From contig OY727093.1 of NCBI GenBank assembly GCA_963402885.1, positions 3,038,001 through 3,102,000 of the forward strand: DNA of 64,000 nucleotides, written 5' to 3'. Numbering within the stretch: the stretch's first letter is position 1; every line of letters starts with the position of its first letter. The notes beneath the pieces were generated by a model. That model saw only the letters and a program-made list of their open reading frames with translations, was not told where the DNA came from and did not search any database. Below, in pieces: positions 1-64,000 of this stretch. This DNA comes from Antedon bifida (lineage: Eukaryota > Echinodermata > Crinoidea > Comatulida > Antedonidae). Both the position numbers and the translations under genes were made by a program.

Positions 1-1687
1 TAGATATACAGTATAGTTTATTTTGTAAGATTTAAAAAAGATTTTCGTTAAAAAAAGTGTTCCCTATCCACCAAATTTTTGGTAATTTAGCATTAAAAAA
101 GAATTAATTTTTTTTAACAATTATTTCTCAAAATCTACAATACGTTGAGCTTTATTTACTAATTAGCCAATTATTCTAGCCAACCTAAAATGTAAACTTT
201 GATCATATTCAAAGTAAATTATTTCTCAGGATATAATGGGTGCAATGGGTCAGCTATCAATGATTCTGCACTCTTTAGGTTTAGTTAAGATGCTTTACTG
301 CCAAAGCCTCGTCCTTCGTATAGAATGTCATGCTGTACATCATGTACATAGTATAAAGGTAGCCTAGATGATAGATGGCAATTTTATAGTGTATTTGTAA
401 AAATGCAGAAATGTTGTCCGACATGGTGCATCATGCGTATACACAAGCTATTTTTAGGAAACATCAAACAAAACATTGTTGGTGCCGCTACGTAAAAATA
501 ATAACTAGAAACTAGTCGCTGATCAAAAGTTTAAAAAAAATTATTTCTCAGGACCTAAAATAAGTAATTTAGCACTTTAGGAATATTTATTATTTTGATA
601 AAAAAAATGTGTAAAATAGTTTAATATCATGACAAGTTAGCTCAATAGTTTGATAGAGAATAAAGACATTCAGGATTACAACCATGAGATGAACAGTTTT
701 TGATGTAACCTGGTTCATACAATACAATATACAATACAATGAATAATGAAAATAATTTCCATAACTTTTTCAGAGCCAAAAATGTAAATATCCAGAAACA
801 ATTTTGAACCCAAATTAACAATGCCAGTAAATATTTCCAAAACTGATTTTGGACAAGTTAAAAAAAAACTTAACGACAGCCCTTTTAGATTACATTTTAA
901 CTTAAACTTTAGGAAAAACTAGAATTAAAACAAAAACAAATGTCTACACATTTTGTAATTTATTACAGATCTGTACACATGATTTTCCAGACTAAACAAT
1001 AATTTTTTAATTGGCTTCAATTTATAATACTGAATGGAGCGAAAGGACCAAAACTACTCCCTCTTGTTATACCGCACTACTACATGCTGCAGTTTGCGTG
1101 CCTGTATTTAAATCGTTTTATTTATATTTATTAATTATTATTTATACTAGGTGACCTCTTCAGTCAAAGACTGTTCTCCCAGAGTTTTAAGTGGCTGTGT
1201 GTGACAGTCAGCTGTGTTAGCCATATTTCTTTTTGTTGCTTTTAAAATTACTAATATGGAGACTGTTTCCTATATTGTCAGCTGACTACATTCTTTCAAT
1301 AATGTATAATATAATCAATGAAATAATTGCATAATATACATTACAATCTGACATTGTTTTATCCAGTAGATCAAAAATCGTATCCACCAGAACATGCTTT
1401 TTAGTCCGTCCAAATAGTATGGTCGATATAACAGTCAAATGAATATTTATTCGATGGCAGAAACTTGGCTGCCACTTGGACTTATCACAACGACGTGACT
1501 ATACACACCCGTATACAAAATATTCATCTGTACTATACTACTATCAAGCTTAATATTGTAGGAGTGTCAAAAGCACCTTAGTGAATCCATTCTTAAAATG
1601 CATAGTAACAGCGACGATCCATGATAGATATTGCACTGCTTGTCATTTCAACAGCACTGGCTTCTCATTTCAACACAATTTTCTCTT
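1..1687. other. AT-rich intergenic DNA, no gene seen
   Basis: No exon with splice sites and conserved protein could be read on either strand. The right end must hold the 3' UTR of EMC6, which is transcribed leftward. Several TTTATT hexamers (AATAAA on the minus strand) lie near 1120-1135, but none can be singled out as the used poly(A) signal. Confidence 0.6.
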
Positions 1688-4298
1688 TTAGTAAACATGA
1701 ACCATACCGTATAAAAACCTGAAAATAACATATGCTAAGAAAAAGAACAAAACAAAAACTACATATATAATGTCTAAGAATAAATGAGTGGATGTTGTAA
1801 GATATAGGTAAGGTACCAGATAGTACTAAATAAGAACGTAGAAAAGAGTAGAAAATATGTATAAAATGCAAAGAGAAATGTAAATTTAAAAAATTCAATT
1901 CAGGAAAACATTAAAAAGGATACGTCCAAAACAGTATATATGTCTGTAGCCTCTGGTTAAGGAATACAATGGAACAAAATAACACATTATATTATTATCA
2001 TTTACAGTAAAATACCTCCTTTACTTACTTACTTAATCCGGGACATACCTGAACTTATATGACTAGATTCCTCCATAACTTCCTATCTGCCATTGTGACA
2101 GTCAGTTCTTCTCTCTGCATTACCAGCATCCGTCTCTAGTACATCAACGTATGTGAGTGCTGGTCTTCCTCGTTTTGCAAGCCCATGTATTGGCTGCCAC
2201 ATCAGAACACTTGCAATGATTTCTTGTTTACCTCCTTTGTGATACCCCTCTTCTGGGGTTCTACTGTATTAAGAAAGTACTACTATTTAGTACTACTAAA
2301 TACAGTACTACTACATAAGAGCTGATTAAAAGGATACAAATAGACCTCCTAGCAGACCACTTGTTATCAGGGGTTTCCAACTAAAGAAGTATGATGACCA
2401 ATTCCTCCCTGCCTTTATTATCAACATAACCTATTAGACAGAGACAAGATAAAACACACATAATCATAGATATATACAGTAATGACGTCTCTGTCTACAC
2501 TATCAAACTAGTTTGACAACAAAAAAAGTGTGATGTGCCCAAATATGGTAGTAGTGATATGCTTAAATATGGTAGTGATATGACATCATCACATTTTGTT
2601 GTCACATACGGTTTGATAGTGATAGAGCTTAATAAATATTAATTTTATGGATTTTTATGTCTTTCATCCAGTCTGATTTCAACACAGCATCACTCAAGAA
2701 ACTTTGAGTACCAATTCATTATTTCCCCACAGCACCACACTTAACTTTTTGACAGGGTCCCACTTCCTTAGCTACATCCCTGAGATGTACATGCAGAAAT
2801 GTATGACTTACCGATAAGATGAATGAGGTAATGAAATAGAAGATGAAGCCATAAAGACCAGTGAGTCCTAGAATGCCTGCTGTGGCTCCAGACAATGCAG
2901 ACATTGATGTACGACTGTAAAAGAAAAAGATAGATAGTTTCAAATGTTTTGTCCTACAATACACAGCCTGGTGTGAAAGCCTCCAAGTCACTATGAATGT
3001 AATCAAACTGGATGATGGTAAAGCTTGCGTCCCACTAGGTCGCAATGCAAGGACGTAGTGCAATGCAAGCTAGTTGACCAATGACAGTTTGAATAATATA
3101 TCGCTTGTGATTGGTCAAATCAATTGTATCCTAGCCAGAACCAAGCATTAGTGGGAACAACCACCACCCAGCTCCTACCCAGCCCAATTTCAACATACTA
3201 CCCACCCAAGAAACCTTTGGGGACCTGAAAGTTGTTTTTTCCTCCACCCACTTGTAATTTTTGACCACCAGCATTTTCTTTAGCTACAGTACATATCCCT
3301 GCTTATTTTACAGCCATCTTTCATCAATAGCAAACTTCAGAGTTTAAAACACCAGGATTGAACACATGTATGTACTTCGCTCATTTAAAAAAAGGTGGAA
3401 TAAGAAATGTTTGTACATGATTCTTGCTTACCAATAATCAATGACTGACTGATTGTTTCTCATGGCAACTTCATTCAGAATTACTTGTTCTAAACATGAA
3501 TTTAAAAAATATTAATATTAATTATTAGATAAAAAAAATAAAATAAAATCCCTAGTACCAAACTAGGGATCATCAGAATTAGATGATTAGAATACAGTTA
3601 AATAATATAATTTAAATTATTATAATATATACAGTTAAATAATATATATATTATGCACTGATGAAGGGCTAGTGTTGCCTGAAAGCTCTGCTAACTTTTC
3701 TGGCTGTTTTACTTTATTGTTTTGATTTAACTTTTCGCTTTTTTTTGTATCTCCATTGAGATCCAGCCACTGATACCCACAGCATTGTCATTTTTTCAGT
3801 TACATGTATTTACCTTTGGATGTTATAATTAATTCCTCTAGGCCTAGCTAGGGCTAGGCCTAGGTAGGCAGGCCTAGGCCTATATTTTATTTTTATTAAT
3901 TTATGAAAATAAATAATTCTATTTTTAAATCAAGAAATCAGAGTACACAGTAATTTAATTTAACATAGGATCTTATAACAAGACATCGCCATCATCATCG
4001 GCACTGTTTAAGCTAGGCCTACATTATACATACTACACTAACTACGTACACGCTACATCGACCGCTATCTGGCTCGACAAAATACTCGGACGGAGAGGTA
4101 AAAATAGACACAGCTCCGGCCTTCGGGTTTTCTCACGACATTATCGACCCAAACAACAAATGAAATTTCTACACATATAACCTATATTAATAATTGAAAT
4201 AAGGCAATAGAAAAAATAAATTTTAGTCGAGTTTCATAGAAGAAAATACCTCGTTTGTTGTGAGTAGGCGAATGTGATAATTGCTGATTAGCCGCCAT
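1688..4298 (-). CDS. EMC6: ER membrane protein complex subunit 6 (EMC6), six coding exons
   Basis: EMC6 is a core membrane subunit of the ER membrane complex, which inserts and folds transmembrane proteins. Coding exons, minus strand: 4298-4250, 3489-3432, 2914-2812, 2430-2338, 1943-1924 and 1718-1688. They total 354 nt, or 117 residues, close to the usual ~110, and every junction keeps phase. Family landmarks are the near-invariant block [20 protein letters not shown], then LYGFIFYF (TM1/2), the KAGRNW loop, GLLGGLFTYILFW and the exact C-terminus FLYGMVHVY followed by TAA. The ATG at 4298 gives MAANQQ. The 20-nt exon 5 encodes TYILFW plus two bases and is easily missed by gene finders. Introns carry a LINE fragment, two MITEs and a ribozyme-like repeat. 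The gene is head-to-head with TSTD2. Confidence 0.95.
2060..2226 (-). mobile_element. Degenerate 3' end of a LINE ORF2 (non-LTR retrotransposon)
   Basis: Read on the minus strand, one frame gives [19 protein letters not shown] and, after a frameshift, another gives [18 protein letters not shown] and a stop. The HG..KRGRP..TY.D...DR..W order is the familiar C-terminus of invertebrate LINE reverse-transcriptase polyproteins. The copy is 5'-truncated, frameshifted and sits in EMC6 intron 4. Confidence 0.7.
2487..2631. mobile_element. MITE family A copy (EMC6 intron 3)
   Basis: The ends are inverted copies of CTGTCTACACTATCAAAC, with the internal signature CCCAAATATGGTAGTGATATG and ATGACATCAT. 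The same element recurs about ten times in this window, usually 115-165 bp long. Confidence 0.75.
3019..3160. mobile_element. MITE family B copy (EMC6 intron 2)
   Basis: It has the family B layout: TAAAGCTTG..TCCCACTAGG, repeated CGCAA/GCAAGGACGTA blocks, a central TTGACCAAT...GATTGGTCAA inverted pair, and a reverse-complement end ACCAAGC. Best full copies in the window are at 46150-46312 and 23019-23160. Confidence 0.65.
3658..3805 (+). repeat. Repeat with hammerhead-ribozyme-like core (EMC6 intron 1)
   Basis: The stretch CTGATGA (3658-3664), a hairpin-capable segment (AGGGC..GCCT, 3665-3680) and GAAA (3681-3684) follow hammerhead core order. Flanking GCA and TGC could close stem I. Downstream is a long T-rich tail with TATCTCCATTGAGATCCAGC. 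The tail recurs at 34020-34130 and 55615-55760, so this is a dispersed element. Confidence 0.5.
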
Positions 4299-4440
4299 CT
4301 TAATTTTATGACACAGAGGTTATTGAGGGCGCCCTTTTATTAAAATATCTTTCGCTCGAGACGACAACAGAGAAAAACACAAACACACATGTTTGGATTT
4401 TCCTTAGATATTTTCTTTCAAAAATCATACCAAATTTATC
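4299..4440. promoter_or_regulatory. Bidirectional promoter between EMC6 and TSTD2
   Basis: Only 142 bp separate the two divergent start codons (EMC6 at 4298, TSTD2 at 4441). The interval must therefore contain both 5' UTRs and the shared promoter. No TATA box is evident on either strand. Function is inferred from geometry alone. Confidence 0.6.
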
Positions 4441-9052
<4,612 letters not shown>

Positions 9053-9140
9053 TAAAATGGCAAAGACTCCGAAAGAAAACATTCTAAAAATGGAAATAAT
9101 TATGATATGTATGATCAATTTTAAAGTGATTTCAGAGGTG

Positions 9141-9307
9141 TAAAGCTTGGTCTACACTATCAAACTTTATGTGACAACAAATGTGTGATTAGCCCATATA
9201 TGTACATGATGATGTCATATCACTACAATATTTGGGCATATCACTACCATATTTGGGCACATCACACTTTTTTTGCCTAAGTAGTTTGATAGTGTAGACA
9301 GAGTTTA
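9141..9307. mobile_element. MITE family A copy, full length
   Basis: Begins TAAAGCTTGGTCTACACTAT and ends TTTGATAGTGTAGACAGAGT, about 165 bp, lying about 90 bp downstream of the TSTD2 stop codon. Confidence 0.8.
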
Positions 9308-9582
9308 ACAGTGAACATTTTTACTTATGATTAGCTCTAACTACTGATCGATAAGAATTGAGTAGGAAAAATAGTTTTAGTATGCAAAAGTATATCAGTT
9401 AAAAAAAGTCCATCCAAAAGTCCTAAAAAATTAAGCCCATGAGCTTCTTTTCGAGGTTTTACGATATGCTTTTTTAAACCCACAATCCCACTCAGCCACC
9501 TACCACTATCTTCAAACAGAAATGGCAGCCATCTTTTTGCAATTTCCATCATACAACGATCTCATTCGTTATCATCTACTCC

Positions 9583-9772
9583 TTAAGGCCAATTTACACA
9601 AACGGTAACAATAAGCGGAAAACTGCGTAGCTTGTCCCACGTAGAATCTGTATCTATCCTGAGTGGAAACCGCCCATACACTCAGCTTGTTATGTGTAAA
9701 TAATCATAAGGAATAACATAGATTCTATATTGTTATTACCGTTACTGCTCGTCTGTGTAAATTCGCCTTTAA
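9583..9772. mobile_element. MITE with TTAA target duplication
   Basis: Inverted ends GGCCAATTTACACAAACGGT and ..CGTCTGTGTAAATTCGCC are flanked on both sides by TTAA (9583-9586 and 9769-9772), the target site preferred by piggyBac-type transposases. About 190 bp, no coding capacity. Only this copy was seen in the window. Confidence 0.65.
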
Positions 9773-10285
9773 GCTTCGATCATGTTATCGCTAGGTAACG
9801 TTGTATAGCTTTTTTAGTTTTTTTTTGCAAAACACCATGTATGCAAATATAACACATTGCGTGCCTGGATAACTACGTCATTGTTGTCATAGAATTTATT
9901 GATTGCGAGTTTATGCTCTAATAAAACATATAAGTCAATACTTGAAGAATATTAATATTGTGCAATTTATATTGATAAATACACGTTCTTCACAATGAAT
10001 AACTTAACTGAAGTAAATATATTGTAAAAAATCAATGGATTTTGAATAATTTCTTCGAGTTATTGATTTTATTGATCGTTTGTGCATTTATCCAAAGACA
10101 TTAAGACTTCTTGATTAAATTTAAGGTATTTTGTTTATGTGAAACAAACAGATGGTCTGAATATCAAGTATCGGTGAATTGACAAAATTATAAAAATCAA
10201 TATTTAAATAATATAATAAGTAAGACTATTTGAATACGTGTTTCATTAGTCTTATTTCATTTCTGCCTTGCTATTGTGTTGGACC

Positions 10286-10353
10286 ATGAAGCAATATATA
10301 TATTTACTCCATGGTTGGAGGTACACTCAATCTACATCTACACATTTAGTTCG
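10286..10353 (+). other. Candidate 5' exon of the adhesion GPCR
   Basis: A strong donor (TTCG|GTAAGTC) ends this interval. From the ATG at 10286 the frame stays open and ends in phase 2, the phase needed by the exon starting at 11017. The encoded start (MKQYIYLLHGW) is not a convincing signal peptide, so this could equally be 5' UTR. The surrounding 9773-11016 holds no other recognisable feature. Confidence 0.25.
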
Positions 10354-11016
10354 GTAAGTCTTTTTATTTTATATCTCAAATCAAATTTCCTTCTTTAAAA
10401 AAATAAGGTATATATATACTATTCTTCCTTTTCGTAAAATGTAAGAAGCAAAATATTCAGAATATACCAGAATTATTAATACATGCTGTACATTTGAAGA
10501 TGTATTTTCCCCGTTGTTGAATATTGCGTAATAGTATATTATATTTATATATTTACTTTAACCAAAAATGTTACCCCCAAAACCTATTGAAACTTAAATT
10601 TAGTCAAATTTGCGGTTGGCTAATGGGGTTTTGGATGAATTATTTTGTCTTTTTATATAAATTGAAAACGGGTTTTTTTATCGTGTTTTTGTGATTAAAT
10701 TTATTAAAACTACAAAATGACCTATTCAAAGTTTGATTTTGTTAATCTTATACTTTTAAGTAAATATTGATAAAAAACTTTTAAGTTCAAATCAAAAATA
10801 GAAACATTTAATTCATCCAGTTACATTTTTCTGATCTCAAATCTGAATTGGATCTTTTTATATTATAATTTAATGTATTATTTTGTATTGTATTATTTTT
10901 GTGTTTGATAACTGAATATTTTCCAAATAAACAAATTCAATCAAACTTGTTACTCAAACGTTTACCTTACTAATTTTAAACGAATGCCGACGATATAGAA
11001 TAAATTTCATTTACAG

Positions 11017-14000
11017 TATACCATTTTCTTTGATGAACAAAAAGTGCGTAAGTACGTACCACGTCCAGTACCAATGTGGCCACCAATACAAGATGGTTTA
11101 CTGGAAATTGGTTTGGAAGAAGTTGTATGAACAAAGAAATATTGGATGTGCGTCTACATACCAATGTGGTTACCCAGGAGATGTTTGTGTGGTTTGGAAA
11201 TTGCTGACTATCGTTTTACGTAAGGAAGAAACACTATTATTAGTTCTGTAACTTTAAACAATAATAATTAACAATCATTGATCATTGTTTAATTGTAATG
11301 CTTACTATTTATTTATGGTTTAAATATTACTTTATTGCACGAGCCATTCATTAATTTAATTAAATAAATTATATTATTATATTTAAGTACCTATTAAGAA
11401 GGGAAGTTGGAATGTTTATGAAGAAAGTTGACGTGACACGCGTGTACGACATGTAAAAAGCGTTTCGACGCTGAATGTGAAACGCAGGTTTGTCTGAAGA
11501 TGCTCACGTGAGTATACAAATAAGGTTTGTATATCAAAATGGGGGTTGACCGAACTGTCTTGTATCGTCCTGTATCGTACTGTCCTTGTATCGTTTTTTA
11601 TTTTGTAATAATTTTAGAAAAAGGTATTTGTTAGCATTATTGATTAATAAAACACAGGAGAACCAACGACAACAGCACCTCCGACAACTGAACTTCTAAC
11701 GACTGAAATTCTGACGACTGAAATTCTGACGACTGAAATTCTGACGACTGAAGTTCTGACGACTGAATTACCAACAACCGAAGAACCGACAACCGCTAGT
11801 GCAACAACCATAGGTAAGCATACACTCATATTTATTGAAAAGTAATTGCATTAGTACAATATAAACACAATTTGGAGAAAATAAACTTAAGACCGTATAA
11901 TGTGTGTGTAATTTTCCTGTAAAATGACATGGCCAAGAAGATGAATCTACGAATGTTATAAAGAAAATCTATATGTATATAATATATTCATCAATGAGAA
12001 TTTAAATAAACGTGAGAAGAACTCACACAAGACAAAAAAAAGAAAATCTATAATTATTGTAACAAACAGAAGGATCCATAACAGAGAAAATGGAATAAAA
12101 TATTTTAAAAACGACTGATGATAATAATGTTGCCATCCTCAGCCTAATAAATGATTGTATAGAAAAGAAAGCACATGGAAACTGAATCTAGCACTTTAAT
12201 AATGTTTTATTCAAACGTTTTTTATTTACAGAAGTAATAACAGAGATAGAAACAACAGAACCGAGAACTACAGCAGAAGCGACGACAGCTAAACCCACGA
12301 CAACTGAACAAAGTACGTATGAATAGCCATGGTAGTTCCTTTTACTTCCTCCGTGGTATGGAAGTGGATATCTATTTTATCTACTAAATACTCAATATCA
12401 TTTTAATAACTTATAGCTTGACATTTTGACTGAATGTGCACACATACAATTTTCTAAAATTGGCAAAAATTACACAAGTTTGACTTGATGCGGCTGTTGT
12501 CGGACATAAATCACAATATTTTTTAGGCCTATTGTATATTTCTAACAACTCAGCCACTACATCCATCCATTGTTGCTTCTCTTTTTTTATTTATTTTATT
12601 TATTCGGTATAAAAAAAAATCACAACAATCCCAGCGGGGAAACCTGTGATTTACAAATATAAAACAAAGAAGAACACAATAAAAAAGCAAGTAAACAATC
12701 TTAATTACATATGAACAGGAGCATATAAAAAAACGAAATAAGAAGATTATAAAAATATACTAAATTATTATTATTATTTTTATTATTTATTTATATTATA
12801 TAAAATTCAAATAAGCCTATACTTTTACTTGTCTACATCTTTGGAGTACAGGAAAAACTACATAGTAAACAATAGAAAAATATTACAAATATAAAAATAT
12901 GAAAAAGTTTATACAAGCATATACTATTTATTATCAAAATTTAAAAATATTAGTCTGATCGATCTAATCTGATCGTAATCAACATTATCGATGTATTATG
13001 TCGTCATTATTGATGTTTATGTCTTTGCCTTACTTTATAAGTAATCAATTCCGAAAATCAATTTACAGTCACGACGACCGTGCAAACAACAACAGAGGAA
13101 CCGACAACAGAGGCGATCACAACGATTGAAATAACAACGCAAGAAGGTAAAAATAACAACACATAATCGATAATCCTTTAATCAATATCGATTTATTCCA
13201 TCGCTATGGCATCTACATTAAAGGTGTTGAATAATTATATAACTGTATTGTATTCTTACATTGTATTATAACTTATATTTATATTATTTAATTGGTCAGA
13301 TGTTGATGGCGAACTCTAATTACGTAGTATTACAGAGTAGCGCAAAAATCTCACCAAATTAACTTATTCATTTATCATACCGTTGGTGCAATATCCACTG
13401 CTTCTTAAAGCTTGGTTCCCACCAGGACGCAACGCAAGGACGCGAGAGCGCAACGCAACCGAATTGACCAATGATAATTCGGATAATCCATCGCTTGTGA
13501 TTGGTCAAGTTACTTAGGTCGTGCTTACGTCCTTCCGTTGCGTTGTTTAGGCTCGAATCTAACTCAGCCATCAGCGCGGACTTTAGGTGATCTAGATGTA
13601 TGAACGCAAGGCTAGTGATCTGGAGGTCGTGGGTTCGAGTCCCACTCGAGAATTCTAAATGCATTTACAATTACGTCAGAATTAGGCAAACATTAACATC
13701 TTATCAATTAAATGAACTCTTTGATCCCTGACGCAAAATAACTTTGAAGTAGTTTTTTTAAATTATCATCATATATTATTTTATTTTTTTTTTCAGCTGA
13801 AATTCTGTACACTGAATACTTCTGTCCATTTAGCGCCGCCGCAGACGTTCCTGTAAATAGTAATACGACTAGTAATAATGTCACCAGTATAACATGCATC
13901 TTGGAGCCGTACGCTGAAAGTACGTTACATCTGACTGATGGCCTATCTCTATCCGACGACGGCATCGTAGACGGCGCGATCCGGATGGAAGGAGATGCCG

Positions 14001-17000
14001 GTGACGGCACTGGAAGCTACTTAAGTCTTCCTTTTAACGGACAGTGTACGCTTGATCCGGCCATGTGTGAGTCCGGCCTGGCCATCGGGTTGTTTGTCAA
14101 AGTGACCGATGAAGATTTACAGCAAACTGGTCCAAAATACATATTAAGTTCAGGTAATGAAGACCACAGGAAAATGTTCACACTCCGATCCGGATTCCGG
14201 TCCGGAATCCGGTTTCAGAGTGTTTTGCTTTTATCACTGGCTAACAATTTTTTTGTTGCAAATGCTTTATTTTATTATAAACAATAAACATTTTAAACCC
14301 GAAGCTATATTATAATAAACTTTAAGTTTAGTTTTCAATGCAATGGAAATGTTACTTTTTCAGGTTACGGCAATGCGACAGGGTTCAACATATACCGTGA
14401 GTCGAACACTCTCGTCTTTCAAGTTCGTGACGGGACTCACCTGTGGACATCAGTTGTTAATGATACACTGGACAGTAGCGGATACTTTCACGCAGCGTTT
14501 GTGTGGAGCGAGGAAGAGGGTCTTACGGTTAGTATGGCCGTCGATCTAATGAGCATCCTTTGTCCGCCTCAGTCTCTAGAATAATTTTTTTTTCTTTTTT
14601 ATAGGCTAGGCTTAAAGACCAACTCAGATAGCATCGTACGACAAGGTCCGACGAAACGTCTTGACTCGTCGGTGCTCTCTGAGTTGAATCCAGACGAGAC
14701 TAAGTCGTCTTGAGATAACGTAGTTATGTCGTCGGAAGAACTTTTTTTCCCCCGACGAGACGACACTTCGTACGACGCTGTCTGAGTTGGCCTTATTATA
14801 ATCATGGATTAAGGAATAGATCGAATCGATTGACACATAATTCTTTGAATGTTCGATTATCTTTAAAAATTATAATACCGTATTAATATTATAGTGTTTT
14901 GAATTATACATATTTTTATTTTTATATCTTTTTTATATAATTTCCTTTGTTTTTTAAAGGCTTTGATTGACGGCGAAGACGTTGACCAGATGATGACAAA
15001 GGTTCCTTATTTCGTTCTCCCAAATTTAGGAAACATCACTTTGGGTGCCAGAATTGTAGATGGCGAGTTCACAGACTTCGCTTCCGGTACCTACGATGAA
15101 TTGCAAATTATGCAGCTATTCTTACCTGATGAACATAGAAAACTGACCATAATGAATGGAATAGGTATGGGACGCCGCATTGGTAAACGTTTTTTGCATA
15201 ATATTCAAATAGTGGTCACTAACAAAATACAGTATATTTTATGTATATACACATTTTGTTTATTATTAGATGGCGATGACTGTCGTTATGTCACGTGTGA
15301 CAATGGTGTATGTAGAGACGCTGGTATAAGAAACTTTACATGTGTGTGCGATATTGGCTACATCGGAACTCTATGCAGTGAAAGTAAATATATTTATTTT
15401 TCAAATACTTTCGATAGCACAAACTTACGAGGCTCACTTTACTATGATAAAAAAAAAAATTCATGATACAGATTGAAACAAGTACTATGCTATTGTTTTA
15501 ATTGGTTATTCATTGCAAAACTTTTGACCAATCAACAAACTTTCCTATGACGTAATTTTGTTGTTGAATGCAATGAAGTGTGACAAACAAATTAAGAGCG
15601 GCGCGCGGCGGCCGGAGAGGAACACAGCCTGGCGGGTCTAGGCCTACGTCGTCTGCATTTTGAATACAATATCAAATAAATACGCCGAGTAGCCTAAGTT
15701 CAGATGGTGGAGTACTAACAAAAACCTAGCCTAAATAATTGCCTTTCGGCGAGGACTAATCAACCCACCCGCTCTCTCTACTATCTAGGCCTAGGCTAGG
15801 CTAGAGTAGGCCTGTCTGTAGGCATCCTCTACTCTATCGAGCCAGGTGGCTAGAGAGAGAGCACCCATGACCATCCATGTGGTCGGTTTTCTAGGCTTCT
15901 TGCTAACTAGCTAGAGGGCATAGCGTAATAGTAGAGAACACATAGTTAGGCCAGGCCCAGCCTAGCAAGTCCTATATAGGCTACAGTAGGTACTATCTTT
16001 AATTCAAAATATTCAATTAAAATATTATTAATAGGCCTATATGAGAATGAATTTTAAAAATATAATGTTTGTATTCAACAGATGAAGATGATTGTGCTAA
16101 TAGTCTATGCTTGAATGGTGCTACTTGCCACGATAGTATTGGCACTTATCGTTGTGAATGTGAATTTGGCTATGATGGAGATTTCTGTGAAATTGGTGAG
16201 TATAATATCAATATCATAAAATAAAAAAATATCTGGGATGATTGGTAGTGTCTGTTTTTGACAGATCTAGCCTATAGCCAAAGAAAATTCTATTGCAACA
16301 ACTCACTGAAGAAAAAAAGAAATTACTTTTATTAGTATTATTTTAATTTTTGTCTCTAGATTTGACGCCAACGTTCAATTACAGTTATGTTGCTATAGTG
16401 TCACCAGAAGATCTTTTGGGTAAGTTTTGATCAAATGTATAATAGTACTGCTTTGTTTTTTCTTTGGGTCAAAATATACAAAAACTGTACACCGTACTGT
16501 ACATCGGCTGGCAGGCATATGAATGGGGCCTGAAGCTTCTAAATCTATTGTTTGATGTTGTTCCACACAAGTGTTGAGTTCTGGAATAATAAAATAGAAA
16601 GTACTGTTGACTCTCCAAATAAACTGGAAACTCTCCCAAATTCTTTTTTACCATTAAAACATATTGTAATACCGGAAGTAATGGAAAACCCAAAGGGTAT
16701 GTGGTATTCAACAAGTCTGACTGTACTTTTGTATTTTACAATTAGTGCTATTATAATTTCTACTAAAATCTATTGTTAATTTCACAAATTCTTATTAAAA
16801 TCTTGAGTTATCTTTATCTTCAATGTAAGCCGAAATAATAAATACAAGGCCCTCTGTTGCTCTATCCAAGTATTTTTCTCAGTTAATAATAATTAAAAAT
16901 TTGTTTATATTTCCAATGTCCACAGATCCATATGATGAGTTATTAAGAAATCCATTCTATGAGCTTGCACAGCGCTTTGAATCTCTGGCAGATGGCGGTA

Positions 17001-20000
17001 ATGAGTTTACAGAGTTTGACGCTGTTGGCAGAGGAGAGGAAGGCGTGCATGGCAGAATGACGGCAGCTGGTTCTTGGATGAACGCAGTTCCTGGAGGAGG
17101 AGAAATGTCCTTAGTAGGTGGAGATTGTCTCAGTCGGCCGGACTTGTGTCAGAACGGTTTTGCAGCATCGTTCTGGATGAAGATTTTCAGTTCCATAGAT
17201 TTGGACACACCAGGCATTATACTACACGGTGGCGCTAACAAAGGATATGGTGCGTTTACAACGCTGGAGCTCACAGACAATTATGCCTTGATATTAACAG
17301 GTATTATAATTATAAATTATTATTAAATTTATTTACAATACTACCAGTATTTTTCGCAACTTCCTATAGCAAAAGATAAGTGTTCGAAGAGCGTGTTTGT
17401 TTGATTGGCAGCAGAAAGGCTAACAGATTGGATTTGTTTTTTATATTGCTGGTGATACAAATCCTTGTGTTTCATTTATTAATGCATCGGTATAAAAAAA
17501 ATAAAACTGAAATATTGTGTAAAGTAGTAATGATTATATTGATATGTTATTGATAGTAAACCAGTAATTTTAACTTACAACTGATGAAGTCTAGCTGACA
17601 GCTAGATGAAACTGTCTTGAAACGTAAGTTAAAATGACTGGGTTACTATTATCAATGAACTACATATCAATATACTAATCGACAAAGTGTTTTCACTAGT
17701 AATAATTATGTCTTTATTATTTTAGTTGGTTATGCTGGTGGTGGCACTGTGTCTGGCACTTCTCGCTCCAATGTGATCGAGGCAGGACATTGGATTAATG
17801 TAGGCCTAACATATTCTACACATTATGGTGTCGCTATTTTCATCAATGGACACCAACTCAGCTTACAAACTAGGCAGAGTGGCTCACCCGGCACCAGCAA
17901 CTCAGATAGGATAACATTTGGTACGGTGTATACAGAAAACACGGCCTTTCCTATAGCTGTTTCTGATTTCGTCGTGTGGAACCGTTATCTTTTTCCTTTT
18001 GAACAGCACCGATTTCTTGGAGTATCTGGTAGGTACAACATTTTATTTTTAAAATTAATATTTTGTATCATGAAAATATCCAAAATAAAAAATTAACCAA
18101 TGAATCTTTCTTTTTTCAGCTACTGAAGGATCCTATTTAAGAAATGCAGCATATTATTGGACCAGTGACGGCTACATTGCGCGCGATTTTGCATCGTTAT
18201 CCGAATACGCAACAAACTTGGCAAACACTTCTGAAATAACGTTACCAGGAGGAGAAGAAATTCTAACATCTAGAGGTCGAGATGGGAAAGGCGAGGCTTC
18301 CCATGTTAATGGGACTGACAACCTTTGGTTTTTGCTAGGTAGGTCATTTTATTGGCCTAGCGTGAAATAAAATGCTTTAAAGATGTGTGAAAGTAACACA
18401 TTTTGTTCACATTTTTTGCTCTGGAAAAGTCTTGAAAAAGTTACGAAAATTATTTATGTATGAACTCTGTAAAATCATTGCAAATCTTCAAAAAGTCTTT
18501 CAAATTTTATTTTTGTTTATAGGTGACTTACCCGGAACATGTATTAGCGATCCATTTCTATGCCAAGATGGCGTTACTCTCGCACTCTGGGCGAGAATTT
18601 ACCCAGTGCACGATGATGTACCTCACTTCATCATGAGTACAGGAGAGCAATCAACGAGGGGGATGTCGTTTTACATGCGTCAAGGTGTTCTTGGTGCTAA
18701 TTTGATTGATGGTGATAGGAAGTGGATAACAGAGATTGAATTTACACCTGATCCAGGTAATATTTGACTTATCTTCTTCTTTGTGCATATACTATCATAT
18801 TAATTAAATCCTGGCATCAAACCATCCCACCAACCACACCAAGAGATTTTTTGAAAATTTTGGTTTAAAATTTGTAGGGAATTTCACAACATTGAGGCAG
18901 CCACAAAAACCTCTCTGACTCTATGTAGATGTCCTAGTCTTTAGAGTCCAAAGCTGGCATTTTCTGTATTATGCTGTGCCTTGTATGCAAAGATCAGCAC
19001 TGTGTATTTTACTGAAAAACAGGTAACCACAGTGGTGGGTAGTGGGGGAGATGTTGTAAAATTTACCCGTTCTAGTTACTAGTTTTTGCAGAATCTTTAT
19101 TTGGTTCTTTGGAAGACCATTGGAAAAAACTACATAAATTTTTACTTTCAGATGATTGGATCCACCTCGCAATATCTTGGAGGAAGAACACAGGAATGAT
19201 CTTATACAAAGATGGTTATATTGTCTCATATGATGACATCGGTATTCGTAAGATCCGAGAAGCTGATCTTGATACAAAAATTATCCTTGGGCGTAGAAAT
19301 GATTTCCTAGATGCATACAGTTCAATGGAATTTGAGGAACTCGTATTCTGGGAGAGATTTGTGGAAACGTGGGACGCTAGAGAAGTGTTTGGTCTTTCAG
19401 GTAAAGTATACATACTGATACTAATACCGACACCATTGTTGAGTTTAAATAGAATTTTAATGCAATAAAAAATGTGAAAAATTGTATAATTTTCAGGGTT
19501 AAGTTTTAGAAATGTATGGAAATTGATATTAGTGTTTTCAAGGCCTTTAAGGTCCTGGAAAACAACTTCGGTTTTGGACAAATTTAGGAAATATTTAATA
19601 TTCATTTTCAGAATTTGAACAATACGATGATGCGCTTTATCAATGGACATCTAAAGAGTTAATAACAAGTAAACTAGATATATTAATGACAAAATCGCTA
19701 GGCCAAGAAGAGTACATTGGGCCAACAGCAAGTGTTAGGGTAACAGAGAACCCCATGGCTGTAGATCTCACTCAGTCAAATTCTGCTTTGAACTTGGGTA
19801 AGTAAGAGTTCAATTTGCCTTGAAATTAACTACAAGATGCATGTTAATATGTTTTTGATAGAATGGTAGAATGACACTTTGACTCAACAGCTGTGTAGTT
19901 GAACAAATTGGTGCTTCCACAAGCAAAACAAATCTTTCTTTTTGAATTCCAATCATTTGCTAATTGAATAGATTTTATTAGCTTATGACTTGGTTTCCAA

Positions 20001-23000
20001 TACTTTGACTCAATCTGTTTTGAGTAAAGTCAGGGAGTTGAGTAAACACTGACAAGAATCTGATTTTGAGTCTGACCTTACAAGTGTACCCATTATGTTT
20101 TAGGTTCATTCCAGTCTGACTGTTTCACAACACCTATGGATTGCAGTGAGGGTCTGAGTATCTCAATGTGGGTTAAACTGTTACATGGCTCTTCTAATGA
20201 CCCAGTGGGTTATCTCTTAAGGTAAGCTTCAATTAGTTCCCACTGCCAATCAGATCAGTGTTCCCAGCATCCAATCTAAACCATTCACCAAGACAATTTG
20301 ACCTTTGACTTGTAAAACCTGACTTTGACCCAGACAACCTGACCCTCCCTTAAGCTCTGTCTATACTATCAAACTTGTTTGACAAAGAAATGATGTACTT
20401 ACCCATATGGTAGTGATATGCTCAAATATGTTAGTGATATGACATCATCATGTCCATACAGTATATGGGCACATCACATTTTTTTGTCACATAAAATTTG
20501 ATCCTGGAATTCAAAGACAATCATACATTACGATTCTTTTTAATTCTAGTGCTGGAAGAGGAGATGGTAGTGGCGTAGCAATATACAAAGAAGGACATGA
20601 TCTGATATTTGTCATTGAAAATGCAACTAATGTATGGGCAACGAAAATTAATGTTCAGGTAATTGGTTATTTATTTCAATACTATTTTATTTAACTAACT
20701 GACAGACTGTAAGCCTAAATGTATACAAGGAAGTGTAGATTTTATTAGGCATAAAAAAAGCATATACTGTAAAGCCCAAAATTTTTGCGGCCCTAAATTT
20801 TTGCGATTTTACATTTTTATCCAGACTGGATGGGCTTAATTAACAGAGTGATTACTGTATTCAAATAATATGCATGAATTTATCTGTAATAATTTTGTAT
20901 TATTTCATCTTGAATTCCTGTTTTAGGTGATACCAAATAATGAATTTTCCAACATAGCATTAACATGGTCTGCTAGTGCAGGTATAACAATTTACATAGA
21001 TGGTAAGGCACCAGTCAAAGCTAATGTCACTAGTGTTCATAGACCAGTAGGAAGTGTTGCTAATGATCACATGACCATCGGACGACCAAATGACGCCGAT
21101 TCAGACTATGGAAGTTTTATAATACTTAATCTTGTTGTTTGGGATAAATACTTCTTTCCTCGTAAAGCACACAAAGTTACAACTTTGACAGGTAAGACCA
21201 AAAAAATGCAATAATAATTAACCTTTGCTTTTTGTCTGGTCTCCCGATAGCTGTTCCCACTTGGACCCAGCACAATGATGTATGTGCAACGCAAGTGAAT
21301 TGACCAATTACAATTGACTGTTATGATGGTCTATCACGTCGTGATTGGTCAAATTACAGGCGGTGGGCTGACATCCTTGTGTTGTATTTAAGTGAAAACT
21401 TGATCATGTATAATTACCCCAAAACTTGCTAAATAATAGCATGAACACAAGAGCAAACAAAATGTAGTTACTGCAGTAACTGCAGAAGACTATTTTTGTC
21501 ATGGTCCTTAAGCGAGTTGTAATATATAATACCATAATCCTATTTTTTTGTTATATACTAGATGAACAGATTGAATGCATACATAGCAATAAAATGTGCT
21601 GGCCATTCGAGTCGTTACTTAGCCTCAAGTATCCTTACACTTTGAGTTCCAGTGGAGCAAAATACAAATTTGACAGACGATATAATGGGAGATCTGTATA
21701 CACCGATGGACGAACGGGCGCGATCTCTCTCGGTAACTTCCGAAATGCTTGTCCTAAGCGCTTATCAGCTTGTGAGAACGGGTTTGTTTTAAGCATCTGG
21801 TTACGTTTGGAAGATAACGATCGAAATATTGGAACACTTGTGAGTCTTGGAGCAGAGGTAGACGGTAAGGAGTCTCATGTTCTCTTTCACTGATGTAATG
21901 TTTCTTTATTATTTATTTCTCCCTGCTCTTCTTCCTTTGGCTTGTCCTTTGTAGATATTGACTAATTATAAAGTCCATAGTCTTTGGCTATAGCCTAGCA
22001 AAAGTGGTGTAACGGCTATGAGCGGCCTGGGAGCCCCTGAGCAGTGTCCAGAGGAAAAAACAGACATTAAAATATGTTGAAAATGGCAAAAAATGCCAGA
22101 TCCACTCATTGTATATGCGACCAGAATGTACTTCTTCAGTTTTGTTATCCTGAATATAAACAAATGAAACGAGAAACTTTCAAATCATAGGCTTTTTCAT
22201 TATAACTTCTAAAATCATGGTTCTCTTTTACATTATAACTTCTAAAATCATGGTTCTCTTTAAATTGTTAGATGAACAAGGAATTTCTCTGATCAAGGAT
22301 GAGTTTGGTCTCTTAGCAACAGTGGCTGATGGCAGTCACTTGTGGGTCAGCAGAATCTACAATGGCAATTTTACATATGGTCCATGGATGTTCCTTGGAT
22401 GGACTTGGTCACCTAACGCAGGCATAGACTTGTTTATTGATGGAATTGATCTGACACATACCATTGTTAGTAAAAACTCATTTATATACAAAAATAAGTA
22501 CCACTTATTGCTTTTTTTTTTTTTTTTTGCACGATAGTGTCAACAATTGTGATGTTATCGTCATGAAATTTTGGGCGTACTATATGTGCTTACAGACAAT
22601 GCCTTCAAAATTTTTTTTTAGAAAAATCGATATATTGGTGACGTCATAAAAAGCTTGAGATATCTTTGTCATGACTATGGACTAAAATATTAAATAACAC
22701 ACCCTCTGTTGCTCTGCATTTTACCAAGTATTTCTTAGCGCTTTATGTTTATAAGGATTTTTACATTTTGTTTCTTATTCAGGATAACAAAACTGAGGAA
22801 ATTCGTTCTAGTCGCACGTACAATGAGTTTTTCCTTGGAAGAGGTTCCCTACTAGAAGGACTATATATAGAAGCATATTTTGATGATGTTGTGCTTGAGT
22901 TCCCTGTTCTGTCTGAAGATTTACCAGACGCTGAAGATTTAACAGGAATAGATGGTTTGTATAAAAGTTATTTTATTTTCAACTAGATAATCAATTAAAG

Positions 23001-26000
23001 TAGTAAAATGAATTTCCATAAAGCTTGGTTCCCACTTGGACAACACAAGTGAGTTGACCAATCACAAGTGAAAGTTTGGATGATCCATCATGTCTGATTG
23101 GTCAAATTACTTGTGGCGAGCTTACATCTTTGCATTGTGTCCTAGTGGGAACCAAGGTTTAGGCAAATTTATTCATGCAAAATGAATGCGCTGGTTCATG
23201 CATATGGCATATCTGATTAGTCAATTTGATACAGCCATAATTGGTGGCCTAATAGCTTGCTTTTTGAGTGTGATTGTGGAATAACTGACTCTCTAGGCCT
23301 AGTTGTATTATACATTTAAGGTATTTACAGATCTTTTAACTAAAAATATGTTTTATCTTTCCAGCTGTGACAGCATATGCATCTGCGGATGAATATTATA
23401 ATCTTGTAACCAGTGATGAGGTCGAATTAGTTGATAGCAGTGTTGTCTCGGATCGCAATAATGATAGGAGTAGCGCCGTAAATACTGGTATAACTAATAC
23501 GTCTCATAGTCTTGGTTTCATTGATATTGGTAAGTTTGTTTATATAGTAGTTTTTTTACTGAAATAACATGATTTTATTTTTTTTTACAATGTAATTGAA
23601 TTTATGAACAGTGTGTATAATTACCTAGAAATTTGTATAATGGGTTAAAAAGATGATTGTGATTCGATTTAATATTGGTAAAAAGATTAACATTTTGGCA
23701 CACATGGCGTTTCATACTCATTACTTTACTGAAATCTCAACTACTGGAATATTAAAAATATAGAAAAGACAAAAGCTAGAGAATTCAAATCTTTTATTAT
23801 ACTATGCTTAGAATCAAATCTTTTTTTTTTAAATGTTCATAGGCGATTATTCTAGGACGTGTGTGAGTGACCCATCAAGATGTACGCCATCTGGAGTTAC
23901 ATTGTCCGTTTGGGTCAAGATAAATTCTCTTGAGCATCTTGAGAACAATATCACAAATCCGTCTGCTGTGGGATATATTCTCAGGTATGGCACGGCAAAG
24001 TAGCTGTTATTATTGTTAATTATCATCTTCATCATAATCTGCAATCTTTCTAGTTACTGTATAATGTTTGTATGATGCTATTAAGCTCTGTCTACACTAT
24101 CAAACTTTATGTGGCCAAATATGGACAAGATGATGTCATATCACTACCATATTTGGGCACATCACACTTTTTTTGTCAAACTAGTTTGAGCTTTAGTGTA
24201 TTCTGAAGAGTCCAATTCTAGATTGACATTTCCTCTGACATGGTGGTATATAGATTTTTCAGTATATGTACTGAGCTGATATGATGGAGTGCCATGACAG
24301 CTCTCCTCTCATGAATTTATTTTAATTGTATCTCAAAATTCTTGACTCCATCTCAGATTTTAGACCTCCATTGTTGTCTGTTTATGGCACTAGTTTCGCA
24401 AAGAAGTACAATTTAAATCCATTTTGCTTTATGGTTGAAAGTGCTTTTTATCCTTGCTTTTTCTCTCTTCTCTTTCTTTTTTTTTACATACAGTTCATTT
24501 TTACACAGTTATAGTAAATATACATAAAATAATATAATAAAACATATTTTTCCCAGTTCTGGTGCTCAGGCTCCGAATGGACGTGGTTTTGCAGTAGCAT
24601 ATGATGGTATAAATTTTACAGTCACAATGCAACACTCGAGGCATATGATTGAGTTCAGCACAGGCTTTGAGGACCCTGAGGGTTGGTTCAACCTTGCGGT
24701 GTCGTACAGTGAGACGCAGGGCTTACGTTTGTACATTGATGGCGTCCTTACTGGTAAGAAACACATTCGACTTACTGACCATTTTTATCGACTTGTAACA
24801 TGTCATAGCTAAACATCTTTAGTAAGTAAGTAAGTAATATTTATTGCTTTCCAAATACAGTACAAATTTATAAAACAGTATGTAAATGAAAAAAAAAGAG
24901 AAACATTAAATATAAAAATACAAGACTAAACAAGAAAAAAAGCATGGAAAGCAGGGGATGGCCCTTTAAGCCCAGAGGCTTGTTTCCAAAGGGGTCCCCA
25001 ACATGAAAAACAAAATTACAGTAATATAAAAAAATAGTTTAAAAAAAAAATTGTTATGTGTGCCACCACTGTATTACATTCCTATAGTGACCATTAGTGT
25101 TTTTAAAAAAACTTTTCATTTAATTTTTTTAGGCCTAATAATAATAATAATAATAATAATAGTGTTAATTAATGTACAGTAGAACCTCTATTAAGGGGAC
25201 ACCTTTAGGATCCAACAAATTTTCCCTTTAATAAGTGTCTTCTGATTAGTGGTTGGCCTTGGTGATAAAACATATTTCCCATCATTTGTTTCATGGAAAT
25301 GTGTCCCCTGCAGATGTGTAAACAGAGTGGGGAGGGGTGGGGGTTAGGGTATATTGCATTTTGTTATTCCAATTCACATTTATTCAGCAATATAAATATT
25401 TACATTACAGGGATTTTACAGAGACAAGTAATTGTCTGTAGTCGTAAAACCCTTTAGAAAAAAACAAATATTATCACACAAAAAAAAACATAAAAAATCA
25501 AATATTTTATTTATAAATGAAAGATCAAAAAAATATTATCTTTATTTACCTAATTTGAGGACAAAGCTTTTAGGCTTACTAATAATAATATTGTTATTGA
25601 TATTTCATTAATATTATCTTTATTTTTTACAGGTTCATCAACAGAAACAATAGAAACACCAACAGTAAGTGATTTCGCTACTCATTTACATCTTGGCAAA
25701 AGAAATGATATGAATGCTGATTATCTGGGAGCATCATTTGACGACTTTGCTACATTCTACACGACTTTTGAAGAAGACGATCCCTCACTTGCAGACACTC
25801 TGACAGGGAATGAAGCAGAAACTGGTGTTGGTATGTACATAATTTTATTTATTTTTTATTAAACCTTATTTATAATGTGCTGAATCTGCAAATATGGGAT
25901 TATTTAGACAGTATCATAGATAACATCTAGTATACAGCATCACATGTGACTCACATGTGTCTTGAAACTATTTTAAGATTAAGCTTAATACTGTACAGCA

Positions 26001-29000
26001 TCACATATAACATTAGAGAGCTTCAAATTTGCGATGACCAATGACCAAATGAGGACAGGTCAATCAAACCTGTGTCGAAGTGAGGAGCGAGGACACGTGT
26101 TCCAATATTCTCGCATGTGCATAATGAACTAACATGACATAGTTTGGTCATTGTCAGTTGTTGCACAAAGCTTTCTATTGGTCCTAGGATACAGTCTTAC
26201 ACTTTTGGACACTATTCAAAAATAAAAAATAGCCCAAGCTACATTGTCACTTGTTTACCTTTGCCTTGATAACTAATAATACATCTTGCACATCCAATTT
26301 TTGAACTACAATGATTTGTATTAATTTTCCAGTTGTAACCACGAATCATCCAGAACTAGATGCGTTGGCGCCATTTTCTGGAAAACCAGATTGTAAAGTC
26401 TTACACGATGCTGACTGTGCACGAAGCATTAACGAACTAAATGATGTGGTTAGTAATAATATAATAATATTATAATAATATTTACAAGAGGCTGTGGGGA
26501 CACTTCAGGAGCCAACAACGTGTCCCTTTAATAGGACTGTCCTCTGAATAGAAGTTTATAAAACTCTGTCTACACTTTATGTGACAATAAAAATGTGATG
26601 TGCCCATATATGGACATGATGATGGCATATCACTACCATATTTGGGCACATCTTACTTTGTTTAGATAGAGCTTTAGTGTAAAAAAATATCATATTTCCC
26701 TTTGTTTGTTTCACAAAAAAAAAGTGTCCCTACAGTGACCCTTGAATAGGAGGGGTCAATTAATTATGATTAGGATAATGAAGATAATTGAGGTTATGAT
26801 GAGAATGGTAATTAATTATTTACTATTTCAAGATAAATCAAATATTTACAAGCAATAATCTAAAATCTCAAATCTTTTTTTTTTCAGTTAAGTGATGAAG
26901 CGGTTATAAACGGAACTGTTTATACCAGCGTTCGTAACCGACTTCGCTATCTTGTTGAACCTAGAAATGATGTACCCCAAGACGACCTTGCATACTGTGT
27001 GGACGTGTTTGAAGCAATAGTTTATGCCCCAGTAGATTATAAACTTAATGAAACAGAAGCCATGTCTGAATTATCAGTAAGTTTCATTTTCAGTTTTATT
27101 TCACACAACATATTACACTATATATACATTTGAATAATAATACATTTGATTGTGTGTGGAGATTACAAGTAACTCTAATAAGGAAAAGGTGAGCCCAGTA
27201 TTTCTGTAGGGAATGACCTGTTAGGAGCTCATTGTACTAAGCCTGTGCATTATATGATAGGGTGACCACACTGCTGAATTTTTTCACACCAGGTACTGAT
27301 TTAGAGCAGAATGCAGGCACGGATTTAGGCCCCCACTAATGTTTAACAGACATGTCTCTTTTATCTCTTTTAAAAAAATAAAATACTGATTGCACATTGA
27401 ACAAAATCAAAACAAAACACCATCTCTGTGGAGAACGATCAAACAATCGATGGTTCCCACACACAGAACACTCATCTCTAACATACAACAAAAAATGTTA
27501 CGTCACCGTGTTTACCGGCTAGAAAGCTCAATTTTTAAAAATCAAACTTTATGTGACAAATCACTATCATATTTGGGCACATCACACTTTTTTTGTCAAA
27601 CTAGTTTGATAGTGTATAGACAGAACTTTAGTAATATTTGTTTATCTGTAATTCACGTTTATTTTTAGGATTTGATTCAAATAACAAGCAATATGATGCA
27701 ACCAAACCGATCTGAAAACTGGAAAACAGTCAATGAGGTAAAACACTTTGGTTTCTCTTTCAGAAAAATAATTTATACTTAATACTTTATAAATATATAT
27801 ATATTTTTTTTAATTGTTAGGTTTGGTTATTTTCATAATTAATTATTTGTTTTTTTATCAAAAACGTATGAAAACATACTCTCATAATTCAGCTAGTAAT
27901 CAGCGCAAAGTTGTGCCTTGACCTTACCAGGTACCCATTTGTACACTTTGGTGGAGAGAGGCAAACATAAGTATCTAAGAATACAAGCAATGCAGCGAGC
28001 ATTAGATTCGAACCCACTATCTTAGGATCAGTAGTCCAAGTTCTAACACACTGTGCCACACGCCCTTGTATTGCATACTGTACTGTAGGATCCATGAAAC
28101 CATATGAGTATTGTTTATTCATTATTTTAGGTTAGCATGGGTACACCATCACTAGTTAAAGCACTTGAAGATTATGGAATTCAAGTTTCTCGAAGATTAA
28201 GGACAAAGTCTGGTCATGAGAAACTTGTATTAAGTGCTGAAAACATAGGTGAGAACATGGAATCTTTATGAACGTTTATCAATTTTTTGTTAAGTCCCAA
28301 TTTTGAAAAATAAAATACCTGTAGGAGATTGAACCGTTTTCACATGTACACTATGATTATGAATTTATTCTATCATTCAGTTGTAGAAAAATGCACTTTT
28401 TTTTTATTCGACTCCTCACTAAGATAGTACATTAGTGAATGATGGGACCAACAGGTGGTAATACCTCTAAAACGGTTTTAAAGCAAAATATAGTCAAATT
28501 TACTGCCAGCCAATGGGTTTTTGGTTGAATTTACCCTTTTTATAAGTGAACACTTTTTTTAAAAACATTATTACAAATACAAAATGGCCTATTCAAAATC
28601 TGATTTATTAATCTTCATTGTTCATGTTTTTGGGGAACAATACATTTTTAAAGTATTCAACAAATATTTATTTTTGCCACAGGTATGCAGGTGGATTCGC
28701 TTGAAAACAGCAACCAGAACGATAAGTACTCATTACCCGATTACTCACTGTCCAACTGGAATGAAACTAAACTTTATTGGAATGACCCAATTGAGAAATT
28801 TACCCTACCGAAACACTTCTTTCAGTTCACTGAGCCTGGTGAGTTACAACTAATTTCCATCTTTTTGAACTTTGACATATACACCAATTTCACATTAATT
28901 AACCACCATCTGAACTCATGGTTAAATCAATGAATATGAATTTATTATTGAAAATGACATCATTAAAAGTATGACATCATTAAAAGTATGACATCATTAA

Positions 29001-32000
29001 AGTATGACATCATTAAAAGTATGACATCATTAAAAGTATGACATCATTAAAAGTTTGATATATGATGAGCAATATGTAATCTTATAGCTTGTCTCACTTT
29101 TATTAAAAAGTGACATAATGATGTAATTTAATACTTTAAAATTGTTACTAAAATTATATTGACAAGTTTAATTTTTCTTTTAGGTAAAACATCGTCTTTG
29201 GTGGCCACAATGTACAACACACTTCCTGATATGATTCCGGAAGTTGGAACTCAAGAGTGAGTTTTTGTTTTTAATTTTTTATTAACCATGTGAATGAAAG
29301 CTTATAGAATATATCTGGCTATTAATAATAAATAGTAATAGTTGTCTTATATAGTGCCTAATACAATGTTTGTAAGCTGAGCTTTACACATAAAAATGAT
29401 CCATTAAATATCCTAAGATAACCAAAAAAAGCAGAGGAACCATTTACACCTCTCTGTTCTCCAGCACTTTGAAGCTCCCATATGAGAGCTCGCCAGAAAA
29501 GTATTCACAGGAGCTAGAGGGAAAAGGCATCTGTCTACCCTACCAAAATAAGAAGAAAAAAACAATGTTTGCTACATCTTTGTTCCCACTTTGAAGTAAC
29601 GCAAGGATGTAAGCATGCCGCACGTAAATTGACCAATCACAAACAATGGATTATCCAAACTCACTTTGTCATAAGTAGTTTAATTAAGAGTTGCTGTTTT
29701 CTTTTAATTTTGCAGTGTTAAAGGCTTAGATGGTAAGCCAGTGAAAATCAATAGTAGGGTAGCATCGCTGTCGGTTGACCCACCTTTGCGGATGAACTTG
29801 TACAACCCAATCAGAATTGTTTTTGCACACATTGCGGTACGTCTGCATTCAATATTGTTTTTATCAATCATTTCATTTTTTAAGCGCCATTCAAACGATC
29901 ATTGCTCATTCATAACGCTGTTAAAGAGAATTCAGTTTTTAGAAGTGACTTGAAACTGTCTAAAGATGTCATTTCTAATATGTAAAAGGCATATTGTTCC
30001 AGAGCCTGGGCCCAGCAGTACTGAAAGTCCGATCTCTTCAGCTATGTTTTCTCCTTGGAATATGCATGTTTTATAGTAATTATATAAAAGATATACAACT
30101 GTACTCCATTAACCACATATATTAAGTAAGTGTTTAATTATAATGTATGATTAATATTTTTTTAGCCTGTGAATAAGTCTTCACATGAAGAAGTAGCTTG
30201 TTCATTTTGGAATCATAGCGCACCGTAAGTGTTATAATTTATTCATCATATTAATTACTACTATCATTATGCACTTAAGGCTTTTAAGCCTTAAAAAATG
30301 TATTTTTTCGTTAAAAAAATGAAAAATAAGGATAACTAAAAGCACATTTGATAGGCCATTACATAGTTTTTATCAAGTTGATCACTTTTTCCCAATGCAC
30401 AAAAACATATCAAGTTCCAGGCACACTTCCGGTTGACTATATTATCTTTCTTTCCATTATGGTTTTGTCAGGTAAAACATTTTGTGACATTAAGATGTCA
30501 GCTATAAAACAACAAAATACTATCAAATCATTTTTTCAGGGAAACAATATATCTCTAATAGTTCTACTTTCTTAAATGATATCAATTCTGTATTGTCATA
30601 CACAAACAAGGCTATTTGGTGTAAAACCTTATCATTTTATTATTTTTATTGTCAAATCATTATCATCAAATCATTATTGTCAATATTATTCACTTTTCGA
30701 ATTGGATTGTTTTAGAAATACGACAAATGGTGCGTGGGATACCCGTGGTTGCGAAGTTGTCTCGACTAATGAGACAATTACGATATGTCATGTTTATCAC
30801 ATGACCAGTTTCGCCATCATCATTAAACCAATTTTTGAGGAGGTGAGACATTTTACTTCATTGTTTATAACTTTTTTATATTTTTAGTTTAATTTAGCTT
30901 TGTTATGATATGACATTTCCAATTTTTTTTTATTACTTGACGTCAAGTGAGAAAAGAGTAAAAAAACAAAGTATATCTCAGAGCAAACATAATTTCTATG
31001 TATATTTAACATGCAAATGACAATAAATGAAAGTAATTTTCCACTGATGAATGAATGAATAAAATGATTTTAGCTGTTGGGGAAAAGTGAATTTGATTGT
31101 TTGAAAAATCTTAAAATGTGATAATTTGACTTTTTGTGTACATTTGTCGTTTTACTAGGAGGAAGAATCTGATGAGGGCAACCTTCAATGGATGGCGAGA
31201 ATCCTATCAGTTTTTTCAATTTCTTTTCTCGGAGTGTACTTATTTTATCTTGTATGTGCCAAGTAAGTCAATAACATTTTTCTTGTAGTAATACACATGA
31301 TTGTGATATGCTAATCTATCAGTAATTATTATTAATATTAAATATTAAGTAATATTACAGTTGACTTTCCCAATACCGGACTCTCTGAAAACTGGAAGCT
31401 CTCCCAATAACAGACTTTTTTTGAGGTCCAAAAGGTTCAAAATTATTTTTTTTATCATTAAAAACACATTTAGTATACCACGCCTGGTTGATGTTATACA
31501 GTAGTTTAGCATCTATATTTACATATTTTTTTCACCATACATTTTTCTTTTGCAGTAAAGTACAGACTATTACAGTCTCCAAATCTTTTTCTCAAATAAT
31601 GATTATTGTGTCCAATATGCTCCATTCCATATTGTGTGTGTTTTTTTTACTTTATGTATTTTTTTTTTTTTCAGGCGTCTACGAGTTATTCTACACACCA
31701 TACACATCAACCTCTGTGTAGCTGTTATTTTTGCATTACTGTCCCTGGCTGGTTCTGGAGATATCAAAGATGCATGGGTAAATATACTAACACAATGTAC
31801 TGATACATTGATTATTCTTTATTCAATTACCCTTTTATAATTATGATTTTTAAAAAGGGTGACTCATATTATTGGGTGAATTAACCTGCAGATGCCGTAT
31901 AAAGTTAAATTTACAAAAAATTAAATAACTTTGTCAAATAATTTAAATAGAACACCTACTTTATGACACCCCTATTAAGGGACATATTACTGTAAAACAA

Positions 32001-35000
32001 ACAAGGGACAATGTTTGTTTTAATACTACAGCCAACCTCTATTAGGGGACACCCTTAAGGAGACTTTGGTTCTAAGGTGTCCACTTATTAGGAGTTTTAC
32101 TGATGTTTTTATCAATTCTATTCTGTTCCAATAATATTTCATTTTTTCAACAGGGCGACTGTATGTTATCTGGCTGTTTAATTCACTACTTCAACACAGT
32201 CATTATGCTTTGGCTGTTTATAGAGGCTTTTCAGCTTTTTACTGATCTCACAGAGAGCTTAGAGATCCAGGACGAGGATGATGATGAGGATGAGCCGCCA
32301 TTCCAAGAACGGGTCAAATACTATATTCTCTTTGGATGGGGTAAGTGTTTTAAATGGCCTGGATGTTTTATTAGGTGTTTAATTAGATAATTTTCATAAA
32401 TTCTATATGACAATCTGTCAAGCAAAAATAGCATTTATTTGATAATTTAATAATAATGATTGTAATGTTTAATTTAATATAGCGTAAAATTCAGGGTGCC
32501 TCTAAGAACTGAACAATTAACAGAAAAAGAGCAAAAGATTAATATTTTAAAGCATTGCAACATATTAAAAGAAAAACCATTTTATTCATTAGAAAATAAA
32601 ATCTGTTAGAATGTGGATGAAAGTTGGGGGCCATTTTAGTAGTGTCAGAGAGCCTTTCAAAGCCCTACAAAGCAATACAACATTTTTAAAAACAAAATAA
32701 CTTTTAAAATGAATGTACTATTTTTAAAATGTGTTTACTGGATATTTGAAATGGATAAATAATTTTAAAATTTCTGAGTAATAGTTTCTAATATGTAATA
32801 ATAATTTATGTTTTTATTCAGGAGTACCGTTCCTAAATGTGGGTGTTGCGTTTGGTTTCTCTCCCGATGCCTATATTGAACAAGAAGCTGGCTTGTAAGT
32901 AGATTTTGTATGCATTATTATACATCATAAATTAGATAGTATATAAAAAAAACCAAAAAAATAACTCATGTGTCACAAACTCATAACTATACTTCCAGCC
33001 ACCAAATTTAACTATTATTTATTGGGCAGAACCCACCAAATGCGAACGTGGGGGTGGGCTAAATTTTTACAAATACAATGTAAGAGAGAACATTAGGTTA
33101 AGCACCCCATATTCAAGAAACTTTTTTTTTATGAAAATATTAATTATTATTTATAAATTATATTTTAGCTGTTGGCTTGATAATTCAAACTTCTTATGGT
33201 GTGCGTTTGTCGGACCATTAGGGTTCTTTGGATTGGTAAGTAATCACGTACCATACTTCGATTTATCTGATCATGTGATGGGTTCATGCTTGCTCTCATA
33301 GACCACTGAATCACATGTATAAATCATGTGATCTCCAGGACAGGCTTATATCCAAGTCAGTAGGGTGTTGTATTTTTTTGATTATATATTATAAATATTT
33401 CCACTGCTGAAAAATTGTTAAAAACAAAATCCTTATTTATTAATGCAATAACATTTGGCCAGGAGGTCAACCTAAACGGGTTGATGGCGTGTTGTTATAT
33501 ATAACATAATTGTTACAAAAGTCAAAAAAATTAATATACAGAAACTTAAAACAAAAGTTTTTGTTTTTAGAAAAGATCAGATTGGTTAATAAATTATACA
33601 AAAACTCTTTAGCACTCTGTATAATCAGAAATAGTGGCACTGTGGCTTTGTGGTTGACATTCTTGCTTACCAATCCCAGGGTCAATTGTTCAAATCTGTT
33701 TACAATTTTAGGATTTTGGTGATAATACGTCACATGGTTGGTATGAAAATGAAATGATAACAGTTTATTGTATCTCTTAAAAGAAAAACAAAATTAATTG
33801 AATGTATCTAAATATCTAAGTTAAATTAATGTATTTGTTTATATTGCAGTGTACCTTATACATGCTATATCGGATGCTAAGAGACATTGATGAGCAAGTT
33901 TATAGAGAAGATAGAACAACAATATTTAAGTAAGTGTTACAATTGAGATTTAGAGTATCTTAATAGCACAGTGGTAGATCCAGAGTGGGCGGGGTGTTAC
34001 CACACATATAAAAATTGCACTGCTAATTTTTTACTTTATCGTTTTGATTTAGCTTTTTGCTTATTTTATTTTGTATCTCCATTGAGATCCAGCTACTGAT
34101 ACCCACTGCATTTTCATTTTCTCAGTAATTTGCCTTTGATTTATAAAATGAAAAATTAATTAATGTAAAATATTATTATGTTCAAATTTGTTGTCTTTTT
34201 CGACAGATCTAGTTACTTTGGAACATGGACTTTACAGATATATTTCTTGATCACATGGAGTGTTGGTTTAGTTGGAATATATGGTCTTTATCTCTATGCC
34301 CTCTACTTATTTGTACTTGCCATGTCATGCTTGGTAAGTTTGAAACAATATTTTATTCATCATTTAAAACAATTTAATACATTTCTGTACTTGTGAGGGC
34401 CTAGCAATATTGCAAAAAGTAGCTGTTTTTAGCTACTTTAAATGTAAAGCTCTGTCTACACTATCAAACTAGTTTGACAAAAAAAGTGTGATGTACCCAA
34501 ATATGGTAGTGGTATGCCCAAATACGGTGGTGATATGACATCATGTTCATATATGGGCACACCACATTTTATGTTACATAAAGTTTGATTATGTAGACAG
34601 AGCTTTATATGACATATTTCTATAATGGATGTTCTTTTTGTCTTTATACAGGGTATTGTCACATTCATCGTTCATGCACTTTTAAATACAGAAGTACGGT
34701 TATTATTAGGCTTGAGGAATCCAGACAAAACGTTGACACCTATTGAAAAGATTCATTTGGTTAGTGAATTATATTGCATAAAAATTAAATTTATCTATTC
34801 ATGTTTTAATGTATTATTAAACTATTAAGAGTTAATGAGATAATAAACATTGTTATTGTGGTATAATAATTAAATTATTCTCAAAAATATAGGTAAGAGT
34901 TTATAATTTAAGTTTACATTGAAAACCTATTAAGTGATGTTATCTCTATATCGAATAACATAATAAGTGTATGGATTTTGCATTGGAAATTTGTAACACT

Positions 35001-35254
35001 TTTAACCGAGCATGTTCATTTCCACCACAATATACTAATTTTAGTAATGTTAAATAAATATTTTATTTTCAATAGCCACCGGAGTTTGATGACGTTCGGT
35101 ACATAAAACCAACTTGTAAGTATTTTTTATTCTAATTCATTTTTTTGTAAAATAATAAACGCTTGCTTTATGAACACAAAGTTGCAGGTCTAATAGACTA
35201 TGGAACGCCAAACATATATGTTTTTTTTTATTTGTTTTTACAGATATTCCATGA
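11017..35254 (+). CDS. Giant adhesion G-protein-coupled receptor with six ConA/LamG-like domains
   Basis: Coding exons end to end: 11017-11219, 11658-11813, 12232-12312, 13069-13146, 13797-14153, 14364-14527, 14960-15164, 15270-15383, 16082-16195, 16360-16419, 16926-17300, 17726-18028, 18120-18338, 18523-18756, 19152-19400, 19612-19797, 20104-20221, 20550-20658, 20927-21191, 21562-21864, 22272-22465, 22783-22954, 23365-23529, 23843-23984, 24557-24753, 25633-25830, 26333-26448, 26888-27076, 27669-27737, 28131-28248, 28683-28838, 29184-29256, 29716-29836, 30166-30224, 30716-30842, 31159-31262, 31675-31777, 32154-32340, 32822-32894, 33169-33235, 33850-33929, 34207-34333, 34652-34759, 35076-35115, 35244-35254. 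Sum 6889 nt, about 2,295 residues, phase-consistent throughout. Four donors are GTTAGT. The first exon (Cys-rich, with YQCG twice, faintly EMI-like) fits by phase only; no signal peptide was found, so the true N-terminus is probably upstream. It is an orphan-type aGPCR; ligand unknown. Confidence 0.9.
11658..13146 (+). other. Mucin-like Thr/Glu/Pro stalk of the adhesion GPCR
   Basis: Three exons (11658-11813, 12232-12312, 13069-13146), all starting after one base and ending with one base of a codon, encode runs such as [18 protein letters not shown] and [10 protein letters not shown]. Nearly every third residue can carry O-glycans, so this is probably an extended glycosylated spacer. The first exon contains tandem copies of a 15-bp unit (ACGACTGAAATTCTG). 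Equal phases would let exons be skipped or duplicated without a frameshift. Confidence 0.8.
13404..13548. mobile_element. MITE family B copy (aGPCR intron 4)
   Basis: TTAAAGCTTGGTTCCCACCA, GACGCAACGCAAGGACGC, then TTGACCAAT...GATTGGTCAA and a decayed right end (GTCCTTCCGTTGCGTTG). Confidence 0.75.
13575..13660 (+). mobile_element. tRNA-derived SINE, subfamily 1
   Basis: GGTGATCTAGATG resembles an A box, and GTGGGTTCGAGTCCCAC forms a perfect T-arm with B box. It is followed by CTCGAGAATT and an A-rich tail. A second copy lies at 49031-49110 with matching body, so this is a dispersed element rather than a tRNA gene. Confidence 0.65.
13797..15164 (+). other. First ConA/LamG-like domain of the adhesion GPCR
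   Basis: Three exons encode one roughly 240-residue unit. It opens with [14 protein letters not shown], has the family signature [14 protein letters not shown], then a strand-rich core, ending [14 protein letters not shown] before a linker to the EGFs. Spacing of the paired Cys ahead of a hydrophobic 'G-L-x-I-x-L-W/F-V-K' strand is the hallmark shared with the five later copies. Confidence 0.75.
14617..14792. mobile_element. MITE family C copy (aGPCR intron 6)
   Basis: CpG-rich element with inverted ends (CCAACTCAGA..GCATCGTACGAC and GTACGACGCTGTCTGAGTTGG). It shares GACGAAACGTCTTGACTCGT and CGTCTTGAGATA blocks with a second copy at 61360-61513. Confidence 0.75.
15270..16195 (+). other. Two EGF-like domains of the adhesion GPCR
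   Basis: Exons 15270-15383 and 16082-16195 are exactly 114 nt each and have equal phases, so they are likely an exon duplication. Each has six cysteines in EGF spacing. The second has D/E-D-D-C and C-x-D-x4-Y-x-C, the calcium-binding and Asp-hydroxylation pattern; the first lacks the aromatic residue of that pattern. The intron between them holds a locally GC-rich patch near 15597-15660. Confidence 0.88.
17536..17673 (+). repeat. Foldback element with hammerhead-ribozyme-like core (aGPCR intron 11)
   Basis: Arms 17536-17577 and 17624-17673 are reverse complements with few mismatches. Between them: CTGATGA (17581-17587), a seven-pair hairpin TCTAGCT-GAC-AGCTAGA (17590-17606), GAAA (17608-17611), then C-U-GUC (17612-17616). 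That is the order stem I, CUGAUGA, stem II, GAAA, minimal stem III, GUC, stem I of a type I hammerhead. Arms would supply stem I, starting CAA/TTG. Activity is inferred, not shown. Confidence 0.5.
20351..20503. mobile_element. MITE family A copy (aGPCR intron 17)
   Basis: Starts TAAGCTCTGTCTATACTATC and shows the ATATGGTAGTGATATG and GACATCATCATGTCCATA blocks; the right end decays after CACATAAAATTTGAT. Confidence 0.75.
21246..21395. mobile_element. MITE family B copy (aGPCR intron 19)
   Basis: Decayed copy: GTTCCCACTTGGACCCAGCA, ATTGACCAATTACAATTGAC, GTGATTGGTCAAATTAC and a GACATCCTTGTGTTGTAT right half. Confidence 0.65.
22198..22262 (+). repeat. Two-copy tandem duplication, 33-bp period
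   Basis: CATTATAACTTCTAAAATCA followed by TGGTTCTCTTT appears twice in a row, just before the acceptor of the exon at 22272. The second copy lies where the intron 3' end and polypyrimidine tract should be. Confidence 0.85.
23019..23160. mobile_element. MITE family B copy (aGPCR intron 22)
   Basis: TAAAGCTTGGTTCCCACTTG at the left, GAGTTGACCAATCACAAG and TGATTGGTCAAATTACTTG inside, and CCTAGTGGGAACCAAGGTTT at the right. Confidence 0.8.
24081..24197. mobile_element. MITE family A copy, short form (aGPCR intron 24)
   Basis: TTAAGCTCTGTCTACACTAT, ACAAGATGATGTCATATCAC, TTTGGGCACATCACACTTTT and TTTGTCAAACTAGTTTGAGC; the internal ATATGGTAGT repeat is lost. Confidence 0.75.
24820..25330. repeat. 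Retroelement-tail-like sequence followed by GGGACAC repeat (aGPCR intron 25)
   Basis: AGTAAGTAAGTAAGTAATAT, then TTTCCAAAGGGGTCCCCAAC, resembles the insert at 6337-6633. From 25175, ACAGTAGAACCTCTATTAAG and GGGACACC begin a copy of the dispersed GGGACAC repeat also seen at 32025-32105, 37767-38060, 40880-41070, 51595-51775, 54130-54345 and 60635-60735. Confidence 0.5.
26571..26684. mobile_element. MITE family A copy (aGPCR intron 27)
   Basis: AAACTCTGTCTACACTTTAT, then CCCATATATGGACATGATGA and GGCATATCACTACCATATTT, ending GATAGAGCTTTA. It interrupts a GGGACAC-type repeat (26490-26530 and 26690-26760). Confidence 0.75.
27540..27633. mobile_element. MITE family A fragment (aGPCR intron 28)
   Basis: AATCAAACTTTATGTGACAA, TTTGGGCACATCACACTTTT and AGTTTGATAGTGTATAGACA: right part intact, left end shortened. 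Confidence 0.7.
27865..28090 (-). mobile_element. tRNA-derived SINE, subfamily 2 (aGPCR intron 29)
   Basis: On the minus strand it reads GGCGTGTGGCACAGTGTGTT (A-box region) and GTGGGTTCGAATCTAATG (B box), then GGTACCTGGTAAGGTCAAGG-type body. Its body (CAGCTAGTAATCAGCGCAAA, GGTGGAGAGAGGCAAAC) recurs at 36040-36245 and partly at 59275-59375. Confidence 0.6.
28954..29054 (+). repeat. Six-copy tandem repeat of a 17-bp unit
   Basis: ATGACATCATTAAAAGT is repeated six times head to tail (one unit is 16 bp, having lost an A). TGACATCA is close to a CRE/AP-1-type octamer, but this could be chance. It lies in aGPCR intron 31. Confidence 0.95.
29577..29690. mobile_element. MITE family B fragment (aGPCR intron 32)
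   Basis: TTGTTCCCACTTTGAAGTAA, CGCAAGGATGTAAGC, AATTGACCAATCACAAACAA, TGGATTATCC; the right arm is missing. Confidence 0.6.
34020..34130 (+). repeat. 3' part of the ribozyme-core repeat (aGPCR intron 41)
   Basis: TTTACTTTATCGTTTTGATT, TATCTCCATTGAGATCCAGC and ACTGATACCCACTGCATTTT match the tails of the elements at 3658 and 55615, but the CTGATGA/GAAA core is absent. Confidence 0.65.
34446..34609. mobile_element. MITE family A copy, full length (aGPCR intron 42)
   Basis: TAAAGCTCTGTCTACACTAT to ATGTAGACAGAGCTTTA, with both inverted ends nearly intact and the ACCCAAATATGGTAGTGGTA core. Good reference copy for the family. Confidence 0.85.
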
Positions 35255-35296
35255 TGCCAGGATCTAGACTGTAATCATATTCTATTTGTACTTTTT

Positions 35297-35302
35297 AATA
35301 AA
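35297..35302 (+). terminator. Poly(A) signal of the adhesion GPCR
   Basis: AATAAA 43 nt after the TGA at 35252-35254; further AATAAA hexamers follow near 35341 and could be alternatives. Confidence 0.6.
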
Positions 35303-35414
35303 TTTACTAATATAATAATATGCACATTTTTATAATATATAATAAATAAATCATTCTTGTCTTGTCTTGTCTATATGTATTATGTATATTGTTATTTACA
35401 GATATATTATATTC

Positions 35415-35656
35415 ATATGGTAAATTTAAATGTTTTTAATGTCTTTAAACTAAAAAGCACATTAATGTATTTGTACTGTATTCTGTAGAAATTTATTGTA
35501 TTTTATTAAACAGAATTAATTATTTTTCAAATATTTATATGGTAAATTTAAATGTTTTAATGTTGTTAAACTAATAAAAAGCACTTTAATGCATTCGTAC
35601 TGTATTCTGTAGAAACTTATTGTATTTTATTAAAAAGAATAAATTATTTTTCAAAA
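35415..35656 (+). repeat. Tandem duplication of about 120 bp downstream of the adhesion GPCR
   Basis: ATATGGTAAATTTAAATGTT starts both copies (about 35415 and 35538) and both end ATTATTTTTCAAA. In between, GTACTGTATTCTGTAGAAA is shared with small substitutions and indels. Confidence 0.9.
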
Positions 35657-35969
35657 TTACTAGAGCTTTTATGAGTATAGCAAGTCAATTTTTTTAAATA
35701 ATCAATATATTTATATGTTTATTATAATAAATTTTAACTTATATTTTCTATTATGTTATTTATAAATATTTTAACAAAATAAATTTTAATATTTAATAAC
35801 TTGTGGACTTAAGTTGTTGCTGATATAATTAAGTTTTGCAATCCAATCCAATGTATATCGTCAAATAGTAGTCTCACTAACATCATTGGTTAACAGCGTC
35901 ATTATCATCAGTAACTACCACCATCATTATCACAACAATCATCGTCATCATTTCATCCATCATCATTTA

Positions 35970-36245
35970 TTAATAATATTCAGGATTTATAAAGCATATA
36001 ATGTTGCGAAACCTATAAGCGTTGTACATATTATTACCCCGATCATTTTGTAATCACGTCTGGAAACATACTCCCACAATGCAGCTAGTAATCAGCGCAA
36101 AGTTGTGTCTGGGCCTTATCATGTACCCATTTGTATACCTGGGTGGAGAGAGGCAAACGTAAGTATCTTGCCTAAGATACAAGCAATACGTCTAGCGTTG
36201 GATTCGAACCCTCGATCTCACGAGCAGTAGTCCAACGTCCATCCC
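35970..36245 (-). mobile_element. tRNA-derived SINE, subfamily 2, longest copy
   Basis: Contains the B box in reverse (GATTCGAACCCTCGATCTC), CAGCTAGTAATCAGCGCAAA, GTACCCATTTGTATACCTGG and the AGGATTTATAAAGC end, in the same order as the copies at 7620 and 27865. Confidence 0.65.
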
Positions 36246-36319
36246 ATGGCCACTTCATCATCATCGTCATCATCATTATCATCGTCGTCATTATCATCGT
36301 CGTCATCATCATCATCATC

Positions 36320-36494
36320 ATCATTCTTTTCAATATCTGCAGTAAATGATTGGAATAGTTTGCCATATCATATAGTAAATGCATCCTCTATAAATAATTT
36401 CAAAACATATCTTGAAACACATTGGAAAACCCACAGCCATATAACCAAGATGTTCAAAGAGGGACTCACAAACCTTAACAGGTTTATAGTCTAA
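36320..36494 (+). mobile_element. C-terminal remnant of a LINE ORF2
   Basis: The frame ending at 36494 reads SAVNDWNSLPYHIVNASSIN, then FKTYLETHWK. The W-N-S-L-P..h(V)..A.S...FK..L..HW pattern is typical of the last residues of non-LTR retrotransposon reverse-transcriptase proteins. It is 5'-truncated and fused by chance to a TCA/TCG microsatellite (36246-36320) that adds a serine run. Different LINE type from the fragment at 2060. Confidence 0.7.
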
Positions 36495-37556
36495 AGGTAC
36501 GGTCAAGGTAAATCAAGGTAAAAATCATCATTTCAACAATCTTTACAAGAACCAGAAAATCCGTTACCACGATGTCTTCACCAACGTCATCACAACCTAC
36601 ATAACTACTCTACTCTTACGCCTGCTTTACTATTTCAATTATTCGTAGTAATGTTCTGGTGGCTAATCGGGTACATCATGTTGACATGAACAGATTACAC
36701 TGCAGAGAATGGATTTTGCTCTTCAGTAAATGTAATTATAAAATCTCAGTAAATCTCATTCAATTCTCGTAATGTCACTTTTATTGCCCATCATTAGTGT
36801 AGGCAACATCTATTCAATCAAGTACTGTACTTGTACATTACATCCTTTATTCTATTCTCAGAAAACTTTACAAGTGTCTTATGTGATATTTTTCATTTTA
36901 ATTTATTCAAACATTTATCACATATACAGTTATACAGTTAACTGCCAAACGAAAATTATAAATATTAAAAAATGTAATTTCGACATAAAACTAACGTTCT
37001 ACTAAATATATAAATTAAATTTTAAATATTTTTAATTTTAAAATGTTATTAAACATTTAGAAATACTGTATGTTGTACAAACGTGTTTACATGAAGCATA
37101 AAAAATAAGTTATTACGTAACTATAATGTATTGAACAAACATTTAGTTTGGCTGAGTGGGAACCAATCAAACCTGACCTGCAGGCCTAAAACAATAAATT
37201 GGATATTGTAGCTTAGGGCTACCTTATTAGGCCTTTGAAAATAAAACTTGTTATTCATTAATTTTGTTTTTTGAGTAAAATGTATAATAAAATATATAAG
37301 CATAATGATAAGTATTACGTTTTGCTGTATGTTATATACAAAACATGTAAGTCATACTAGACCTGTTATAGTTTTAATAGAATGTGTTAACGAAGAAAGA
37401 AAAAAAAGTATAATTTGTTACGCTCCACATTATGTGACGTAATAATAATAATATTGCGTTATAACAATAGCCGAGGTCGGTAGTCTTTCTGCACTTGAAT
37501 TATCAATACTAATTACGTAATCTTATTTTCACAATTGATGTAATAAGACTCAAGTA
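36495..37556. other. Intergenic AT-rich DNA, no gene seen
   Basis: No exon-like segment with homology was recognised. It should contain the 3' UTR of the neurotrophin-like gene, which runs leftward; minus-strand ATTAAA/AATAAA-like hexamers occur but none is clearly the signal. Confidence 0.5.
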
Positions 37557-40500
37557 CTATCTGAATGAGATGGCACAGTTACAAGATCTATCGACTGATA
37601 TCCACTGCCATTTGTAGGCGCCATAGCCACTGCTGTTAATCTTACGTGCGTATGCCTTAGTCCAGCCTTTCTTTTGTTTGCACGCCGACTTGATACCTTT
37701 TAAGGAACAGAAATTAGTATATGCTTAAATTGAATCAGTACAGATAAAATATTATAATAATATTATCACCCCTCCTTTGGATCACCCCTATTTAGGGACA
37801 CCTCTATAAAAATAACTTTTTCAGTGAAACGAACAAAGGGAAATATATGTTTTAACATTAAGGGGACACTTTGATTGGCCTATAAGAGTTACTGTAATAC
37901 ACTATTCAGGGGACACTTTGTTAGCTCCCAAAGTTGTCCCCCTTAATGGGGGTTCTACTGTATGTATTAACACTACGGCCAACCCCTTTTCAGGGGACAC
38001 CCCTATTTAGGGGACACTTTATTGGACCCGAAAGCGTCCCATTAATAGAGGAGCCTACTGTATTTAGAAATTATTAAATTAACTCACGTATTACTCCTAT
38101 ACAGCTGTCATTGAGTGATAAACATCGGGTTGTATAAACCCACGTATTTGCATGTAATTCGACTGTTTCAAGTAAATCATTAATTCCTGTTGCTACTAAC
38201 TCGTAGTCGCTTGTTTCTTGGCATGAATCTCGTAACAAAGCTCTCTAAAACAGTAAACATTTGATAATTATTTATAATCGATAAACGTAATAAAATAGTA
38301 GTAGCGTCACTACATTTTAATTTATACAGTATATTATGAATGTTTGATCTAATATATGTATGTGGAGCAACAAAACAAACACATTTGACGATAACACACG
38401 ATAACTAGTATGATTGGTTGAAACTTTCGATGAGGCTGATTGGCTGATCAGGCGTAAAGTCTGACAACAATCCGTCGTCTGATAATGAACTACTGACCAA
38501 TCACAAAGAACATACTGGGCTCTCGCGACCACGGAAATCCCGCCCACTAAATCACCACCACCAGAGCAACGACGGCAGGGCTAAGAATTGAAAGAATGTA
38601 AGTACACCATAAACTTTAATTTGCCTAATTTCACACTAAAAAGTAGCCTATTAAATGTCTTTGTTTTCTTGTCATCATCATGAATATGAGAGATCTACGG
38701 AAATAAAATCAAAACGGGCCTAAGCGTTGTTCATCCACTACAATCTCCAGGGCTAGGTAGGCCCAGGCTAGCCAGCCAGGCCACCGTACATTGAACCGGG
38801 TCAAGGAATCCTTTGTTTGGGCTGCTGAGTGCGCGTATGTTGAGGGAGTCGAGTAGCAGGGATCGATGATGTCTAGTGACATACGGTAGCTAATTAGCAT
38901 AATGGCTAGACTGATCTAAAACAACTTTGTGTATCTTTAAGATAGTGGAATAACACATGCTACGACAGTTGAAATTGTTGTAAAATGAAAACTTTGCACC
39001 GTGATAACATTTCATGTAGTCATTTGTCCTTGTAGAAATAATACATTGTAAACCAAACAATCGGACCTCGGTGTATTACATATATTTATTATTCAATAAG
39101 TTACTATGTTCTATTTTTGAAACATCTTATCGATTTAACATCTTTTTGTTTTTTATTTTAAACTATAAATCTTCATGAATGTTACCATTAATTTTGTCAG
39201 TGCATGTTATAAAGTGGGTGTTATGGTGGGTGTTAATAAAATATTTATATTAAAATGATATATTGAAATTGATAGGTATATAAGTATCGTATTTTATTAA
39301 AAAAATGAATTATATTGTCACTCAGCCAAGTGATTCAATGAAAATCGAAACATCATAACGCCGCAAATTCAACCAGATTTTCCTTTACGAGCAATTATCG
39401 ATAGCGTATATTATTTCGACTCGTAAATATACTTTACGTGTGGTTTCAACCTCGAATATTATATCCACGAAATTGAGCCATTTGTATTATAATATTTATA
39501 CTCAAAACGTGTTTAAACCTGTAGTCATGATTTTTCTCTAACTTTACTCTGACGTTTTTTCTTAACCAAGATAATAGATATTAAATATTGGCATACGCGC
39601 AAATCCATACGCAACACGTTTTTGATATTATTTTCTAAATATTAACACACAACGAGGGTAATTACACGAAATGAATCGACCAAGTCAATTTATAGATCAA
39701 AGTAAAAGAAAATCTATAAGTATTTTAAATGGTGTACTTGTACGATAATGGCCTTGTTATTCCAATTGCTATATTCAATATTGAAATTCTGTATAAACCA
39801 ATATTATCAAATTAAAAACAAAAGCGTAATACTATGCATATCTTGTTAATATGACTAAAATATAGGTCTACTGTTGCTTGCATTGGTGAAACGATAACGA
39901 TAAAATAAGGGCCTGTTTCTGCTGAGCAGAAATAATCGATTATTAACCGTTTATTTTTTTAATCGATTATTTTTGGGCAGCAGAAACGGCGCAAAATAAA
40001 ATAACCGATTAAAAATAACCGATTAAAAACACTCAATCCATTGCGTGTTTTAATCGATTATTTCTTGTTTTAACCGATTATTGCGGAGCAGTTTTGAGCT
40101 GCAACACAAATAGCGATTATTGACCCCACTTTGACCTCTAGAGTATGGCAAACTCATTCACGTCACAGTTTATTTGCGCGATATCGACGACGACGATCAG
40201 CAAAACAACGATCGCGATGTAGACCGAATAACATTAAAATGTTAAACATTTGATTTTTATTATTTTGTGGGGGAGAATTATACCGAGAGACTCCAGGATT
40301 TTGTGTTACAAGTACACCCTTACATCCCACCAGTCCAGGCTAACGATTGTTTTACATGTCCTTTTGTAGGCCTGTTGTCTGTTTCGGTAGAAATATATAG
40401 CCTATAGTAGGCCTAGCAGGCCGAAGGTAGAACCAACGAACGGCGAAACGAACTTTTCTCGCCGACGTGTCTTTATTAATATAACATCATTATTCTGTTG

Positions 40501-43500
40501 TATGTGGTACGGTAGTAGGCCTAGATGTTTTACAAATAATATAGCTTTACGTAAGAGTAATTTTTAATCCTACATGTGAGAGTTTAACGCAGCGATAGGA
40601 TGTAAACAAACCAACTCTCATCGGCCTTTCATAACTTGAATGCGCTGTGGGGGGAATGATGACGTGATTTTAAAAACCGATTACCTGAATAACCGATTAA
40701 AGTCGTAGCAATTTTCAATTGCAACGCGATTATTTTTGTGGTTTGCGGTGACTGGAAAAAATCGATTATTTTGATTTTTTCAGCAGAAACAGACCCTAAG
40801 TAAAATAGGTCTATTCAAGTCCAATGCAATAACGCTGTTGTTTATCTTTACAATCCCTCACAAATGATACCCATATTTATTTGGTTAGAACCCCTCATTT
40901 GGGGGACATCCCTATTCAGGCAACATCCCTATTAAGGGACTGTCTTTCCTTTTAAATGAACAAAGGTCAATATATTTTAACATTACGGCCATCCCTATTC
41001 AGGGAAATCCCCTAGTCAGGGACACTTTGTTCGATATTGAATTTCCTTTAATAGAGGTTGTACTGTTATTTTAAATCGTTGGTGATGTGCAATTTCAATC
41101 AATATGTGATAGGACTTGTAGTCTATTTTTGAATTAAGATCTAAATAAGGTTAACTCAATGCGATAATTCAAAGAGAATGGAGTGTGTACTGTATATGGT
41201 CGGTTCGTCTACAGATCCATGTATTATACAGAGCTTTCAACAGCCGAATTAACGCGCCACTTAAGATATACAATCGATCGTGAAATTCGCACAGCGCATT
41301 CGTGTACAATCGTTATTAGTATGGACAGACCGTCAAACCGGCAGCGATATTTTGATATGCTTTGACGTTGACTGAAGTTAACTTAAGTTGAAGTTAAAGC
41401 AAGAAGACGAAGACTCAGAGCCAGTGTATTGATACTACTCGGTAGGCCTAAGATATACTTACTCTATTCCTGAAGATTACTGAATCATCATAACTTGAGG
41501 TACTTGCTGTAATGTTAGGTTTAGTTTCTGAGAATATTACACCTGGATAAGCTTCCTTTTGTAGCTTACTATAGTATGTCTGTAACAAAATATGTAACTA
41601 TCTATTACTATAATAATAATATTAGAGTATTATTAGGAAAAATATTTAGTAGGCTAATATAACATTGCTTAATTTATTAGAGCATATTATAATTTATTTT
41701 AGGCTGTTATATGCGTGTACGTATCCCTTGATACGACATGATTACTTATAATCCTTGTATTCCCGTTCTTACCGTCCAGGTACCTATTTATGTTCATCAA
41801 AGTGGTCACAAGCATGGTGTTCAACATGCCGGAATTACGATACTATGAGCAAGAACAGCACCAACTGCGCCAGCAATGCTAACTGTAAGTATTTTTATGT
41901 TGTTGGCCCTGGCGCATTATTTTCAGAAATGTGGTCTGCGCGCTCTTATTTTCAAAACTTACAATTCAAAAGGTAGGGCATTAATAGGTCCCCTCCCCTC
42001 ATATTTCAAAATCATGGATCCGCCAAAACTGAAGGTTGGTGGTTGACTCATCATGTGTGTACCAATGTCAGCACGTGATTATGCTACCAACATGAATTAC
42101 GGATTCGCCCACGTACAAATAGTCAAATTGAGTTACTTACCGTTTTATCTATTGATCCTACTTTGTCAAGTGGTTTAGATTTTGAATTACGTGATATGAT
42201 AAACGGTGACGAAGATATTTCAAACGTATTGGTTGCCTTGGCTGGAATAATAAATAAAAAACAATCGTTGAATACGTTATGTCGACACAAACTATCAGAT
42301 TTGATTCAATCGGCCAAAACCAGATTTTACTGTCATGTTAATTTACGGTTTTTTTTCACATAAGCGTGCAGTTCAAATCATATTTTTCTCACAGTAAAAT
42401 AGCGAAATGAATTGAATTTTATTCGGAAATAAAATGTCAATTTTCTTTCAAAACATGAAACTTGAACGTATAAATAAAGAACAAATCTCAAAATCTCTTG
42501 TGGGTTATGAATGTTTCCAAGAACTCCCACTCACCTAGTAGTATAGACATCTGCAATAACAAATAACATCATTTGTAGCCAATATTAATGTACTGGGAGC
42601 CCAGATACAATTCTGTTGATCCTGAGCTTAAAAAAGGCAAGGGATCAACAGACTTGTTCGTTAAAAAAACATTTATTCAATAATAAATAATGAAATAAGG
42701 CAAACGTTCGTGTATGCTACCACCAATAGTCCGGTGGCAGGAGGGGGGAATCACCACCCGAAAGGGGACAAATTGCCATCCAACTTTTCTAGACCAGAAT
42801 TTTCCGTAGATTACGAATATGGAAGGTAATCGATCAGGATAGGAAGCGTTTTCGAGATATAAGGGGTCAAAGTTCAAAATTGACCAATTACAACAATGTA
42901 TTATGTATATGTATTATAACAAATTTATTGAAGTACAATTTGGTCTTTTATTACATTTTTATGATTATAAGTGTCTATTCAATCACCTTATGAAAAAAAA
43001 TCCTTTGTAATTAAGGGTCAAATGTCAATATTGACCAATCATAGAACGTACCTATAAAACCAAATAAAAACTTATATTTAATAAAAATTGAATGTTTTCT
43101 CATCCTGTTAATCAATCATACCCAATGTAAAAGAGCGAATACATCATTTCATCAGTTGACATAAGGTCAATTTCATCAGTTGACATAAGGTCAAAGGTCA
43201 ACATTTTAATACACGTATTAATAAATGCAAAGTTGTCCAAACTATGATATTGATGGTTTTACAAGTAATCAAATTATTTGATTAGTAAAGTTATGTTATT
43301 TCATTATAATTTTGATTAATATAATTATAATACTGTATTTAATCAAATCAGACTTTGATCAGGATAGGAAGCGAATAGGAAGAGATAAGGGGTCAAAGTT
43401 CAAAATTGACCAATTATAACAATGTATTATATACATATGTATTATAACCAATTTATTGAAGTTCAATTTGGTCTTTTAATACATTTGTATGGTTATAGGT

Positions 43501-46500
43501 ATCTATTCAGTCGCCTTATAAAACAAATACTTTTCAATTAAAGGTCAAATGTCAATATTGACCAATCACACAATTTGCATATAAACCCAAATAAAAACTA
43601 ACATTTAAGACAAAATGTTATGTTTTATCATTCTGTTAAGACATCTATCAATCATACACAATCAAAAGAGCACATTTATCATTACACAAGTTGACATAGG
43701 TCAAAGGTCAACATTTGAACAAGTGATATACTAAATAATGCAAAGTTATTCAAACTATGAGATCGATGTTCTTCATAAATGTAATCACGTTATTTGATCA
43801 GTGAAGTTATGGTATTTTTATATTTTTTCTAGTGCGCATTATTTTAAATGTATTAATATAATACTGTAAAATAAATAATAAAATTATTAATATTATTAAT
43901 ATTATGACGGTTAAAATGTTATGATGTTAAAATGTTACGCTGACCTTCAATGATTTGCCACTATACAGTTGCATTTATTAGGGCTACAATATTTGTTTTT
44001 GGAAAATAAACTACTATTCATCAGAACCAGAGAATACCAAATCGTACAGGATAGGGCATAGGCAGATCCAGGTGGCCAAACTAAATCCACAACTCACTAC
44101 ACAGACAGACCACAATTTTTATATAGCCACAGATAGTTTGGCCCATACAGGAAAGATTTTCCTGTACACAAAAGATTCTAAAATAACCCATATGGATTTG
44201 CCCGAATGAACCCTCTAAGGACCCTTTTGGGATCTCTATGTGGTGTGCTACATAAGGCCCTGTATTAGAAATTAATATGGGGTAAATAGTTCATAGATGA
44301 ACTATGGAATAAAACTAAAATGTTCACCCTCAATCTTTAAATAACATTTATGGATTTGCCCAAATGAACCCAAGGGCTGATCCTTCATGGACCTTTCGGG
44401 GTTCTCTATGTGGGTCTACAAGAGACCCTATATTGGAAATACTGTATGTGGGGTGAAAATTTGGGTTCATAGAGATATAATAAATATCCCTGTGCACCCT
44501 CGATCATCCATAAGGAACATTTTATGGATTTGCCCAAATTAACCCAAGGGCCGGTCGTTCTCCATGGATGGACATTAAGCCCCATAATGGAAATATAAGG
44601 GGTGACACTGTGAGTTCATATAGACAGGCGCGGCCCATGGAATAAAGCTGCCTGTGCACTCTCGATCCTTAAGGAACACTTATTGATTTGCCAAAATTAA
44701 CCCCCCAAAGGCCGGTCCTCCATGGATGGACATTAAGCCCCATAATGGAAATATAAGGGGTGACAATGTGGGTTTATATAGACAGGCATATGGAATAAAG
44801 CTGCCTGTGCACTCTCGATCCCTAAGGAACCGATTTGGATTTTACCTAAAATGAAACAACAGCAGGTCATCTATTTAGACCCTTCTCTACTGTAATGTTC
44901 AGTTCTACATTTGGCCCCTGTATCGGATCAATGCATTTGGCTACATAAATTACTGTGTTAGAATTATATCGGGTAACTAAAACTGTAGGTTCCAATATTA
45001 AGCCATGGGAAAAGCCTGTCTGTGAACCCTCAATCCTTTTAAAAAGAACCCATATGGATTTGCCAAAATGAACCAAGGGTAACTTCTGAATTCTCTATGA
45101 ACCGTACATTCCATTTTTTGGAGATACATGGATACCTGATAGAAATTGCTAAAATGTTTCTGAAAGACATTGTACTGTATAGTAGTAGTATTCCCCTTCC
45201 ACACCTCTTTGCATTAAATCCGCCCGATAGGCTCTTATGTACAGGATTTCAAAGCAATAATCACACTTGTTTTTTTCAAGCAGTATAATCTAGCTATTAG
45301 ATTGAATAAAAATATCTATTATAAACAATTTGCCGTTAGAAATCTCTATGCCATGTCGTTATTTAGATGAGAAAAACAGGTCAAAGGTTAAAATTACAGA
45401 CAAATAGTGTTTCAGTCACTTTTTGAAAAAAATGTTGCATTATGGCAAGTATAAACATATATATTGTTAACAATTTGATACAAAAATTGGCTCCTTACGA
45501 CAAATATTTATTAATTTATGTTTTTATAACCTTATTCAATTATGTCAAAGGTTAATAACCACACTTCCGGTCATTTTCAAGCAATATCATCTGTTACACT
45601 GAATATAAATGTATATCTTGGGAACAATTTGCTCCAATTTTTAATTCTCTCCGACCTGCCGTTACTTAGATATAGCAAAAAGAGGTCAAAGGTCAAAATT
45701 GCTAAAAATGGGGTTTCCGGTCAATTTTACAAAGAAAGTTCTGTTAGAGGTAATATAAACATATACATTGTGAACAATTTGACACCAAAATTATCTCACT
45801 AGGTCCAGAATTTCCAGAGATATAGCATGTTTTTATATTGGTCAATTTTGAACTTTGACCCCTTATATCTCGAAAACGCTTCCTATCCTGATCGATTACC
45901 TTCCATATTCGTAATCTACGGAAAATTCTGGTCTAGAAAAGTTGGATGGCAATTTGTCCCCTTTCGGGTGGTGATATCCCCCCTCCTGCCACCGGACTAC
46001 AAAGACAAGACAACACAATATTAGACTAGGCCTACTACTCTCCGTTGGTTTTCACGGCAAAACTAACGCGTTTGTACCCTTGCGCGAGTATCGGTTGGTC
46101 AATGCGAACGTGGGTGTTAAACGCAGTTAAACGCTTTGCGCACACTCTAATGCTTGGTTCCCACTAAAGACTCAACGAACGCAAAGACGTAAGCGCAACG
46201 TAAGTGAGTTGATCATTCACAAGCGATGGATTATTCGAACTTTCGTTTGTTCAACTCGCTTGCGTTGCGTCTACGTCATGTCTTTGTGTCTCTAGTGTGA
46301 ACCAAGCTTAAAGTTAAAATGGCAATAAGAACGGGTGCTTTTGCACTTTGTATATTGTGGTTCACACTAAAGCATCATTTTACAAGTGTGACTGGTATTG
46401 TTTATGGTTCACAAATAATATGATCCCCACACTGGTCCATACAGTTGTGTTCACATGACCGCGACGCGATATGTGACATGCCAATTGTCTGCTATCATAA

Positions 46501-47613
46501 TGCATTGCACTAGACCATGTAACGAAATCAAAATGATATATAATAATATTTCACATCATCAAATATGATTGGCATTTGTTTACAAAATGTGTTTTAATAA
46601 ATGACTGAATGGATTCTAATCAACTATAATGAGATGTGATTAATTAAATTCGGTTGGAAAACAACTTTACAGGTTCACTGATTATGATGATACGTCTGCA
46701 CAAAAACGTCACGACATTTAAAGAAAGACCTAACCAAACACGAGAGTAGTTAGTAATTCGTCAACTAAATGCCAATTGAAATAATTATTAACTAAAGACT
46801 CAATTCATCAGCCGAAACTGCAGATGCTGTTTATCGTTTGTAGACATTAAATAATCTAGTGAATTTAGGCTGTATACCCTTTAACCAGGTTGTTTTCAGA
46901 TAAGGTGGGTCCACCGTATGTAAACCGAAAATGTATGTAATGAGCATAAATGCACCACCGCGACACTTTCCAATAAAGTCCTATGTACGCGGTGTGCAAC
47001 ACTAATTGTAAATTTCCTGAATCTTTGTTTCATTATACTATAGTTACGCATTGGTTATGACGTAAGTTTGTAGCTGCGCTATAAAGTCCATACAAATAGA
47101 AAAAGTGAGAAAATTACAATATTTTAAATACTTGAAATATAATTTTGTTTTCACATATCCCTTGAATTTAAGAGCAAATAAACCAGAAAAACAAAAATGC
47201 GTTCATCATTCACCTTAATAATAATGTTATTACATCGTATAATTTAGATGAACGGTACCGGTACGTAAGCATATACGATTAGTGGTCTAATGGTAGGATG
47301 GCCGCAATCAACCGGAAGAATCTAGGTTCGAGTCTATAGTTTGTTGTGACTTTCTTCGCTCTCGCATAGGCCTATTACCTAATTGTCATCATGTTATGAA
47401 TCCATTATTTCGCTGGGTGGTTTATCTTTTCTCTTTAGGTTTAAAATGCATAGTCGGTCTGACATAATTAATTCAATTTAATTTAACAAATACTAGTAGG
47501 TCTACTAAACTTAAGTAAATAAAAAATGTGTATTATTACTTACCATTCAATTGTGTCAGCGAACACAGAGTAACGACCAGCATAACAACCATGTGGATAT
47601 TTTGTTCGTCCAT
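37557..47613 (-). CDS. Neurotrophin-like secreted cystine-knot ligand, four exons
   Basis: Exons, minus strand: 47613-47544, 42241-42141, 38244-38088 and 37696-37557; 468 nt, 155 residues, phases 1/0/1 all match. Exon 1 encodes a signal peptide (MVVMLVVTLCSL core, Ala near the cleavage point). Exons 3-4 encode six cysteines: DSCQE, TTRCLS, DSCIGV, SACKQKK and SCNC. The end KWQWISVDRSCNCAISFR mirrors the vertebrate neurotrophin W-R-(F/W)-I-R-I-D-(T)-(S/A)-C-V-C-x-L end, and CIGV parallels CRGI/V. The pro-region is only about 40 residues and has no clear RxK/RR furin site before the first Cys; a further exon in the 3.9-kb intron 2 cannot be excluded. Alternatives are a spaetzle-like or divergent cystine-knot cytokine. 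The Cys-x-Cys pair and W-I-x-V-D favour neurotrophin. Confidence 0.6.
37767..38060. repeat. GGGACAC repeat, two head-to-tail copies (ligand intron 3)
   Basis: CACCCCTATTTAGGGACACC, then TTTAACATTAAGGGGACACT and CCTTAATGGGGGTTCTACTG; a second copy follows (CCCCTTTTCAGGGGACACCC to ATTAATAGAGGAGCCTACTG). The element fills most of the 391-bp intron. Confidence 0.7.
38400..38597 (+). promoter_or_regulatory. Possible plus-strand promoter and noncoding first exon inside ligand intron 2
   Basis: Three CCAAT-type pentamers (GATTGGTTG, GATTGGCTG, GACCAATCAC), a GC-richer stretch (CACGGAAATCCCGCCCACTA) and then GAAAGAAT|GTAAGTAC, a consensus donor, are clustered. No coding exon with clear homology follows. 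Weak. Confidence 0.2.
39909..40796. mobile_element. Non-autonomous Harbinger-like DNA element, 888 bp (ligand intron 2)
   Basis: Inverted ends GGGCCTGTTTCTGCTG and CAGCAGAAACAGACCC are flanked by TAA on both sides (39906-39908 and 40797-40799), the trinucleotide target typical of PIF/Harbinger. No transposase frame. The interior carries many copies of AATCGATTA/AACCGATTA, densest near both ends. Confidence 0.75.
40880..41070. repeat. GGGACAC repeat copy (ligand intron 2)
   Basis: AACCCCTCATTTGGGGGACA, CTATTAAGGGACTGTC, ATGAACAAAGGTCAATATAT and TTTAATAGAGGTTGTACTGT follow the order seen at 37767 and 51595. Confidence 0.65.
41779..41884 (+). other. Orphan exon-like segment encoding a cysteine-rich peptide
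   Basis: CCGTCCAG precedes and GTAAGT follows. Read with one base supplied upstream, it is open and ends in the same phase (1-1), encoding TYLCSSKWSQAWCSTCRNYD and then NSTNCASNAN. Five cysteines in 35 residues and symmetrical phases are what an extracellular module would show, but the acceptor lacks a pyrimidine tract and no neighbouring exons were found. It lies in intron 2 of the minus-strand ligand gene. Confidence 0.2.
43188..43200 (+). promoter_or_regulatory. DR1 nuclear-receptor half-site pair
   Basis: AGGTCAAAGGTCA, an exact direct repeat with one-base spacing (RXR/HNF4/COUP type consensus), inside the foldback element. Occupancy is unknown. Confidence 0.4.
43698..43710 (+). promoter_or_regulatory. 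DR1 nuclear-receptor half-site pair
   Basis: A second exact AGGTCAAAGGTCA, at the equivalent place in the second copy of the 500-bp unit. Confidence 0.4.
44180..45080 (+). repeat. Degenerate tandem array, about 160-bp unit
   Basis: ATGGATTTGCCCAAATGAAC-like starts occur at about 44192, 44350, 44525, 44685, 44835 and 45054. Each is followed by CCAAGGGC..GGTC, CCATGGA..GACA and GTGCACCCTCGATC blocks. Units are diverged. They lie within the foldback element. Confidence 0.85.
45683..45695 (+). promoter_or_regulatory. DR1 nuclear-receptor half-site pair
   Basis: A third exact AGGTCAAAGGTCA. Near matches are AGGTCAAAGGTTA at 45378-45390 and GGGTCAAAGTTCA at about 42864 and 43390. Confidence 0.4.
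46150..46312. mobile_element. MITE family B copy, near full length (ligand intron 1)
   Basis: AATGCTTGGTTCCCACTAAA to GTGTGAACCAAGCTTAAAG, with TTGATCATTCACAAGCGATG centre and CTTGCGTTGCGTCTACGTCA in the right half. Best reference copy for family B. Confidence 0.85.
47279..47340 (+). repeat. tRNA-like sequence (SINE head or tRNA pseudogene)
   Basis: TTAGTGGTCTAATGGTAGGA is a good A box and CTAGGTTCGAGTC a good B box at tRNA-like spacing, but the T-stem pairs poorly and no acceptor stem forms. Confidence 0.4.
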
Positions 47614-47677
47614 CTTGAGCAGCATGCGAGTGAGTATCAACTGAACTTACCAATGCAATAGTGGTATCCAGGTATCC

Positions 47678-47685
47678 TTATATAG
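47678..47685 (-). promoter_or_regulatory. TATA box of the neurotrophin-like gene
   Basis: Minus-strand CTATATAAGG lies about 65 bp upstream of the ATG at 47613, leaving a short 5' UTR of roughly 35-40 nt. A TATA promoter fits regulated expression. The position supports 47613 as the real first coding exon. Confidence 0.55.
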
Positions 47686-48630
47686 AATCTACCTGGTGAT
47701 GTCACTCACCAAGCGACTTGAGTGTATTTTACATCTCATTAACCACGTGTATCTAATTGATGTTATACAATCTGAGAACAATAGCCAAGAATGACTTGAT
47801 AGGCCCCATTTGTGCTAATTGGTTATACACAAGGCTATACATAGATAGATGAGGAGATTTTAAAAAGATACCATCATTAATTCAATTAAACCGAGAAGAA
47901 ACATTGTGTTTTCATCGCAGCGGATCGTCTGCGGTAGTGTTTTTATAATATGAACATCTAGATTATTTTTAACGCTATTTTGTATACCGTAAACTTAAAA
48001 CTAAACTTAAACAGAAGCATTTGGCATGTCACTTTGTTTTGGTAACAAACAGTGTTCATTGCAACTCATAACATCTCGCTTAAGAACGAAAATCATTAGT
48101 TAGGCTAGTATTAGGCCTAGTAGTATTTCAGTTAAAATCTGAGACAATTCAGTCTAGAAAACACTCTAAACCAGTCATCAGATCCAAACACATCCATACG
48201 CGCCCTATATTTTAAATATGGTATAGCACCGGGCCAAGAGTGTACCCCAATAAAATATAGAATAATAACGGAGAGGGACGAGCTGAGTTAGATATTACAA
48301 ATTTACAACCCTGAGAGGGCGACATTACCTTGTTATCTTGTCAATGTCATCACGAAGAGATTGATAATTTGGCGATAACGATATCGTCATCTATACGCGC
48401 GCGTACTAATGAGCTCCGAAGGTCTTTTTTTTTTAAAGATTTTTTATAAGATAAATATAAAATTTTCAATTGCACTTAAGATTCTAAGATATCGTACTGA
48501 GAAAGATATAATCAGTCGGCGGCGACTGCTATCATATTGTAGATTAAAATTTGATTTAAAAATCAGATTATTGTACATTGATAAATTCGTTCAATACGTA
48601 CGTACGGTATACTATTTAATACTTTCGAAT

Positions 48631-48801
48631 CTAAAGTTCTGTCTTCTACACTATCAAACTTTATGTGACAACAAAATGTGATGTGTCCATACATGGACAT
48701 GATGATGTCACATCACAACCATATTTGGGCATATCACTACCATATTTCGGCGCATCATACTCTTTTTTGTCAAACTAGTTTGATAGTGTAGATAGAGCTT
48801 A
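48631..48801. mobile_element. MITE family A copy, full length
   Basis: CTAAAGTTCTGTCTTCTACA to GATAGTGTAGATAGAGCTTA, with the CATGATGATGTCACATCACA and CATATCACTACCATATTT core. Confidence 0.8.
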
Positions 48802-49030
48802 ACGTAAATCGGAGAACTTAAGTGTTCGTTGTCGAATTGTACGTGGGTTTTTGTTGTTTGTACTGTAAACATCCATTTGTTACATTTAGGGTATAATAGT
48901 TCGTATTCATCAAGATACCTTAATTGTTATCAACCAAAAGGGGAATGATGCCAAACTTATCACAAACACGTGTAAGAAGCCTTGTTGGACGGTAGTACCC
49001 ACTGCTTACTTTGCCCCATATCATCAGCGC

Positions 49031-49110
49031 AAGATTGGTGGTCTAGAGGTACGAAATGCCATGCTAGTGATCTGGAGGTCGTGGTTTCGAGTCCCACTCG
49101 AGAATTACAG
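49031..49110 (+). mobile_element. tRNA-derived SINE, subfamily 1
   Basis: GATTGGTGGTCTAGAGGTAC (A box), GCTAGTGATCTGGAGGTCGT and GGTTTCGAGTCCCACTCGAG (B box), then an A-rich tail with AAGTACAAAAAGTACAAAA. Matches the copy at 13575. Confidence 0.65.
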
Positions 49111-49832
49111 AAAGAATTAGAGAAGTACAAAAAGTACAAAATTACGTCACAGTAGGGTAAACAGCTGGCCAATCACAACTGTATCATTTCGCTTTTATTT
49201 ATATTTTACTCCAACTATTTTCAGTAAATATTTATTAACAGGCAAACCAACGCACTTTGCCTCTGCCCTCTTTGGTTTCATCCCATCAATTAATTTTCCG
49301 ATAAATTATTAATACTGTACGTCCTGTGTTAATTACGTTGTCCTCTGTAATTTGATGTGTTTAGTTGGCATACCCACAAGCACTCTGTCAACCAAACACA
49401 ATGAGCAATCACTATAGCGAAGTTGAGACTGCCAGCTCCATTCAAAGTGTGGAAACGGGCGAAATTTGTCGCAAAAACGTGAGCGGAAAGAAAGGGTTCC
49501 TAAAATCCTGGCGATCGGATTTCCTCTCCATTGTTTGGTAACGCAATTCAGCATATCAAAATAAAATCATAGATTAGTAAATTTCTATTTATTATAAAAG
49601 ATTCGAGCGCAAATGAAGCAGAGGTTAGCTGCAAGCTGTCGCCTGACAATATCGTCACGCATGGAAGCGTTTGTGTATTTTATGATGAGTCTATAAGTAT
49701 GGTTTGCTCTCGTGGGGGAAGTTAAATTTTTAAATGGACAATTCCACAATATGTATATATATTTTACGAGTGTGCTGTTTACAGTATAAACGGTGAATCT
49801 CAGCAGTGAATCGATGATCGGACAAGAACAAG

Positions 49833-52800
49833 ATGGGACAAAGTGTTGCAAAGGTCCAGCTTGAAGATGGACTGAGAAAATACAGAGCTGGAAACTACGA
49901 AGGTGCGATAGGCAAATGGAAAAGTGTGTTATCAAAAGTACGTAGCAGCAATGGGCAATTCACGGTTCTCGGTTACCTTGTGTGCGCGTATTTTGAAAAT
50001 GGAAATTACCGGGAAATGTTGAAATGTGCTATTCGACAATTCGACATTGCTGATAAACAAGACATTACCGAAATGAAGGCAGAGGCTTACTTAAACTTAG
50101 CCCGAAGCAACGAATGCCTTTGCGAGTATTATAAGGCGATTTCGTACGCTAGGCACAGTTTAGCCATAATTGTATCTCAGAAAGAAGAGAAATTCTTTAT
50201 AAAGTCGCAGACCCATCTATGTCTTGCCGCTTCTTACCTAGGATTTGGCGACTTTCAGTCATCGATTAGCAACGCTAATCTAGCCTTAGAACTTGCACGG
50301 ACTTCTCAGGAAAAAACATTAGAATGTAACGTTTATAGTGTGTATGGAGATATTTTTGCTAGCCTGAAAGATTACGAACAATCGTTAGGGTATTACATCC
50401 AGGCTCATGAGTTAGTCAGACGATATGGACAGAAATGGAGCCCCAAGATTCAAATGTGGACGTTGTTGGACTTGGCTGTGCCGTATAGGAAGCTAAAGCG
50501 GTTGAATCAGGCAATGGATGCTTGTGAGGTATGGTATGACTGGTATATACACTCTGGTATGATTAGACGCGTTTGCGTGTGCACCATGCGTGCGTAAAGT
50601 GATGATGCGCTATAAAAAGCGCGTACGATTCATTATACAAATGAAATTGATGACATGATCACGGAAATTCTTCTCTGGTGGTATCATAAGGCGCGTTCGC
50701 GTATATACCGTGCGTATTTAAAGTGATGATGTGCCGCATTGTTAACGCGTTTAGTGCGTATGATTCAGCGTGCAATATGTTGGACGCACTAAAATTTATG
50801 AGTAGACCAATCGACGCATGCGTACAAATAACAGTGATCCTACCGGTTATTATATTTCGTTGCCTCACACTGTCGGTTATGTGTCTAATTTATGTCTAAG
50901 TGTACACAATATTTTAAAATATAAATGTCATCATAAAATTAACTAATGACCTTCTAAACATTATCTATGTGAGTCTTCTAATGAGTTGCGAACGGTGTGA
51001 GAATTGATCTGTGTTATGGTGTGCTATAGGAATGCCTGCTGCCTAAAGGCAAACAGCTAAATAATAATGACATACAGCTTATGATAAAAGGTCAAATCCA
51101 ACCACAATTACAAAATATCATATTTTTATATCCATATTTATATTACTAGGTTTACTGTATTTAAATTCCACAAAGCTAGCTATAGCCTACATTCGTTTTA
51201 CAAAGGCAATGAATACACACGTCGGATTATCCGCTTTACGACAACTCGAACCGTCATACTATAATTGCATCTACTGTTTATAAACAACGCTGGGCACCTA
51301 CTTATTTAGTACTTCATGTTACTATAAATATTTTAGATCAAATTGAGCAATAAAGGTAAAGCATACGAGCCATGACAACTAACGATAAATAAAATATGTA
51401 ATAAACGGCATATACATCAGTTATGTGTTTATTGACGCCATAGCGAGCCGGCCGACTGAAAATACATAATAATAATTTAGTACTTAGAGGCAAAATATGA
51501 GGTGTTCATGAATATAGGAATATCGGGATGTATGTTGTAGGGCCTACTGTATAGTATTGCGGTGTAATAATAACTGACGCAGTCCTGATATGGATGGGTC
51601 GTACAGAGGGGAAACCCCTATTTAGGCGACACTTTCCCGTGAAACGAAAGAGGGTCAGTATTTTGACACTACGAGTACGACCAACCCCTATTCAGAGGAC
51701 ACCTCTATTAAGGAGACATACTTTGTTGGGTCCCCAAATGTGTCCTCCCCCTTTAATACGAGGTTCTGCTGTATTTTTATTGCTGTATTTACAACAGTAT
51801 ATTTTGGAATGAAATCAGATGTTTTGTTTAGTTTATCGGCCTACGGTATTAATGAATTCAAGTCATAAGCCGTGATAATCTAATATCAATGCATACATGA
51901 TGAACTACAAGAAACTAGTCCCATATATTAATTTGACTGCGAATTGCTTTTTAATTTACGTATCGTATGTTATGAAGGGTTACGTGACAGCTAAGTTTAC
52001 TTATCCGTCAGTTTGATGACATTTCCTAGCTTTCACCCATCTTCAAGTAAATATAATATACATTCGTTTGTAGCATGAATATCTTAGCGACGCAACGCAA
52101 CGATACGTCACTGCGTTAAGCTCTGTCTTCACTATCAAAAAAAGTTTGGTACCAATGTGGTAGTGATATGACATCATCATGTCCATATATGGGCATCTTT
52201 TTTTGTCACATAAAGTTTGATAGTGTAGACAGAGCTTTTACGTTCTGGTGCGAACCTTTATATTGGTTTGTTTCAATCGATAACTTACGGAATTCGTGCG
52301 TTATTTACTAACCATAACCTGCACTTATTTTAAACCACATGTCGATGCATTTATAAAACTGACATAAATATATTTTTTTGCTGGTATAGTTCAAAACCCA
52401 TGATTGAATATTGCCTGTAAATAATCTTATAAGAGAAATATTTTAATAATTATTTGCCTGGTTAAATTAATAACATTTTAATGTATACATGGTACGTGTA
52501 ATAAAGATAGGAGGTTGCTTTATTTCGATATCGATATAAAATAGGTCTAAAACAATCACTGAATTGCCTTTAGTGTTATGTTTACCCAGGCCTCCACACA
52601 AATGAACTTGGTTCCCACCAAGGCATACGTTCTCCTTGTGGTTACCTTCTATTTTATTGTAGCTGTTATATATTAACTGATTTTTTTTATTGCAATAGCG
52701 AATTCCATATACGCCGAGTTTCTGCGATCGACACATCATATATGATCATCTGCTTAAATTCGCTTTTGAAATATAACGCATGCATTACTGTATATAATGT

Positions 52801-53352
52801 ATATGAAGAAACCTGCGCCCTTAATTGCAAAATAAATAAATAAAACGTTATGATTGCCATTGATAAATCTGACATGCATGCCTATATTTGGTTTGTTGAT
52901 ATTTCAACAACTAATGGTAGGCCTAGACTTACATTGAATGTAAACGCCATATTCATGATTTTAGTAAAGTCGTGGAAGATTATCGCGGGTTTTTTTTTGT
53001 AATCGCAAATTCCGTATACGCCGAGTTTCTGCGATCGAGATAATGATAATATATTTAAATTCGCTTTTGAACTATAATGCATACATTTATTTTATATAAT
53101 CATATTCATGATTTTAGTATAGTCATATACATGTTTAATGTATAGCATTACCTGATGACCAGTAAGGTATTAGCAATTTTGATGTCAGAATAAAACTCGA
53201 CGCCTGGAGCTAAGCTTGGAGGATATGTGCATTTATTATTATTAGGCCTATGTTTGTAATGATTACCATTTGTGTAAAAGGTGGTGGTGGACGACGATGA
53301 CGATGACTATGATGATGATGAAGACAAAGATGATGATGATGATGAAGACAAA

Positions 53353-53387
<35 letters not shown>

Positions 53388-53664
53388 CAAAGATGATGAT
53401 GATGAAGACAAAGATGATGAGGATGATGATGATGATGACGATGATGATGACAAAGATGATGGTGATGAAGACAAAGATGATGATGATGAAGACAAAGATG
53501 ATGATGATGATGATGAAGACAAAGATGATGATGATAAAGACAAAGATGATGATGATGATGATGAAGACAAAGATGATGATGATGATGATGAAGACAAAGA
53601 TGATGATGAAGACAAAGATGATGGTGATGATGATGATGATAAAGATGATGATGATGAAGACAAA

Positions 53665-53700
<36 letters not shown>

Positions 53701-53742
53701 GACAAAGATGATGATGATGATGATGATGATAATGAAGACAAA

Positions 53743-53781
<39 letters not shown>

Positions 53782-56700
53782 GACAAAGATGATGATGAAG
53801 ACAAAGATGATGATGATGATGATGAAGACAAAGATGATGATGATGGTGATGATGATGATAATAATGATGTGTTTTAATGATAATGATGAAATTGACAGTT
53901 AGTGGACGTCGTCAGAATGAGGTTGGCGACTAGGCCCTTAATGTCAACATACACCAACATACATTGATCAGTAGTAGTAACTTGGCTGTAGATCACGATT
54001 CCCATTCAAAATGATTACCTATAGATATTTGATACGTTTCCCGTATTGATCCTGCTATACAATGTTTACATTGCCGAACATAAATCGATACAGGAGGAGG
54101 TCATAGTTCCTTAATTCTATTTGTTAAAAATGTAGAATATGGGGACACTTTCGGGACCCAACCAATTGTCCCCTTAATAGAGGTGTCTCTTTAAAAAGGT
54201 TTGGGCGTGTATCATCATTATCTTCCTGCTGTACTGTTTAGAACTTCACTTGAGCATAGTCGTCCTTGTTCCTTAGATTTCACGAGAAAGTGTCCTTTAA
54301 GTTTCCCTTAAATAGAGGTGTCCATCTCAAAAGAGGTCCTGTATTGTATGTTGTATTCAATATTCTAACGTAAACTTCGCCAATGTGCGAGATGATATTA
54401 AACGACGTCATAATGAATATTATATGTATACAGTGACTCAAAAGTAAACTCTCTCACACCATAACTTGGCTTTGCATCGTCATTTTAGTGAAAACGCGTA
54501 GTGACTGCGCAGTAACTAAAATAATAACAATGATTATGTTATATATTAATAGAGAGGTTTCAATTTGCGATGAGTGACGACATAGAAAATGGTTAGGCCA
54601 TGTTCATTGTGCGCGTGCGGGAAAGTTGGGTCCAGTTGTGGTGTTGGGACAGGTTTTTTTAAAGGTCCATACGACAACCGTATCTAGAACACCTTATTAA
54701 TATTATTTTACTCAAATTTATATAATTTCAGGAGGTTTTGAAGATGTCCATCAAACACAACGAGCGAATGGTACAATCACGCTGTCTTTGTATTCTAGCT
54801 GATATCCATAGAACGAAAGGAGATTTCCAGGTAAAATGTTTACGGTATCAAAATTATCTTTTCTTAGACCAAGACGCTTGGCCCGGTAGAATTTGATCGA
54901 ATACTAAAGCTCTGTCTACACTATCAAACTAGTTTGAAAGTGTGATGTACCCAAATATGGGAGTAATATGAAATCATCGTGTCCATATATGGGCATATCA
55001 CAGTTTGATAGTGTAGACAGAGTGAAATGAGCGTAATGAGCATGTGCGCATGTCTACAAACAAGGAAATGGCAAACCAATCAGCATTATGTAATTTATGA
55101 AAATTCACTGATTTATTTGTGAGCATGCGCATATGTTTGTTCTATCTATTAATTTCGGCGTCGTGCATACTATATTTTATTTATCATCTTGCGCTAGTCA
55201 AACGAACTTTCTGTATTCACTTCACACGGACAGAAAATCAATATAGGATGCAATAAAGAGTCATTTCTTGTACACTAATTAATGAGCGCGATTAAAAGGT
55301 CCAGTTTGAGTGTCATCTCTTGCCTGTAGTAGTTCAACCTTGTAAAATTTATGATCATCATATTCTAGCCTTTATAACATAGTTAATGTTATATAATTGA
55401 AAATTCTGATTAAAATGAATAGTACAGGTATTATATTATTAGTCGCGTGGACTATAGTTCACTATGTCGGTCTGTCTGTCGGTCCGGTATCACTATGCGT
55501 TTTAGCACGCGACTTATGGCTGTTGGCCTTGTTATATAATAAGTTTATTAATGGTAGGCTTTCTGTTATTAATCTGATTTCAATGAAATTTACAATTGAT
55601 TAATACAAAGTAGGCCTACTGAAAGGGCTAGTTTTGCCCGAAACCTCTGAAAATATTTCTGGCTGGTTTACTTTATCGTTTTGCTTATTTTATTTTGTAT
55701 CTCCATTGAGATCCAGCCACTGATACCCTTAGCATTGTCATTTTTTCAGTCATTTGCCTTTTTATGTTTTTATTTTTATTATTAAAATGCGTCACTAACA
55801 CAATTTAACTATTGCACAAAATAAAAAAATTAGTTTACAATTATAACGTCATTAATTGTTTATGACGTATGCATTGCACTATCAATATTTTTATAATAGT
55901 ATTTCATATCTTAATTAGGCTTGTTATCCACGATACGAATCTGCTATTGGGTTCGCCATTGAAGCTAACGATAGACATGCGCAGATTCAGATCATATCTG
56001 GTATGGCAAAAGCACTATTGCTGACAAAGAAAACTCGAGAGGTAAGTAGACTAGACAAACGGCAATCTAACAACAGGATGCTGAGCTCCGAAGATCAAAA
56101 GGTTTATCTGTGGATGCGATCGGTTCAACAGACACCGCGCGCCGCGGAGAATATGTACACAGTACAGTACTAGGTCTGGTATTTGTACACCAACCATCAA
56201 CACCACCTTCATATAGCCGTTACCGTCGTCATCAATATATATTTCTACATAAAAGACATGGTATTGAATTGAATTGAAAATGCAATAATATTTATCTATT
56301 TGCAATTCTAGGCTTTTGAAATGTTCCACCGAGTGCTAGACCTATCAAGAGCAACAGGCAATAAGGTAGACTTCTAATTCACAATCTATGTATTTTGTAA
56401 TTGTTTATCGTATAACGTTTTTGTGTATGCCTAAATTACAAATATTAAAATTATATATTTATTATTTCTAAAATCAAAATTAGATGTTTATGCTACGTTG
56501 TCATTGGATATTGATGGAGTTGAACCAACGGCTAAACGACCCTACGTCAGCACACGAACATGCCATAGAGTTTGATAAATGTATTGATGATATGGAGCTT
56601 CGATGTGCGGTCTGTCAGTTAGTAATGGGAGATAAACCCAATGTACTGAGAGTGCTGGCATGCAGTCATGTTTGCCATTCAGCGTAAGTATCTAAGGCCG

Positions 56701-57068
56701 TGTAGCGACATTTTCGCCTTTATGGGAATTTGAACAAAAAAAAATCTCCATCTTGGGAGTGGAATAATTTCATCTTGGGAGTGGAATAATTTTGCATCAT
56801 TGGAAATGCTATTTTAAATACTAATGTCAGTCGATTTGCTGTTATGAAACCATGTGGGAAACTTGACTTGAGAGGCGCTAGTAGTTTTTGGTGGCAAGTG
56901 GGTTTGCAAATACAACCATATTTGTGTGTCGATACAGAGGGCGCAATCCATTAAATATCGATTTTAATGTTTTTTACTAGATGCGTACATAAGGAGGTAA
57001 TCCGGAACAGCCAGCCGTGTCCGAATTGTCTCCGGCCACACCACGAAAGTACACAAATATACGTATAA
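49833..57068 (+). CDS. RAPSN: Rapsyn, acetylcholine-receptor clustering protein, six exons
   Basis: Exons 49833-50528, 54732-54830, 55919-56041, 56312-56365, 56484-56683 and 56981-57068; 1260 nt, 419 residues (vertebrate rapsyn is about 412), phases exact. MGQS at the start is an N-myristoylation site, as in rapsyn. Residues ~5-330 are tetratricopeptide repeats (AYLNLARSNECLCEYYKAIS, YGDIFASLKDYEQSL, CCE-like CE|EVLKMSIKH junction). Residues 365-407 are a RING-H2 finger: C365-x2-C368, C384-x-H386, H389-x2-C392, C404-x2-C407. In vertebrates it links nicotinic receptors to the cytoskeleton at the neuromuscular synapse and has E3 ligase activity. The C-terminus (HHESTQIYV) could be a PDZ ligand. 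Exon 1 alone encodes over half the protein; intron 1 is 4.2 kb and repeat-filled. The gene converges on H2A. Confidence 0.95.
50558..50790 (+). repeat. Diverged two-copy repeat in rapsyn intron 1
   Basis: GATTAGACGCGTTTGCGTGT..GTGCGTAAAGTGATGATG and ATAAGGCGCGTTCGCGTATA..GTGCGTATTTAAAGTGATGATG share order over about 80 bp. Both are rich in CG and GCGC palindromes, unlike the AT-rich surroundings. Confidence 0.5.
51595..51775. repeat. GGGACAC repeat copy (rapsyn intron 1)
   Basis: GGGGAAACCCCTATTTAGGC, CCAACCCCTATTCAGAGGAC, CTATTAAGGAGACATACTTT and TTAATACGAGGTTCTGCTGT. Confidence 0.65.
52116..52239. mobile_element. MITE family A copy (rapsyn intron 1)
   Basis: TTAAGCTCTGTCTTCACTAT to TTTGATAGTGTAGACAGAGC, a 124-bp deletion form with both ends intact. 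Confidence 0.8.
52690..53100 (+). repeat. Dispersed direct repeat, about 100 bp, two copies
   Basis: TACGCCGAGTTTCTGCGATC is identical in both copies (about 52710 and 53016) and AAATTCGCTTTTGAA follows in each; spacing about 305 bp. A segmental duplication or an uncharacterised repeat. Confidence 0.8.
53281..53877 (+). repeat. Long GAT-type microsatellite with GAAGACAAA interruptions (rapsyn intron 1)
   Basis: About 600 bp of (GAT)n is punctuated by roughly twenty GAAGACAAA/GACAAA units. Because the tract has no T-A-A/T-A-G/T-G-A in several frames it yields long Asp-rich, Met-rich and Ser-rich open frames, which are by-products of the repeat. Confidence 0.95.
54130..54345. repeat. GGGACAC repeat copy (rapsyn intron 1)
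   Basis: GGGGACACTTTCGGGACCCA, GTCCCCTTAATAGAGGTGTC and AAATAGAGGTGTCCATCTCA. Confidence 0.6.
54905..55023. mobile_element. MITE family A copy (rapsyn intron 2)
   Basis: TAAAGCTCTGTCTACACTAT to TTTGATAGTGTAGACAGAG, about 119 bp, beginning 74 nt after the exon 2 donor. Confidence 0.8.
55615..55760 (+). repeat. Ribozyme-core repeat, degenerate copy (rapsyn intron 2)
   Basis: CTGAAAGGGCTAGTTTTGCC, CGAAACC, then the shared tail TATCTCCATTGAGATCCAGC and CACTGATACC. Compared with 3658 it lacks three bases of CTGATGA, while stem II is better paired (GGGC..GCCC). Confidence 0.6.
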
Positions 57069-57123
57069 TGATACATGCAGTGGAAATGGACAGTGTAAAA
57101 ACTAACTATTACAGTATCATCAA

Positions 57124-57136
57124 AATAAATTTTATT
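57124..57136. terminator. Back-to-back poly(A) signals of rapsyn (+) and H2A (-)
   Basis: AATAAA at 57124-57129 lies 56 nt after the rapsyn stop. TTTATT at 57131-57136 is AATAAA on the minus strand, 120 nt after the H2A stop. With normal cleavage 10-30 nt downstream of each, the two transcripts would overlap at their 3' ends. Confidence 0.65.
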
Positions 57137-57255
57137 CAGAATATAAAAATAGACCTAAAATACATCAAACGAAATTATATACAAGTCATGTAATTTATCA
57201 AGGTAGCCTAAAATTGTTATTAAATTATTGCAGCAGACTATTGCGGTTTATATTA

Positions 57256-58073
57256 CTATACAGCTTGGCTCTCTACGATCCTCTGCTTCGTTGCGGTTTT
57301 CTTGGGCAGCAGGACCGATTGAATATTTGGCAACACACCACCCTAGAAAGAAAAAAAATTTGTACCGTTATGAATAATCTACGCCAAGATTTTCAACCTA
57401 AAAAATCGCACCTTTAAGCTGTATGCGACGTTCACAAGTTTGTGTTTCGTACTAGAGACGCAGCACAAGGACACAATGTAACGCGACTACCAATCACAGC
57501 GATGGATTCAAATTGTCGCTCGTAATTGGTCAACTCGCCAGCATTGCGTGTACGTCATTCTGTAGCGTGAACCAAACTTTACCTGAGCGATGGTAACATC
57601 AGCCAATAGCCGACTCAGCTCTTCATCGTTACGTATAGCTAGCTGGATATGTCTCGGTACAATACGACTTTTCTTGTTATCACGTGCAGCATTACCAGCC
57701 AACTCCAAGATTTCGGCAGACAAGTACTCCAATATGGCGGCCATGTACACAGCAGCACCACTCCCAATACGTTGACTGAATTTACCTAAAAAATAAAGTA
57801 ACAGTAAAAATAACGTTGGGACACGTTTATTCAAGATACGCCTATGTTTCGATACCAATGCTAGGCCAACCTCTACGAAGTAGACCACTATAAAATGAAC
57901 ACTTTTGAGGTTCCCTGTACTATATTATATACTATATTAGGGAATTCAAAATTGACGGTACCTTTCCTGAGATACCTAGCGATTCTTCCAACGGGGAACT
58001 GTAGGCCTGCTTTCTGGCTTCTGCTCACATTCTTGGTGGCCTTAGCTTTTGCACCTTTACCTCTTCCAGACAT
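57256..58073 (-). CDS. Histone H2A variant with SQ-containing tail, three exons
   Basis: Exons, minus strand: 58073-57962, 57785-57583 and 57342-57256; 402 nt, 133 residues. Core landmarks: [89 protein letters not shown]. The acidic-patch residues ([12 protein letters not shown]) are present. The tail ends [16 protein letters not shown] Ser-Gln near the very C-terminus recalls H2A.X, but H2A.X has SQ-(E/D)-aromatic or aliphatic, whereas this is SQ-A-V. Substitutions unlike canonical H2A are [15 protein letters not shown] and LADVTIAQ. Introns and a poly(A) signal, with no histone stem-loop seen after the stop, indicate a replication-independent gene. Intron 2 is largely a MITE. Confidence 0.92.
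57434..57579. mobile_element. MITE family B copy forming most of H2A intron 2
   Basis: ACAAGTTTGTGTTTCGTACT, AGAGACGCAGCACAAGGACA, CTACCAATCACAGCGATGGA, GTAATTGGTCAACTCGCCAG and GCGTGAACCAAACTTTA. Its right end (TAAAGTTTGGTTCACGCTAC on the minus strand) starts within the 5' splice site of the intron. Confidence 0.75.
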
Positions 58074-58882
<809 letters not shown>

Positions 58883-58971
58883 GAGTGTCGTGCTAATAAT
58901 GAACTGAATAATATATAAAATCAATTGTACAGATTCGCTCATTAAATTTCTTTTTGTATTTTACTTGCAAT

Positions 58972-58977
58972 AATAAA
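58972..58977 (+). terminator. Poly(A) signal of H4
   Basis: AATAAA 90 nt after the stop codon. Confidence 0.6.
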
Positions 58978-59274
58978 TTAATGATGAAATAGCCCAGTTT
59001 GGTTCTTGCTATCTTGTCACGCACGAACTTGGTTCAACAGTGTCAACGGAACTGGATAGTTAAATCGTGTATATATTACTTAAATTTCTGTTGTTTTATT
59101 TACTTTAATTAATAATAAATTGAGTCTCTATAACGTTTTCGTTTTATTTTGATTTTCATATGTTTATATACAATTGTTTTCTCCGTCGTTTCTTTATGAT
59201 ATAATAATACATCATTGTATCGGGCACTTAATGCCTCTAAGCGCTTGGCGTTATTTACCCAGTCATTTTTGGAT

Positions 59275-59592
59275 CAAACTCCCATAAAGTTGCAGCTAGT
59301 AATCAGCGCAGTTCTAGGTACCCATTTGTATAATTTTCAGGATATGAGCAATGCGACGAGCGTTGCCACACGCCCTTATTATATACCATATCAAATCTAA
59401 CGTCTAATTTCCCAGTACTTTCCGTGTACACAGTACAATGATGTTTTTTTTATTCCATGCCACGCATAGGCCTATATCAAATACGGTAGGTTGTGTCAAT
59501 TGTTGTCTGCGAGCCAGTCTTGTGGCTCAATGGTATAGGCCTAGACTTCAGGTTGTGGAGCTGAAGCCCTCTGGGATCGAACCCAGACCTTC
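59275..59592. repeat. SINE subfamily 2 fragment and a tRNA-like sequence
   Basis: 59286-59375 holds GCAGCTAGTAATCAGCGCA, GGTACCCATTTGTATA and GCGTTGCCACACGCCC, as in the SINE at 27865. 59520-59592 has GTGGCTCAATGGTATAG (A-box-like) and GGGATCGAACCCAGACC (B-box-like), a second tRNA-derived piece. Confidence 0.5.
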
Positions 59593-59620
59593 ACGGATGT
59601 AGGAGCTTGATGTTACTATT

Positions 59621-61256
59621 CTATATCAAACTTTGGAAAGACTGTGTTTGCATCATTATGTCCATAAATTCCTGAGCTGTGACCGTTGAATTTCCCGTCT
59701 GGTCTGCTTCTTGTAACATCTCCTTGATGGCCTTATCGTTTAACTTAAGTCCGCAGTCATCACAAGCTCTTTTAATGCCGTCGTGTGTAAGAAATCCACG
59801 TTTTTCTGAAGAAAAAATGTCATTACGATTCTTAGTATGTGAAATTTTGTTTCATTTATAAAGAAACGGTGTAATACTATGCTTACATAAATGACGATTT
59901 ACCTTAGAATATAAAAGCACAAAATGTATTGTGCCATTCCTTTGAAATGCGGCTATGAAATAATATAACACAATTGTATATCGGTAAAGTATAATGTACT
60001 TACCAGTGTCCATTAACTTAAAACCCTGAAAACAAATAGTAAAATATTTCCTTATTGTATTAATTAATTGTATTTCTGTTATGGATGTATGCATTGTTAT
60101 AGATTCGTTGTTGTGCTTAACTTCTCGTGATCATTAAGTTCGTCTGCAGGTATTATACGTATCATCCTATGTGTAATTGACTGCTTATATCTATGCTTGT
60201 TATATCAAACATAGATATAAGCACGAAATAGTTATCTGTAAATACAAGGCTAAATGAGAGAGAAGGATTTGTATGAATCGGAGATCAAACATACAATGTG
60301 TTTTGCCGCCAGCGTACAAAATAAACAAACGTCTTGTTAGCAAACAACTATTGTTACCTGCATTATCTCATCGTATATATCTCTACTTTCACCTTGGTAA
60401 TGCACAACTAGCTCCAAAAACTGTTCAAATCCTATACATCTACAATTGTAAAAGAAGTATAATATATAATGAGAACGTTTTATATAAAGATGGTGTACGT
60501 TTTACTCGGACGAAAGTCTGCAAATAGGCAGATGTAGGTATTTTACACAATCAATATTATTGTTCTGTATAGATATTTTTTCCTCGTGCAATTTGCAATG
60601 GTATGCATGTTGGTCCATTAAGATACTGATTATACGTTAGAACCTCTATTAAGGGGATACCCCTACTAGAGGTTGGTTGTTATAGTGTTAGTTCGAGTCA
60701 CAAGGGGTGTCCCCATAATAAAGGGTTCAACTGCATTAGGTTGATGATTTAAATCGGTACTGTATTATATCACCTCGTTTCTTGAGCTCCCATATCGATC
60801 AATGCGTTCTCGATTGTCCTCTTTTTGATTTTGAAACCTAGTACACGCATAGCTCGGTACAGATCGCTTGCTTCGATGAGCCTGGATATAGCAAAAGAAA
60901 ATCGTAAATTAAATTTAATATCCAAGTTTTGTCATCATGTCGTCATCATGTCATCATCATGTCATCTTCATCATTATTATCATCATCACCCTGGCCTAAA
61001 TAATAATCAATGTATTGTCTGTATATTACCTTCGCTCTTTAGTTGTGAATGTGTTGAATACAAATCGTAGATCTCGTATCTCCTGTTCTGTGAGCTGTTC
61101 TCGTATCGATTCGGTTATACTGTTCGTTTTAGGTTCCTTTTCCAAGTCTAGGAAAATGTGAGTCGCGTGACGTTTTTCATCAGTCGATGACGTAGAACTT
61201 GTTGAGCCAATCCGGGTACTTTGAGGAGAAATGCTGAATGATTTGTCTTCTTCCAT
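59621..61256 (-). CDS. Centrin-like EF-hand protein with degenerate calcium loops, five exons
   Basis: Exons, minus strand: 61256-61030, 60881-60774, 60439-60358, 60025-60004 and 59805-59621; 624 nt, 207 residues, all phases consistent. After a Ser/Thr-rich N-terminus comes SIREQLTEQEIRDLRFVFNT, LYRAMRVLGFKIKKRTIENA, FEQFLELVVHYQGESRDIYD, GFKLMDTEKRGFLTHDGIKR and EADQTGNSTVTAQEFMDIMM: four EF-hand-like units in centrin/caltractin order. None keeps the full DxDxDG loop (EF1 FTTKERR, EF3 MDTEKRG, EF4 ADQTGNS), so calcium binding is probably weak or lost. Centrins act at centrioles and basal bodies; a cilia or sperm role is a guess. Exon 4 is a 22-nt microexon encoding GFKLMDT. Start at 61256 is the first ATG of the open exon. 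Confidence 0.8.
60635..60735. repeat. GGGACAC repeat fragment (centrin-like intron 2)
   Basis: GTTAGAACCTCTATTAAGGG, GATACCCCTACTAGAGG and GGGGTGTCCCCATAATAAAG. Confidence 0.6.
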
Positions 61257-61359
61257 CCTGACAAAAAAAGAGAATGATAATCGAATTGTGATAATCGGCC
61301 GTTATAGTCCTAATTGACTGGATACAAAATAATGTTCTTGTTAAATGCTAAATGCTTAA

Positions 61360-61513
61360 AACTCAGACAGCGTCGTACGACGAGGCCCGACGAAACGTCT
61401 TGACTCGTCGGTGCTGTCTGAGTTGAATCACAACGAGACGAGTCGTCTTGAGATAGCGTCGGTCGTAGTTTTTACGTCGTCGTACGACGCTGTCTGTCGA
61501 TCTGAGTTGGCCT
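61360..61513. mobile_element. MITE family C copy
   Basis: AACTCAGACAGCGTCGTACG to GTACGACGCTGTC..TGAGTTGGCC; GACGAAACGTCTTGACTCGT and CGTCTTGAGATAGCGTC shared with 14617-14792. Confidence 0.8.
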
Positions 61514-61615
61514 TGAATCCACACCAACTATAATTGAATCTAAGAAGATTTCAATGTAATTGACTATTCGTAAATGATAAAACTCAAATTGACCTTTTAC
61601 GTCATAATGAGGCGT

Positions 61616-61705
61616 AAAGCTTGGTTCCCACTACGCAACGTAAAGAAGTATATGCCGCCAATCACGTCGTCGTTGCATTTGCGCTTTGCGTTCTATAGTG
61701 GAAAT
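61616..61705. mobile_element. MITE family B, internally deleted copy
   Basis: TAAAGCTTGGTTCCCACTAC, CGCAACGTAAAG, CCAATCACGTCGTCGTTGCA and TTGCGTTCTATAGTGGAAAT. About 90 bp, upstream of the centrin-like gene. Confidence 0.7.
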
Positions 61706-63244
61706 TAAATTTAAGGGTGGGTTAATGGCGCCAAGGCTGTGCCTCTAAGATTAAAGGTAGACCTTACAAACGTAAAATAACTTACGTTAAACTTTCTGAA
61801 AGCTCTTCGAAGTGAGAATTCTTACCGGAGACTTAACGGGTACTGCTATATTTCTTGAAAACTCTCCGTAAACGTTCACAAAATGCTAATGCATTAACGA
61901 CTACTTTTAAAATGTTATTTATATCTTATTCTAGCTCGGTTGCCAAGACTCTGTAACCCAGTAATGCATGTCTGTGTTTGAATAAACTCCTATGCAAATA
62001 TCGACTATATGGTGTTGAGAATAACTGTACATTTATTTAGGCCTATGCGATGTTTACTTAGTAACAAAAGCTAGCTACTTGAGGTGTGAATGAGATGACC
62101 CTCTAACACTGCCGATGATAGCTCATCTTCTTTGTCAATGTTAGTTTAAATTCAGATTCTCTGTATCATTGCAAAAACTAACTGAAATGAAGTCTAGTAT
62201 TATTACTAAATTAAATCAAGTCAGTACTAGATATTATTAACATTATACGATCTATAAATCTTAGTTTATTCCTGTAATTTAATATTATTTTACAGATTTA
62301 CAGGCTCTGTAATTAATTGGTCGCACATAACCGATAGAGCATCGAATAACAATATAGAAACCAAATCTGCCGTTACCATAACAACACTAAACACACCAAA
62401 TGAATTCCCAAACAAAAAGTAATTTGGATGATATTGCAAAATAATCCGATATACATGGTATCCAATGTATACAGAAATTCTGATTTGGATTTGTTTTTGT
62501 TTTTTTTCTTATATTATTCATCATTCATTTAACGAAATGCCTCCAGAGAGAAGAACACATTACAATTACAATAAAAAGGTCAATACCACTCAAGATGCTC
62601 CTGGAGGAGATACGTGAAATTACGCAAGTCATTCTGATTGGATAACAGTCGATCTCAAGTTACAAGCTCTGCAATTTTTACACATGCGCATTGTATCGAT
62701 ACACCTGTACCACCTAACGCTATTTCTCAACATGCAACGCGCAAGCTCCGCCCACTTTGTAAACAAATCGATCTGCGAACATATTTCCTACGTTTCCAAC
62801 GTAGAAGTGTCATCAAATGGAAATTGTTGCGTCTGATGGAGATGACATAATACACCACAAAGGGAAATTCCCTTTCACAACATCACTGTTGAGAGGTTTC
62901 CCACTGGCTTTAGAATTTGCATTTCCGTGTCTGTGATTGGACAGTTGTCTTTACACTCTTGTCATCATTTATAACTCTTGTTATTTATTAAAATCATTGA
63001 AGCATAACATTTGCTTTAAATGACTAATCAAAAGACAAATAAACAGTGTGTTTTGGTCAGTCCATTCAAAATATAGTTTCATAATTAATATTATTTAGTG
63101 TTAAACTGTAGTCTAATCATGTTGCTATTCCATCAGTAGGATTCGATATTTTTATTTTTTATTTCATACGCATCCAACACCGAGTAACTCGCGAATTACA
63201 GGATAAACTATTTAATAAATATATATATAAACTAAGTCTCATTT

Positions 63245-63362
63245 GAGGCTTAGGGAGTGGAGTTGACTCATGAGTTACAACCCTGGCACTAGGTCAGGAT
63301 TGAACCTGGGACCTTGGGAATGGAAGGCAAGCATGTTAAACACCAATCTACAGCTCCACTCA
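63245..63362 (-). mobile_element. tRNA-derived SINE-like sequence
   Basis: Minus strand: AGTGGAGCTGTAGATTGGTG (A-box region), CATGCTTGCCTTCCATTCCC and CCCAGGTTCAATCCTGACCT (B box). It does not match the other two SINE subfamilies in the window. An acceptor stem was not found, so it is not called a tRNA gene. Confidence 0.5.
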
Positions 63363-63591
63363 CTCAAAATAAAGTGTGATTATATGGGTCTGTTCATGCC
63401 ACCCACTAACTTGGCTTCATGGACCAATTATTGCTAACTTCTGTGAGGGGTAACCAACTTAAGCTTCATTCACCCCTAGCACCATTCAATTCTTTATAAA
63501 AAAAACCATAAACTGTTTGTCCTAATTAACAATGGCATTTTTTTCACAAAATCAAAAATATAGGAAGAATTTCATCTGGTTGTGGAATAGG

Positions 63592-63760
63592 TATTAAATA
63601 AAATTTCTTTTAGAACAACCAAAAAATAATATAAGCGAACTTATTAACAACGCTAGACGATGAAACGCCAGTTGAGAATGAAACCTGATAGGTTTCGAAA
63701 CGTACTGTAAGTTCGCTTATATTATTTTTTTGGTTGTTCTAAAAGAAATTTTATTTAATA
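63592..63760. repeat. Foldback element with 52-bp arms
   Basis: 63592-63643 and 63708-63760 are almost perfect reverse complements (AAATTTCTTTTAGAACAACC and GGTTGTTCTAAAAGAAATTT inside). The loop contains GAAACC-TGATA-GGTTTC followed by GAAACGTACTG, resembling the core region of the element at 17536 though CTGATGA is not intact. Confidence 0.85.
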
Positions 63761-64000
63761 TCAAAAATATTAATAATAATATGCGAAGACAAAATTTTGA
63801 TTATACAGCATTTTGTTTAATATTATTCACACGCACTAAAATCCCTATCATATGCATAGTACATGTTCATTATAATGCATTTAGCACAAATATCATCATT
63901 AATTTTAATTTATTGCAAAATGCTATCAACTTTACTATCAAAATGAAAGACCAGAAGAGAAAGCCCAACATACAAGCTAAGTTGTTTCAATAAACAGAAT

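Follow-up and report, generated by a model that had tools for sequence, protein, structure and literature searches.

The window that we analyzed, a 64,000-nucleotide stretch of Antedon bifida DNA, contains a single forward-strand gene at 11658-35254 that encodes a large adhesion G protein-coupled receptor (aGPCR) with an unusual domain order. A Thr-rich stalk is followed by one ConA/LamG_3-like unit, two EGF-like domains, five further ConA/LamG_3-like units, a GAIN domain, and a seven-transmembrane (7TM) domain; the parts are familiar, and the arrangement alone looks new. A first-pass annotation of this DNA had proposed both the aGPCR identity, which is supported by matches to the GAIN, GPS, and 7tm_2 families, and the domain order, which the curated gene model and Pfam bear out. 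We consider it probable that the product of this one gene acts as a receptor whose ConA/EGF arm binds a partner, whose GAIN domain cleaves itself, and whose tethered agonist activates the 7TM bundle. Adhesion GPCRs convert contact and force to signals, and with a six-unit array one could test whether extra ConA units alter how far the receptor reaches, its valency, or how much force exposes the tethered agonist.

The gene model was built with a splice-and-codon model trained on segments picked by eye, after which each boundary was set by reading the sequence. It comprises 44 exons separated by 43 introns of 91 to 879 bases, all 43 of them GT-AG, and its stop codon, TGA at 35252-35254, is followed by an AATAAA at 35297-35302. 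The spliced frame of 2,227 residues is uninterrupted; because exon boundaries were picked among GT and AG sites to preserve the frame, neither the open frame nor the fit of the phases counts as independent evidence, and an open frame alone proves little. Codon scores are not independent evidence either, since the training segments were chosen by hand from the aGPCR gene and one neighbor. The domain matches are independent of the boundary choice. Unspliced single frames at 17659-18096 and 32076-32390 match Laminin_G_3 (27.8 bits; cut-off, 27.6) and 7tm_2 (21.8 bits; cut-off, 20.6), respectively.

Automatic gene searches were compared with the curated model. One with a lax intron penalty returned 149 exons, mostly tiny, and was dropped. 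Two stricter runs recovered the ConA part and missed or cut the GAIN, GPS, and 7TM exons, which were set by reading the sequence. When the stricter of these two, also of 44 exons, was set against the curated model, 21 of the curated exons were identical, 16 overlapped, and 7 were present in the curated model only; 7 of the 44 automatic exons were omitted from the curated model.

The first-pass annotation ended the gene at 35254, the same base at which our stop codon ends, and gave it about 2,295 residues and 45 or more exons. The large one-frame gene stands, with 2,227 residues in 44 exons, and the extra first exon, placed at 11017-11219, is doubtful. Adding this exon (68 residues, with a split codon) would account for the larger figures. 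Although its frame is open and joins that of exon 1 in phase, it has a coding score of -2.5 in its open frame (-5.6 and -17.9 in the other two, both interrupted by stops), and Pfam returned no match for it. As curated, the gene begins with a mucin-like stalk at 11658-13146, encoded by exons 1 to 3 (11658-11813, 12232-12312, and 13069-13146), in which 43 of 104 residues are Thr; a 15-bp tandem repeat lies inside the stalk coding region at 11683-11767. A scan of 8.9-11.6 kb for a hydrophobic frame with an ATG and a donor returned five rows and no acceptable signal peptide. The strongest candidate, with an ATG at 11539, was rejected because it would require a 34-base intron; the other four are nested ATGs in one frame (9045-9102) with phase-0 donors, where exon 1 requires phase 1.

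Domain matches were sought by a Pfam scan of nine spliced pieces, from the first ConA/LamG_3-like unit (U1) to the tail, and, of the stalk, the start only. Five of the six units match Laminin_G_3 above the cut-off: U1 (exons 4 to 6, 13797-15164; E = 6.4e-08), U2 (exons 9 to 11, 16360-18028; 3.4e-10), U3 (exons 12 to 14, 18120-19400; 3e-06, at 27.9 bits just above the cut-off), U4 (exons 15 to 18, 19612-21191; 3.4e-11), and U6 (exons 22 to 25, 23365-25830; 1e-13). The two EGF-like domains lie at 15270-16195, one on exon 7 (15270-15383) and one on exon 8 (16082-16195), and match Pfam EGF in two stretches (5.3e-11). The spliced piece for U5 (exons 19 to 21, 21562-22954) had no Pfam match, and NCBIfam returned nothing for U5 or U6. 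A profile built from the other five nevertheless gives U5 73.0 bits, versus 3.8 for the best of 999 shuffles. Equivalent leave-one-out profiles gave 80.1 bits for U1, 61.8 for U2, 92.6 for U3, 113.2 for U4, and 91.9 for U6, so that all six units fall at 61.8 to 113.2 bits, versus at most 7.9 for shuffles. The six units are thus homologous, as the first-pass annotation had read them; the HMM search that it proposed as a check finds Laminin_G_3 in every unit except U5, and U5 is brought in by the profile of the others.

A search of the PDB with the six-unit profile suggests a jelly-roll fold. It returned 60 rows at an E value of ≤1, of which 57 were classed as ConA-like or pentraxin by their folds: 43 clostridial neurotoxin-type chains (from 2.1e-06), 9 pentraxins (SAP-like, 3.2e-05; PTX3, from 1.1e-04), 4 pappalysin-1 chains (about 0.08), and a single S-layer protein, which was the top row (5.8e-07). 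We take the matched parts of these chains to be ConA-like jelly rolls, and the units, judged by these matches, probably share that fold. The remaining three rows, two GRP78 homologues and an uncharacterized protein, have E values of 0.69 to 0.81. None of the 60 rows is an adhesion GPCR chain, though ADGRG6 chains, including 6v55, are in the same library, so the search does not tie the units by sequence to the PTX domains that known receptors carry.

Exon structure bears on how the array arose. All nine module borders are phase-1 introns; introns of this phase make up 24 of 43 in the whole gene and 4 of the 18 listed in the GAIN-7TM part. One intron falls in a single alignment codon (column 9, phase 1) in U3, U4, and U6, and a second (column 56, phase 2) is common to U4 and U6; U1, U2, and U5 have neither. 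The uniformly phase-1 borders, together with the intron common to U3, U4, and U6, support the serial duplication that the first-pass annotation had suggested, and the exon phases show how a ConA array can be built. Pairwise identity among the units is 19 to 28%, which indicates that the copying is old rather than a recent local expansion; part of it could predate the present gene.

Exons 26 to 34 (26333-30842) encode a GAIN domain (Pfam GAIN, 2.2e-16) with a GPS (6.4e-13; 49.4 bits against a cut-off of 22.5), and this domain directly precedes the 7tm_2 domain, the arrangement by which an aGPCR is recognized. Within the GPS itself (30716-30842), both Trp residues, the initial Cys, the GC, and the leading Cys of the final pair are conserved, as is H-M-T. 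The latter conforms to the His-x-Thr/Ser cleavage motif, with the predicted cut falling between HM and TSFAIII, at the Thr codon at 30804. The segment after this cut, TSFAIII, is intact and aligns to TNFAVLM of ADGRL3, as a tethered agonist should. Four cysteines are usual in a GPS, and the one that closes the CxC pair takes part in a disulfide. Here that residue is Val, whereas it is Cys in CELSR1 and ADGRL3, and the four-cysteine pattern, which is usual and not defining, is incomplete. Since one expected disulfide partner is missing, cleavage is not certain. When the end of the GAIN domain alone was compared with the PDB, the best match was CELSR1 (5.9e-12), and ADGRL3, latrophilin-1, and others were also matched.

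The 7TM domain is encoded by exons 35 to 42 (31159-34759; Pfam 7tm_2, 4.2e-21), and exons 43 and 44 (35076-35254) encode a short cytoplasmic tail and the stop codon. A GAIN-7TM query of the PDB matched 29 sequences at an E value of ≤0.01, all of them adhesion GPCRs; the top matches were ADGRL3 (2.5e-28) and ADGRD1 (1.1e-23), with the best stretches over the GAIN end and the 7TM domain. The 7TM domain alone scored 56.7 bits with ADGRD1, 54.1 with ADGRL2, and 35.9 with ADGRG4; because ADGRD1 is only narrowly above ADGRL2 in this comparison of scores, we claim neither a subfamily nor orthology.

Several known families resemble the receptor in part. ADGRD1 (GPR133), the best 7TM match, has one PTX-like unit and, unlike the present receptor, no EGF pair and no mucin stalk. 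Latrophilins (ADGRL), which include the best GAIN-7TM match over the GAIN end and 7TM domain, carry RBL, olfactomedin, and HRM domains; none of these three, which mark an ADGRL receptor when they precede GAIN, was matched at an E value of ≤1 in the nine Pfam-scanned pieces from U1 to the tail, and cadherin had no Pfam match in the same pieces. ADGRG4 and ADGRG6 have a single PTX-like domain each, as do human PTX-bearing receptors in general, and ADGRG4 is more distant in its 7TM domain (35.9 bits). CELSR receptors, whose member CELSR1 is the best match for the GAIN end, have two LamG domains. Four members of the aGPCR family are predicted to have PTX domains (PMC10687090), a PTX-like domain is described for ADGRD1 (PMC10687090, PMC13197933), and one is placed in the extracellular regions of ADGRG4 and ADGRG6 (PMC10687090), the latter with an additional CUB domain (PMC13197933). 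EGF and LamG occur within a single aGPCR in ADGRC (CELSR/Flamingo), where Flamingo has a long intracellular domain in addition to cadherin repeats and HormR (PMC13197933), in contrast to the short tail found here.

Invertebrate receptors with domain mixes absent from mammals are described from amphioxus, where Somatomedin B, Kringle, C-type lectin, SRCR, LDLa, I-set, CUB, and TNFR domains are listed and a ConA array is not mentioned in the accessible portion of the source (PMC2246102). Other accounts state that the Adhesion receptors of sea urchin mostly form clusters distinct from those of human (PMC4302439), that up to 20 receptors group separately from all vertebrate families (PMC8584163), and that in two sea cucumbers 50 of 56 Adhesion receptors in one and 38 of 39 in the other are unclassified (PMC7042368). 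No aGPCR bearing an array of ConA/LamG_3 units was found in the literature surveyed, which consisted of titles and the starts of abstracts and had most subscription papers outside it; orthologues may well be annotated already.

By analogy with characterized aGPCRs, an O-glycosylated stalk and ConA/pentraxin-like jelly rolls, interrupted by the two EGF domains, would extend from the cell. This arm would bind a partner in the matrix or on a neighboring cell, and its domains suggest a glycan or protein ligand and a role in adhesion. The receptor may also be lineage-expanded, as the first-pass annotation suggested. The GAIN domain would cleave itself between HM and T, a pull or ligand binding would expose TSFAIII as a tethered agonist, and the exposed segment would in turn activate the 7TM bundle and a G protein. 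Related behavior is reported for the ENT/PTX region of ADGRD1, which is listed with a cAMP-raising partner (PMC13197933), for the PTX-like domain of ADGRG4, which dimerizes and has a proposed mechanical role (PMC10687090), and for aGPCRs in which ligand binding can free the N-terminal fragment and so expose the agonist (PMC12716839).

A different explanation for these data could be that the locus holds two neighboring genes, or two main transcripts, one for a mucin/EGF/ConA protein that is secreted or anchored, the other for a separate aGPCR starting near the GAIN exons. Should the exon 25 donor go unused, the frame ends at 25859 with an immediate stop, and a shortened secreted form could exist. 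However, both stricter automatic runs join the ConA and GAIN/7TM parts in one gene, and exon 25 runs into exon 26 in phase 1 over a 502-base intron, as at the other module borders; we find a split locus very improbable. The same parts could also make up a receptor that stays uncleaved and serves mainly as an adhesion molecule, as would be allowed by the Val that closes the CxC pair of the GPS, where CELSR1 and ADGRL3 have Cys. We think this unlikely, given that the cleavage site retains its His and Thr, that the agonist segment is preserved, that the GPS scores 49.4 bits against a cut-off of 22.5, and that the 7TM frame is open.

The binding arm might instead serve an immune or self-recognition receptor, its ConA units binding glycans of microbes or of other individuals. 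ConA and pentraxin folds are frequent glycan binders, and the six units have diverged far from one another (19 to 28% identity), both of which speak for such a role; we judge it decidedly unlikely. Our preferred reading remains a single-gene receptor that binds, is cleaved, and signals through its tethered agonist. It is conceivable, if doubtful, that this receptor represents a separate invertebrate aGPCR line. Copying of one LamG_3/pentraxin-like unit via phase-1 exons would then have produced the array of six, and the outcome would be a long, multivalent, lectin-like receptor for force sensing or recognition, with an altered GPS cysteine pattern.

The surrounding 64-kb window has a G+C content of 25 to 40% per 2-kb step and carries intron-rich genes; Rfam and tRNA scans of it were empty. 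Directly upstream of the aGPCR gene, at 5592-9052, lies a rhodanese-type gene (Rhodanese_C, 3.2e-10; Rhodanese and UPF0176_N below their cut-offs), which we take to be TSTD2-like. A Rapsyn-like gene is present at 49833-50528 (Rapsyn_N, 6.8e-19). Histone H2A is encoded on the reverse strand within 57616-58600 (Pfam Histone, 1.9e-16, in a predicted spliced piece), and beside it a forward-strand start at 58437 presumably belongs to an H4-like gene, in a 52-residue predicted piece of which Pfam found nothing. Judged by their open frames, the H2A and H4-like genes both seem to be broken by introns, which is unusual for core histones. A 574-base GAT-type satellite at 53296-53869, whose open frames translate to runs of Asp/Lys, Met/Lys, or Ser, is probably not a gene.

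Two repeat ends recur across the window. The first, GTCTACACTATCAAACT, resembles the end of a mobile element and has 13 matches with up to two mismatches, versus 0.02 expected, at 2493, 9150-9299, 20359, 24090, 27603, 34454-34598, 48644-48793, 52214, and 54914-55018; the matches include four facing pairs, and five fall within four introns of the aGPCR gene. The second, AAGCTTGGTTCCCAC, has 10 matches with up to two mismatches, versus 0.08 expected, at 3021, 6287, 6691, 13408, 23021-23159, 46150-46309, 52604, and 61617, and three of these lie in introns of the aGPCR gene.
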